Below are positions 1 through 64,000 of a DNA stretch of 64,000 bases, piece after piece. Made by a program: the position numbers and the translations under genes. The notes under the pieces were generated by a model. That model saw only the letters and a program-made list of their open reading frames with translations. It made no database searches and had not been told where the DNA came from. This stretch comes from Entophlyctis helioformis (taxonomy: Eukaryota > Chytridiomycota > Chytridiomycetes > Chytridiales > Chytriomycetaceae): assembly GCA_025526915.1 (NCBI GenBank), contig JAHLKH010000008.1, forward strand, positions 62,001-126,000. Reading direction: 5' to 3'. The stretch's first letter is position 1; each line of letters opens with the position of its first letter.

Positions 1-1541
1 GTAATGGCGAGATGAACGCGTCGTCTGTCGTCACATCGTCGTGCATACCAGGACAATGAGAACCATGACAGTCAGTCGCAAACGCAGCGAGTCAGGAATG
101 CAAACTTACTGGCTGAAAAGCACAAGCATGGCATCCATAACCTTGTCAAACAACCATTCTGGATGGTAAACCAAGGGCATCTGATCTGCTAGTGCAGGCG
201 AAAATGGCAAGGCAGTGATAATAGCCGCACCAAGCGACTGATGCGTAGCAGCAGCGCCTGTCCAGCCTGGGCCTACACCAAGACCAAGCTTTCTACCAAG
301 CGTCTGTAGATAGCCGCGCTTTGATTAGCTGGCAGCAGCCCAACTTGAATCACCGTTGCCATTTGACACTTGCCAGGAACTGACGTGTATGGTGCAAGGA
401 CGGATCACTGAGCACGACGCTATTGTCGAATGATCCAAAAATATGCTCGGCCATGCCACAAGCAAGCCTTTCCACTTCGGTTGTGGAGACGCCGTCTTGC
501 GACGTGCTTGCATATAGACTGTCCAGCATGCGAATGTATGCAGACTCGGCTTGCACCCAAACGGCCTTTGATGCCGATCTGTAGATGCACACATGTTGTC
601 ACGGTCAGGCCAGTATTCAGCAGGTTCATGTGGAACGTGGCACAGACAAGACCTACTCATCCAGAGCCTTGACAAAGCGAAAGAGAGACAATCCACTGTG
701 CAGCGACTTGGCGGCATCCTGAAGCATGGAGGTCCTGCGCTGCGGTTGCACGCGGCCGATGGCTTCAACAGTAGATAACAGGTGTGTTAGGGAACAGATT
801 GATGCGGCCAGCATAACCGGCAGGCCAGATCTGCGCACCAGACACGAGCAGCCACCCCATGGCCAGGAATTGGGCGATGCGGACTTGCCACTCTGGCGAA
901 TTCCAGCCGCTGCCGACGAGAGCAGCCAGGTGATCGCAGGCATACAGAACCAGGTCCCGAGGGCTCCCGCAAGCTGATCCAATGCGACCCAAGATGCATG
1001 TGGCCAGATCTATGGCTTTCAACCGGCTGTCTCTGGCATCAATCCTGACTGCTGATTCACTGACACCGTCGTCGTCGTTGTCGTCATCTTGCTCGATCAA
1101 GCTGCCAAACGAGCCAGTGAGGAGCATCGCCGCATCCCATGCATGGTCGTTCTCATCCAGCCAGTCCTGTCGAGCCATCCAGGCAAGGTTGGCTGTCCGT
1201 GCAAGCAATGCTCGCAACCACTGCGGTTTAACGATTCTCACCTTGACGGCTTTGTCGTGCTCAGACAGGGCAGTGTCCAGCGCAACAAGAAACTCGACGG
1301 TGTCCTTTAGTGGTGCTGGCAACGCAGCCGACGCAACCGACCCAGCCAGCTGTGCAACAATCCGAGTGTCGGCCATCGTCGCAAGGTTGGCTGCGAGATC
1401 TCGTCCAGATCGTTTGAATGCTGCAAGTTGGCCGGTTGAGTCAAGAGCTGCATGGTCGGCAGCAGCCTGTGCGGCCGGTGCGGTGCTGGGCACGGCTGCC
1501 TCGTCACGCTCTCGCCATCTACCTTGCCATCTCCCTCGCAT
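1..1541 (-). CDS. Uncharacterised helical-repeat-like protein (3' end beyond the window)
   Basis: I do not recognise this gene. It is read leftwards and cut by the window edge. A long exon (about 1541 to 790) encodes a Leu/Ala-rich, probably all-helical protein with an acidic linker (EQDDDNDDDG). A one-base frame break near 790 (a CCC run) leads into the continuation LLSTVEAIGRVQPQRR. An intron runs from donor GTAGGT at 656 to acceptor CTACAG at 579. The next exon reads SASKAVWVQAESAYIRMLDS, and a later one, containing MPLVYHPEWLFDKVMDAML, ends at donor GTAAGT (109). The helical spacing suggests HEAT/ARM-like repeats, but no family motif is visible. The start is uncertain. An ATG at 1541 abuts the longest PET127 start at 1540, so one of the two genes must begin further in (MADTRIVAQ near 1373 is an alternative here). 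Confidence 0.5.
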
Positions 1542-4026
1542 GCGCCATAGCCAAGGTCGCTTCTCCACAGACGCAAAGCCATCCACAGGCAGCTGGTACG
1601 AGAGCGTCTTGGCCAACAGTCAAAATGGCAAACAGTCGACGTACGACGACGACGACGACGGTGTGCCGACTGCAGGCACTGAAGCGAAGCCGAAAAAGAG
1701 CAGGCGCAGCAAGGCGAGGGTCGGTACCGTTGCCATGTCGGATTCTGAAAAGTCACGACCAAACGGCTCGGAAAGCACGCGAAGCCAGACCAGTCTGCGC
1801 GGCCCAAGGACGACCGATCCTGTTCTGCACGAGCTGTTGCCAGCACATTTTAACTACACATGTAAGCGCAAGAGCCATCGTAACCACAAGCAAGTGCGGG
1901 AACTTACGGGCTCGTGTGTGACTGGTGTGTGACTGGGGCATGGCGCAACTTGCATTTGCACCGTAGCTCTCAACCAGGCAGAGAGTGAGCTAGCACCGCG
2001 TCTTGCTCACGGACTCGAACGTGTATTGTTCAGGTATGAAAATGGCAGGTGCATCCTGTATGCATGTATGCATGCATACCTGCCATGGATTGGGCGGGGG
2101 CTGGGCGCTAAGCAAACACTCGCATTTCACGGTCCGGTCGCAGTCCAGGTCCAGTATTGATGAGAGATCCGCGGACGCGAACGTTCAACTTTAGCAATGA
2201 CATTTACCGCATCCCGAACCCTAAAAGCTTTGACTTTTCAAGACTGTCATCGTATGTGACGGCATCCGAGGACAAGGTGTGTCTCAAGCTGTGCATGGAT
2301 GAGGGATCTTCAAAGAAAGCCAGCACGATGCCTGCTCATTGTCTGCTTCTGGTAGTGCTGATGCCACTTGATGCATTGCAGGTTCTGCAAGGAATGGCAC
2401 TGGAGCATGGGCAAAAGTACTACGCTTCGACCTCATCCATCACCACCGTTCTTTCCAAGATCATATTGGCTATCTCGGGTATGCGGCCGCTCAACCTCGA
2501 CAGGTTGACAATGCCGTTCATGTCGCAATCCGCAGCACAGACCACGAGCTCGCGAGGTCCAACAGGCGTCATTCTGCGGTATAATGACGGCGTGTACGGT
2601 GTCGATATGTACAAGCGAGGCGACTCTCCCACAGTGCTTATGGAATTGGTGAGCAGACATCCTGTAATTGTTGCTGGTTGATGTGCCGTAGTGGGCATGA
2701 GTGAATGCATGCTAACGCTGGGCGATCTAGGGACGTGTTGTGGAAAAGATGCTTTGCACTGATACGCCGATATTCAAGTCGTATCTCAACAATGGCATTG
2801 GGCTCGACGAGCTGAACAAAGACCAGCCTGATGTGTTCCACTTTGCCAAGGTGATGTTTAGATTTTGCAACCACTGCGGCAGCGCCAAGCAGCTACTAAC
2901 GCATCAATCTCCGTTTCCGCAGGCCGAGGGATTTCTGCTGAGAGCGCAGATTGACTGCCAGCATCCAGCACTTCCAGGGAAGACTTTTGACTTGAAAACT
3001 CGCGCAACCCTCGCCATTCGGATGGATCAAGAAAACTATGAGGCAAGGCGTCATGAATGGTGCTCTGTTCTAATCGATGCTGTACACGTTCAGCAAGGCT
3101 GACTCGTGTCCTTATGATGGCTAGTCCAACTTGGGCTATAGGCTCCGGAAACTGACTGGGCTGTACGAGTCGTTTGAGCGCGAGTACTACGACATGCTGC
3201 GATCTGCGCTGCTCAAGTACAGGTCTGTGTGCGCGTACCGATGGTTGAGGGCAAAGAGTCAGACAGCTGACACACGAGTACTTGCGATGGCGCATACAGT
3301 TTGCAAGTTCGTATTGGCAACATGGACGGCATCTTCGTTTGCTACCATAATACTGCGGAGATGTTTGGGTTCCAATATGTCCCGCTTGAGGACATGGACC
3401 ACGATCTCTTTGGCAACTCTGTGTTTGCTCAGCAATGCTTTGCCGGATCTCTGCAGCTGCTGCGGCGAGTGTTTGACGCGGCCACGCTCGAGTTTCCTGG
3501 AAGAGATGTCAAGCTCATGTTTTCAGCACCAAAGGAGCAGGTGAGGATCACAGACGTGGCGATTGTTTTGTGCCCGTGCTGGAGAAGCGGGCATCGTGAG
3601 CATGTAGCTAACGCTAGGAATCCATGGGCAATAACAGAAACTCGGGTGTTACGTTTTGGCCAAGAAAGAGGGTGCACAGTTGGACGTTTGGGACGAATCC
3701 AAGATCCTCAAGTTCACCATTGAGACCAGATCCATTATCAACGGGTTTGAGGTGAACGGGCTTCCGTTTGTGCAGGACATCGAGACAGATCGTGGCGACT
3801 CCAGTACTCGATCGCAACAAGCACAGCCAAGGCGTCGCAGTATCGGCAACTCGACGAAAGATACACCAAGGTTGCAACCCGCACCAACATGGACTTTTTC
3901 ATCCGCAACCTCCGTCGCAATTCCACGTTTGAAGATGACGACAGTGCTGACACGGAAGACGAGGACGAAGGTGAAGGCGCTGCAATGGACGATGTTGACG
4001 CGATGATGGCGTCACAGAAAAGTTGA
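1540..4026 (+). CDS. PET127: Pet127-like mitochondrial RNA degradation factor
   Basis: Pet127 family proteins act at the mitochondrial inner membrane in RNA 5' processing and turnover. Family blocks appear in order: LAHGLERVLF, RDPRTRTFNF, DIYRIPNPKSFDFSRL, QKYYASTSS, MRPLNLDRL, FLLRAQIDCQHP, TFDLKTRA, YESFEREYYDML, VRIGNMDGIFVCYHN, MFGFQYVPLEDMDHDLFG and FTIETRSIINGFEVN. About eight exons are joined by short introns, for example 1862-1993 (GTAAGC...GCTAG). The acceptor before RDPRTR does not fit the reading phase cleanly. A one-base deletion near 3797 breaks the frame before WRLQYSIATST, after which an acidic tail runs to TGA 4024-4026. The N-terminus is uncertain: ATG 1540 gives a presequence-like start containing RFST, whereas ATG 1735 gives a hydrophilic start. 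Confidence 0.85.
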
Positions 4027-4097
4027 TGCAGACGAATAGCATGTTATAATCCAGTCATTGGCAGATTCATTGGCAGAACAGTCAGGCATGCAAGCAA

Positions 4098-6494
4098 TTA
4101 GTTTTCGTCGTTGTTGGCCGCATCAGTGGAGGCAGATGCGTTTTGCTTGCGTCGCTTTGAGCCCTCGACGATATCGTGCTTGCGCTTGAGTTGCCGATTG
4201 TCAAAGGAAGACACGGTCTTGATGGTGTCGCGCTCAAGAGGTCTCTTGCGCAGGTTCTTCTTCATGTTCTTGCTGGGCTTCTTAAGCTCAAGCATCCAGT
4301 CAGGCACATCACAGCCCGACTCCTTCATGACATTGACAATGCTAGTGCGAGTGCAATGATGCAAGATCAGCGAAAGCTTGAATGGAAAGGAGGCATGCGA
4401 GCATGTGAAGCGGTCGTACCTCTTGAGATATGGCGCATCTTCTTTGGTAAAGTAGGTGATTGCCTCACCCTGGCGGCCTGCACGTCCAGTGCGACCAATG
4501 CGATGCACGTAGCTCTGGATTGTCTGCGGAAAGTCGTAGTTGATCACCAGGTTGACGCCTTTGAAGTCGATACCACGCGCCATAAGCTCCGTGGCAATGA
4601 GAACCCAGATCTTGCCGCGTCTAAAGTTTTGCACAATCGCGTCACGCTGGGCTTGAGTGCGCTCAGAGTGAATGACATCAACGTTGATGCCGTCGTACAC
4701 GAGCTCATGGAAGAGCTCCTTGGCGCGATCAATCGACTGCACAAAGATTAGAACGGGAGGCCGCATGCCTTCTTGGATCAACTGTCGGATCGCAATCAGC
4801 TTGCCCTCCTCTTGGCCAACAAAGAGAAGCTTCTGGTTGATAGTCTCTGTTGCTCCGTTTCTGGCATCATCCAGAGCGGCATTGGTGAGTGGTTGCCAGA
4901 CATGCCAAGTCAAGAAGCAATGTCTGCGAGGTCGGTCTCACTTGGTGCCAATCACAATTCGAATGGGATCCTTCATGAACGTCTTGGCCAGCTGTTCGAC
5001 ACCAGATGGAATGGTTGCACTGAACAGTGACTTTTGAAGACTTGTCGAAGTGCACGATGCAAAGATCCCGTCCACCTGTTCCAAAAAGCCCAGCTCGAGA
5101 AGCTTGTCGGCCTCGTCAAGGACCAAATGCCGGACACTGGCCATGCCAAAAAAGCCATGTTAGCAATCTTGAATACACGTACCATGTGCGAATGGTTGAT
5201 GGTGCGGAAAGGCATACTTGTCAAGCTTGATGGATTCGTTCTGAATCGCAGCCATTAGGCGAAGAGGCGTGCTGATCAGAATATCTGTAAGGAAGAGGTA
5301 AGATCATGCATGTTCAGTCAGTCCGCGGCCAGAGTCCCATCGAAGCCATTGACTAGAAAGCGGCGACTGACCAAACGTGCGGAGTGATGCAGCAACATTC
5401 GCGTTTGACACGTTTGAAGCCTTGGTGAGCACGCAAGTCTTGAATGGCTTTCCAACACTCAGCTTCTTGAGCTCACGATAAATCTGCAATGCAGGGTAGA
5501 TTGAGAGCCTGTATCAGCCGCTTGGATATCGACAGAGACTATCCATCAAGATGGCAGGATGGCTTGCCTGCTGTGCCAGTTCGCGTGTTGGTGTGATGAT
5601 CAGTGCACGGAAGCCTTCCTTTGCGGGACCCTTGAGGTCGTGTAGGATAGGAAGCAAAAATGCAAGCGTCTTTCCCGAGCCAGTTGGGGCACATGCCATG
5701 ACCTCGCGTCCCTGTTTGCGTGCAGATGCGCGTAAGGAATGCGACACAGAAAGAATGTGCGAGGCCACAACCAAGCGTCTGGACAAGCCTGGACACACAT
5801 GGAGCATGATGGGAACAGACTGCATCTGGATCGGCGTGGGTTTCAGATAGCTTGATTCGAGCAGATTGCGACGCAAGTACGATCGCAGCTTAAATCTGCT
5901 CAGGAGCAAGCAAGCGTCTGTCAGAGATCATCATTGTCGGAGCAGATTGTTACGATCGACAGCGCCAGCCACCTACCGATCGCACAGCTCCGTAAAACTC
6001 TGGAAAGGAAATGGAATATCTGTGCCGTAGACCTTGATGTTGTGCTGCTTTCTCCAAGCGTTTGCCTGCGCGTGCCATGGAAGAGTGTCAGCATTGACAT
6101 TCATGCAGCTTCTCGCTATCGGGCTTACGGCATCCTCCGTCTCGATAGCAGACAGGTCGGCATTCTCGAACTGATTGTTGGACGCAGCAGAGGCGGCTGC
6201 AGACGTTGGGGTTGCAGGCTGCCTGTCGACAGCCGCGTTGCCTTGCTCGCCAAAGAAGTCGAGCTCGGCGGAAACGTTGGCAGCCAACGAGTCTGGAAGA
6301 GCAGACTGTGCGCCAGGCTGTGCAGAAGGCAGAGAGAGCGCAGGGTTAGCGCATTGACGGTATTACCACCAGCAGGGTATGCGTCCATGATCAGCATCGT
6401 CCATGTAACTCACCGCCTGGAAAACATCAAAGTCCCGTTGGTACTTGGTCTTGTTGAACTTTGCGCCAGCCCCGAGAACCCGAAACAGATCCAT
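4098..6494 (-). CDS. ROK1: DEAD-box ATP-dependent RNA helicase Rok1 (DDX52 type)
   Basis: Rok1 is a nucleolar helicase needed for early 18S rRNA processing in the small-subunit processome. The start [13 protein letters not shown] matches the short Rok1-type N-terminus. Then follow the Q-motif region ([14 protein letters not shown]), Walker A (APTGSGKT), motif Ia (PTRELAQQ), the DEAD box ([14 protein letters not shown]), motif III (SAT), [14 protein letters not shown] and motif VI ([13 protein letters not shown]). A Lys/Arg-rich tail precedes the stop at 4098. There are several short introns; one interrupts the C-terminal part around 4350-4415, between YLKR and [10 protein letters not shown]. 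The set of motifs looks complete and no break was seen. Its 5' side faces a 520-base interval before PEX7, which lies on the same strand. Confidence 0.93.
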
Positions 6495-6547
6495 GACTAT
6501 GGATGTACTGTCGTTATGGTCAGAGCAGGTCGTCGTTTCCAGGCGGA

Positions 6548-6817
6548 TCAGCATGCAGCGGCCTCAGCCAGGCCGCCAGACACCATTCGGCATTCATCGT
6601 CACTCACACTCGCTGCAATTCGGGAAGCCAAAAAAAAAATCTGCAAATGCTCATCATGCTTGAAAGTCACCCGCTGATTGGCTGGGTCCTTGATGCGAAC
6701 ACCGTGCAAGGTGAAGAGCTGGCACTGCGGACACCCGCTGGTGGCCCTCATGTTCTCACTGTGGCGAATGATCGTTGGACACTGGTCTCTCAACCACACG
6801 GCATCAAAGCATTTCAT
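6548..6817 (-). CDS. Small ORF of unknown function (doubtful)
   Basis: This 89-codon reading frame is the only notable one between ROK1 and PEX7 (6495-7012). It reads AVWLRDQCPTIIRHSENM, then CPQCQLFTLHGVRIKDP, and is open upstream of its ATG. WLRDxCP with a later CxxC recalls the N-terminal zinc-binding region of gamma-butyrobetaine/trimethyllysine dioxygenases, but the spacing does not really fit and no catalytic domain follows. A run of ten T inside the frame is unusual for coding sequence here. It may be a fragment, an exon of an unseen gene, or chance. Confidence 0.2.
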   Translation of the reverse strand: MKCFDAVWLRDQCPTIIRHSENMRATSGCPQCQLFTLHGVRIKDPANQRVTFKHDEHLQIFFLASRIAASVSDDECRMVSGGLAEAAAC

Positions 6818-7012
6818 GATGGCATTCAGCCACGTCCAAGATCGACTTGTTGAGCCAAGAAGCCCCTCTTATCGGCCAAACAGTCACACTCTTGTAGATG
6901 GCATACTCGCAGACATGCGTCGGCCACTGACTGGTCGCTCATGCTCACCGCCGAATTTCAGGCCATGATACGATATCATATGATATGCTGGTCAATCAAA
7001 AGGTGTTCTACT

Positions 7013-8388
7013 TCATTGGGCCTGGAAAACATGGATGAATTCATCCCAGCCACATGTAGCCACTTGGTTCGGAGTAAACACAGAAAAGTCGAGGCCAAGC
7101 ACAAACTCTGAGTGGTCATGATGGGCATGTGTCAGGCGGTTGCCCTGGCGGCCAAGGTCCCAGAAACGCGCCGTCATATCGTACGACACGGAGCCGATCA
7201 GGTTGGCCTGGTGAGGAGAGCTCTTGACGCGACGGACAGCATACTCGTGGTTGCCGATGACGGCGGCCTCGCGCTGGGGGAAGCGCAGATCCCACATTTT
7301 GATTGTGGTGTCGACCGATCCCGTGAAAATAGTGTCCTTTTGATACTTTGCCCAGTCCAAGGCAAGCACCTCGGCCTGATGTGCGCGAATCGTCTGGACA
7401 GATCGCGGTTGCCGGACATCCCAAATGCGAACCGTCTCGTCGCCTGCAGAAGCAAACACGTCCGCATGTGTTGGCGACCAGGCTGTCTGGTAGATGCATC
7501 CAATGTGCTCTTGCCATGTTCGCAAAGAGTTGGGCATTTCTGGACTCCACTGGATCACCAAAACAGACCATCAGATCAGATCCTGCCAAGGTGCACATGA
7601 AAGGATGCATGCAGTCACTCCCTATAACGCACCAGTTTGATAGAATAGTCCCAAGATCCAGTCACAAACGTGTCTTTGCGAACCAGGTTCCAGTTGATGG
7701 AGAACACCTCGCGCTTATGCTCAGACCAGTTCCTGACGGGAAAGTCCTACACCGCATTGGCCATCAGCAAACCGGCGATTCGATACTCGCAAGTATTGAC
7801 TGCATAAACACTGCAGATTGCACTCACAGGCATCGTCAAGTCCCAAAGCTTGATTGATCCATCACCGCTGCTTGTTGCGATCTGGTTCTCGTGCACTTCG
7901 CTCCAAGCGCAGTCAAAGAGGCCGTCCTGTGCGTCATAGCTGCCGGGACATGGATCAAGATCCAGCAGGTCAGGGGGACGTTTGGCATGCCAGCCTGGTG
8001 GCGATATGCACATATTGACACCTACACTTGCTCGGCACGGATGCCGCCGTCGCCCAGAGCAAGAGGAGCACCATTGGCAAGCTGGAGGATCCACAACCGG
8101 CCGTTGCCAGCAATGCCAAAGTTGGCTGCCGATGCACAGGCCAGCCTGTTTTCAAAGAAGGGACTGAACTCGACCTGTGACCGTCGACACATGCGGCAAG
8201 CGAGTCGGCCCATGTGATTGTGCAAGAGCCAGGACAAGAACGGTGGGTGAGTGAGTGACTACGTCAAGCCGGGTCAAGCCAAGCTGGGCCAGGCCAAGAG
8301 ACTGATTATGGTGGTGGTGCAGCAGCTGGAATCGAAGCTGGTGGCTCCTTACAGAGTAGCCGCTGAAGCCTGCTGTCCGGAACCTCAT
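7013..8388 (-). CDS. PEX7: Peroxin 7, PTS2 receptor (WD40 protein)
   Basis: Pex7 binds type-2 peroxisomal targeting signals and carries cargo such as thiolase to the import machinery. The start MRFRTAGFSGYS is spliced (donor GTAAGG, acceptor CACAG) to VEFSPFFENRLACAS and NFGIAGNGRLW, which is the typical Pex7 N-terminus. WD repeats follow: DGLFDCAWSEVHENQIAT, DGSIKLWDL, RNWSEHKREVFSINWN, GDETVRIWDVRQP, DTTIKMWDLRFP, YDMTARFWDL and GWDEFIHVFQ. At least three further introns break the middle. The size matches the family, at about 320 residues. A second in-frame ATG lies 18 bases upstream (8406); 8388 fits homologues better. Its start is only 82 bases from the divergent SOSS-B-like gene. Confidence 0.92.
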
Positions 8389-8470
8389 ATGCGGAGGTGT
8401 GGCCATTACGAAGTTTGCGTTCCGAAAGGCAACTTGAGCCAGCGTTGAGATTGAACGTTACCGCGGCAAC

Positions 8471-9434
8471 ATGCAACGTCAGGCTGAGCCAGGCCATAAC
8501 CCGAATGTTGTTCTACGGCCGATAGCAGCTCTGCTTCCGGGCATGGCAGATGTGGCAGTCACCTGCATCATCATTGACAAGCGTATGTCCGTCGAGTTGA
8601 CGTGGCTGCTGTGGAGGCTTGCGCTGACCGTGAATGGAACGACCGTTTGGCACAGGCGATGTTCCCGACCCAACCACCTACGGCCCACTCTGGACATTCT
8701 GGGTCGGCGATGCGAGTGGCTCGATCGTCATGGTCGTGTGGGGGGATCTCTACAGCAAGCTGAATCCAGGTGGGCCTGCAAATGCAGATCCGCCCTTGAC
8801 TGCCGAATGGCTGACAGCGCAGTGACTGCAGGAGACATGATCAGGATAACCGGAGGGTATAGTGCGCCGATTCTGACGCAGCACTGTCGCTTGAAGCTAA
8901 ACGCAAGCTCAACCTCAAACAGGAAAGTGCAGATGCATTCAGGACGACTGCAGTTGTCCATCAACGCACGGCGAGCACAGCTGACGCGGTTTGGCGAGTA
9001 AGTCGATCACTGAAGCCTGATCGATTGCCACAACTCATTCTAACAAATGGATTCGACGAATGCTGTCAGAGACCAGATGCCGTTCAAGGACAGGCCATTT
9101 TTGTCACACCTGCATTGGGAAGAAGGAGACAATGGTGCCTGGGTAAGCTGGCTGCCTCGCCATATGTGGGTCATTGAAGCCATCCTTGCACTGACGGATC
9201 GTCATCAACAGCACTCGACCGGTGAATTGGCGTTTCACCACTGGGTGAGCGGCGTTGCAGAAACGATGCATGGATGATGTGCGTTCTAACCAGCAACAGT
9301 CCGACATGCCACAAGGACAACATGGAGCACCATCTCAGAGATTCGGGCATCGCTCAGGCGGATGGGGTGGTCGTGGTGGTAGCTTTGGCAGTAAAGGCGG
9401 CGAATCCAATCCAAAAAGACAGCGTCATAACTGA
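8471..9434 (+). CDS. SOSS-B/hSSB-type single-stranded DNA-binding OB-fold protein
   Basis: The product resembles SOSS complex subunit B (NABP/hSSB), which binds single-stranded DNA in damage signalling. Exon 1 contains IAALLPGMADVAVTCIIIDK, like the LKPGLKNLNLIFIVLE start of the fold. Later exons contain TFWVGDASGSIVMVVWGD and AGDMIRITGGY, corresponding to the KVADKTGSINISVWDD and GDIIRLTKGY blocks. The tail is Gly/Arg rich (GGWGGRGGSFGSKGG) and ends PKRQRHN before TGA 9432-9434. Four or five short introns are likely; the clearest begin with GTAAGT near 9000, GTAAGC near 9144 and GTGAGC near 9245. The exon joins between 9000 and 9145 are not certain. Confidence 0.65.
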
Positions 9435-12400
9435 ATGAATCGTTGGGTCACGCTATTGCCAGTTTATGCAGGTAGCTCAGGGCCAAAGAACGACCAGGAC
9501 GGCTGGTTTGGGGGCAGCCGTAAGGTGATCATGGCAAAAACAGCATACCGTGCTGTTGCTGTCTATGATATCGTGCCCCAAGCATGCGATCATCACAATG
9601 TTGTTTAACCTACTTTCATAGTGAGATCATAGATAGGAGTTGATACTCCAGGATCTGTCGCTCGTTTGTCTGACACGGTTTGCCAAAAGACGACAGATGA
9701 GATAGACAGAGAATGTGCACTGCGCAGAACACAAGGCAGACAAAGGGGCTTTGGAGTTTGCCGCGAACGCAGAGTCGCTTTGAAGCTGTTGTTGGACTGG
9801 ATGGAATCAAGCAGGCCCGCCATGTCGACGATGGCATGGCAATACGCCGCATCCGTCGCATCCAGAGTGCATCCAGCGTTATTCTTGAACGAACTGGTCT
9901 CCTGAAGTTTATCATCCTGCATGGCATCCAATCCAAGAAACAGTCTCCATGCGGCAATGCTGGCTTTAGAGCACCAGCCACACCAGATTGCTCTTGGCCT
10001 GTGTTGATCGGTACTGGCTTATCGGCATGCTGATCTATGTGGCTTCACAGGTGCACCTGCAGAGGTTTGCATGCAATCCTTAAAGTCAGACACCAACGAC
10101 CGTTTCACGAAATGCAACTCTCCAAGAGAGAGAGTGATGGATCTGGAGGATTCCAGCAATCTATGCACGCATGCTCGCCTCGCCGCCCTACTTGCGAGCT
10201 TGTCCCTTCTTTCAAATCGCCTTTGTGACGACTACTTCTGCACTGGTGCTGTTGTGTTGTTAACAGCAATATTGCGAACTAGGTCTTGATCTGGTTGGCA
10301 GCCATCCATCGCTGCTCTACAGTCTGCATCGACCGAGCAGCGCAATCTGCCCGATTGATGTGCTCCGTAACTGGTTACTGCCAAAATGCAGTCTCTTGCT
10401 CAAGCAGCAATTGAGACGCGCAACAGTGTGCTCATTATCGCTGCACTTGGACAGTTGTACCGAGCAGTTGCAGCCTTGAGTCGTGTTGATAGGGTTGGAC
10501 AGAACTGTACCAGTTGGCACTTCAGATGCAATCCACACGTAACGCATCTGCGTGCTGTACTGTTGTTGACTTGAAAGACCGGTGTTCACAAAACCAACTG
10601 CCTTGCTGATTGCTGCCTTGATCGCATGTTTCCGTTAGTCTGCATCACAAGAATTGTTTGCATTTGGTGCAACAGCTGTAGCTGCTGACAACGCTATGAT
10701 GGTCTCGATAGGAATCGCCCAAAGACTCTGCAGGTCAGACTCAATTTGGTTGCTACGATCGTGTGTGTCGCAATGCAGCATCCCTCCATGGTCTCTGAAT
10801 GCTGAATGATGGCAATCGACAGAAGAGAGCCATTAACGTGAGGCAGCTAATGGACAATAGTTTGAAAACTGTCACAGTTGGTGCTGGGGATGCATCTGCT
10901 GGGTTGATCGACAAACCATCCTGTGACGCAACAACCAGATATGCCATCTGATATGCTACTGCTGTTTGCAACAGTGACAGGGGTCAATGCAGCCATCTGG
11001 ACTGACAAATGGTCTTGCACAGCATGATTGCGCAGGATCCTGATGTCGCACTCACACACGACTGTCTGACTTGCTCCCTGAACTTGCCAATGGTCTTCTG
11101 GTTGTCATTGAGAACAGCATTGGGGATTTGGCGACATGTTCAGCTACACATTGCATGGCCTGGAGTCGCAGACAGATGATGACAGAGCTAGAGATCCACA
11201 GTTCAGTCGGTACCTAACCCATTCGACAACAGGCCGAACTGACTCATGGTTGTCTGCCTCAAGGCAGGTGATGACTGAATCGCCTTCATGGCTGCCTTGA
11301 ACCGTAGCATTCCTTGTCGCTCATACAATTCTCTCGGCACTACAGTGCTCCCTCTTGCTTGTTCTCCAATGAGAGTATCTAACATCACTCTCGCGTTATT
11401 TGCATCTGTTACTTGCATGCATTTGTTTGTCACACTCTTCGCTGTTCAGATTGCCAATGTGTATGAGCGATACGATACGGATTGGTGCGATTCACATAAC
11501 ATCATCACGCCAAAGATGGCGAGCAAGATGTCGAGCCTTGCGCTTGCCTTTGCAATTCTTTCGACTGCATGCACGCCAAGTGATGGATTGCATCGTTTTA
11601 CTGGAAAAGTCGACTCCCAGAGTGTTTACTGGACCTGAAGATGTTGCATTTGGGTCGACAATGGTAGTTCTGTGGTCTAGAGAGTTACGGAAAACGCTGT
11701 CGATCAACAGTTGGCGAAGATGTTTGAGTGACAAATGCCATATGCGTCAAACCGGTAGCCAGGCAGCTGGGATGTCTGCTTGAAAACGTTTGGATGGAAC
11801 GGTTCGCATGCAGACAGTCGAGAGTGCATTCGTACGGTGTACCATGTGTGACATTGATCTGATGCTTTCGGCCGTACCCCAAGTTGTACACAAGGTACGC
11901 GTCCAGTTGTATGTCTGCATCGCAACCGTCGTTCTGCTGATTGTCTTGCGATGACATCTTGGCGTTAAGAAACAGAGATGTCGTAGAGAGCCCCAATCTG
12001 CTGGTGTGGCTGCAGAAATCAGTTGTCAGCAGACGGGTATCCAAAATCTGCTACGAAGATGGAGCTGCTGTGAATGTTCAATGAACGGCTTGCACTTTCA
12101 ACTGCGTTTCGACTGATTGGCGTGTTCAGGTTATGCTGATGGCATGACGCCAATCTATTGACCGGTCGATGAGTTAACCTACAAACATACAATAACCCAG
12201 TTTGTCACAATACACTGCAGCTGAACTTTCAGCTGTAAGAGAACGTCGAAGTGTTTGCAATGAATTGTTTTCGCAGGTTTCGCGGGGTATGCCGTTGCTG
12301 CAGCTGTGATTTTGTTATGGACAAGCGCTGGCAAACAGATTGCAACCATGCCACCATATCACGACCATCTGTGCTGTGTCCGCAAGTGTCTCTTGTTGCA

Positions 12401-12959
12401 ACTTTCATGAACAACGTTTGCAACAGCATCCACAACCAGCAAATGCATCGAGTCTGTCCACACTGAGTACATCAGATTCGATGTCTTGTCCGTGTCGATT
12501 GCTTCTGGGTCAGCACCGTCTGCTTGTCTATTAAGCCGTCCCACTCGCTGAATCTCCACAGGCGATGGTGGCATGGCTGGCACGCACCCTCAACAGTCGC
12601 CGATTCCAGTCACTTGGCCACTGCAACGTCGCCTCAAAACAACGACTACATTCGCTCAGATTGATGCACACAACAATATACTGCTGGTGCCTTGAAATGA
12701 ACAACAAAGTTCAAATCGTTGGCCAGTGGACGGTCAACACCACTGCGGAGTTCTCACGGACAGCCAGGTCGTCTTTGCTGGCAACCACTGTTCCTTGCCC
12801 AGCTATCCAAAGTCAACCAAGATCTCAACACAAGTCGGCTCACTTCAATCCACAAAACAGAGAAAACACAACAAGCAACAGACAAGACTGTATGACAACA
12901 GCAAAATCAAGCAGCAAAGAATGCACCAATCTCCATCCGTTGAAGACCAGATCAGGTTC
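9435..12959. other. Gene-poor, A+T-richer interval with weak open frames only
   Basis: No gene is supported across about 3.5 kb. Composition is visibly less G+C rich than the flanks. The longer open frames are mostly on the minus strand: 9605-9931, 10317-10589, 11203-11433 (FKAAMKAIQSSPALRQ), 11492-11734 and 11685-12044 (DIQLDAYLVYNLGYGRKH, with a sequon in NVTHGT). They share no frame, lack convincing splice joins and match no family I know. They could be exons of a fast-evolving minus-strand gene or the decayed continuation of the module gene at 13.2 kb. Confidence 0.4.
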
Positions 12960-13242
12960 CGCTTGCAGAGACCGGCGGCTGCCGTGATGCTTTCTTCGCA
13001 CTCGAGATCTTTGGCTTGGCATGTTTGTTTATGAGGAGGAGATCGTCATTTTGGGTTTGGCGTTTGTGCGTGCTACAATTGTTGCTGGTGAGTCAATCAC
13101 GGACGTTGGTGGACGCTGAGCCTTGTCTTCACATAAGGTGCCGACTTTGGAGTGTCAAATGCGATGGCTGGGATCGTCTCCATTTTTGAGATGGTCGCCG
13201 AGACAAACGTTAACAACAGCAACTTGAATCTCAATGTAATCT
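12960..13242 (-). pseudogene. Decayed third copy of the long C-terminal repeat of module gene 1
   Basis: Just past the stop of the 13243-15423 gene, read leftwards, sequence related to that gene's own C-terminal repeat persists. METIPAIAFDTPKSAP (about 13190-13140) parallels LETIPAVAFATPKSRS upstream. HAKPKISSAKKASRQPPVS (about 13020-12965) parallels LKPKISKVKKAKPSVPTS. Stops and frame changes lie between the two blocks. This is most simply a third roughly 80-residue repeat lost from the protein by a stop or frameshift. Confidence 0.65.
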
Positions 13243-15423
13243 TTATCCTTTCGAATTCACAGCAAATACAAAGGTAAAGTCTGAAGTGGGGACCGATGGC
13301 TTAGCTTTCTTGACCTTGGAGATCTTTGGCTTGAGAGTCGGGCGGGCTGCGACTGCTACCATCGAATCGATCACGGGCGGCGGTGGTCGCAGAGCCTCAT
13401 CTTCGTAGATGACGCGCTGCTCTTCGTTGGAACGCGACTTTGGAGTGGCAAATGCGACGGCTGGGATCGTCTCCAAGATAGGGACGGCCGCCAAGGCAAC
13501 TGCAAAGTTGAAGCCGGAGACGGGGACCGTTGTCTGCGCTTGCCATTGCGCTTTCTTGGTCGTCGATGCTCGTGGCTTGGCAATCTTGCGTTTCTCGGTG
13601 ATTGGTTCTGGCGAATTAACGGCGGACGGTGGTGGATAGTTCGGAATGTCTTCACAGTTGATGGCATCCGACCTTGGAGCAGCAAATGCGATGGCTGGGA
13701 TCATCTCCAAGATGGGGACGGCCGCCGAGGCAAGTGCAACCCCAAAGTTGGCGGTCGGGATATCCTCAGGCAGTGGGATGGACGCGGCGAGATACAGAAG
13801 CTCGTCGTCGCTTGTCGGGATATCCTCAGGCAGTGGAATGGACGCGGCGAGAAGAAGTAGCTCGGTGTCAGCAGCAATGGTGTCGTTGGGAAACCTGCAT
13901 GCTCTCGCGACAGCGGCCATTTCGGCGCTCTTGACCCGTTCTACGACACTCTGAGAGTGGGTGATCAGGCCTTGAGCTGCGGAAACAGCTGCGTCTTGAG
14001 GAGCAGGTGCAAGGTCAGTGGATGTGGCTGATGATTCAGCGGTGGAAGTCAAGTGGCCATGGACAACAGGCGGCGAAACGAGGATGGCAGTGGTGTCGGG
14101 AACAGCAGCATTGGGCTTGTCATCAGAAGGCAGACTCGACACAACACTAGGGATATCGTTGGTGGGCGGAATGGACGCAGCGAGGAGGACGAGATCGATC
14201 TCAGCCGTCAAAACGTCCTCGGGGAGCGGAGTGGACGCGGCGAGCAACAGAAGCTCGGCATTGTCTGTCTTGGTGTCCTCGGGGAGTGGAATGGACGCAG
14301 CGAGCAGCAAGAGATCGGTGTCATCTGCCATGACATCATCGGGGAGCGGAATGGACGCAGCGAGGAGGACGAGATCGATCTCGTCTGTCTTGGGATCCTC
14401 GGGGAGTGGAATGGACGCGGCGAGCAACAGAAGCTTGGTGTCGGGGGTCGGGGTATGATTGACAGTCTTGACGGTGTTGGACCATGTCACGACGATGCTT
14501 ATAGGCCCGTCTATCCATTGGATAGGGATGGCAATGACAGCAGGAGCGGGATGGTCGGCCGGTCGATCACTGCTTGCATCCATTCGGCAGGCTTCAAGCT
14601 CAAGCCGCTTGGCCTTGCGTGCCAGGCCGACGAGAACCACAAGCTGGATGATGACGATGGTCAAAAGCAGCAGCGTGGCGACGCCGTGCATGGACAAGCT
14701 TGAGGAGGACTCGTTGATTGCGTCGCGTGCGATGACAAGAGTGTCCAGCAGCCTCGACTTGATACGGAACGCCATGCGAGCCATGCCGGTTTGCCAGCAC
14801 CGCTGATCGAGATAAGCGAGGCATGGGCGGATGGTGTCAATGGTGGCAGAGGATGGTGGTGGTAGGCGGCAGGAAGCAGCAACAGCAGCATGCAGAAACA
14901 AGCTCACCATGGCATGCACCACTCCGGGATGCTCCGAGGACTGGCTGAACTGTGCGAGACCCGTGCGAGAGAAGGCGATGGCGTTGCGGACGACGACGGG
15001 ATCCGTGCTGGTGAGGACGAGATCCGTGCTGCCGACGACGAGATCAGAGCGGAAGATGACCAGATCGGTGGGAGCGGAGCTTGGGACGACGAGAGCGTGG
15101 AATTGCTCAGCGGGCGGAGGCAGCACCTGGCTGTCGTTGCGCACGTGCTGCACCGGTCCGAGTGGGTCCAGGACGACGGGGCCGAAGCTGCTTGTGTCGC
15201 CGTGGCAGCCGATAGGCTCGTCGAAGGACGGCTGGCTGGCGTTGGCGACAACAGCGGGAGCGGGGCGGGCGAGGCCGAGAGCGAGGCGGACGATGACAGG
15301 AGCGCTGAAGTTGAAGCCTTGGTAGGCGCTGATGGTTGGTTGGAACCGCCAGACTGGCGGGAGCGAGACCGGAAATAGTGCCATGAGCACTAGGGCGAAG
15401 ACGGCCACGAGCCCTGGAAGCAT
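13243..15423 (-). CDS. Module gene 1, copy A: single-pass membrane protein with repeat-rich tail
   Basis: I recognise no family. The 726-codon frame has no intron. Residues 1-22 form a signal peptide (LVAVFALVLMALFPVSLPP). An ectodomain of about 220 residues has four N-glycosylation sequons (N38, N61, N96, N237) and four cysteines. A membrane helix lies at about 248-267 (LLLLTIVIIQLVVLVGL), followed by a basic stop-transfer stretch (ARKAKRLELE). The tail carries seven 20-residue units of the form LLLLAASIPLPED, five together and two later. It then has two repeats of about 80 residues (VPILEMIPAIAF, VPILETIPAVAF) ending in Lys-rich KISKVKKAK. ATG 15423 was chosen because a TATA box sits 58 bases upstream and the signal peptide starts there, although the frame stays open to 15999. 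The inverted partner is at 30474-31986. Confidence 0.7.
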   Translation of the reverse strand: MLPGLVAVFALVLMALFPVSLPPVWRFQPTISAYQGFNFSAPVIVRLALGLARPAPAVVANASQPSFDEPIGCHGDTSSFGPVVLDPLGPVQHVRNDSQVLPPPAEQFHALVVPSSAPTDLVIFRSDLVVGSTDLVLTSTDPVVVRNAIAFSRTGLAQFSQSSEHPGVVHAMVSLFLHAAVAASCRLPPPSSATIDTIRPCLAYLDQRCWQTGMARMAFRIKSRLLDTLVIARDAINESSSSLSMHGVATLLLLTIVIIQLVVLVGLARKAKRLELEACRMDASSDRPADHPAPAVIAIPIQWIDGPISIVVTWSNTVKTVNHTPTPDTKLLLLAASIPLPEDPKTDEIDLVLLAASIPLPDDVMADDTDLLLLAASIPLPEDTKTDNAELLLLAASTPLPEDVLTAEIDLVLLAASIPPTNDIPSVVSSLPSDDKPNAAVPDTTAILVSPPVVHGHLTSTAESSATSTDLAPAPQDAAVSAAQGLITHSQSVVERVKSAEMAAVARACRFPNDTIAADTELLLLAASIPLPEDIPTSDDELLYLAASIPLPEDIPTANFGVALASAAVPILEMIPAIAFAAPRSDAINCEDIPNYPPPSAVNSPEPITEKRKIAKPRASTTKKAQWQAQTTVPVSGFNFAVALAAVPILETIPAVAFATPKSRSNEEQRVIYEDEALRPPPPVIDSMVAVAARPTLKPKISKVKKAKPSVPTSDFTFVFAVNSKG
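13771..13860 (-). repeat. Two 60-base tandem units in module gene 1 copy A
   Basis: Two adjacent units exactly 60 bases apart each encode the LAASIPLPED core. They are separated from the five-unit block at 14160-14450 by about 300 bases of unique tail. Confidence 0.85.
14160..14450 (-). repeat. Five 60-base tandem units (VNTR-like) in module gene 1 copy A
   Basis: On the plus strand the core ggaatggacgc recurs every 60 bases, near 14167, 14229, 14289, 14349 and 14409. Each unit encodes LLLLAASIPLPED plus a variable linker. The inverted partner near 31460-31520 keeps only one unit, so copy number has changed in frame since duplication. Confidence 0.9.
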
Positions 15424-15480
15424 GCTGTGGTGATAGTGACTTTCGAACGGGCGGAGGCAAGCACGGGGTGCGTCTCCCGG

Positions 15481-15487
15481 CTTTATA
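15481..15487 (-). promoter_or_regulatory. TATA box of module gene 1, copy A
   Basis: The minus strand reads TATAAAG 58 bases upstream of ATG 15423. The same element stands at the same distance in the inverted copy (30410-30416), supporting both the promoter and the chosen start. Confidence 0.75.
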
Positions 15488-15732
15488 GTCTGTGTGCGCC
15501 TTGCCGCCGCCTTGCCAGATTCGGCGGGGGATCTGCTCTGACCCTGTAAATCTGAGGCGGAGGTTGGACGCCAGGACAGCGCTCGGCGAATTCTGGCTTT
15601 GTTGCAATGCCGTCCAATCACACAAACTCCGACCGTGTGTTGGACGCGTTTGCCCCCGTCGGTGGCGCCACGGTGGGTGGCTGAATGTTGCGTACTGTGC
15701 TGCGTGCTGCGGGCGATGTGCTGGCATGACAC

Positions 15733-17162
15733 ATGATGGCCAGCACGATTGCCAGCACGATTCATGCAAGCCTTGTCGGAAGCACGGCTCCCTCTTCCGA
15801 CAACCGAGGCGGCCCTGCCACGACCGCCGAGATCGCCACGCTCACGACTGCCAAGAGCACGATGGCCGGACAGTCCGAGACGGCCATGGAGACGAGGGGC
15901 TGCGGACTCCCACCAGACCCGAGCAACACTGTCCAGCTCCTGTGCAACACGTCGCTGTCGCAGGTCGGCATGCCCAACTGCCCGCGCTGCCTCGCTCAAG
16001 ATACAAACCGTCGGGCAGTGCCCACAGCCTGCAAGCCGTGGATGTGCACATCTGCATCACAGAAGCCATTCAGTTGATCTGTGATGGACACGGCCGAGCA
16101 GCGCAACAATGGCATGCACAATGGCATCATGGAGCGCATGAGAATGAACCTCTTGAATGCTCGCACTGTCTGTCTTTGTCGGGTTTCTGCCATCTGATGC
16201 TCACAATCCACTTCTCCCAAAGAACCAGCATCGCCAGCCTTGGGGCTATCAGCAACCATTGGGACGATCCAGCTTGCTTTCAGTTCAAGCCACGAGCTGT
16301 GCATTGCGGGTCTCCTCCTTCCTGGCCTCTGCTTGGAAAGAGGACGCCTTCCAACACTGGCAGAGACTCACGAGGCAATGAATGTGGCTCATGTCATAGC
16401 CAAGGACGCAGTCATCGCCAACGCAGAGAGCGATGCCACGACTCTCGATCTGGATGATGGTCAGACCAAGCAGTTGATCGAGGCTGTGATCAATGCTCTG
16501 CCTTCTGCGAGTCCACGCAAAGTGATCTGGCTGGGCAGCATCCGGGCCGGCGGGATGAGTGTTTCTCAATTGACTCTCGACTGCCGCACGAACCGCCCAG
16601 GGTCTCGTCCTTGCAGTCTATGCCGTGCTTGGATGCTTTGGTGCACGCATTGATCCTGGCCGCTGCCATGCTCTGCACTCTTGACCAGATCGGCTCACAG
16701 AGCCTGTCTCTTGTGTCAGGCTCAACAATCGACTTGCCAAGGCTGCGGACGTCCACGAGGCCATTGCATTCAAGACAGCAAAGCATGCCGATCCAAACGC
16801 CACAGCAGGCGAGAGAGCCTTTTGGGATCTGCGCTGCCGTGCGTACTGCTCGCCATTCCTGAATGCACGGGTACGGTTTCTCTGTTTCTGGATGCCCATT
16901 GGCATGGCCGCCATGCTGCTTGATCGCCTGCTGATCACACTGGATGGCATGGCATGGCATGGCATTCCACAGAAGGTCAAGGCCAAGCGGTTTGCCATGC
17001 GCAGCAACAGCATGTCAATTCGCGGAAACGCTCTTGAGGGCATCATGAAGCTGGCAGGATCGACCACTGGAGAGCGCGCATCTGCTGCGTCTCAAGGCCG
17101 CTGTGACAAGCCAACAGAGAAGGGCATTCCCGTTGTGTGGGCATTTGGCATCGACTTTACAG
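15733..17162 (+). CDS. Module gene 2, copy A: unknown protein, exon model uncertain
   Basis: This gene is divergent from gene 1 across 309 bases. No family is recognised and the exon structure is not solved. Candidate first exons are MMASTIASTIHASLV from 15733 (containing QVGMPNCPRCLAQDTN) and MDTAEQRNNGMHNG from 16085. The next conserved block is ALGLSATIGTIQLAFSSSH through LDLDDGQTKQLIEAVINALP and KVIWLGSIRAGG (about 16230-16555). Its frame has the most synonymous differences between copies. Two small introns, one plausibly starting GTGTTT near 16558, would lead to LAKAADVHEAIAFKTAKH, FLCFWMPIGMAAMLLDRLL and KVKAKRFAMRSNSMS, ending near IPVVWAFGIDFTG. The copy-specific indels (12 and 18 bases) preserve frame. 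In copy A the reading frame runs on past the duplication edge without an obvious stop, so its C-terminus may be chimeric. Confidence 0.45.
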
Positions 17163-18333
17163 GCAGTGGTGGTGGTTTCTGGCCAAGCATATGTACTTAT
17201 GCGTTTGTTCTACAGGGGTTGACCGGTGCACCACTTTGTTTTCCTAGGCAGTCCAGATCGGCCATCTGCAAATCCAAACATTCGGTTCACACGCGAACCA
17301 ATCTCCACGGCCGACGAGCATGTTCCCACGACGACAGCAGCAGCAACAAGGACAAAGACGTCTGGCCTGGCTGTCGCAACTTGACCCATCAACTCACAAG
17401 TCGGCCTTCCCGGAGACTTTGCAATCCAGAAACACCAGCAGCCGCTTCGCCAGAGCAACAGACGTCAAAGGTAAGCACCGACCAGCCAAACGGCACGCAC
17501 CTTCCCGCACACGGCAGTTGTCAATCTGGTCGTGCCACCAGTCATCCAGCATGCACCAGCAGCCCCTCCTATGCTCCTCAGCCGTACGATCGTCTTCTTG
17601 CATCCATCCATCCCTCCATCCATCCACCCATCCATCCACCCATGCACGCACAGCAATCGCTCGACATGCCTTGCTCGCTGGCTTGCTTGTTTGGGCAACT
17701 CGGCTGGCATTGCCGGTTGCTGTCTCCGAGCCCGCTCACCATCATCTTCTCCCATGCATGGCATTCCCCCCTGCCCGCCACAACTGGACTGCATTGCGTT
17801 GCCAGCCCCTGGCGGCCGTGGCACGGCTGCCGCTGCACTCGTTCCCCTTGCCTTGCACTGCACTGCATGGCGCAGGCCCAGCCTTGCGTGGTGATGCGGC
17901 GATGTGGTGATGTGGTGATGCATAGCGCCTTGTCTGCCAAGCCCTGTTTGCCTCCACGGCACCGTCGGATGGCTGGGCTCGGACAGGTTGCTATCACATC
18001 GGGCACTGCCACGACGCGCGTTGGGCACGAGGCCATGAAACCTCTCCACGAGTTTTTCAACAGCTGCGCACCCACGGCGAAAGCACAGCACCTCCACCGG
18101 CCTGCCCGATCCACCCCCCAGCCCCGCTTCCTTTCTCTGGCGGAATGGCATTCCCTTTCTGAACTAACCCGCTTATTCATCCATCCTTTTCAACAACCAG
18201 TCTTCCGACCACACTCCTCATCAAGCCGTCCTGCTGCATCGCACGCCGTCACAGCTCCACACAGCCTCAGGATTTCACAGAGTAGTAGCACCAGGCACCA
18301 CCGTCCCCTGACCAACCCCCGTCATCTCCAGCC
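17163..18333. other. Intergenic region upstream of the kinase; low complexity
   Basis: Past the edge of arm A there is no convincing gene. A plus-strand frame stays open from 16892 to 18337, but its translation is compositionally biased (His/Pro/Ser rich) and includes a microsatellite. The last few hundred bases are probably the promoter and 5' leader of the kinase starting at 18334. Confidence 0.5.
17601..17646 (+). repeat. CATC tetranucleotide microsatellite
   Basis: Imperfect tandem CATC/CACC units lie in the intergenic region before the kinase gene. Confidence 0.9.
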
Positions 18334-20584
<2,251 letters not shown>

Positions 20585-21003
20585 ATGTTGCCCGTGCAAC
20601 CGTGGCACCGTGGCACCGTGGCACCGTGGCAACAGCGGCGACGGCGCGCACGCAGTGGGATTGGAGAGCAAGAGCAGAGATGGCAAGAGCGGCGTGATTT
20701 ACTTACAGGCGAATGGACAACAAGATGGAGGGGGGACACTTTGTTGATTGGGCACGACCAAAACAGACTGGCGAGACGATGACGGAGAATGAATCTTTGG
20801 CGTGAACCACTATCGATCGGCTGCGAAGCAAGTCACTTTAAGCTGCAGGCACCGAATGGAAGCCCATGAGCAGAGCACTTTGAATGTCAAGGGTGACTTG
20901 CAGTAAAACGAATGCAAGTGCCACTGAATGAAGATAATACGAGGCAATAGATATACATTGAGATGCGGGTACAGAATAAGATAAGAGAAGGCGCAGCGAA
21001 AAT
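20585..21003. other. Convergent intergenic region between kinase and spermidine synthase
   Basis: These are the 3' ends of two convergent genes. It contains four tandem copies of the 8-base unit accgtggc (about 20599-20633). No open frame of interest and no RNA gene was seen. Confidence 0.6.
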
Positions 21004-22537
21004 CTAGATGCCGAGCCCGTTGCGCGCAAACTGGGGGAGGACAAAGGCCGCTGCGTGCACCTCAGAGTTGTAGTACTTGAGCTTTGCACGCTCAAACTCC
21101 TTGGGGAAGCGGCGGGCAGGCGTTTTGAGGTCACGGCCAGCCTCGTTGCAGCAAAGAATGTATCCAATCTGGCCGCTGGGGTATGTGGGAATGGCGCCCC
21201 AGGCGTACTCGACGACGGGATAGATCTTGCGTGAGCTGTCAAGAACGCCCTTGATGAGAGGGAGGTGGAGCCATTGGCATTCGCCTGAACGGGCCACGTG
21301 GTAATGTGCACAGGAGAGAGGCAAGCAGAAAGTCAGTCCCAATATTCGAGATGGCACAAGATGATGATGATCATGCTGCGCATCAGATCGAGCGACGGGT
21401 GCTGAGCGTGTTGTGTGCTCAGAAGGTTTTATGATTCTATGTTATGCTTTCTTCAGCATCGGCCGTGAGGCTTAAGCGTGGTGCATGCATTGTACGGTCA
21501 TCAGGGCAGACAACACGGCGCACCCCGTCGCATCTGTGCAGGTAGCAACGAAAAGACGGCGAGTGGAGCTTACCCTGTGTGCAAATGATGCCGCCGGGAG
21601 TGAGCGACTGTCTCATCAGGTCGTAAAAGGTCTCGCCAAAGAGAGCCTCGGCAGGACCCACGGGATCCGACGAGTCGGTGATGATCACATCGTACGAGCC
21701 TGGGTGGTTCTTGAGGTACTCGAAGCCGTCGCCGACATGGACATTGACCTTGGGGTGCTGGAAGCCGGCAGCCATGGCGGGCAAGAACTGCTTCGAGACC
21801 TTGATGACAGCCTCGTCAATCTCGACAAGAGTGACCTGCTCGACGCAGTCGTGCTTCACAACCTCGCGGAGCACGCCGCCATCGCCGCCACCAATCACAA
21901 GGACCTTGATATCGAAGGCGATGCAGAGGAGGCAGACGATCGGGTCAGCACGTGATGGGGGAGATTGGCGGCAAGTGAGACGGGTAGGTGGATATGCGAG
22001 CGTGTGTTCAGAGCTCTGGGTAAAGAGAACGCTTGTAGTATCACCACAGACAAGTCTGACTGGGGCGGCAAAGCAGTCATCACAACACACGGCTCTATCG
22101 CACTGCAAGATGACGGCACAAAGAAGAAAAAAGAAAGCGGGGAACCATACCTTGCGAGGATTGGGATGGGCATTCAGCGGGAGGTGGGCAATCATCTCCT
22201 GGTAGGCAAACTCGTCGCGCTCGGTGGCCTGGATGACGCCGTCGAGGACAAGCACGTTGCCGTGGTTGGTCGACTCGAACACAAGGACGTCCTGGTAGAG
22301 CGACTTTTCATGGTGCAGGATCTCCTTGACCTGGAGCGACATGGCTGCAAAGGGGGGACGCAGGCAGAACCGAGGCAGGCGCAAGCATGTCAGCGACTGC
22401 AAAGAACAGCGTTGCGCTGAGCCGTAGCGCACGGCACGCAGCACTACGGCAGTTGGCTCTTACCCTGTCCTGGCCACAACGTCGTGGTCTCGCGGAACCA
22501 GCCGTCGTTGATGTTGGGGTGGGTGAGCGAAGCCATG
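21004..22537 (-). CDS. SPE3: Spermidine synthase
   Basis: This enzyme transfers aminopropyl from decarboxylated S-adenosylmethionine to putrescine, making spermidine, in the cytosol. Start [16 protein letters not shown] splices (donor GTAAGA, acceptor TTGCAG) to [20 protein letters not shown]. Signature blocks follow: [74 protein letters not shown] and GGIICTQG. The last exon reads [18 protein letters not shown] and ends ARNGLGI with TAG at 21004-21006. The glycine-rich AdoMet loop and the Asp pairs are intact. An intron of about 250 bases splits NPRKV from IKVLVIGGG. The start lies 131 bases from the divergent alpha/beta hydrolase gene. Confidence 0.96.
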
Positions 22538-22595
22538 TGAGACGAACCTGGCGAATGCACACAAGAAAATCTCGGTTTAAAAATGCATTGCAAGT

Positions 22596-22601
22596 CACGT
22601 G
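22596..22601. promoter_or_regulatory. CACGTG E-box in the SPE3/hydrolase divergent promoter
   Basis: The context is gTCACGTGAtc, an extended palindrome like that bound by Cbf1/USF-type bHLH factors. It sits 58 bases from the SPE3 start and 67 from the hydrolase start. Binding is inferred. Confidence 0.5.
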
Positions 22602-22668
22602 ATCACTGCGCAGCAGTTGTGGCTTTACTGAAGTTGCTCGCGAAATAGCCCTGAGCATCTCACCTGCG

Positions 22669-23940
22669 ATGCAACGGGCCGTGTCCAACAGCCTCCACCT
22701 TAAGGAGAGGGACGTGACTGTCCCGTCAACAGACGGCGTCACCCTCAAAGCACGCTTCTTTGTGGGCGACAGCAAGCGCCGCTCAACGTAACACCATGAC
22801 AGCATGCAGTCGAGTCGACTCTCGCTTCTCTCACTGACGAACAGCGACAGGTGTTTTGTCCTGGCGCATCCATACGGGCCGGTATGCCAGCGCGTTGACC
22901 GTCTGCTTCTGCGCCCACCTGTTGACACGCTTGTGCTGGCAACGTCAGCTTGGAGGCAACTACGACAACAACGTCGTCGAGGCTTTGTTTGCCAACTTTG
23001 CGTCCATGGGGTACTCAACCATCCGGTTCAACTTCAGAGGCGTCGGCGGATCGACTGGCCGCACGACATTCCGAGGCATTGGCGAGATCGAGGATGTGGT
23101 CGCCGTCTGCAAGTACCTGATGAGTCGCGACATTATGGACAAGCCGTCGCGGATTGTGTTGTGTGGCTATTCCTATGGGTCCGTCGCAGCTGGAGCGGCT
23201 GCGTGTGACGTGCCTGAAGTCGCGGCCGTCATCAGCATCTCGTATCCGGCAGGTGTCCTGTGGGCACTGACTCTGGGCAATCAGCGCAAACATCTCGACA
23301 GTCTGCAGTCGACGCCACCAGACGTTCTCAAGCTGTTCATCTCCGGCACTCGCGACAACTTTACCTCAGAGTCCAGCTTCAGCCAATTTGTCGCCACAAT
23401 GCCAGGTGATAATGGCACGGCTGGGTCGTTGTGCTCGTGCAATGCCATGCACAACTGACAAGATCGGCACCGATAGAGCCAAAAGCTGTCGTTGTGGTGC
23501 CAGATGCTGACCATTTTTGGGCCGGGGCCGAGTCGACCCTGACGGGCCACATTAACCAATGGGTCGCCAAGTCGCTGAGACCTCATCTGAACGAAAAGGG
23601 ATCTGTCAACAGCCTGTCGATTGGTGGCAGCAGTTCGCGCACTCAGCGGTCGGCTGGATCTACATCGAGTCTGCCCGCGACTGCAACCGTGGACTACAGT
23701 CATGGCTTCACAAAGACGACATCGCCATTGAGCGAGACTCCAATAGCTCCAAGTGCAGACTCTGGATCGCGTCCATTGCGACCAGGATCGCCAACACGAC
23801 CGCTGCCACAGCCCCCATCCATAAGCACACTGGCGTCGCGTTCTGTTGACAACCTTTCCGAAACTCGGACCAGCCCTGTCAAGGGTCCTCGAGAAATGTC
23901 TCCTGCGCGCGGATCGCTGGACAACCTTGGCAAGACATGA
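22669..23940 (+). CDS. Alpha/beta hydrolase with Ser/Pro-rich C-terminal tail
   Basis: This is a predicted serine hydrolase of unknown substrate. The start MQRAVSNSLHLKERDVTVPS leads over a short intron (GTAACA...CGACAG) to CFVLAHPYGP, then GGNYDNNVVEALFANFASMG and RFNFRGVGGSTG. The nucleophile elbow is GYSYGS, the acid is probably in LFISGTRDNF, and the histidine in VPDADHFWAG, which completes the triad. About 120 Ser/Thr/Pro-rich, probably disordered residues follow, ending SLDNLGKT. The core resembles small COG2945-type dienelactone-hydrolase-like proteins; the long tail is not typical of them. Short introns occur before GGNYDNN and between the acid and histidine regions. No signal peptide or membrane segment. 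Confidence 0.75.
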
Positions 23941-24024
23941 CGAGACATACGCATGGCTTTTGACGCGACGAGCAGTCTGCCGTTGGCAAAGTTTATTGCC
24001 CCTTTCACGACCGTGCTGCCCAGT

Positions 24025-27000
24025 CTAGTCGACCTGCAAATGAAGCGTTCAGCCAAGTGTCAGTCTTGGAAAAAACATGGTGTACTGTCCACCAGACTAA
24101 CCTTGATGGCAGAGTAAATCTTGCGGACAAAGTAAAAGGCAGCAACGAAACCAGCAGTTCCCTGGATTTACAGTGTGCAACTGTACATGTTAGAACGGTG
24201 CCCGAAATTTGCAAGGCATTCACACAACTGACCGTAAGGATACTGAACAGGACACTCATGACCAATGTCCATCTGCGGCAAAAAGCACCAGTTAGAAACA
24301 GATTTGGGGGCAATAAACGCAACGATCAACAGCAAGCCAATGTACCCAAAGTAGAGAGTAGTTGCAGCAGGGCCGTGCACATCAAGGCGGTTGACGTAGT
24401 AGAAGATTCCGTACAGGAACATGTAAATGCCGGCCGACGCGCTCGACAAAAACGAGCGCCACCACCTGGCGAACAAGAGATGAGGCATGAGTAATAAAGA
24501 ACAACAGTGCTTGACGTTCAGAGCCATGGCTAGGCCAAGCACGCATTACCAGTGGTAGTTTTCAGCGCAAAGCTGAAAGTAGCAGATCAGAATCGACACG
24601 AGCGAGCAGGTCAAGCCAAGAATCAAGAGTACGAGCATCAAAAAGCCAAAGACGTAGTACACGCGGTTGGACCAGATGCTGCTCATGATAAAGTTGAGCT
24701 CGATAAACACAGCACCAAACGGCAGGATACCGCCAAGCAGGATGCTCGGGAGAAGTTTGAGGTATGCAGGCTGAGAGAAGAAGGGCTGTTGTCAGCAACA
24801 GCGAATTGATAAGAAGCAAGCATTTTCGGCAAGTAGACAATCTGAATCCACCTGTTCGGGGACCTGACGAGGGATCTGGTTTGTTCTGACAGGAACTTCC
24901 ATTTTCTGTGGATGCAATTCGAGTCAATCACACTTGCCGGGACACGATGCTGGGGCAATATCATGAATTGCAGAGGTGACCATCGACTTACCGCCTTTTT
25001 GAAGCCAAAATACGCGCCAATCAGGCAAAGGGGGGCAGAGACCAGGAGCCACATGGCGAGCAGGAAAAACATGGTTGAAAATGGAACAGCGCCAGACGAC
25101 TCGGCACCAATAAGGAAGAAGTTGAGCACGACAAAGATGGCAAAGATGATTCTGCCAATGCATGCGGGATGGTCAGCCATGGCTAGGATTGACAGAAAAC
25201 GAGAGTACGCCACACAGCCGACATACCCAGGAAGCAAGAACGCGGCCAAGAGGACATTTTGACGCCATGCCTCTCCGCCAAAGAACTTGTAGAAGCGGGC
25301 CGAGGTGTAGCCAGCGACTGAGCCAAAGAGAACATAAAAGACCAGCATGACAGTCGTGAGAGATCCACGGCTTGAGGGCGACAGGAAGCCGAGCGCAGCG
25401 AAACCTGGGTTGCACTGACTCTGTAAGCATAGGTGAAAGGCAAGGCAGTGCAACGCCATGTCATGAATTGCCATGAGCTGCAAAAAGCATTACCAACTGT
25501 GACGGCCGACATGAGAGCCAGCTGCGCGCCATTGCCAATAAGCACCGACAGAAGCATGCGGAGGGGTGGAGAGCGGAAGACGTCTCCGTGGACGATCTTC
25601 CAGCCAAACTCTTCCTGGACATCATCCTGTTGATCAAGAAGGGCATTTAGTCATGATTATGCATAAAGGTGGCATGCGGATCCATACGGATGTGGCGCAT
25701 TGGAGCGGCTCTCACCTGCGCCTCAATCTCATTGTAGCGGGCAATGTCTCTGCGCAACGCACGCAGAAGAATCATCAGTACCATGCCAGTGAGAAGGAAG
25801 ACGACGGTTGCCGAGTTGATGATGCTGTGCATACAAGGATAAGGGTTAGCAATGGTTCATGGCGTCGAAGAGCGGACATGGAATGGCACTTGCCTGAACC
25901 AATGGATTTTCGAGTCTGCAGTGTACAAGTAGTGATCCCAGCGAGTTCCCCACTGCGTAGTCGATGGCTGTGGACGATCATGGCAAGCAAAGCACATATT
26001 AGTCGTGTAGCCCAAAAGACGTCTAGAGACGAGATGGAGGCCTAAAATGACGTCGAAAAGGATACGCACAACCCAATAGACGCTGTAAGAGAACGTGACA
26101 TGGGTGGACTCGTTGGGATCGTCTTTGAGAACCATCAGGCTCTTTGGCGGGCGCTGCTTGCAGTCGTTTTGCTTATCCTTACTCTTGATCGAGACTGGTG
26201 CGACGCGGACGCCCACAACGCGATGCTTGTCCTTGGTTTCCGCATGGTACGAAATGTAAATGTCATAGTGGTTGTTGAACACGGGCTTGTTTTCCTGTGT
26301 CACCAGCGACCAACCAGAGCAGCGTGTCAGCAGCAAGCGGACGCCAGTCAACCTGCGCCATGCATCAACGATCTGACCGTTGTCAGCGAGCCGAGAGGAA
26401 ATCCAATGGTGGAATAGTGGTCCGTCTCGTCATTGAGCTTGCTGGCGGCAGGCAGACCGTCCACGACCCTGGCGGCCAGGAGAAGATTCGGTTGGCGATT
26501 TTCAGAGTAAGCCGACAGCATGGCGATGGACGACGGGATCATGTTAAAGGCTGCCAGGTGATGCAAGCATGCCACTTGCCAGTTGAGCATGTATCTCTCC
26601 ATGATGGCCTCGTTGATGAATGCGGCATCTTCACTCGGGATGGTGGGCGAGCACAGTGTCTGGCACGTCACGTTTTCGGCCATGCGCAGCTCAAAAGGCG
26701 AGGTGAACAGACGGTCGCCAAAGAGGATTGCGCCAAGCGACTCGCTCTGCGCCTTGGGGCCGTCTGCCGGCGTGCAAAAGTGGAAGCGAGAGAAGTAGTA
26801 GTCGTATGGGATGACCTGGCAGCATGTGTTGGCATCAGAGCAGGAGGCGGCCGAGTCAGCTGGGAAGGAGGACACACACAGCGCCGGGCACATGCACGTA
26901 TACACGCAACTGTTTCTGGAGACGACAGCGTGTTGACCAGGAGCTCGAGCTTGGCCCCCTTGGCGTAGTCACGGGGAGCAACGCCAGGCAGGTAGAAGCA

Positions 27001-27072
27001 ATGGGCTCCCGGCAGGAGCAGCGACAGCAGCAGCGGCAGCAGTACACCAGCCAGCGACGCCACAGATTGCAT
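24025..27072 (-). CDS. TM9 superfamily member (nonaspanin, EMP70 family)
   Basis: Nonaspanins are nine-pass endosome/Golgi proteins involved in sorting, adhesion and metal homeostasis. The product starts with a signal peptide (MQSVASLAGVLLPLLLSLLL), then FYLPGVAPRDYAKGAKLELL and VIPYDYYFSRFHFC, both hallmark positions. The luminal domain includes LGAILFGDRLFTSPFEL. The membrane half contains YTSARFYKFFGGEAWRQN, VLLAAFLLPG and SAPLCLIGAYFGFKK. The C-terminus RKIYSAIK is spliced to a three-codon last exon (Val-Asp-stop), giving the classical KVD ending that acts as a Golgi-retention signal. At least eight introns. The complete TM9 layout and length fit the family, and no break was noticed. Confidence 0.92.
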
Positions 27073-27166
27073 GGTGTTGGTGGTGTTGTTGGCAAACAGA
27101 AAAGCAAACAAACGCAGGCCGTTGTGATGGAGATGTGGCGGTTCATTGGGGGGATTACACAGATGC

Positions 27167-28623
27167 TTAGACGCTAGCGAGGATAGCGGGCTCCTTGTAC
27201 TCCTTGGCAGCGCCGGGAACAACCTTGCTGCCCTTGTCCTCAGACGAGCCCTCGCCGTGGAGCTCGAGGAGCTTGCCAAGGTCGAACTTGGGTGCCTTGA
27301 GGATCTTGACCTTGCGGACGAAGCAGTTCTGGAGAGGGTAAATGCCCTGGCAGGCCTTCTCGATCTCCTTGCCAATCACCTCGGGGGCGAGCTTGCGGAC
27401 AAACTCCTTGAGGTCGCACGTCGTAGCCTCCTTGGTGGCGATCTCGAACATCTTCTTGCGGATGGCGCGGATCTGGGCGCTGGTGGCGTACGTGGTCTTG
27501 CGGAGCTGGTTCTTGCGGCGCTGGGTGAAGGCGATGGTGAAGATGCGGACAAAGTAGCCGTCGGTGGTCTTGACATCCACGTGGGCCTCAATGAGCGACT
27601 GCCACTTCTTGACGAGCGAGCGGAGCTTGTCCGTGGTGAGGTCAATGCCGTGGAAGTTGGTCAGGCAGTTCTTGCCGGACACCTCCTGGATCTGGAGCTT
27701 GACCTTGCGGAAGCCGTCCTCCATGTTGTTGGAGAGATCGGCAAGGGAGACCTCAAGAACACGGCCCTTGAGGTAGTCCTTGGCGTTCTCTGTCGGGCGA
27801 GATTCGCATCACATCATCGGTCAGCCCAGAATGCCAGAGCTGAACACGCCACAAGCATGACACCTACTAAGACCCTGGGTGCGGTTGACGAGGGTCTTGC
27901 CGGCGTTGCGGACCTCGAAGAACGAGGGGGCCTTGATGTCGTACCAGTCCTTGCGGGTGAAGGGGTCGACGCTGTGCATGCACAAACGGCACGATTAGTC
28001 TGCCACACACTCATCATGGACACACTTGGCTGGGTTGGGCTGGCTGGCTGGTTGGCTGGTTGGCTGGGCGAGCCGTGCAAGGCTGCTGAATAACGTCCTG
28101 CATAGGTGCTGCCGTCTTGGCCATGGTGTGTGTTGTTGGCCGTATGGCGTCTGCCGGTTTGGCTGAGAGAATCGAGTCGCTGGTCCAGTCAACGAATCGC
28201 ACAAGTCCATCGTGCTGTGCTGTGGAAGGCATCCCATCCATCCCATCCTCTCCAGTGGCGGGAGCGACGAGGATGGATGTGGATGGGTGCTGCTATGCTG
28301 CTGCTGCTGCTGTATGCGACCATCCATCCTTGTGCATCCCCTCCCAGCTGATGTTGGACCGGCAATTGGTCACGGCCTGCCTGCCTGCCTGCCAAGCCCA
28401 TTCGAGTCGATTCCCGCAGTGCAACTCACGTCTTCTTCTTGAGACCCTTCTTGCCCTTAGAGAGACGCCTGTGGGTGGCGTTCAACGACGGGAAAGAGAC
28501 AGGCAGCCGCACGGGTAGCGACGGTAGCAGAAGCCAATGTCAGTAACTGAGCGCATGCCGGCAGGCATCCACAAGGTTGGGCGAGACGGCAGACGCAACG
28601 CACTTGTTCTTGCCAACAGCCAT
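27167..28623 (-). CDS. RPS1: 40S ribosomal protein S1 (S3Ae/eS1)
   Basis: This is a structural protein of the small ribosomal subunit near the mRNA exit. Start MAVGKNK is split by an intron from [12 protein letters not shown]; then [94 protein letters not shown] and [20 protein letters not shown]. It ends EPAILASV with TAA at 27167-27169. Three introns interrupt the first 60 residues, the usual pattern for ribosomal protein genes where introns crowd the 5' end. Two of them contain simple repeats (CTG near 28295, TGGC near 28045). It sits directly beside arm B of the inverted duplication. Confidence 0.97.
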
Positions 28624-28726
28624 GTTTGATGAGAGTGCGAGGGAAAGCGAGGGGCAGGCAATTCTTGTCGTGGTCCATCCGGATTTGAAAAATGGTTGAA
28701 TTCGTGTTCAGATTTTCGTTGGACGA

Positions 28727-30164
28727 TTACCAAGAATTTTGGAAAACCAGCAGGCCGCCTTGGCCTGTAAAGTCGATGCCAAATGCCCACACAACGGGAA
28801 TGTCCTTCTCTGTTGGCTTGTCACAGCGGCCTTGAGATGCAGCAGATGCGCGCTCTCCAGTGGTCGAGCCTGCCAGCTTCATGATGCCCTCAAGAGCGTT
28901 TCCGCGAATTGACATGCTGTTGCTGCGCTTGGTGAACCGCTTGGCCTTGACCTTCTGTGGAATGCCATGCCATGCCATGCCATCCAGTGTGATCAGCAGG
29001 CGATCAAGCAGCATGGCGGCCATGCCAATGGGCATCCAGAAACAGAGAAACCGTACCCGTGCATTCAGGAATGGCGTGCAGTACGCCAAGCAGCGCAGAT
29101 CCCAAAAGGCTCTCTCGCCTGCTGTGGCGTTTGGATCGGCATGCTTTGCTGTCTTGAATGCAATGGCCTCGTGGACGTCCGCAGCCTTGGCAAGTCGATT
29201 GTTGAGCCTGACACAAGAGACAGGCTCTGTGAGCCGATCTGGTCAAGAGTGCAGAGCATGGCAGCGGCCAGGATCAATGCGTGCACCAAAGCATCCAAGC
29301 ACGGCATAGACTGCAAGGACGGGACCCTGGGCGGTTCGTGCGGCAGTCGAGAGTCAATTGAGAAACACTCATCCCGCCGGCCCGGATGCTGCCCAGCCAG
29401 ATCACTTTGCGTGGACTCGCAGAAGGCAGAGCATTGATCACAGCCTCGATCAACTGCTTGGTCTGACCATCATCCAGATCGAGAGTCGTGGCATCGCTCT
29501 CTGCTTTGGCGATGACATGAGCCACATTCATTGCTTCGTGAGTCTCTGCCGGCGTTGGAAGGCGTCCTCTTTCCAAGCAGAGGCCAGGAAGGAGGAGATC
29601 CGCAATGCACAGCTCGTGGCTTGGACTGAAAGCAAGTTGGATCGTCCCAATGGTTGCTGATAGCCCCAAGGCTGGCAATGCTGGTTCTTGGGGAGAAGTG
29701 GATTGTGAGCATCAGATGGCAGAAACCCGACAAAGACAGACAGTGCGAGCATTCAAGAGGTTCATTCTCATGCGCTCCATGATGCCATTGTGCATGCCAT
29801 TGTTGCGCTGCTCGGCCGTGTCCATCACAGATCAACTGAATGGCTTCTGTGATGCAGATGTGCACATCCACGGCTTGCAGGCTGTGGGCACTGCCCGACG
29901 GTTTGTATCTTGAGCGAGGCAGCGCGGGCAGTTGGGCATGCCGACCTGCGACAGCGACGTGTTGCACAGGAGCTGGACAGTGTTGCTCGGGTCTGGTGGG
30001 AGTCCGCAGCCCCTCGCCTCCATGGCCGTCTCGGACTGTCCGGCCATCGTGCTCTTGGCAGTCGTGAGCGTGGCGATCTCGGCGGTCGTGGCAGGGCCGC
30101 CTCGGTTGTCGGAAGAGGGAGCCGTGCTTCCGACAAGGCTTGCATGAATCGTGCTGGCCATCAT
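28727..30164 (-). CDS. Module gene 2, copy B: unknown protein, exon model uncertain
   Basis: This is the inverted copy of the gene at 15733-17162 and keeps the same set of conserved frames. Candidate starts are MMASTIHASLV at 30164 (lacking one 4-residue tandem unit) and MDTAEQ at 29825. The middle block reads VIAKAESD where copy A has six extra residues. The C-terminal exon reads FLCFWMPIGMAAMLLDRLL, KVKAKRFTKRSNSMSIRG and IPVVWAFGIDFTGQGGLL, and stops at TAA 28727-28729. That stop is missing in copy A, so copy B probably shows the original C-terminus. Scattered amino-acid differences are about as frequent as silent ones. No recognised domain; one hydrophobic stretch (WMPIGMAAMLLDRLLITL) could be a membrane or amphipathic helix. 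Confidence 0.45.
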
Positions 30165-31711
30165 GTGTCATGCCAGCACATCGCCCGCAGCACGCAGCAC
30201 AGTACGCAACATTCAGCCACCCACCGTGGCGCCACCGACGGGGGCAAACGCGTCCAACACACGGTCGGAGTTTGTGTGATTGGACGGCATTGCAACAAAG
30301 CCAGAATTCGCCGAGCGCTGTCCTGGCGTCCAACCTCCGCCCCAAATTTACAGGGTCAGAGCAGATCCCCCGCCGAATCTGGCAAGGCGGCGGCAAGGCG
30401 CACACAGACTATAAAGCCGGGAGACGCACCCCGTGCTTGCCTCCGCCCGTTCGAAAGTCACTATCACAACAGCATGCTCCCCGGGCTCGTGGCGTTCCTC
30501 GCGATGCTTCTGATGGCGTTGCTGCCGGCCTCGCTCCCGCCAGCCTGGCGGTTCCAAGCAACCATCAGCGCCAACCAAGGCTTCAACTTCAGCGCTCCCG
30601 TCATCGTCCGCCTCGCTCTCGGCCTCGCCCGCCCCGCTCCCGCCGTTGTCGCCAACGCCAGCCAGCCGTCCTTCGACGAGCCTATCGGCTGCCACGGCGA
30701 CACAAGCAGCTTCGGCCCCGTCGTCCTGGACCCACTCGGACCGGTGCAGCACGTGCGCAACGACAGCCAGGTGCTGCCTCCGCCAGCTGAGCAATTCCAC
30801 GCTCTCGTCGTCCCAAGCTCCGCTCCCACCGATCTGGTCGTCTTCCGCTCTGATCTCGCCCTCACCAGCAAGGATCCCGTCCTCACCAGCAAGGATCCCG
30901 TCGTCGTCCGCCACGCCATCGCCTTCTCCCGCACGGGTCTCGCTCAGTACAGCCAGTCCTCGGAGCATCCCGGAGTGGTGCATGCCATGGTGAGCTTGTT
31001 TCTGCATGCTGCTGTTGCTGCTTCCTGCCGCCTACCACCACCATCCTCTGCCACCATTGACACCATCCGCCCATGCCTCGCTTGCTTATCTCGATCAGCG
31101 GTGCTGGCAAACCGGCATGGCTCGCATGGCGTTCCGTATCAAGTCAAGGCTGCTGGACACCCTTGTCATCGCACGCGACGCAATCAACGAGTCCTCCTCA
31201 AGCTTGTCCATGCACGGCGTCGCCACGCTGCTGCTTCTGACCATCGTCATCATCCAGCTTGTGGTTCTCGTCGGCCTGGCACGCAAGGCCAAGCGGCTTG
31301 AGCTTGAAGTCTGCCGAATGGATGCAAGCAGTGATCGACCGGCCGACCATCCCGCTCCTGCTGTCATTGCCATCCCTATCCAATGGATAGACGGGCCTAC
31401 AAGCATCGTCGTGACATGGTCCAACACCGTCAAGACTGTCAATCCAACCCCGACCCCCGACACTGAGCTTCTGTTGCTCGCCGCGTCCATCTCAATCCCT
31501 GATGATACCATGGCTGATGACAAGCCCTTTGCTGTTGGTCATACTACCACTGCCATCCTCGTCTCGTCTCCTGCCGCGAACGATCACCTTGCGCCTGCTC
31601 CTCAAGACGCAGCTGTTTCCGCAGCTCAAGACCTGATCACCCACTCTCAGAGTGTCGTAGAACGGGCCAAGAGCGCCGAAATGGCCGTTGTCGCGAGAGC
31701 ACGCAGGTTTC
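28766..31711 (-). repeat. Inverted duplication, arm B
   Basis: Reverse-complement partner of 13886-17162. The arms are separated by about 11.6 kb carrying five unrelated housekeeping genes. Arm B has a single 60-base tail unit instead of several and a 4-base insertion near 31080-31087. Confidence 0.9.
30410..30416 (+). promoter_or_regulatory. TATA box of module gene 1, copy B
   Basis: TATAAAG stands 58 bases before ATG 30474, in the same place as in copy A. Confidence 0.75.
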
Positions 31712-31986
31712 CTGGCCGCACTGGCGAGCAGCTGGCGATCAGCCATTTGATTGCATACTGCCCAAGTCGACTCGAGCTTGACGTCAGATGGTTGGTCAAG
31801 GATGGCGGCACAAGTCGCAACCAAGTCCACGTCTCATTCTTCGAACCATCCGTTGCAAAACGCCTCATCCGGCAAGCAGTGAAGACGGACATCCCGGACG
31901 CGGTCCTCGATGCAACTGTGAAGACGCCGTCCAACCCGACTGTCAAGAAGAACATCCGTCGTGGCGGCAAGGCCAAGAAGCGCTGA
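30474..31986 (+). pseudogene. Module gene 1, copy B: frameshifted before the membrane segment
   Basis: This copy has the same promoter and start as copy A, with a signal peptide (LVAFLAMLLMALLPASLPP) and ectodomain. Near 31080 it carries four extra bases (GCTTGCTT where copy A has GCTT). Translation from 30474 therefore leaves frame after IRPCLA and stops at 31301 after 275 codons, losing the membrane helix and tail. The displaced frame continues intact to TGA 31986: membrane helix, one LLLLAAS unit, then a different C-terminus (LDVRWLVKDGGTSRNQVHV, ending Lys/Arg rich RRGGKAKKR). It may be a broken gene, a source of a secreted ectodomain, or a slipped-strand switch; the sequence alone cannot tell. 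The tail after VVARARRFP has no counterpart in copy A. Confidence 0.65.
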
Positions 31987-32083
31987 CCTTTCTTTGTGTT
32001 GATGTTTTTCTCAATATATCTTTTGTGTCGACTCAGCCAAACTTTTTTTGACACCTTCGCATCTGTCACGACAACGGACGACA

Positions 32084-34204
32084 ATGAGTCCAACAGCAGG
32101 CGGTTCGACGGTCAAACAGCAGCCCAAGCAGCAGCCCAAGCCCAGGCAGAAGAAGGGCGATGCGCAGGAAAAGCATTCATCGCAGAGCCGCATTCAGCCT
32201 GCCAAAGCCAAAGCCCAGCCGCCGCAGCCGCAGCAACAGTCGACGAAGCTGTCCAAGAAGAGCGAATCCAAGAAGCGCAAGCGTGGAGAAGAGGCTGTCA
32301 TTACATCACTCCGGCAGCTGCCACAGGCCGACGGCGACGATGGAGCGAGTGTGCCAGCCATGGACGACGAAGAGCGCGAGCTGGCCGACCTTGTCTTTGG
32401 AGGCGAGGTGGAGGGTGCCGTCTCCAAGGTGCTCGACGGGTTCGACCTGGCCACGTTCGAGCGTCGCCTGCCAGAAAAACATGCCAAAGACGACGACGAC
32501 GACGACGGCAACGACGATGCGCTTGGCTTCTCGATCGACACGGCCGGCATCGCTCAAGACGAGACCGACCTTGCCATTCCAACAGAGACGGATGCGCTTG
32601 CTAGCGCCAGAGTGATCAGCGGTCGGGCCGTGAGCAGCGCCTTGCAAGACGCACCGGCGGCCTGGACCGACGACGGCGATGAGCAGGTCAAGGTCAACAT
32701 CCGCGACAAGAAGCGTCTCCGCAAGCTGCGCAAGGACTTTGACGAAAAGGCCATTTCCGGCACAGACTATGAGCTGCGTCTGCGTGCGCAGTACGAGCGC
32801 ATGTTCCCGACACCAAAGTGGGCCGAGATCCCAGAGGAGAAGCAAACGGCATCCAAAAGACGGGCTGTGGGTGCAGACAGCGATGACGGCGGCAACGAGG
32901 ACGATGACCAAGACGACGAGGACAACGAGGCTGTGAACGACCAGCGCGTCATTACAAGCGCAACCGATCCCAATGCAGGAGATCTGGGCCACAGCGAGCT
33001 GCTGCGTCTTTTGCGCACGACACAGCCAATCGTGGACAGCCATCGCCGCCGCGTGTTGTCTGCAGATAAGCTGGACATTGTGCGCGTCAAAGACGCCAAC
33101 CAGCTCGCATATGCACAGGTATGCTTTTGGGAGCGCTTGGCGATGATTGTTTTTCTGCCGATGCGCCTACCAATGCGCATACCAATGGGCATACCACTGA
33201 CGCCCCCGTGCCCAGGCTGTCATCCAATCTGCCCAATTCCATCCCCGGGCACCGGTTCTGCTCACTTGCGGATTTGACAAGACCCTGCGTCTGTTCCAGA
33301 TTGACGGAAAGATCAACCCCAAGATCACGAGCATCTATATCAAGGACATGCCTATTTTCCGCGCTCACTTTACACCCGACGGCCGTCAAATTATCATGAC
33401 GGGCCGTCGCAAGTGGTTCTATGTGCACGATCTCGAGACTGGCCAGACCAACAAGATCTGGGGCATTCGCGGTAAGTTGCCGCGCGACGCGTTGCTCCCC
33501 TGCTTGAATGGCTTCTTTGTCTGACGGCTGCCAATCCAACCCAATCAGGCCGCGACGAAAAAAGCTACGAGCTTTCGATCGTGTCTCCGTGCAACCGCTT
33601 TATTGCATTCATGTGCCGCAATGGATACATTTCGCTCGTGTCGCTCCAGACAAAGCAGTGGGTCGCCGACTTGAAGATGAACGGCCTGGTCACGGCCGTT
33701 GCGTTTTCCAAGTCGGGAAAGCACCTCTACTCGTTTGGATCCGATGGCGAGGTGTACCAGTGGGACACGGCCACGCGCCAGTGCCTGCACCGCTTCCACG
33801 ACGAGGGCTGCGTCAAGGCAACCGCGCTTGCTGTCTCGGATGACGAGCAGTACATTGCAACCGGCACCGCTGCCGGTGTCGTCAATGTGTACCTGACCAA
33901 GACGGCTCTCAAGAGCAGCAACCCCAAGCCCGCCAAGACGTTCATGAATCTCACCACGCCCATCTCCGAGCTTCTCTTCCACCCTGACTCGCAGCTCCTG
34001 GTCATGGCCAGCAAGAACGTCAAGGACGCTCTGCGTATTGTCCATCTGCCGTCCCTGCGTGTGGTGCAAAACTGGCCGACTGGCGCGACCCCGCTCGGCT
34101 ATGTGTCAACGGTCGCCTTTTCGTCGGGCGGTGGTGGCTATCTTGCCATTGGCAATGCAAAAGGAAAGGTGCTCCTCTACAAGCTGACGGCATACAACGC
34201 GTGA
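32084..34204 (+). CDS. UTP18: U3 snoRNP protein Utp18 (WD40)
   Basis: Utp18 is a small-subunit processome protein needed for 18S rRNA maturation and a recruiter of the exosome cofactor Mtr4. The N-terminal half is Lys- and Asp/Glu-rich and disordered. Conserved blocks then follow: DYELRLRAQYERMFPTPKWA, LRLLRTTQPIV, AVIQSAQFHPRAPVLLTCGF, DKTLRLFQIDGKINPKITS, IFRAHFTPDGRQIIMTGRRK, DEKSYELSIVSPCNRFIAF and YLAIGNAKGKVLLYKL. Two introns: GTATGC...CCCAG after LAYAQ, and GTAAGT...ATCAG after WGIRG. ATG 32084 gives MSPTAGGST, only 98 bases after the stop of the displaced frame of module gene 1 copy B. The arch-interacting motif was not located. Confidence 0.93.
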
Positions 34205-34917
34205 GAGGACGCGGTCGTGCACGGCCCATGAATGCCGCTGGATGAATATGCTGGACTGGCCGACGCCGCCGTCTCTTTCTGCTTTGCCATGCCCGGTCTG
34301 TTTTAGTTTCCTATTTCTCCCCCAAATACAGCAGCCTGATACATGTTCTCGAGTGGAATGGACAGAGCGTATCGAAAAAGGAGCCTTGGCATTCAAGAAA
34401 GAAACAGGAGATGTTTAGGTGGTGGAAATGATTGTAGTGGTGGTTGTCGTGGTGGCAGGGAGGGGACGAAGCGATGAGCGTGGGCGGCCGCAAGGGGTTG
34501 TCGTGAGAAGAGCCACGACCGATCCAGACGAGCAGCAGCACAAGTACGACCACCACGACCACCACGACCACCACCAAAAAGGACATAAGATAAGAACGTG
34601 AGGGATGGGAGGGATGGGGATATGGTGGTAATCGACGCACAAAAAGGCGGCGGTCGGGACGTGGCGGTGCAGGAGGGTGGAAGCAAGGAAGAGGAAAAGG
34701 CGGGAAACAAGAGCGATGTGGCGGGAAGACGGACTTGTGGAAAACGATGATGTATAAGAGCAAGGGCGGAGACACTGGCCAGCAGACGAGGGGGTGGGAA
34801 TTTGCAGAGGGCCGAACAAGAGTGGGAGCGAATGGATGGACGGGCGAGGGCTGCCCTCTGCCGCATCCCTCTCGGTCGACGATCCGCACGACTTTTTCTT
34901 GCCACTCGCCGACTCCT
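34205..34917. other. Convergent intergenic region between UTP18 and G-beta
   Basis: About 710 bases between two convergent stops. It contains a (CCACGA)n-type run near 34540-34575 and C-rich low-complexity sequence. Long frames here on the minus strand have biased translations and are not supported as genes. Confidence 0.55.
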
Positions 34918-36238
34918 TTACGCCCAGACCTTGAGCAAACTGTCCCAGCTTCCTGTGCAGAGTGCCATACCGTCGGAAGACACGCCGAGACACGACACGC
35001 GGTTCTCGTGCGCGGCCAACACGCCGACTCGCTCGCCCTTGAGGGTGTCCCACACGTTGCAGTTGAAGTCATCATAGCCTGCAAACAGAAGACGACCCGA
35101 GATGGAGAAGGCGACGGATGTGATGCCGCAGAGAATGTTGTCGTGTGTGTACTGGTTCAATTCGCGGTCGGCACGGAGATCGAACAGGCGGCAAGACGCA
35201 TCGTCCGAGCCTGTGCCAAACGCCTCGCCGTTGGGGAAGAATCTGGATTGCGCAAACAAGAGTGCCACGGGTTGGTGTGCAAGGGTCAGCCATCTGCCAA
35301 GGCAATGCCAGATCACAAGGAGCGGGCAACGCACTGGACAGCATTGATATCCGACTCGTGCCCAGTAAAGGTTTGCACACATCGGCCTGTCCGGATGTCC
35401 CAGATCTTTGCCGTGGCATCGCAGGCGCCCGACACAAAAACGTTCTTGTCGGGAGACAGCGACAGCGACATGACGTCACCAGTGTGGTCGTTGAACTCGA
35501 GCGTCTTCATGCCAGCATCAATGTCCCAGAGCATGCACGACATGTCGCCGGAACTGGTGAGAATCTGGCGATCGCTGATGAAACGGCAGCACGACAGGTA
35601 GCCGGTGTGAGCAGAGAGTTCGCGGGCGACCTTGACGCTGCCCTCCTTTGTTTTCAGGTTGTAGATGGAGCAGATGTTGTCGAGACCACCGCAGGCGACG
35701 TAGTTGCCAGATGGCGCGTAGGCGCACGTCATGACCCAAGATGACCGCAGCGGAATGGCGTGGACTTTGTTGGTTGTGAAGGCGTCCCAAACAATCAGCT
35801 TGCCGTCCTGGGAAGCCGATACCAAATGTCTCTTGTCCGATGCCCAGTGCATGGCGTAGATCTTGGCAAGATGGCCCTTGAGGGTTCTGCGAACCTTCAT
35901 CATGATGCGAGGGAGTGGCTCAATGTCTGCGGCCACAGCCTTGACTGATTGCGCGGTTGAGGTTGCGATGGGCAAAGATGGGCCAGAAGGGTATGCGAGA
36001 TCCGAGTCAGTACAGAACGACTGCCAAAAGATCGGCAGAAGGGGGAGACGATGCCCAACAGGAGTAGCATATCAAAACAAAGGGCAGGCAGTGGGAGAAA
36101 GCAAGGCGTCGGGAGAGCAGCGGCAGAAAGCGACGTACGTGTTGTGTCTGCAAGAGCATCCCGCTTCTGCTTGATCTTTTCCTTGAGGGCCTCTGCTTCT
36201 CTACGGACGCTGGCGATCTTTTCCGAAATGTCGGCCAT
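34918..36238 (-). CDS. Heterotrimeric G-protein beta subunit
   Basis: G-beta pairs with G-gamma at the plasma membrane and relays receptor signals. Start [19 protein letters not shown] gives the N-terminal coiled coil that binds G-gamma. After an intron come the seven WD blades: [110 protein letters not shown] and [19 protein letters not shown]. It ends [11 protein letters not shown], the usual C-terminus. Length is about 340 residues as expected. The motif [20 protein letters not shown] is almost invariant in eukaryotic G-beta. Three introns. Confidence 0.96.
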
Positions 36239-38438
36239 GGTAGTCTTTGTCAAGTGAGGAGTGAGGTAGCAGAACCGTCAACAGATGCCAATGGCAATCG
36301 ATAGTTCTGATGATTGCCAAGGGATTGCAGAGGGGCAACCGCGCGGCCCAGACGGGTAGTGACGGACAGACGCATAGCCAGCAGGCATGGCCAGCGGGCA
36401 TGTCGAGGTGCGAGGAGAGCCATGCAGCGGACGGGAGGACGCAACCCAGCGCAACAAACAGCAGCGGTGAGAATGCAGAAGAACAAGGGCGAGGCCAGAC
36501 GGCAGATGGGCTGGAACAGACAGAGGGAGATGATGCAAAAGCAAACACGGCCAAACCGCAGGCATGACTGCAGATGCGCTGGAAATCGGAGTGGCAAGTG
36601 AGGGGAGGGGGTTGCCCGGCCCGTTGGCGCCAGGAGCAAGGCGAGCGATGCTCACTCACCTGACGACAACAAAAGAGCCGACGAGGGGGAGGAGAGGGCG
36701 GCGACGGACGGGGCGCAGCGACGGACAGACGGAGTTGCCGAGACAAGCGAGAGAGCGAGAGCGGAGGAGAGGAAGAGGGAGAGCGAGAGCGAGAGCGAAA
36801 TGCGAGAACGAGCGAGATTGCAGGCGAGGTTGGAGAAAAGCGCGTCGAGCGAGGGACGGGCCAGCGCGTGCCAAACGAGCGAGGAACGAAACCACAAACA
36901 GAGCGACGCGGGAGTGGGTCGGCGAGAGCGTGCCAGGCAGCGACAAGTGTCAGTGACAGCGCAGACGCTCAGGCGGCGGGCAGACAGCGACTGCAGCGCA
37001 TCACGGCGTGTTGGGCCACGCGGGGGAAGTGGGAAGTGGGCGGGGGATGGGGGCAGGGGACGGGGGGCAGGGGGCAGGGCAGATGCGGGTTGGGCCGCGA
37101 TGCGCAGTGGCAGAGCGATGGCATCGGGTGAGGCGACGCGAGGAGGTGCAGCAGGTCGTTGTGGTTGTGGCGTGGCGTGGCGTGGCTTGGAGCAGCACGG
37201 CGCAGGGCAGAGCAGGGCAGGCGGGCGTGTGCCAGTGGACGGTCCGAGGGCCAGAGGGCCGCATACAGAGAGCAGCATACAGAGAGCAGCCGCAGCCGCA
37301 GCCGCGCACGCGAGGAGCGAGGCGGAGCATGTCCGCTGGCGTGTCCGCTGGCGTGTCCGTTGGCGTCCCCGCCGAGTGGCGCTTTCCTGCTCCTGCTGCC
37401 CGCCGCATCTCGCAAGCCACACAAGCACCGCTCGCTGCGGCTGCGGCTGCGGCTGCGGCTGCGGCTTTCCCGCATGCCTGCCCTGCCCTGCGCTGCTTCT
37501 GCGCTGCCTCGGCTCGGCTCGGCTCGGCTGGCTGCTGCTCTCCTGCTGTGCTGCTGTGCTGCTGTGCTGCCCCATCCAGAGTGCCGCAGGGCGTCTGCTG
37601 CTGCCATCTGCGTCTGCGTGCTGCTGGCCGGGTGCTTGGTGGGCCGGACGAGGCGTCTGCTGCTGTTGCTGCTGCTGTTGCTGCTGCTGTTGCCAGTATG
37701 GGGCTGCTGCTGTGTGCGACCGCCTGCCCTGCCTGCCTTGCCTTGCCGCGCAGCCAGCCAACACCACAGCGCATCACAGCGCACCACAGAGCATCACAGC
37801 GCAGCGTTGCCCAAGCAAGTGAGGCGGCAGGCCAGCAGCAAGGACTGAAAGGACGGGGGGCGCATGCAAAGGCAGCCATCTCGCAGCGCAACGGCGAGGC
37901 CCAGCCAGCCACTGCCAGCCACTGCCGCATGGAGGGCAGCCGTGGCAGTCGATGCAGGCTGCTGGACGGGCCGTCTGGCAGGCTGGCCATCTGGCTGGCC
38001 GTCTGGCCATCTGGCTGCAGGGACGGCGGCTGTTTGGGCAGAGAGAGGGTGGCGGCAGATGCGGCGACGATGGAGAGAGGGCGGCGGCAGAGGGCAGGCG
38101 GCGGCGGGCGTGTCGCTCGCCCTCTCGCTGTGTGTGTGCGTGTGTGTGTGTGCCTATGTCTGTGCCTGTGTGTGTGTGTGTGTGTGTGTGTGGCCACGGC
38201 GGTGCCCCGAGCGCCGTTGCAGCAGGCACGCAGGCACCGCGAGCGTGCGAACGTGCGAGCCTTACCGTGTCGTGCTTGCGAGCAAAGTGCCCGCTGGCCG
38301 CTTTCGCGATCTTCTCGCACCAACAGCCACTCGCTCCCGTCCAGGGCTGCCTGCCACGCACAGACAGACACAGCAGACACCAACAGACAGACAGACACCG
38401 ACAGACACCGACACGCACACCGCACCCATCCACGCACC
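36239..38438. other. 2.2 kb low-complexity intergenic region
   Basis: This is the shared upstream region of G-beta and V-ATPase subunit D. It is G+C rich and full of simple repeats: (GCTGCG)n near 37430-37460, GGCTC near 37510-37530, CTGCTG near 37530-37690, TCTGGCTGGCCG-like repeats near 37980-38020, and (GT)n near 38125-38190. Frames longer than 300 codons are open on both strands only because stop codons are rare in such sequence. I see no supported gene. Confidence 0.6.
38125..38192 (+). repeat. GT-rich dinucleotide microsatellite
   Basis: Two GT/TG runs separated by a short interruption, upstream of the V-ATPase subunit D gene. Confidence 0.9.
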
Positions 38439-39837
38439 ATGAGCGGCACTGGCCCCAAGTTCAGCATCTTCCCCACTCGCATGTGCGTGCCTCGAGCCAC
38501 CGCCATCCATCCATCCATCCGTCAGTCTGCCTGTCGCATTGTGGCCGGATGGGCAGATACAGCCTGCCCTGATGCTGCAGGCTGGCTGGGGCTCAGACAG
38601 CCATGGACGGCTCTCGGTGGACAAGCTCTGCGTGTCTGTCCATCTGTGGCTGACTCTCTGCCCGTGTGTGTGCCCATCTGGACGTGGTGCGGTTCCAGGG
38701 CGTTGACGGGCATGAAGAACCGTCTCAAAGGAGCGCAGACCGGCCATTCGCTGCTCAAGCGCAAGAGCGAGGCTCTCACACGCCGCTTCCGTGACATCCT
38801 GCGCAAGATTGACGAGGTCAGTGGCCTGCACTGGGCTGCACTGGACTGCCCTGGACTGGACTGCGCAAGCGCAGCAATGGATCGCACGAGGCCGTCCTTT
38901 CGGCTGCATCTCGGGATCTGTCTGTCTGTTCTGCAGACGTGCTGGCACGCAACCCACTCACCACTGTCCATCAGGCAAAGCGCAAGATGGGCAAGGTCAT
39001 GCAGGTGGCTTCCTTCTCGTACGCAGAAGTCAAATACTCGACGGGCGACATTGGGTGCGTGCTTTGGCTTGCGCATCGTCAACCTGCCGCCAAGCTCGTG
39101 TGCAGACAGTCTGACTCCATCGCATCACGTTGGATAGATTTCAGATCCGTGAAAGTGTCAAGACGGCCCAGCTCAAGGTCAAGGCAAAGGCCGAAAACGT
39201 CTCTGGAGTCATGCTCCCTGTCTTTGAAATGGCGGTCGATGGGCAAAACTGTACGTGCCAGCCTTTCTTGTTCTTTGCGCGCGCGCCTGTGATGCATGCG
39301 CCACATCGCGACCACATCTCTCTTGGCCCTAACATGCACGCTTCGACAGCCTTTGAGCTCACCGGTCTTGGCCGTGGCGGCCAGCAGGTCCAAAAATGCA
39401 AAGACACGTACCAAAAGGCCGTCCAGGTTCTCATCGAGCTCGCGTCTCTCCAGGTGAACACGCATTCTGCTGCATCCCACCGTGCTTGTCGCACAAACTG
39501 ACCCATGTCGGCACCGTCTTGCCAGACCACCTTTGTGATTCTCGACGAGGTCATCAAGGTCACGAACCGTCGTGTCAATGCCATCGAGCACGTCATCATT
39601 CCCAAAATCGAGAACACAATCAAGTTCATCACGTCCGAGCTTGACGAGCAGGACCGCGAAGAGTTTTTCCGTCTCAAGAAGGTGCAGGGCAAGAAAAAGC
39701 TGCGCATGGAAGCCGAGATGGCCAGGCTTGCGAGCGAGGCTGCTGCCAACGACGGCGTCGCGGTCGGGTCTGGCGGAAACAGCGGCGCGCCAAATCTGTT
39801 CTCAGAGTATGAGCAGGATCCCGACATTATCTTTTAA
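38439..39837 (+). CDS. VMA8: V-type proton ATPase subunit D
   Basis: Subunit D is the central rotor shaft of the V1 sector, coupling ATP hydrolysis to proton pumping at vacuoles and endosomes. A tiny first exon, [14 protein letters not shown], splices (GTGCGT...TTCCAG) into [20 protein letters not shown]. Then come [96 protein letters not shown] and [14 protein letters not shown]. It ends [10 protein letters not shown] with TAA at 39835-39837. Five introns. The two long helices that form the rotor coiled coil are intact, and length (about 250 residues) fits. Confidence 0.97.
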
Positions 39838-40048
39838 GGCTGCACCCGACAAGTGGGTCATTCATTGTCTTGTCTGCCACCGTCATCGCCGTCGCTACCA
39901 GCCCACGGTCGGACGACAAACCACGCGCGGGGATCCCTCCACCACCACATCGCCATCAAAGCGTCAATAAAGCCGGATGTCACCGAGACAGAGCTTGGCT
40001 TGCCACCACTGCATGCCCATGGTCATCTTTCAACAGAGCAGAGCGCGG

Positions 40049-43000
40049 CTAAGCGCGAGAGACCCGCGATTCCGACAGCTGAGCGCCAAGCAGAGATGCA
40101 TAGAGAACGCCAGCCAGGATTTGCTTGCCAGGCAAGGCATCGACGGTGACCTTGGTGATTGCCGGTGTGTATGCTTCTCGAGGTTGAGCGTGATGAGTGG
40201 CGTACTTGGATACGGCTTCTTGCACAGCCGACGAGACCCAATGATCAGGGATGGACGCCAGGTGGAAGACGCGGATGGAAAACACACGCGGCCAGGGATC
40301 ATGCGCGACCGAGTCTGTTGCTGCCACTTGGACATGATGCTCCGCAGGCCTCCGACAAGAGTGTTGGCCAGCAAGACCACGTCGCTGAACGCCAGCGCGT
40401 CATTGGAATCTGAAGGCCATGTCCGTCAACGGGTCGGATGTGTCAGCCAGCCATCTCCAAGATCAACATGCTCCGCACATGCCATGCCAACGTGGCAAAC
40501 TTACGATCCAGAGACACACTGGTGGCGGCACCGATGAAAGAGCCAAACGATTTGAGGGATGAATGGCAGGCTACGCCGTTTCCGGTTGCCACATCCGAAA
40601 CTACCGTTTGACCGTCTGCATCCCACCCAAATCCGCGACTGCTCTCGCCATGTTCATCGTCGTTGTCATCATCGTCGTCGTCTCGTTCCGCGCTCGAGTC
40701 CACTCTAGCCTGCATCAGCTGTGCACGGCCGCGTTCATGTCCAACCAAAGCCTCCCACTCGACCAGAGCTCCTCTAGGAAGCTGCTGGACTGCGACAAAG
40801 AGGGCAGGCGGCTTGCAAGAAGCCTGTCCATGCCGCACGGTTCCAGCACGCGTCAATGGAATGCTTGATGTGGCAGAATAGCCTGCATGCACAGCATGGA
40901 TCGCAAAGTGGCCCACGCACCATGTCGATGGAATGCTCCCATGCTGCACGAGCAGCAGCAAAGAAGCGCGAGTCAGAGACATAGCAGACGCATGCCACGC
41001 AATGCTCGGCAAGGTTTGCCCCTAACGCATCTGGGACAGCTGCAAGGCTGCGCAGCGAGACACTGGCCTCGTGGATCAGTTGTGCAAGGATTGGATCGCC
41101 CTTTGCAATGTCAGCGAGAGTGTCTTCAGAGTGGCTGGCAGAGTCTGGAAGCTGCATCGTGTGCGGAACAAGGCCAATCTGTCCAGCCAAGTAAGATGAT
41201 CGCCAATCTGGACAGCCTGGCTGTATGGCCTGGTGGGAGACGTTCAAGGCTGTCTGTCAGCACACATCAGCCATCCCAAGCCAAAGCCGCCAACATTGGA
41301 CTGAACTTACCCAATGTTGGCGGGCCTAGCAGAGGGCAACGCCGCAGGGAGACGGTCGGTCAGACACAGGTGCATGGCTCCACAATCAACAGTTCAAAGC
41401 CTTACGCCCAGTACGAGATGCCCTGCACATGGAGTGTGTCGCGCCTGATCGTGTGCGACGGGTCATGCACTGCAAAGCAGTCCATCTGAACCCGAGCTCC
41501 GCGAGGCAGCTTTGACTGCACAGTGACGCTGGCAGGATGGCATATGCGTAGCAGTGTCAGCCATGGCATTGGGCTTCACACAGTCTGAACTGGAGCCTAC
41601 CGCGTCGCTGGATTTGTGTGCCCAAAGTACGTCTTGTAGATGCGATTCAAGGCGGCAAACTCGGACATGTCGGAACGTGCACGTGCACCTGCGTCAAGTG
41701 TTGAGGCTGCAGGCCGTACTTGGCCAGAGCCGATATGATGTACTCTGCCACAATCTCGGTTTCCTTTTCGAGAAGCGAGGCTGTCTCAGAGGCAGCGGTG
41801 CTTGGCCGAGAGATGCTGCAGTAACGCCAGAGATGGCAAAGAAGGGCGGACTCCAATGGACTGTTGGCTCAAAGTTGGCATTCGGGTCGATGGAGGAGCT
41901 AGCAGTATCCACAGCCAGGACCGTTGATGCTGCGCTCTGTGTGCACGTCTTGTGTGCAAGAACCTGCCAGCGAACGGATCTGTCAAGTCAACATTGAAAA
42001 GCCGCGTGGCTTGGGATCGCGGCAACAGCACTTACCATTGCTTGAACCGCGTCATCGGCCAAGGCCATGCTATCTGCACGGATGCGTTCCTGCATGGCTC
42101 GAATCCACGACCCGTCATCAGCAGGCTTGGGCTCCAGTCGCGTCTGCAGAACCTTGAAGTACGCCACAGGTGCCATGTCATTATAAGAGTGCACCTGCTT
42201 CTCCGACTCGACACTGTCCATGGCCGCAGAACCAAATGCTACGGTTAGCCATATGCAGGGCAGCAGGTAAAGGTTACATGGGATCCAATGAATGGCACTT
42301 GCATGACAATCCGCTTCTTGAAGAGTGGGCAATCCAGCGTCAGTGTCTCGTACTCGCCCCCCTCGCCGCACACATTGATGCCAAACTGCGCATTCTATCG
42401 TCCATTCACAGCAGCAGTGTCAGCCGGACATGTCTGCCGCTTGCAAGACGTTTCCTGGACTGAGCCTTTGGCGTTGTGCGGCGTACCAGTCGGTCCAAGA
42501 TGGGCGACATTTGCGCAAGAGTGCGGCCGAGATGGATCTCCTTCAGACCGATCGCTGCGACTTTGATCAGAATGGCCTCGATGCCGTTCTCGATCATGCC
42601 TTGTAGAAGCTGCGCTTGCTGTCCTTGCCACATGAATGCAAGCGATGTCAGACCAAGACGCGCGCATCTGCCAGGACGCGATGCGTAGGGTGAGATACAG
42701 CACAGATCTGCGTTTGGCAGGGCGATGAGAGGATGCGTGGCGTGTCTCTACGTACACGTTTTCGATGCGGACACGCTGGTAGTTGGACAGAATGGCACCA
42801 GAGGACACGGCTTCAACACCAGGAACGCTTTCCTAATAGCGGCCGACAGCATGCCTGCGTGAGTTGGTTCTGGCAGCATCTTGGATGCGGGCATTCACGA
42901 TCGCATGGTGGGCATGGCTAACCTTGACTCTGAGGAGCAGCTGATACAGGTCCTCGACCTCATCTGCCTCGTTGTGCGCATAGTCTGCACCTGTCTCGAC

Positions 43001-43391
43001 AGACGAACGAACCAGGTCCTGCCGAAACAGCGGCAGGCCCATGCACTCGGTGTACAGGTCCAGCACATCGTGGCCAACGGTCTGGAACATGTAGCTGTCC
43101 AGCTCGTCTGTTCGTTGGTGCAGCCTTGGGATGAGTGGGACGCACACTCATGCGCTCACATTGGCGAACAGCGAGTGCAGCATACGAACCCTTTCCGGCA
43201 GCCGATGGCGGACGCAGGTTGGCAAGAGCGACAATGTCGTGGCCGTTGGCGACGGCATGCATCATGTTGAAGCAGCTGTCCTTGCCCCACTGGGCCATGG
43301 CCGATGCATGTCAGAGTCGCAGGGCTGGGCGAGGCTGGCTTGCAGCCGATGCGTGCACTTGGACCGACCTCACGAGGGCAACGACCTTCAT
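40049..43391 (-). CDS. DPH6: Diphthine-ammonia ligase Dph6 with C-terminal RidA-like domains
   Basis: Dph6 uses ATP and ammonium to amidate diphthine on elongation factor 2, the last step of diphthamide synthesis. ATG 43391 gives MKVVALV, then an intron, then GKDSCFNMMHAVANGHDIVA. One G appears missing at about 43277, where the PP-loop should read SGGKDS. Next come YMFQTVGHDVLDLYTECMG, LPLFRQDLVRSSVETGADY and EVEDLYQLLLRVK. The C-terminal half has features of fungal two-RidA architecture: EIVAEYIISALAKYGLQPQH, MSEFAALNRIYKTYFGH and GARVQMDCFAVHDPSHTIRR. A final block runs to TGA 40049-40051. About ten introns. Its ATG is only 17 bases from the divergent VPS28 ATG. Confidence 0.88.
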
Positions 43392-43408
43392 CTCTTTTGG
43401 GCAAACCA

Positions 43409-44635
43409 ATGGACACTGAAGTGCGGCTCGTTGGCAACAACAGCGAGCGGGAGATGTACGACAACCTGGCCGACCTGTACAGCATCATTGTGGCCACAGA
43501 GCACCTCGAGCGGGCGTATATCCGAGACCACATACCCGCCAAAGAGTCAGTCTGGTGTCTTGCCGAGTGCCATGCATGCGTCTGTTGGTCGTTGTGGTGG
43601 TCGTGGTGGTGGCAGTGGTCGTAGTGGCTCAGGTGCCGGCCGATAGAGAGAGGTGCCTGCATCGGCCCGGCCCTCGCACAGAGCACCTCAGCATCCGCTG
43701 CGCCGTGCTGTCTCTGTACTGACCCACACATCCCTTGTCTGGGCAGATACACGCCTGCTTGCCTGAAGCTTATCGCGCAGTTCAGGACAGCGACCAGTCT
43801 GCTGCAGGACGTGAACGTGCGATCGTTTATGCAAGAGTACAGGGTGTGTGCCGCCGACGGTGCATCCGAGTGGATGGATGCCCTGCAAGAGTGTATACAT
43901 AGACAGACAGACAGACAGACAGACAAGGCGATCTCACACAAACATACACGGCAATCAGATGGTGTGTCCAGCAGCATCCAAGCGACTGCTGGATATTGGC
44001 GTGCCAGCCACAGTCGAGCACGCCACCGAAGACCCGCAGACGACCAACTCGACCAAGGCCGTGGCAGACACGGTGCAGTTCTTCATCACACTCATGGACT
44101 CGCTCAAGCTCAACTATGTCGCCGTCGATCAGATCCATCCCCAGCTCAGCGAGCTCATCCAGACGCTCAACAAGGTCAAGTCTCTGCCCACAACGTACGA
44201 GGGCAAGGCCAAGATCCGAAACTGGCTGATTGCACTCAACAAGATGAAGTAAGGGAGCTTGCCAACACGCGACGAGGGACGGCTGCAAACGTGCTGGATC
44301 TGATGGACTGCACTGACGATCGCCATGGTCTCTGTCGCGCCTCAGGGCATCGGACGAGCTGACCGAAGACCAAGTCCGCCAGCTTCTCTTTGATCTCGAT
44401 AGGTATGCACATGGACATGGGAAAAACGGCCATTTATCCAGATCCATCGCCGTCTGCAACTGCTGCTGGTGCCCCCTGCTCCTTCATGTCCCTTTCTGTT
44501 CATGCTCAGCAGACCGAATGACTGACTGGCTTGCCGCTGATCCTCTGCGGCTGGTTCCTTGGCAACAATGACAACGACAACGACGACACGACCAGCTCGT
44601 ACAACGAGTTCCAACGGTCTCTGGCCTCCAAATAA
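43409..44635 (+). CDS. VPS28: ESCRT-I subunit Vps28
   Basis: Vps28 is the ESCRT-I subunit whose C-terminal domain contacts ESCRT-II in sorting ubiquitinated cargo into multivesicular bodies. Start MDTEVRLVGNNSEREMYDN, then LADLYSIIVATEHLERAYIR, YTPACLKLIAQFRTATSLLQ and VNVRSFMQEYRMVCPAASKR. The C-terminal four-helix domain includes VADTVQFFITLMDSLKLNYV, AVDQIHPQLSELIQTLNKV, YEGKAKIRNWLIALNKM and ELTEDQVRQLLFDLDR. A last exon, SYNEFQRSLASK, ends with TAA 44633-44635. Four introns; the second holds an (AGAC)n microsatellite at about 43900-43925. Confidence 0.95.
43899..43926 (+). repeat. AGAC tetranucleotide microsatellite in a VPS28 intron
   Basis: About seven uninterrupted tandem units of agac inside the intron that splits EYR from MVCPAASK. 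Confidence 0.9.
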
Positions 44636-44756
44636 GCGAATGAATGCGAATGCGAATGAATGATGAGATGCGGCATGGCAGGCGATCGTGGCGCCAGCTT
44701 TACGAGCGAGGCTTGGGCAACTTGTCCTTGAGATGATCGGGCCTGTCCATCGAGAG

Positions 44757-45224
44757 TCAGCCCATGCAACCATCATGGTCAGTCCGTCCGCCCCAGTCGG
44801 TCTCGGCGGGCGATGCCAGTTCGCATCTTGCCAGAGCGACGACGCACCACTGAATGTCCCACACCGGGCGGTCTGAGCGAGCGTTCTCCATGATAGCCTC
44901 GACAATCAGGCGGGCATTCTTCTGGTCTTCGGTCATCTTGTCCTTGTCGATGTTGCCCATGCGCTGTTGAGGCAGCCGCAGCCAATGCCAGCCAATTCAA
45001 TGTGGTCAGTCCAAGACGGCGGCTCGCATGCGGTGGCAGCAGGGCCGCCTGCCGTGCTGAGCCTGCACACGACTCACGGCAATCATCTGCTCCTCGCTCG
45101 GCACCGTCGCCTTCATGATGCCGTAGCCGCCGCCCACAATAACGACCGACAGCACGGCCGTCTGGAGCGTAAACGTGAGCACCTTGCTCAGCTTGGCCTT
45201 GAAAGAGTCAGACAATGGAGCCAT
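44757..45224 (-). CDS. CBP4: CBP4/UQCC3-like mitochondrial complex III assembly factor
   Basis: This is a small single-pass protein. Cbp4-type proteins sit in the mitochondrial inner membrane and help assemble newly made cytochrome b. Exon 1 (ATG 45224) encodes a basic amphipathic start, MAPLSDSFKAKLSKVL, and one membrane helix (AVLSVVIVGGGYGIMKAT), then VPSEEQMIA, matching the T/P-x-EEQ motif after the helix. A clean intron (GTGAGT...CAACAG) leads to RMGNIDKDKMTEDQKNARLI and a C-terminus with RPVWDIQW, like the (K/R)PxW end of the family. The final residues to 44757 are not conserved-looking and may be read-through of a last intron. Assignment rests on layout and short motifs, so it is moderate. 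Confidence 0.6.
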
Positions 45225-45410
45225 TCCTGTAGCCAGCATGCCATGCCGTGCCATGCATGCCGTGGTCCAGCAGTTAGCAGCCAGCATGGACGGACAGTGG
45301 ACGCCGCACATCCACAAGCGTGTCGCCTACAAGACTGTGACGGTTGGGTCGATCGAGAGGATCTCTGGGTCAATCAATCAATGTTGGGAATCGCTGGGTA
45401 GAAGTCTGAT

Positions 45411-45428
45411 CACGTGATACAACACGTG
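45411..45428. promoter_or_regulatory. Pair of CACGTG E-boxes in a divergent promoter
   Basis: CACGTG occurs at 45411-45416 (TCACGTGA context) and again at 45423-45428 (ACACGTGAC), 12 bases centre to centre, in the 320-base region between the CBP4-like and WBP2-like genes. Palindromic E-boxes of this form are bound by Cbf1/USF-type bHLH proteins in fungi and animals. Confidence 0.6.
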
Positions 45429-45441
45429 ACTGAATGGCAGA

Positions 45442-45480
45442 CCAATCAGCGGCACACTCTCAAGATCAAGCTCGACCAAT
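45442..45480 (+). promoter_or_regulatory. Two CCAAT boxes
   Basis: gACCAATCAGc occurs at 45441-45449 and again at 45475-45483 (CCAAT at 45442-45446 and 45476-45480), same orientation, 34 bases apart. The flanks match the HAP/NF-Y consensus. They lie 65-100 bases before the WBP2-like ATG. Confidence 0.6.
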
Positions 45481-45544
45481 CAGCCCCCGACTCTCACCAT
45501 CAGCTGAGAGCTGAGCGGCCAACTTTCCCAGCGCAACAACAGCG

Positions 45545-46575
45545 ATGTCGATCAACGCTTCGGTGCTGAATGCCGAGGGCTGCCAGTGTGGCATACGGGC
45601 GAAAAGGTGTTCATCAACCAGTGTGAGTGGGCCTTGCCAGCCACCAGCCCAGCCAGCCAGCAACCGCTCACGCTCACGCTCTGTGCCATGCGGCTGCCAC
45701 TGGCATTGGCTCCATCACGACAGCGGGCATCGAACTCGATGTGCAGGCGAGCGATGCCAACTACCCCGGCCAGATGGGCACCTTCTTTGCCAGAGACGGC
45801 ACGCTGTACCTGACCAACATCCGGGTGGTGTATCTGCCCAAACCGATGCTGCCTACCTTCCGATCCTTTGAGTTTCCGATCCAGAACCTGCGGTGAGTAG
45901 GTGCTGTGCCATCCATGCTGCCGTGGCTCGTTCGCTGGGATTCTTCCGCCGCCAGCTCGTCACCTACTGTTGCGCTCCACTCACTCGTGCGCTGCCCATG
46001 AACGGCCGACCGACCGACCGACCGACCGACTGACTGACCGATCAGTGACGGCAAGCTGCTCCAGCCATGGTTCTCGGCCAATCGCTACGAAGGCAGGTCG
46101 TACCATGCCATATCACATCATGCCACAGCACTTGCCGCTGCTGAACTGACACGGTGGATGTCGGTGGGCTCAGCCACTGTCAAGCCCGTCACCAACGGCG
46201 GTCTGCAGAACGACGTGGCACTCAAGCTGACGTTCAACAAGGGCGGCGGCTTTGAGTTCTCGAGCGCCTTTGTGCAGCTGCGATCGCGCATCTCTGGTCC
46301 GTCATATGATCAGACCCTCTGCTGTGTGTGTGTGCGGGCACTACTGACCATTGGCCATGTACACGACAGGCGAGGCACTACCATACGAAGAACCGCTGCC
46401 GCTGTACTCGGAGATGGACGAGTCTGCCATGCGCGACTTGGCTGCACCTCCGCTCATTGATCCTTTGGTCGCAGGCTCGCCGTCATCTGCAACCTATCCG
46501 CTCCAGCCGCATGCTGGCCCAAGCGGAGGCGGCAGTGGATCGTCATCATCTGCACCGCCCATGTATGGCGCATGA
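45545..46575 (+). CDS. WBP2-like GRAM-domain protein with PY-type tail
   Basis: WBP2/postacrosomal-sheath proteins are small GRAM (PH-like) proteins that bind WW-domain partners. Start MSINASVLNAEG is followed by a one-base deletion (GGCTGCC, expected GGCTTGCC) before PVWHTGEKVFINQ. Then GTFFARDGTLYLTNIRVVYL, DGKLLQPWFSANRYEG, NDVALKLTFNKGGGFEF and SSAFVQLRSRI match the GRAM core of WBP2. The tail is Pro-rich: LPYEEPLPLYSEM and SAPPMYGA, where PPMY is a WW-binding PPxY-type motif. Four introns; one holds a (GACC)n run near 46005-46042. Ends at TGA 46573-46575. Confidence 0.75.
46005..46042 (+). repeat. GACC/GACT tetranucleotide microsatellite in a WBP2-like intron
   Basis: Tandem gacc units grading into gact, within the intron before DGKLLQPW. 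Confidence 0.9.
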
Positions 46576-46782
46576 TCAGCCCAGCACTCTCAGCGTCACT
46601 GTATTCCGACCACCTTGCATCAATATCAACAACAAACACTTTGAAAGGATCCTTCATTGGGCCGGTGAACGTTCATGGCCATGTGTTTTGCCGGCCTCGG
46701 CCATCATGCCATCCATGGTCCGGGTTGGTCAGCTCGCGTCGAATCGGGGAAGCGAGACTGCTCTCTGATGCATGCACGAATA

Positions 46783-49700
46783 TCATTGGCCCCAGGCAGC
46801 CTCCATGCCCACCATGTGCACAGGCTCGCCATTGGCGTGGTCCTTGATGTCCACGACGTGGCCAATCTGGTACACTGCTTCTCCTGCAGCCGTCAACAGA
46901 GCCTTGACCTCGCCCAGATCGCTTGGCGCCACAACCAGAACCATGCCAATACCACAGTTGAAGGTGCGGGCAAGCTCGACTATCAGAGTCCATTCGCCCC
47001 GCGAGTGCCATGGCCATCATGGCGTGAGTAAGAGCGCACAGTCTACACACAGAATCGCTGCAGCCACTCACGGTTTGCAATGCCACCGGCAGACTTGGCC
47101 CATTGGAACACGGGCAGGAGGGGCCACGTGGTTGCATCAATCGACACTCCAAGGTGGCTGGGCAGCACGCGAGGCACATTGTCAATGAAGCCGCCGCCGG
47201 TGATGTGCGCCATCGCCTTGATCAGGTTCTTGCGGATAACAGGGAGCAGCTGCTTGACGTACAGACGCGTCGGGGTCAAAAGAGCCTCGCCGAGCGTCTG
47301 GCCGGCAACAGGAGGCGTAAAGGGGCACGGCGACGCGTAGTCCAGACCAGCCAGGGCCGTCACGTGGCGGATGAGCGAGAAGCCGTTAGAGTGCACGCCA
47401 GACGACGCAAGGCCGAGCAGAATGTCGGACGGCTTGATGCTGTCGAGCTTGGGCAGCACCTCGTCGCGGTCAACGGCACCGACAACAAAGCCGGCAAGAT
47501 CGTAATCGCCGTGCTGGTAGATGCCGGGCATCTCGGCCGTCTCGCCACCAATGAGAGCGCAGCCAGAGTCGAGACAGCCGCGGGCAATACCGGCAACCAC
47601 GTCGGTGGCAACGTCAACCTCCAGCTTGCTGCTCGCGTAGTAGTCGAGGAAGAAGAGCGGCTCGGCACCTTGCACAATGACGTCGTTGACGCTCATGGCA
47701 ACAAGATCAATGCCGATCGTGTCGTGCTTGCGGATGGCCTGGGCAATCTTGAGCTTCGTTCCGACGCCGTCCGTGCCAGAGATCAGAACAGGGTCTCTGT
47801 AGCCAGCAGCCTTGAGGTCGAAAACACCGCCAAAGCCGCCAAGGTCTGCATCCGCGCCAGAACGGCGCGTGGCCTTGACGTGGGGCTTGATCTTCTCGAC
47901 AAGCAGGTTGCCGCTGTCGATGCTGACGCCGGCATCGGCATAGGTGGTGCCTGCCTTGGTGCGGGTCTCGAGAAGCTTGATGGCACTGGCAAGTATGGCG
48001 GTGTGGTGTGGTGTGTGTGTGTCAGCGATGGATCGTCGCATGTGCCGAGATGTGAACAAGGGCAACAGCAACGCACCGGTGGCCAATATCAGTGCGGAAC
48101 TCCATGCCCTCAAACTGGATCTTGCGAATGGCAGCGTTGGCACTGGCCAGTGCCTCGGGGAGCGTGGCAGACACGCCGGTGACGGCGAGCACGCGGCCGC
48201 CAGAGCTGACCAGCTGGCCATTGACAACAGACGTGCCGGCATGGAAGACGGTCACATTGCTGTCGAGGCCGGCAGGGATCGTGATCGCCTTGCCCTTCTC
48301 GTAGGTGCCAGGGTAGCCCTTGGCAGCACCAACGACAGTGGCGGCAAACGCACGCTTGAAGGCGACGGGGACAGAGTCGAGACGACGCTGGGCACAAGCC
48401 ATCATGATGTCGGCGAGATCGCAGTGGTCGTCAAGAAGGGGCAGCACAACCTGGGTCTCGGGATCGCCAAAGCGGCAGTTGTACTCGAGCACCTTGGGGC
48501 CAGTGGGCGTGAGCATGAGGCCGGCGTAAAGGATGCCAACAAACGGGAAGCCTGCCAGACGCAATCGCCCTCGTTAGTCACTGCCGCGTGGCAACAAGGC
48601 ATCGCGCGTTCAAGCGTCCAGAGCGTGTCGCTCACCATCACGACGCATGCCGTCCACAGTGGGCTGCAGGACAGTGCGCTTGACCTCGGTCGACAGCTCG
48701 GGAGTGTAGACGGGGGCAGGAGCATACGCTCCCATGCCGCCCGTGTTGGGGCCCTTGTCGCCGTTGTATGCGCGCTTGTGGTCCTGGGCAGCAGGCAGCG
48801 GGATGACCGTGTAGCCGTCGGTAAAGGCGAGCACAGAAACCTCCTCGCCCGTCAGACGCTCCTCGATGACGACCTCGCTTCCGGCTTCGCCAAAGACAGA
48901 GTCGAGCATGATCGACTTGAGGCCCTCGATGCCCTCCTCGAGCGTCTCGGGAAGCAAGACGCCCTTGCCAGCAGCAAGGCCAGATGCCTTGATGACATAC
49001 TCGCCCTTGAAGGCCTGGATGTAAGCCTTGGCGTCCTCAAACTTGGTGAACGTCTATAAAAGGGGACACGTGTGTCAGCGGCTGGTGGATGGGATCCATG
49101 CACCAGACGATCCAGCGATACCTTGTAGGCAGCCGTCGGGATGTGGTGGCGGGCCATAAACTCCTTCGAGTAAGCCTTGGAGCCCTCGAGACGGGCAGCC
49201 TCCTGGGATGGGCCAAAGCACGGGATGCCGACTGGAGAGCAGCGCAATGCGCAGCAGGCCGGTGCGGTCACGATCAGTCAGCTGCGGGACACCTCCTCAC
49301 GAGGGCGGCAAAACGCAGGCCGCACCTTTGCGGAAAGCGGTTTCGATGCCATCGACGAGCGGCTGCTCGGGGCCAGGCACAACGAGGTCGACCTGGAGGA
49401 GGGTCAAGAGGCGGGATGCAGCGCGCACAGGCAGGATCGGCCACGATCGGCCATGATCCGTGCGTCGCAGCGAGAGCGAGAGCGAGCGAGCCAGACAGCC
49501 AGCCAGCGGTTAGTCAGCACGTGTGCCAAGCGAGCGCAGGGCATCCAAAACGTGCCTTGTTGTCAATGGCAAAGCGGACCAGGTCGGCAAAGTGCGGTGC
49601 GACGGGCTGGATGGCGACATTGGAGACCTTGGGCGAGCCCGTGGCCGCCGTGCCGCCGTTGCCTGCATGGCGTGGCATTCGAGCCAGACAGCCAGCGAGG

Positions 49701-50005
49701 CGGCCAGCCATACGTCGAGGCAGTCCAGACGGCATCCAAGCCAGCGTCAGGTGGCATGTGGATCCCGCACAGAAAAAGTCGTCAGCAGGCTGCGCTGGAA
49801 GCCGGCGCAGAGGGCCGCAGCCCGGCACGAGGCAGCAGCGGCGGGCGGGCGGGCGGCAGCGGCAGGGGCGGCAGCGGCATGCAAGCAGGCAGAGGGGCGT
49901 ACCGGGAGCCACAAAGACCTTGTCGACCTTGGCCGACTTGGCCAGCGCCCACGCAATGGCGTGCTCACGGCCACCGGCGCCAACGAGAAGAATGCTGCGG
50001 CCCAT
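46783..50005 (-). CDS. ADE5,7: Bifunctional purine enzyme: GAR synthetase / AIR synthetase
   Basis: The N-terminal half (PurD) ligates glycine to phosphoribosylamine; the C-terminal half (PurM) closes the imidazole ring to AIR; both act in cytosolic purine synthesis. Pur[95 protein letters not shown] and [19 protein letters not shown]. Pur[87 protein letters not shown] and [13 protein letters not shown]. It ends [10 protein letters not shown] at TGA 46783-46785. Introns crowd the first 100 codons; one spans about 49650-49905 and is low complexity. The PurD-PurM order without PurN is the fungal arrangement. Confidence 0.97.
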
Positions 50006-50103
50006 GCGCGTTTGTCGAGATGGCAGGCAAATGGTTTATTGTGGTGATGGACAGAGGGGATCGGGGCTGGACGAGACGGGCTGGACGAGAGGGACGGGGG
50101 CCG

Positions 50104-50796
50104 TCATCGCATCTGCTCGCCCTGCAGTTGGGGTGGCGGCAGCGCATGCAGCTGCAGCTGCGGCGGCCAGTCGGGCGGAACCAGTCCGTCTTGTCGCCAT
50201 CCGTGGATCTGCGATTGTTGTCGTTGTCGTTGTTGTTGTAGAAGCAGTGCCAGTTGTAGTAGCAGATCACCCAGCCAGACATGGGCAGTGCAGTCAGTCG
50301 GTCAGTCGGTCAGCATGCAGCAAGCAGCCAGCGTGCAGAGTGCAGCGTGCAGCACGTCCAGACGCACCAGGATCGTAATGACAAACGAGAGCGGGACCGT
50401 CTTGGAGAAGCGCCTGCCGTTGACCAGCGACGTGTAGATGGCGGTATAGTGCGAGTCGTCGACGTCAAACAGGTTCGGATGGCTCTTGAACGCCTCGGCA
50501 GACGCAAGCCCCGCGTTGTACGGCCGGTGGCCGGCTGCCCACTGCGCCCGCTGCTGCTCCCAGTGCGTCAGGCCGATGTGGCCGGCGTCGGCCTGCTGCA
50601 GATTCAAGTCCCGAGCCGCCTGCTGCGACTCGCTGCTGGCCAGCCGTGCTGCTGCTATTGCGTCGGCTGCCCGCTGTGCGACGGCGAGTGCCTGTGGAGA
50701 TGTGCCGATGCCGCTGCTGCTGCTGCTGCTGCTGTTACCTATGGAGGCGCCGAGCGAGCCTGTGCGCAGAGACGGCGATGCCGAGGGCGAGGACAT
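50104..50796 (-). CDS. Gag1-like (DUF4050) protein
   Basis: DUF4050 includes fission-yeast Gag1, which opposes TORC1 output. From ATG 50796: a Ser-rich start with a run of Ser, an Ala-rich helix (LAVAQRAADAIAAARLAS), then HWEQQRAQWAAGHRPYNAGL, YTAIYTSLVNGRRFSKTVPL and SFVITILV. After an intron (donor GTGCGT, acceptor CGCAG near 50206) it continues IHGWRQDGLVPPDWPPQLQ and ends GEQMR at TGA 50104-50106. The PLSxxxxILVxxWxxxGL pattern is the family signature. An open frame extends upstream to 51096, but that part looks like low-complexity leader, so the shorter start is preferred. Ends about 100 bases downstream of the ADE5,7 start. Confidence 0.55.
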
Positions 50797-51237
50797 GGTG
50801 CTGCTGTGGGCTGTCGTCGTCGGTGGCCGATGCTGGACCGTGGCCGCCGTCCGCTTGTCGGGCTGTTTGGGTCGGCGGTGTCGGTGTTTGCAACGAAGAC
50901 CGACGGCAAACTTTGGGACTGCCCCATCGATCGGACTTTGGCGGGCTGGTCGTCGGGCTGGCTGGAGGCTGGCTGGTGGTTGATGGGCACTGGGCACTGG
51001 GCAGTGGACGGCGCTTGTGCAAGGGGCTGTCCTGCCGGTGCTCTGCGATGCTCCTGCTGGTGCTGTTGGCGACGGAGAGGAGAAGCCCGCAAACACAAAG
51101 GAGATGGTGGCGGCGCATCAACGGCAGCACGGCCACATGATCACCGCCATGTGGGCTCATCTCGCCGGCTGTTGGACGGTGTTGCCACGCAAGTGCCGTG
51201 CTTCATTCGTGCCATATGCCCGTACACGCTGCACAGA

Positions 51238-53278
51238 TCAGAGATCCACAAGCGCAAGCGATCCCTGCTGCAGCACACACACACGCCGGTGTCCTGTCTG
51301 CGCGATTCCAAGCACAAGCGACGGCCCGCCAGGTCCGGCAGCGTGGCCATGCCCTGCCAGATCGACCACAAACTGCTTGGCGCTGCTCTCTCTTGCCAGA
51401 GGTCGCTCGTATGCATACAAGTACTGTTTCGACTCGAGCACAAACGCGAGCTCCTTGTCGTCCGTCAGACACACGAGCTTCTTGTCGCGCTTGCTGGCCT
51501 GCACAAACCCGAGTGCACACACGGTCGCCGTGTGCTGGAGTCGCATGCCCATATGCAGCTCAAACACAATCGCATCGACATCCGACTGCACCATGAACAC
51601 CATCAACCGGCCACCGACTCGTCTTGCCGCACGATCAAGGGACCCGCCGAGCCACGACATGCCAGGCATCGTGCTTTGGTGTGTCACCATCGCATGGCCA
51701 GCAGCGCCGTCGCCATGGCTCAGGGCCGCCCGCATCAGGACCATGCTCGCACCCTCAAAGTCGACATTCTCCTGTCGCTCCGTGACTGTCTGAAACTCCA
51801 TGTGTCCCGGTCCACCAAGCGACGTGTCTTGGTCGACAGCCATGCTGCTTCCATCGCCACCGTCGGTACCACGGATGCCGGCTCCGCCTTGGTACTTTTC
51901 CAGCCGTTCAAGGTATTCTGCCAGCACACCTGGCTCCAGCGACTCGAGCACGCCGTCATCATGCTCAAACACGTGTGTCCATCGCATATCGCTGTTCGTC
52001 TTTTCCAAGTAGAGCGTGAGCCGGCGTCCGTCTTCCAGCGTCCACAGGCAGTCTGCCGGATGGATGCTGTCAAACAGCGTTCCGGCAATGTACGTGGCGT
52101 CTCGACGAAGACATTTGGCGCTGATGGTGTTGTGCTGGAACACCACGCGAATGTCCTGCTTGGCTGACGGCTCTGGCAGACTGACGACAATGGTGACTTC
52201 GTCGCCTGTCTGCGTCCATGCATATGGCGGTGGGGCAGGTTCAGCAGATGCTGCGGGTTCGGCGGTTGCCTCAGTTGTTGTCGTGGCAGAAGCGGCCGAT
52301 GTTGGCGCTGGGGGCTCGATCGCCTTGGCTTGAACGTTGCCATTGCTGTCTAATTGCTTGTGGTCGCGCGTGGATTGAGACCGCAGCGGTTCAAAGGGTG
52401 TTGGTGCGCTGATGCAAAGGGCAAGATCCTCTGCTTCGATCCGCGCAAAGAATGGCGCCGAGTCTCCCACGAGTGTGAGCAGGACATCGCCTAAAACGCT
52501 CTTGGTCGGCAACGCTGAATCGCCAGCCACATGAACAGGCAGATGGACGCGGACAAGACTCAGCGCGAAGCGCACGGGCGGCAATGTGCGCTGCTGCGAA
52601 TGATTGTCGCCTTTGATGGCCGGCATGGCTTGCAGCACGCACACAAGCAGCTCTCCATTGGACTCGACCGCATCCAAGACCATGCTGCCCTCGCACACAG
52701 CCAGCGGCGAATGCGCGACTTGAATGGTGGCCAGATGAGTCGTCTGCAGCGTTGCTGGGCAGAAGGAGAAGGCCTCGACCGCGTAGCTGCTGTGTATGCC
52801 ACCGTCCGAGACCAGCATCACGACGCGGCTGGTCGGTCCGTCAGTGGGAATGTCCACAAAGACGATGGACGGAGGCAGCACGATCGGGGGCCGTGCTGGT
52901 GACGCAGCCTGGAGTGGTGACGGCGATGGCGAGCCAGCTGGCAAGGCATGCAGCCGAGTGAACCTGACTGCGGCTGGATCTGGCGATGCGTGGGAAACTG
53001 GTGGCAGCTGCGCATGGACGAGGCAGCGGGTGTCGTCGAGATACACGACGTTTGCAGCGGCGTCCGCAGCGGCCGGTGCCTGAGAAGCAGCCGCTGATGG
53101 GCAGGGCACCAGGAGGTTCGAGCGGCCAAACAGCTCCAGGATGCGGAACGGAGTGGCGGCCGTGGACGTCTGGTGCAAGACGGACAGGTTCAGCGGACTG
53201 GGCAGCGGCACATGCACGGGCGGCTGCGAGTCTGCGAGCTTGTAGTTGTCGAACCTGCGGTGCATTGGCATGAGCGAG

Positions 53279-53309
<31 letters not shown>

Positions 53310-53384
53310 ACGCACAGACGCACAGACGCACACTTACAGCGGGTTGAGCAGCGAGCGGTCGATCTGTGCCTGGATGTGCGCCAT
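51238..53384 (-). CDS. NUDCD1: NudC domain-containing protein 1 (CML66-like)
   Basis: NUDCD1 is a CS-domain co-chaperone that works with Hsp90-type clients. A 47-base first exon, MAHIQAQIDRSLLNP, splices over a CCTG-repeat intron (53337 to about 53258) to FDNYKLADSQPPVHV, matching the LLDPRFEGYKL start of the animal protein. A long second exon reads to the end. The CS domain is YAWTQTGDEVTIVVSLPEP through DMRWTHVFEHDDGVLESLEP. The C-terminus includes VDAIVFELHMG and the family signature ALGFVQASKRDKKLVCL. The middle is Ala/Thr-rich linker. No break seen across about 690 residues. Its ATG is 36 bases from the divergent BUD22 ATG. Confidence 0.88.
53281..53310. repeat. GGCA/CCTG tetranucleotide microsatellite in the NUDCD1 intron
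   Basis: Seven or more uninterrupted ggca units inside the first intron of NUDCD1. Confidence 0.9.
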
Positions 53385-53420
53385 GACTTTGTCGCGGATT
53401 CGCAAACCAGCGCAAACGAC

Positions 53421-55770
53421 ATGGGCAGCCAGGTCGACGACGACGAGCAGGGGCTGGACGGCAGCCACGGCGCGCAGGCGCATGCATCGGCATCTGCGCA
53501 CTCGCCACACGCACCAGGCGCAGCAGCACCCGACTGGGCCAAGATTGGCCCGGCCCTGCAGAAGAAGCTGGTGCGTCGCCGCTGCTCTGGGCTTTCTTTT
53601 TTGTTGCCATTCAACCGACAGCTGTGCTGCCTTGGACAGCTGCAATGCCTTGGACAGCTGCGATGCCTTGGTGTGATGCCTTGGTGTGACTGACACTTGC
53701 CCGTGTCCTTGCAGTTCCACCAGTGCAAAGAGGTGCGCAGAGCAGCCAAGAAGGCAAAGGCGTTTGAGCTGCGCAAGCTCATCAAGAAACTGCAAGGCCT
53801 GCGGACAAAGGCTGCGTGAGTCTTGCTGCAGGCCGTCTCGAGCGATCCTTTCGGCCAACGGACAGCCGTCTCCTGGTGCTGACCGCATCTCTTGCATGGT
53901 GCTCCTTGTGCAGATCCACGGACGATGTGCCGGACGCCGTCAGGGCCAACCGTGCCAAAGAAGTCGCCAAGTGCGAGCTGCAGCTTGAAGGCATCAAGGT
54001 GGCTTTGCATCACCACCGTGCAGATCTGGAAGTGGTTGCGCTTGCTCACACACCATCTCTCTCTCGGATCACTCAGGACATGGACCTTGACGTGGCAACG
54101 CATCGTGCCATTGCGGATACCATCACTTCGAGCTCGCTCGCTGACCAGGAACGCATTCTGGGTCTGCACACCCCACTGCTCAATGCGTCGTCTCTTTCGC
54201 CGCTGCTCAATGGCGAGAAACGCGCGCCGCTTGTTCCTGCACATCAACGCGTCGTGTCGTCCAAGATCTTCAAGGATGCGCTGCAAGCCTGCGTGGAGGA
54301 CATCAGCGCCATGGTCGAGGGCCGTCGCAAAAAGGCCAAGACGGCCAAGGAAGTCAAGGCCGAGAAGAAGCTGGAGATCCAGGCACAACGCGCAGCAGAG
54401 GCAACGACGAAAGCCAAAGGTGCATCATCAGCACAAGTGTCCAACTCGGAATCGGCTGGAAAGAAGGCGAGCGTGTCGGCAGCTGCTGCAGCATCAACTC
54501 GCCCGTCTGTAGACGCCCTGATCAACGCGTTCCTTGCACCATCCAAGGCAAACACCAAGAAGCTGCAAGAAACCAAAGCCGCCGCCGCCGCTGCTGCTGC
54601 TGCTTCTCGAGTCAAGACTGGCACGGTGACCGAGGCCAGTGACGACGATGGCGACGATGACAACAGCGACGACTATGAAGACATTGACGAGGATGAGGAC
54701 GACGAGGATGGACAGGATCAGTATGCCGGCCACATGCTCATGGATAGCGATGCCGAGACCGACGACGATGACGATCAAGGCGGCGTGGACGACTTTGAAG
54801 ACGAGCCAGAACCCAGCGACGAGGACGAGGACATGGAAGGCGACTTGAGTGTTGACGACGATGGAGAGACGACCGCCAGCAGCAAACGGCCAGCCAAGCC
54901 TGCTGCAAAGCCTGCCTCAAAGGACGCCTCCAAAGTGGCAAAGCCTGGCACGAAGCCTGGAAAGGTGGCCAAGAAGACCGCCAAAGAGCCGGCAGACTCG
55001 ATGTTTGTGACGAGCCTGGGCCAGGGCGATGACAGCGACGCGTCCATGTCGGACTACTCGGGCCGAGGCCGCTATTCGGACGATGACGACTTTGACTATG
55101 ATGGCAACGGCAAAAAGAAGGACAAGAAGAAGAAAGAGAAGAAGAACCGCATGGGTCAGCGTGCACGTCGAGAGTATGTCATTCTGCTGCACTTGCTGCC
55201 TTGCTGGGTCTCGTGCGATGGAGCTGACGGGCTGATGCATCGGCATGGTTGGTTGGCAGGCTGGCTGAAAAGCAGTTTGGTCGGGAAGCACGTCATATTG
55301 CACTGGGACTTGGACCCAAGCCTGACGAGTCGCAGCGTGGCGGTCGCGGTGGTCGTGGCGGTCGCGGAGGACGCGGCGCAGCAAGAGGCGGCCGTGGCGG
55401 CAGTGCGCCATTGGGTCGCGGGGGTTTTGGAGGCGACCGCCAAGACGGCTTTTCGGCTCGCCCGCGGCCACCGCCGAAACAGGAAGACATTTCCGACCTG
55501 CATCCGTCGTGGCAGGCCAAGAAACTCGCCAAGCGGGCTGCTGTGATTACCGAGTTTAAGGGATCCAAGATCACGTTTGGCGACGATGGCCCGACTGATT
55601 CTGCACCCTCTGGTGGCGGTGGTGGCAAGCCTGCTCCTGCCAAACCTAAGCAGCCGAGCAACCTGCCTGAACAGCTGCATCCGTCATGGGAAGCCAAACG
55701 ACGCGCCAAGGAGCTGGAAGAGCAGCGCAAGCTCATGGCCAAGCCCACCAAGATCACGTTTGATGACTAA
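53421..55770 (+). CDS. BUD22: Bud22/SRFBP1-family ribosome biogenesis protein
   Basis: Bud22 acts in early nucleolar steps of 40S synthesis. ATG 53421 gives MGSQVDDDEQGLDGS; the helical N-terminus AALQKKL-type segment is split by an intron before FHQCKEVRRAAKKAKAFELR, then LRKLIKKLQGLRTKA and ANRAKEVAKCELQLEGIKV. The middle is a long acidic region of Asp/Glu runs alternating with Lys/Ala/Pro. After an intron comes an RGG box (RGGRGGRGGRGGRGAARGG). The conserved end has two related motifs: LHPSWQAKKLAKRAAVITEF with SKITFGDD, and LHPSWEAKRRAKELEEQRK with TKITFDD at the stop (55770). The HPSWEAKR...ITFD end is diagnostic. Here it is doubled; most relatives I know carry one. Confidence 0.85.
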
Positions 55771-55986
55771 AGGAGGCTGTTGCAATGCATACTCTGATGT
55801 AGTCGCTGTCAAAATGGAGAGATGTATTGGGTTGGAAGGGAGAGAGGCAGAAGTGCTGGGATCGGCCGGCACGCTGATCATGTTGTGCGCGCCGCTGCCG
55901 CTCCTGCAGCGGGGGTGGTAGTGTTGGTGACTGTTGCGGTAGTCGGCGCAGAGCACAGGACTGGGAAAGGAGAGCAGGGGTTAGTC

Positions 55987-57415
55987 TCAATGCCAATGAC
56001 GGTAGCAATGGCAGTCAGGCTGAAAGGGCGAATGCTGCTCACTTCCTTGCACGGCCTGCGGACATGATCTCTTGAGCACAGAAAACACAATGGCGCCAAT
56101 GACACCAAGCACGAGCAGCAGAATGAGCAGCATGAATATCTTGTCGTTGCCCATGCGGCTGGCAGGTTGCAGGGCACGGCTCGTGTCAGCACATCATTTG
56201 GCGCGCGCATTCATGGAAACGATCCGCCGCGATGGCGTACCGAATAAAGATGCGGATCTGCTTGTCAGCACGCCGCAGATTGTTCTCGACACGCTCAACG
56301 TCTTCTTCAATCTGCCGGATCTTTTCGCCCTGCTCCTTGATCTCTTGGTTGACCGCCACACCAATCTGCGACATTTCGTATCGCTCGTGTCAGCCGGCTG
56401 CCTGGCCGCACTGACGGCAGCCAAAACTGCAACGAGCCATCTGTCACCTGCAACGTCTCGTCAAGAGCCTTTTGAGCACGTGCTGCTGATTCCTGCGTCT
56501 TGTCCTGGATAACCATGGCCTGCTTGGTCATTTCAATCGCCGTCATGTCTTCCACGTCTGTGCCCGTTCATGTTTGCATTTATGGATCCATCGGCGAGTG
56601 AGTTCATCAGTTTGTCAGTCCATCAGTCCATCAGTCCGTCAGCCCGACAGCCATCATTGCACTACAGCCCAGCTTCAACAGCATACTCTTCTTGACCGGA
56701 AGGCCAGGAACGCCACCCGAGGCCGCGTTGGTGGTTTCGGCCCACTCAATGTCCTGGCCAAGCTTGCCCAGCTTCTCGTCATACTGCCGCGCCTTGGCGT
56801 CCCAGTCAGATTGTGTCGACCCAGACAGGCCGCGCACTTCGACGACAATGGACCGATGGACCTGACGCGCTCTGTTGAGTCTGTTCTTGAGGTACTGGCA
56901 TTTCTGTTGGTGTCCAGCCACGTCAAGAGTCAGCCGGCATGACGGGCAAAGCTGGAGATGCAAGAGCTGTTTGCCTGTGTGCGCTCCTCGCCCTTGAGCT
57001 TGGGAATCTCGCGTTCAAGCACCGTCTGGATACTCGAAATGAGCTCCGTGATTTGCTCTTCAAAGTCCTCGAGGTCTGGAGGGGTTGGAGAGTACGGCGG
57101 TGTGCGTCAGTCACAGTATGCGTCAATAAGCATACGAGCATAGCGTGGTTTGCAGCGAGTGAGACACATGCGCGTCTGACGGCGGGCGTGTTGCGTCTCA
57201 TCTGGCCGGCCGGCCAGTCAGCCAGCGCCAGCCAGCCAGCACAACAAACAGACGCGACTGGTGCGCGTATCGGCATGCTGCTGGCCAGACGCAAGGCATC
57301 TAGTTGACGCATGCATGGCGCCGTCCCTCGTGAAACCACTCGCTTGCCGAATTGCATGCTCTCGTCTGTGCTTGATGGGCATTGCCATGGTGCCTCGACA
57401 CTCACCAGACGACAT
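55987..57415 (-). CDS. NPSN-type Qb-SNARE
   Basis: This is a tail-anchored SNARE for membrane fusion. ATG 57415 encodes only MSS before an intron; then DLEDFEEQITELISSIQTVL and EREIPKLKGE, CQYLKNRLNRARQVHRSIVV and DYDEKLGKLGQDIEW-like sequence form the N-terminal helical domain of the Vti/NPSN group. The SNARE helix follows: AARAQKALDETLQVTD, IGVAVNQEIKEQGEKIRQIE (zero-layer Gln) and DVERVENNLRRADKQIRIFI. An intron precedes MGNDKIFMLLILLLVLGVIG, the membrane anchor. NPSN SNAREs are known from plants and several protists and are generally absent from yeasts. A syntaxin 8-like or Vti1-like Q-SNARE is the alternative. The C-terminus after the anchor (about 30 residues to TGA 55987) is longer than usual and may include an unremoved intron. 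Confidence 0.65.
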
Positions 57416-57543
57416 GGCAGTGTTTGAAAGAAGGGCTGAGATGGGACGGCCGAACCTCAAAATGTGCGAATCGTCTGTGGCACTATAAAAGCTGGAAAAC
57501 TGAGATGCAATGATGCTTTGTTGGAGACAGATGGGAAAGCAGA

Positions 57544-59411
57544 CTACTGCTTGGGAGCAGGGCCGGCCTGGGGGTTGGTGGGGTCAAAGTACTTGCCAAG
57601 ACCCTGCCAGCACTTGTAGTAGTCGGCCTGGAGCACATTGCCCGGCGTGCCCTTGACCTTCTTGAGCGCCGTCTTGGCAACCGAGAGCAGCTGGTTGGTC
57701 TCGAACATGAACGCGAGGCCGTCGGGACGCAGCTTGACAGGCGCGAGCTTCTCTGTCGACGCCTTGTCAAACGTCTCGCGGTCGGGACCGTGCGGCGTCA
57801 TCATGCTGTGGAGGGACGCGCCGCCTGGCAAAAAGCCCTCCTGCTTGGCATCGTATCCGCCCGAGATCAGGCCCATGAACTCGGACATGCTGTTCGGCAA
57901 GAGAGCGCACAGATGGCAATACGGATCAGACGGCACCGATCAAGGACTGAGCAAAGCAGCAGCAAGACTCGCGTTGCCTGCTTACCAGTTGCGGTGGTAG
58001 TACGGCGGGCGGAAGGTGTCCTCGCCAACCATCCAGCGCGGCGGGAAGATGACAAAGTCGAGCAGAGCAACGCCTGGGGTTCCCGATCTGGCCGTGAGCA
58101 CCGTGAAGATGGACGGGTCGGGGTGGTCAAACGAGACCGTGTTGACCGTGTTGAAGCGGGCCAGGTCGTACTTGTACGGCGCGTAGTTGCCGTGCCACGC
58201 GACGACATCGTACGGCGAGTGCTCCTGGGTCGTGGAGAACAGGTAGCCCTGGAACTTGTTGACGATGTGGTAGGTGACGCCCTCCTTGTCTTCGTAGGCA
58301 GCGACGGGGTACAAAAAGTCGCGCGGGTTGGCGAGGCCGTTGGAGCCAATGGGGCCAAGGTCGGGCAGCTCAAAGTGGCGGTCAAAGATCTCGGCAACGT
58401 AGCCGCGGGTGGGGCCGTCGAGCAGACGCACCGAGTACCGGATGCCTCGGGGAATGACAGCAATCTCGCCAGGCGACACGAGCAGCATGCCAAACTCGGT
58501 CTGGATATCAAGGCGGCCCTGCTGGGGGACTGGCATTGGACACGCACGGGTGGTCAGTCGGCGGACGGCGACTGCTCTGCGAGACGATGGGCATGCGACG
58601 TACCAATCAGAAAGTCGCCGTCCGAGTTGTAAAAGGACGTGTTGGTCATGTCCTTGTCACAGGCAAAGACGTGAATGGCCATGCCAGCGCGGTTGGAGGG
58701 AGAGCCGGCACCGCAGATCGTCTGGAGACCGTGCACAAAGTCGACGCCATCGGCCGACTTCTCGGGCAGCTCAAAGGGCGACCATCTGAGCTGGTTGGGC
58801 GTGGACTCGCACTCGCAGTTGGGATCCTGGTCGTTGACGACCGAGAAGTTGCGCACCAGCTTGTCGGACGGGATGCGCGAGAAGGGAATGTGGCAGACCG
58901 ACGGGCGGATGCGGTAGAGCCAGCTGTGCGCATTGCGATCAGGCGAGGGCCGGTCGAGTCATCATCGCAGACGACGAGGTCACGGGGATTGGCGATGGTC
59001 AGGCGGGCATTCATTGAGCCACAATGACGCAACCGAGCCAAACGCAGCGACGACGACGACGACGACGACAAGGGCAGAAGGCAGGCCATGTCAGCGGCCG
59101 AGGCACGCAGCCGAGTACACAGGCTGTGCGTGGATGGTGCACACCGTGCATGCCGTCGCTTACCTGCGCTGCTGGTCGTGTCTCGGGACCGTAAACGCAG
59201 AGCCAGAGAGCTGCTCGGCATAGAGGCCAAAGGCGACCTTTTGTGGCGAGTTGCGGCCTTGAAAGCGGAGCAGCAGAAGCGGTCAGCATCGAGGCTGCCG
59301 CTGCAGGGCCGCAGAGGCGCAGACCGACAGCCACTCACCCACGGGCAGAGCGCCGGCAAGGGCCTCGGACTCAAAGTGGTTGCCGAATCCAGAGTTGTAC
59401 GAGTACGTCAT
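57544..59411 (-). CDS. hmgA: Homogentisate 1,2-dioxygenase
   Basis: This is a non-haem iron enzyme opening the ring of homogentisate to maleylacetoacetate in tyrosine/phenylalanine breakdown. Start [20 protein letters not shown], then [95 protein letters not shown] and [20 protein letters not shown]. The iron site is seen in RPPYYHRN (His) and MSEFMGLI (Glu), with the second His in [18 protein letters not shown]. It ends AGPAPKQ at TAG/TGA near 57544. Five introns; one separates YYHRN from MSEF. The frame is open upstream of the start, but this ATG matches all known homologues. Length about 440 residues, as expected. Confidence 0.96.
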
Positions 59412-59625
59412 CGGGACAGATTGCGTGTGTGCGGGAAAGGACCGGCCCGGATCGCTCCGAAGTGAGCCTGAGCGCACGCTGCTGATTGGTCGATCTTGGA
59501 GAGCCTTCACAAGGTGCAGACACTGCGCGATGCGAGCACAGCAACGGCCGTCCATGCAGGCTGCTGGCTCTTGGGTCACGGCATGACTCGCTGGCTGAAC
59601 GCCAAGCTGGATTTCATTGGAAAGA

Positions 59626-60816
59626 TCAGCCTTCGACCAGCTTCAAAAAGTTGCTTGGCACAATGCCGACGATCTTGGTGCCGTCTGCAAGCGTCTTGCG
59701 AGCATGCCACCATTTGCCCTTGGTCTCGACAATCTCAATCATCTCGTCCTTTTCAAACGACAGCTCCGTCGGATCGTCTGGATTGGCCTCGTCTGGAATG
59801 CAAGGGTTGTCAGCAAGACATGCACAGCCAGGCAGTCTGCAGAATGATCACACGAGAAACTTGCAGGAGAATTGTGCCTGTGCAATGTACGGAAACACGA
59901 TGCTGTTGGCATCAGCCATGGCTGGCACTGCGCTCACACCGGCCGTGTCGACCGTGATTGCAGCCGGCGGTGGAGAAAGAGTCGCGGCTGAGACTCGCTG
60001 TGTGCTTGGTGTGTACAGATTTGCAGCCGATCCATGGACGGTCTGATCATGGCTGTACAGCGGGTGGTCTTGGATGAATTTGTTTGCCATGATGCTTTGG
60101 CCGGTTTTCGCATTCTCGGACGCATTCGGGTCGGCCCCAAGAAGGAAGATGAGCGCAAGCTGGGGATTGATCCGCAGGTTGTGGCTGTCAGGTCACGTTG
60201 AACGGTTTGGCACAGGCTGCTGTGCATGGCAATTTACCAGCGGAAAGACAAAGAAGATGTCGCCTGCGGTGCGCACACTGCCTGCAGACCCGATCCTGGC
60301 AGAGTCTTGCTTGCTGAGCACGAGCGCATTGTCGACATCATTGACCGTAAACGAGATGGCAAGGGTGAGGAAGGCGACGATCTGCAGATAATTTTGGCCG
60401 TGAGTGGCTTGGTTGTCTGCGCGACGACTCATGCAGACCACAGCAGACTCACTGGAGCCCGCATGCGAGTGACGTTCGAGGTGACCAGCACCATGGCAAT
60501 GCCCAAGATGAGGGCCAGTGCAAAGAACGTGTGGAACCACCACAGGCGGATGGGGTTGATGACGAAGCCAAACCGGTCAAACTCTCGTTGTGCCATACAG
60601 GCTCCGACAAAGGCCAGAAACCAGCCAAACTACGCATTCATGGTCAGCCTTCCCTCGCCATGTTCAAGGGTCTGCACAGACAGCACCAGATACATGCGTG
60701 CATGCATGCACGCATGCAAGCCAGCGCACCAGAGCAGTGGCGAGCGACGCAGCGACTGGAATGTTTGCCGTGAGCAGCGACCAGTCAGGCAGACCGAGGG
60801 CAGCAGTCTCTGTCAT
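59626..60816 (-). CDS. SHO1-like transmembrane SH3 protein, paralogue 1
   Basis: Sho1 is a four-pass plasma-membrane osmosensor whose SH3 domain recruits Pbs2 in the HOG pathway. ATG 60816 gives MTETAALGLPDWSLLTA, then membrane segments FGWFLAFVGACMA, LWWFHTFFALALILGIAMV, YLQIVAFLTLAISFTVND and AGDIFFVFPLV, each on its own exon. A Ser/Thr/Ala-rich linker (TPSTQRVSAATLSPPPAA) leads to the SH3 domain: DEANPDDPTELSFEKDEMIE, IVETKGKWWHARKTLADGT and IVGIVPSNFLKLVEG, ending at TGA 59626-59628. The ALYDY-type start of the SH3 was not found in frame; the join near 59800-59870 is unclear. The linker contains a NAS sequon. A second copy of the same architecture lies 450 bases away. Confidence 0.75.
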
Positions 60817-61265
60817 GGTGAGTACGAGCGAGGTTGTTGTGCGTTGGGAACCCCAGGGAAAAATGCGCACACCAGAGCTTCAATGCGTTGGGGAGGGGTT
60901 GTCGTCAGACAGGGGGGTGGCGCTAACTGGTGCTGGTCGGACATTGGTGGCGGGCATGACGTGGTTGCTATCATGGACGCGTACCGCTGAATGGCTTTCT
61001 TGCAAATGCACAGTGGCCGTTCCAAACACACCCGGCACCAGCCATGAAGCAGTGTAGCAGTGTAGCAGTGTAGCAGTGTGCAATAGATGTTGGTTTGATG
61101 GTAATGCATGCATGGATTCATTTCTTAGAATCTAGAGGGGATGTGCAAAATAGCAGAGTCTTGACCCACATAGGGCAGGCACAAGACACGCATGATACGC
61201 GGAGTGATGAGGAGGGTACGGTGGGGTGCGGGATGGAGATCGTCTGGGCTTAGCGAGCAAAGCGA
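60817..61265. other. Intergenic region between the two SHO1-like genes
   Basis: About 450 bases with no gene. It holds four to five tandem copies of the 8-base unit agtgtagc (about 61040-61080), followed by the 3' flank of the second SHO1-like gene. It must contain the promoter of paralogue 1, but no clear TATA or CCAAT was seen. Confidence 0.55.
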
Positions 61266-62952
61266 TTAGAGGACCTGGAGGTAGTTGCTGGGTGCAATGC
61301 CCTCGATGGCGGAGCCGTCGGGGAGGGTCTTGGACACCTTCCACCACTTGCCCTTGGTCTCGAGCACGGTCATGACCTCGCCCTTGATGAACGAGATCTC
61401 AGTGGGGTCCTCGGGGTTGGCGTCGTCTGTGGCGTAAAGTCGAGGCACGTTAGATCCTGGACCAGATGCGATCCGGTGCATCGAGAGACTTACAGGCGTA
61501 GAGAGCCTTGGCCTGCTGTGTCGGGGCGGCAGGGGAGGCGGCCGTGGGGCTGCCGAGGCCGCTACCGAGACGGCCGAGCGAGGGCAGGGCAAACGACGAG
61601 GCGGTGGTGGTGTTGGCCGTCGTGGTGTTGGCAGAGGGATCGGTGGCGGGCTGCTTCTTGTTGCCAAGCGAGAGCGACGGGAGACGGAAGTTGCCGGCGG
61701 GGGCGGCATTGGCGGCCGAGTTGTTGTAAGCGGGCGAAGCGACGAAGCTGTTCTGTCTGTCGCGGGCCGAGTCCTCGGTGGTCATGCCAATGTAACCGAT
61801 CATGAAGATCTGGAGCAGCGACAGAAGGGACGGAAGAGTGGTGAGTGACGGTGGGTCTTGAGTGCGATCTGCGAGCCTTGCCAGGCAAGAGGGAGCACCG
61901 GTTGGCATGCCACGATCTGGCAGTGGTGCATGAATACAGGCAGACAGACAGACTGTCGCGGCAGGGTGGCTGCAATGACGGCATCTTGTAGCGGCGAGGC
62001 GTTTGGCGGGCACATGGCCGGATCGGGACCCCTGCCGCCAACACGCGAATGGCAGAGAAAGATGCCGCATCTGCCTGCGGCATGCTGGACACGAACGGAT
62101 CGACGGCAGGAGCAAGGGCAGGAGCAAGGGCAGGAGCAAGGGCAGGAGCAGCGGTGGACTTACGACAGGGAAGATGATGAGGAAGCAGCCAGTAGCACGG
62201 AGACCGGCGCCGCCAGCGAGGGACGAGGGGGTCTGGCTGACACGGACCCAGACGTCAATGCTGTCAACGAGGATGTTGAAGGCGACCGAGAGGAAGGCAA
62301 CGAGCTGCGGTGCAGATTCGTCGAGAGCCAGGCAGTGTCAGCACCGAGTGTGCACCGCACACCAGACAGCAGACACCAGCGAGAGCGGCCACTCACAGCA
62401 AGTCTGTACTGGCGGACGTTGCGGGAGATGATGGCATAGGCGACGAACAGCAGGAGAGAGATGAAGTAGAAGTTGTAGAACCAGTGGAGACGGTTCTCGA
62501 TGGTACCTCTGCCGTCGAGGTTGGCGGCGATGATGATGATGCCGAGGAAGGAGAGGACCCAGCCAGCCTGGTGTGTTGGTGTGTGGAGCCAGAGGCGAGT
62601 CCGAGGGCAGCAAAGGACAGCGGCGGCCGTGCGAGGGTGGATGGTTGGTGCACCACCAGGCCAGCACCGACGTCATCGGCACAGAGCACCAAGCAGATGT
62701 GGCAGCGTTCGTGGAGAGGAGCATCGGTTTGTCAGTTTGTGTGGCGTCGGCGGCGGCAAGCGGCGCCTGGGGGAGGCATGCAGGGCGGGGCTGCCGAGGG
62801 GGCCGCTGGCCGGCAGCAGGAGCGGCAGCCACAAGGGCATCGCATCCAAGGTGCACAGCGGGCAGACGCAAGATGGCAAGCCGGCAACTCACAAAGGCGA
62901 CGGCGACGGCGATGGAGAGGTAGAGCTGCTCAGTGACGGCAGTGAAGTCCAT
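61266..62952 (-). CDS. SHO1-like transmembrane SH3 protein, paralogue 2
   Basis: Same layout as its neighbour. ATG 62952 gives MDFTAVTEQLYLSIAVAVAF (first helix), then AGWVLSFLGIIIIAANLDGR, LHWFYNFYFISLLLFVAYAI, LVAFLSVAFNILVDSIDVWV and TGCFLIIFPVV, spread over short exons. A Ser/Thr/Asn-rich linker (SAANAAPAGNFRLPSLSLGN) precedes the SH3: ALYA splices (GTAAGT...CCACAG) to YDANPEDPTEISFIKGEVMT, then VLETKGKWWKVSKTLPDGS and IEGIAPSNYLQVL with TAA 61266-61268. The conserved Trp pair and ALYxY/SNYxxx peptide-binding residues are present. The membrane halves of both genes align with each other (VAFL...V..xD), so this is an old tandem duplication. Confidence 0.82.
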
Positions 62953-63170
62953 TGCGTACGATTTTTGGGTGAGAGCAGGGGATTTCATTCGACGTTTTTA
63001 AGCGAGAGTTGGCCGTGCAACTTGGCCACTCGCAAGGAGATGGAGTGATGGATGCAAGGAGCGGCATGCGGGCCGCAACGGCTGTGCGACAGTGACGACA
63101 GAGAATGGCGGTGCGACGCTGGCGGCGGAGAATGGCTGTGCAGCGGTGCGATGGACTGCGAGTGGTGTGC

Positions 63171-63799
63171 TCACAGCGAGGCGGCGATCGGCACCTTGGT
63201 GCGGCGAGCTGCAGATTCGTGTTTGGGGACGTGCACCCGCAAGATGCCGTCTGCAAGCGAGGCCTTGACGTTGCTCGCATCAACGTGTGTTGGGAACGTC
63301 ACGCTGCGGCGAAACGAGCCGGCCAGTCGCTCGGAAGCCCAGAAAGTGATGGCAATGCAGACTGCGACTCGGCCGTCTGGAGCTGACGTGACTGGTCCGC
63401 GTTGGCGCTGCTGGTTGCTGGCGAAGCAGTCGATGCGTCATGTGGCCCTCCGCTGGCTGTACTGTCTGCGATGGATGGCTGCGCAGATGACGGCGATGAA
63501 CGCTCGTACTGACCCGTGATGAGGAGCGTGTCGTCGTTCACGACCTCACAGCTGACCTTGTCGCGAGGCACGCCCGGCACCTCGACCAGAACCTCGTACG
63601 CCGTTTCGTTCTCGTGCACGTCAATGGCCGGCTGACGAGGCTCGAACGGCGACCAGGCAGACGTGAACGGGTCCATGGCAAAGAGAGGGTGCTGAAGCAG
63701 CTGCGACATGGCAGGCTGCTGGTGCTGGAAGAGCAACGGGGCTGAGCGTGTGACGCCGCGTGGAGCAAGCTCGGAGAAGATCTTGGAAATCAGACTCAT
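63171..63799 (-). CDS. Small heat-shock protein (Hsp20, alpha-crystallin domain)
   Basis: This is an ATP-independent chaperone that holds unfolded proteins. Start MSLISKIFSELAPRG, then the hydrophobic N-arm (MSQLLQHPLFAMDPFTSAW). The alpha-crystallin domain begins AIDVHENETAYEVLVEVPGV and PRDKVSCEVVNDDTLLITG. Between GQYE and SERLAGSFRRSVTF about 50 Ser/Ala/Thr-rich residues are inserted, where the dimerisation loop lies. The frame changes by one base near 63350 just before WASERLAG. The domain then ends ASNVKASLADGILRVHVPKH with TKVPIAASL at TGA 63171-63173; VPI is the C-terminal I/V-x-I motif. The promoter has heat-shock elements and a TATA box. Confidence 0.9.
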
Positions 63800-63866
63800 G
63801 TTGACCTGGCTTGTTGTGTGTGCAGATGTGCTTCGGGATCAAGCGGACTGCAACGTGCAAAGGCCC

Positions 63867-63874
63867 TTTTTATA
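63867..63874 (-). promoter_or_regulatory. TATA box of the Hsp20 gene
   Basis: The minus strand reads TATAAAAA about 68 bases upstream of ATG 63799, the spacing expected for a short leader. Confidence 0.8.
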
Positions 63875-63885
63875 TGTCTGCGTCA

Positions 63886-63918
63886 TTCGAGAAGTGCCTG
63901 GGTCATTCGAGAAGCTTC
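63886..63918. promoter_or_regulatory. Heat-shock elements of the Hsp20 promoter
   Basis: TTCGAGAAGCTTC at 63906-63918 is a perfect three-unit nTTCnnGAAnnTTCn element. A two-unit TTCGAGAA lies at 63886-63893. The two share gtcattcgagaag and are exactly 20 bases apart, about two helical turns, just upstream of the TATA box. Confidence 0.85.
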
Positions 63919-64000
63919 TGCTGCGTGCCATTCCCACGCGAACGCGTATTGGAACGCTGTCGAAAATGCAAGGAAGGTGCACAATGAGCACCGCGGATTG

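What the first reader, a model, noticed from the sequence alone, without database searches (positions are those of the whole stretch)
13886..31711. Inverted duplication of an undescribed two-gene module flanking five housekeeping genes
Arms 13886-17162 and 28766-31711 are near-identical reverse complements. Each holds a TATA-driven membrane-protein gene and a divergent partner gene; neither matches a family I know. The pairing, shared promoter and retention of both genes in both arms suggest a functional unit, possibly one of several in the genome. Recombination between the arms could invert the 11.6 kb between them.
Basis: partly seen in the sequence, partly recalled or inferred. Interest (0 to 1): 0.75.

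Follow-up and report, generated by a model that had tools for sequence, protein, structure and literature searches.

The report
Orphan membrane gene beside Fanzor transposon wreck
The two mirror-image blocks are two of about fifteen copies, in a chytrid fungus, of an unknown membrane-protein gene joined head-to-head to the broken remains of a Fanzor transposon gene; they are real, but the 'partner gene' is mostly transposon wreckage rather than half of a working two-gene system.

Summary
The inverted repeat is real: 13889-17164 against 28763-31712, 96.1% over 2,778 bp plus 127 bp, 11.6 kb apart. It lies in the chytrid Entophlyctis helioformis. The unit is a dispersed repeat: a promoter 25-mer was found at 15 sites, each in a copy of this unit, none with a mismatch. 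The 'partner gene' does match a known family: it is a decayed Fanzor (eukaryotic TnpB-like) gene without the RuvC-I aspartate and the zinc-finger/RuvC-III (TNB) part. Fanzor pieces lie on that side in 12 of 15 copies, with varying breakpoints. The genome has at least 150 TNB segments.

The membrane gene is an orphan, intact in arm 1 (726 codons) and frameshifted in arm 2. Its C-terminal domain is under purifying selection (dN/dS 0.16-0.37 in 13 of 15 pairs). A second contig, C357, carries the arm 2 locus with a roughly 8-kb Fanzor element that the window lacks, which supports arm 2 and suggests recent Fanzor mobility.

Best reading: copies of an orphan gene plus transposon remnant, spread by duplication and gene conversion. 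Whether the gene travels as Fanzor cargo is open. No sign of inversion was found.

The parts
13889..17164 (+). arm 1 of the inverted repeat
28763..31712 (-). arm 2 of the inverted repeat
28724..32038 (-). full unit at arm 2: Fanzor 3'-end remnant at 28724; gene-side end ...GTCGACTCAGCC at about 32038, a point where arm 2, the C8:32.6k copy and the C61 group part into different flanks
13243..15423 (-). arm 1 membrane-protein gene, 726 codons, no stop inside; five hydrophobic stretches, of which 1-27 and 240-272 are shared with the C61 copy; seven AAS[IT] repeat cores, mostly 20 residues apart
15482..15487 (-). TATAAA, 64 nt upstream of the ATG; present in 10 of the 11 copies that keep the gene start (C57 reads TATAAG)
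30474..31986 (+). arm 2 membrane-protein gene; frame broken by an extra GCTT at about 31080-31087; C-terminus of the C357/C61 type, stop at 31984-31986
15497..15735 (.). conserved intergenic block between the divergent genes, with an imperfect palindrome GTCCAAYCACAC...GTGTGTTGGAC
   Evidence: 15 copies aligned
15610..15634 (+). 25-mer CCGTCCAAYCACACAAACTCCGACC; 15 sites found in the genome with up to 2 mismatches allowed, all with 0, all in copies of this unit
15736..15963 (+). exon 1 of the partner gene model (public protein P0004, BC831DRAFT_509170); no constraint in the modelled frame
16161..16677 (+). decayed Fanzor middle sequence (67-75% nt to parts of intact copies), inside the intron of the gene model
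16742..16870 (+). Fanzor-derived exon 2 (91-98% to 20 other Fanzor loci)
16973..17161 (+). Fanzor-derived exon 3 up to '...VVWAFGIDFT'; TNB and RuvC-III are missing downstream
28764..30164 (-). partner (Fanzor-derived) remnant of arm 2
28724..28742 (-). Fanzor 3'-terminal sequence CCAAAATTCTTGGTAATCG, about 100 nt upstream of the RPS3A start codon (28623, minus strand)

Best explanation
Each arm is a copy of a dispersed composite repeat: an orphan membrane-protein gene, read from a conserved divergent promoter block, joined head-to-head to the rearranged and internally deleted remains of a Fanzor (RNA-guided nuclease) transposon gene. Shown: the repeat family (15 sites); the Fanzor identity of the partner; its loss of catalytic parts in the arms; long open membrane frames in 5 of the 11 copies that keep the start; selection on the membrane C-terminus; and a roughly 8-kb Fanzor insertion on contig C357 that the window lacks at the same place. 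Inferred: the ancestor carried a Fanzor with at least its C-terminal half next to the membrane gene; copies spread by duplication of the composite (arm 2 has discrete ends, one a Fanzor 3' end) and were homogenised by gene conversion, more on the promoter/Fanzor side; the membrane protein is the selected part, and the Fanzor piece is a passenger or at most a chimeric transcript. The two arms are two family members lying 11.6 kb apart in opposite orientation, not the ends of one invertible device.
For: Repeat family. Fanzor identity: TNB domain in an intact family member; 150 of 150 scored candidates (205 in the first look) over the cut-off in the genome; the published D-X(125,275)-[TS][TS]XX-C4-X(5,50)-RD signature met in copy L009 with spacing 188 (signature from passages of PMC3627910); terminal inverted repeats agreeing at 19 of 23 positions. 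Loss in the arms: no RuvC-I or TNB match in either arm at E 1e-3, and none in the whole window below E 0.29. Breakpoints at 15750, 15813, 15868, 15909 and 16066. Selection: C-terminus dN/dS 0.16-0.37 in 13 of 15 pairs of six copies; N-terminus 0.61-0.72 in 7 of 10 pairs, the other 3 without synonymous change. Gradient C357 against C61: Fanzor exons 92%, promoter block 95%, N-terminus 91%, C-terminus 77%. Arm 2 seen on a second contig.
Against: In 3 of 15 copies (C13, C60:54.8k, C359) no Fanzor sequence was found in the about 1.5 kb read beyond the breakpoint, so the pairing is not universal. No target-site duplication is visible at arm 2 or at the C357 insertion, so transposition is not demonstrated. 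Splice sites next to exons 1-3 are kept in the copies that retain those exon ends, and exons 2+3 are open in all five arm-group copies tested, with pN/pS 0.55 to other Fanzors and 0.71 among themselves, so a translated chimeric partner is not excluded. Exon 1 read in another frame gives pN/pS 0.67. By sequence no solved Fanzor structure is matched. The gradient could come from one recombination joining a young front half to old C-termini. That C357 is a second haplotype, not a second locus, is inferred.
Confidence: 0.72

Rival explanations
1. The composite is itself a mobile element: a Fanzor-type transposon that captured the membrane gene (as Pack-MULEs and Helitrons capture genes) and moved it as cargo, later losing most of the Fanzor gene.
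For: Arm 2's unit has two discrete ends: a Fanzor 3' terminus at 28724 and a gene-side end ...GTCGACTCARCC that is followed by three different flanks in arm 2, the C8:32.6k copy and the C61 group. By inspection the units of arm 2 and C8:32.6k end 20-50 nt before a start codon.
Against: No Fanzor 5' terminal repeat within 5 substitutions anywhere in the window; no target-site duplication seen by eye; among the 15 units, in the stretches read, only arm 2 and its C357 counterpart show the Fanzor 3' end (flanks are short in some); none of the 20 Fanzor loci L009-L028 carries the gene's promoter 25-mer.
Confidence: 0.2
2. A functional two-gene system: the partner is a domesticated Fanzor-derived protein that works with the membrane protein under a shared promoter.
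For: Conserved intergenic block in 15 aligned copies, conserved splice sites and open exons 2+3, a public gene model for arm 1's partner.
Against: Exon 1 unconstrained in the modelled frame (pN/pS 1.58); the breakpoint cuts into exon 1 in six copies that keep the promoter block (C7, C57, C324, C359, C60a, C199b); RuvC-I and TNB absent in the arms.
Confidence: 0.06
3. The arms are an assembly artefact (one locus assembled twice).
For: Draft assembly of 482 contigs; some loci occur on two near-identical contigs (C57/C324 98.7%, C13/C420 100% over 782 bp).
Against: The arms differ at about 4% and have distinct flanks; contig C357 supports arm 2's place independently. Arm 1's place rests on contig C8 alone.
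Confidence: 0.02

Closest known systems
Fanzor1-bearing DNA transposons, SPu-1 of the chytrid Spizellomyces punctatus (PMC3627910, PMC10432273; passages read)
   Same: TnpB-like protein with D, C4 zinc finger and RD; terminal inverted repeats; partial copies; conserved non-coding 3' end before the right terminus
   Different: The one element seen at both ends here is about 8 kb (C357; about 1.7 kb of it not read) and the genes have introns, against about 2.1 kb with a single ORF; at least 150 TNB segments here against 42 Fanzor loci plus 134 'ghost' elements there; no target-site duplication shown here
5'-truncated Fanzor1 Helitron families CRe-1/2/3 of Chlamydomonas (PMC3627910; passages read)
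   Same: Internal deletions with 3'-side sequence kept, as in C7, C57, C324, C60b and arm 2
   Different: Helitron features were not tested; the inverted terminal repeats speak against a Helitron (inference)
Gene-capturing transposons: Pack-MULEs, Helitrons (search listing and abstract starts only)
   Same: Host-like gene sequence joined to transposon remains and dispersed
   Different: No copy with both transposon ends around the membrane gene was found

Membership tests
Fanzor/TnpB family (the dispersed family to which the partner belongs) | C4 zinc finger / TNB domain PF07282 | tested here: met
   L009:4453-5073 E 2.8e-10, 40.6 bits, cut-off 26.3; 150 of 150 scored candidates, of 205 first-look ones, over the cut-off in the genome
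Fanzor/TnpB family (the dispersed family to which the partner belongs) | D-X(125,275)-[TS][TS]XX-C4-X(5,50)-RD | tested here: met
   Copy L009, four exon pieces joined: D to TS 188 residues, CPQC...CTDC, then RD
Fanzor/TnpB family (the dispersed family to which the partner belongs) | Sequence match to a solved Fanzor or TnpB structure | tested here: not met
   Best PDB hits E 0.52 (single sequence) and E 0.41 (profile); RNA-guided nucleases among them align only over the zinc-finger part. Fanzor1 against another TnpB-like branch is therefore undecided
Intact Fanzor nuclease (the arms themselves) | RuvC-I aspartate | tested here: not met
   No match in either arm or the window
Intact Fanzor nuclease (the arms themselves) | TNB zinc finger and RuvC-III | tested here: not met
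   No match in either arm; homology to intact copies stops at 17164 / 28763, apart from a last 20-30 nt of the element in arm 2
Fanzor element (OMEGA system) | Guide RNA from the element's 3' end | tested here: inconclusive
   20 3' ends share a conserved region of about 190 nt before unique flanks; 45 predicted pairs, 2 with compensatory change; region absent from the arms; no RNA data
Fanzor1 DNA transposon | Terminal inverted repeats and target-site duplication | tested here: inconclusive
   Repeats agree at 19 of 23 positions; the one insertion with both flanks (C357) shows lost and added bases and no duplication

The most novel reading that the evidence does not exclude
The orphan membrane gene is a selected cargo of a Fanzor lineage: nuclease cuts near the shared promoter/Fanzor block drive repeated gene conversion, so that one promoter-plus-N-terminus spreads between loci and is joined to different C-termini (three types seen), a transposon nuclease thereby diversifying a membrane protein family.
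Probability: 0.12. Interest if true: 0.8.

Novelty: new variant of a known kind. Interest (0 to 1): 0.42.

Why it matters
It corrects a 'new two-gene module' to a transposon-derived composite. It also points to a genome with a large Fanzor load (at least 150 zinc-finger segments) and to a place where a roughly 8-kb Fanzor element is present on one contig and absent from another. One of the papers states that the biological roles of Fanzors remain unknown (PMC10432273, passage); if C357 and C8 are alleles, a with/without pair in a fungus that can be cultured would make that question testable.

Tried and rejected
Rfam over 13000-32500: no match at gathering thresholds. PHROGs: a transposase family for the Fanzor tail (E 6.4e-10), none for the three membrane-gene frames given. 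NCBIfam: TnpB family at E 5.4e-7 but 29 bits against a cut-off of 100 for the joined Fanzor exons, none for P0004; the membrane protein was not given to it. AlphaFold of the membrane C-terminus from 6 sequences: mean pLDDT 45, not used, no fold search made. Protein searches for the membrane gene in 5.8 billion proteins: none at E <= 0.001 among 7,997 candidates scored, none at E <= 0.01 among 429 for the C-terminal region; the database may be thin in chytrids. C199 as second haplotype of arm 1: not supported, arm 1's outer flanks have no long second copy. Transposase in the Fanzor elements: no Pfam family over its cut-off in 7 upstream frames. A query of 19 aa was mis-set and of no use; one alignment request failed on frame; one script failed on a file name (redone). 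The Fisher test printed used site totals that I estimated and is not relied on. The C-terminal dN/dS line was on misaligned columns and is replaced. Literature: four searches; of the 30, 10, 0 and 8 papers listed, no title concerns Fanzor in Entophlyctis; most subscription papers and preprints are not held.
Full report
OBSERVATION. The window is bases 62001-126000 of contig C8 in a 29.57-Mb, 482-contig genome. Three of the five protein records matching the repeat family are named Entophlyctis helioformis and lie on contigs whose lengths equal C8 (276,756), C18 (206,856) and C5 (287,210); the other two bear the same name. It is a chytrid fungus. The inverted repeat is real: five main blocks at 95-98%, 96.1% over 2,778 bp and 127 bp, far beyond chance. 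Between the arms lie genes with kinase, spermidine synthase, alpha/beta hydrolase, EMP70 and S3Ae domains. 'RPS3A' and 'UTP18-like' are names from recall laid on the S3Ae domain and on a WD40 match.

A DISPERSED FAMILY. Arm 1 finds 74 matches in its own genome with 40 of 235 candidates scored: a set of long copies and 28 rows that start with only the last 500 bp. The long copies share the membrane gene. A 25-mer of the promoter block was found at 15 sites, all without mismatch though two were allowed, none for the reversed control, and all in copies of this unit: C7, C8 (three), C13, C57, C58, C60 (two: 54.8k = C60a, 84.3k = C60b), C61, C199 (two), C324, C357, C359. A C-terminal fragment also ends contig C420. 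Some of these are near-identical and may be alleles or assembly overlaps: C57/C324 98.7% over 4.65 kb, C13/C420 identical over 782 bp, C199a/b 99.9% over 3.2 kb. Independent loci are fewer than 15.

THE PARTNER IS A FANZOR REMNANT. The 500-bp copies continue, past the point where the arms stop, into a coding sequence with a TNB zinc finger (PF07282, E 2.8e-10, 40.6 bits, cut-off 26.3). In the genome 150 of 150 scored candidates (205 in the first look) pass that cut-off; alleles may be counted twice. In copy L009 the joined exon pieces carry the aspartate of GIDWG, 188 residues on TSQMCPQC, a second cysteine pair and HRD, which meets the signature given for Fanzor and TnpB in PMC3627910 (passages). 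By sequence no solved Fanzor structure is matched (best E 0.52 and 0.41), so Fanzor1 against another TnpB-like branch was not decided. The arms hold a decayed middle part (within 16161-16677, 67-75% to intact copies), skip the segment with the RuvC-I aspartate, and then follow intact copies at about 92-94% to 17164 in arm 1 and 28763 in arm 2. No RuvC-I or TNB match exists in either arm. Arm 2 keeps a last fragment, CCAAAATTCTTGGTAATCG, the Fanzor 3' end also found, with up to 3 substitutions, at 22 other termini (21 in L009-L028 and the C357 element) and in the C357 module. A public gene model, P0004, describes arm 1's partner as exon 1 plus two Fanzor exons and a short tail (exons located).

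Across the 15 units, Fanzor sequence lies on the divergent side in 12: arm 1, arm 2, C8:32.6k, C357, C199a, C61, C58 and C60b (internal exons; C60b also TNB), C199b (TNB about 2.1 kb away), and C57, C324 and C7 (degenerate TNB directly at the breakpoint). It was not found in C13, C359 and C60a within the about 1.5 kb read; C60a has a Fanzor piece on the other side, beyond the membrane gene's end. The breakpoints differ (15750, 15813, 15868, 15909, 16066), as expected for separate internal deletions. Exon 1 in the modelled frame has pN/pS 1.58 over 10 pairs of five copies (other frames 0.67 and 1.04); exons 2+3 have 0.46 among 13 other Fanzor copies (other frames 0.89 and 1.19), 0.55 between arm group and these, 0.71 within the arm group (13 of 20 loci used, those with length changes dropped).

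THE MEMBRANE GENE. Arm 1 encodes 726 residues with five hydrophobic stretches, of which 1-27 and 240-272 are shared with C61, four N-glycosylation sequons before 240, and a tail with AAS[IT] repeats. The start region is found in 11 of 15 units, and the frame is long and open in five: arm 1 726, C357 647, C199a and b 706 each, C61 691; it is broken in arm 2, C8:32.6k, C58, C57, C324 and C7. C13, C60a, C60b and C359 keep the intergenic block but show no match of 40 residues or more to this N-terminus. The C-terminal 110 codons of six copies (arm 2, C357, C61, C58, C13, C420) give dN/dS 0.16-0.37 in 13 of 15 pairs; C61/C58 differ at silent sites only and C13/C420 are identical; C60b, with 33 codons only, gives 0.27-0.42. 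The N-terminus (319-323 codons) gives 0.61-0.72 in 7 of 10 pairs, the other 3 having no silent change. So the C-terminus at least has been under selection. No relative was found and the structure model is not usable. C-termini come in three types: arm 2/C357, the related C61/C13 type (72% identical residues), and arm 1/C199, different by inspection.

SIGNS OF EXCHANGE BETWEEN COPIES. C357 against C61 is 92% in the Fanzor exon region, 95% in the promoter block, 91% in the N-terminus and 77% in the C-terminus; C58 shows the same trend; C60b gives 92, 93 and 78% and C13 93 and 79% for the parts they keep. C357, which sits at the arm 2 locus, is closer to arm 1 (99.1%) than to arm 2 (96.1%). Gene conversion is the simplest reading but was not tested formally.

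A FANZOR INSERTION PRESENT ON ONE CONTIG. C357 begins with the RPS3A start (97%), continues through the module, then holds a Fanzor element from 3945 to about 11903, then sequence of the UTP18-like gene from 11930 (99%), 47 nt before its start codon. Positions 9601-11299 of C357 were not read. The window joins module and gene directly. Relative to the window, C357 lacks about 16 bases and has about 26 bases of filler at one side, and the element lacks its last bases on the other, so this was not a clean cut-and-paste event. The element's ends are inverted repeats agreeing at 19 of 23 positions (the 3' end taken from other copies). This shows the arm 2 location twice and suggests Fanzor movement after the two copies separated; that C357 is a second haplotype is inferred.

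MECHANISM, SHOWN AND INFERRED. Shown: family, Fanzor remnants, open and broken frames, selection on the C-terminus, identity gradient, insertion difference. Inferred: a Fanzor gene lay head-to-head with the membrane gene in the ancestor; duplicates spread, with discrete ends at arm 2; conversion homogenised the shared side. Unresolved: whether the spread used Fanzor transposition. Among the units read, only arm 2 and its C357 counterpart show a Fanzor 3' end (some flanks are short, and C60b's stretch ends about 430 bases past its TNB). The arms could in principle recombine and invert 11.6 kb, but nothing here shows that they do.

LITERATURE. PMC10432273 (passages): 42 Fanzor loci and 134 ghost elements in S. 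punctatus. PMC10711439 (passages): some Fanzor transposons reach hundreds of copies. PMC3627910 (passages): signature, SPu-1, truncated families. High copy number is therefore not new in itself; the composite with an orphan membrane gene was not met in the four searches made.

Mended against the calls: dN/dS ranges now name their pairs; frame controls added; the element on C357 is no longer called full-length; the 3'-end claim was tested on the later loci and held.

Noticed in passing
genome G000, e.g. L009, L012-L015, L017, L022, L026, L028: At least 150 TNB segments; against L009 the C-terminal halves of many Fanzor copies are about 90% identical while the stretch upstream is about 74%, as if the front halves were exchanged or diversified.
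   Followed up: partly
L051 and L054 (C357:4600-9600, 11300-12000): A Fanzor element of about 8 kb with inverted ends, beside the UTP18-like gene on C357 but not in the window.
   Followed up: partly
3' ends in L009-L028 (alignment A4): Conserved non-coding region of about 190 nt directly before unique flanks, a candidate guide-RNA region; one subfamily has an extra tail of about 48 nt.
   Followed up: partly
window 8573-13886: Left flank of arm 1 duplicated on C199 at 97%, starting within 10 bp of a Fanzor tail on C199; a part (about 9819-11317) also on C117 at 94%.
   Followed up: partly
window 13142, 13435, 13669: Three copies of a 65-bp repeat (80-83% to the first); the latter two lie in arm 1's C-terminal coding part, a type otherwise seen in C199.
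   Followed up: no
L048, L049: The 60-bp (20-residue) repeat of the membrane gene's tail is strongly expanded in the C60a copy and present in many offsets at the start of C359.
   Followed up: no
window 17597-17646 and 19961-20086: Low-complexity repeats in the right flank of arm 1 shared with many contigs.
   Followed up: no
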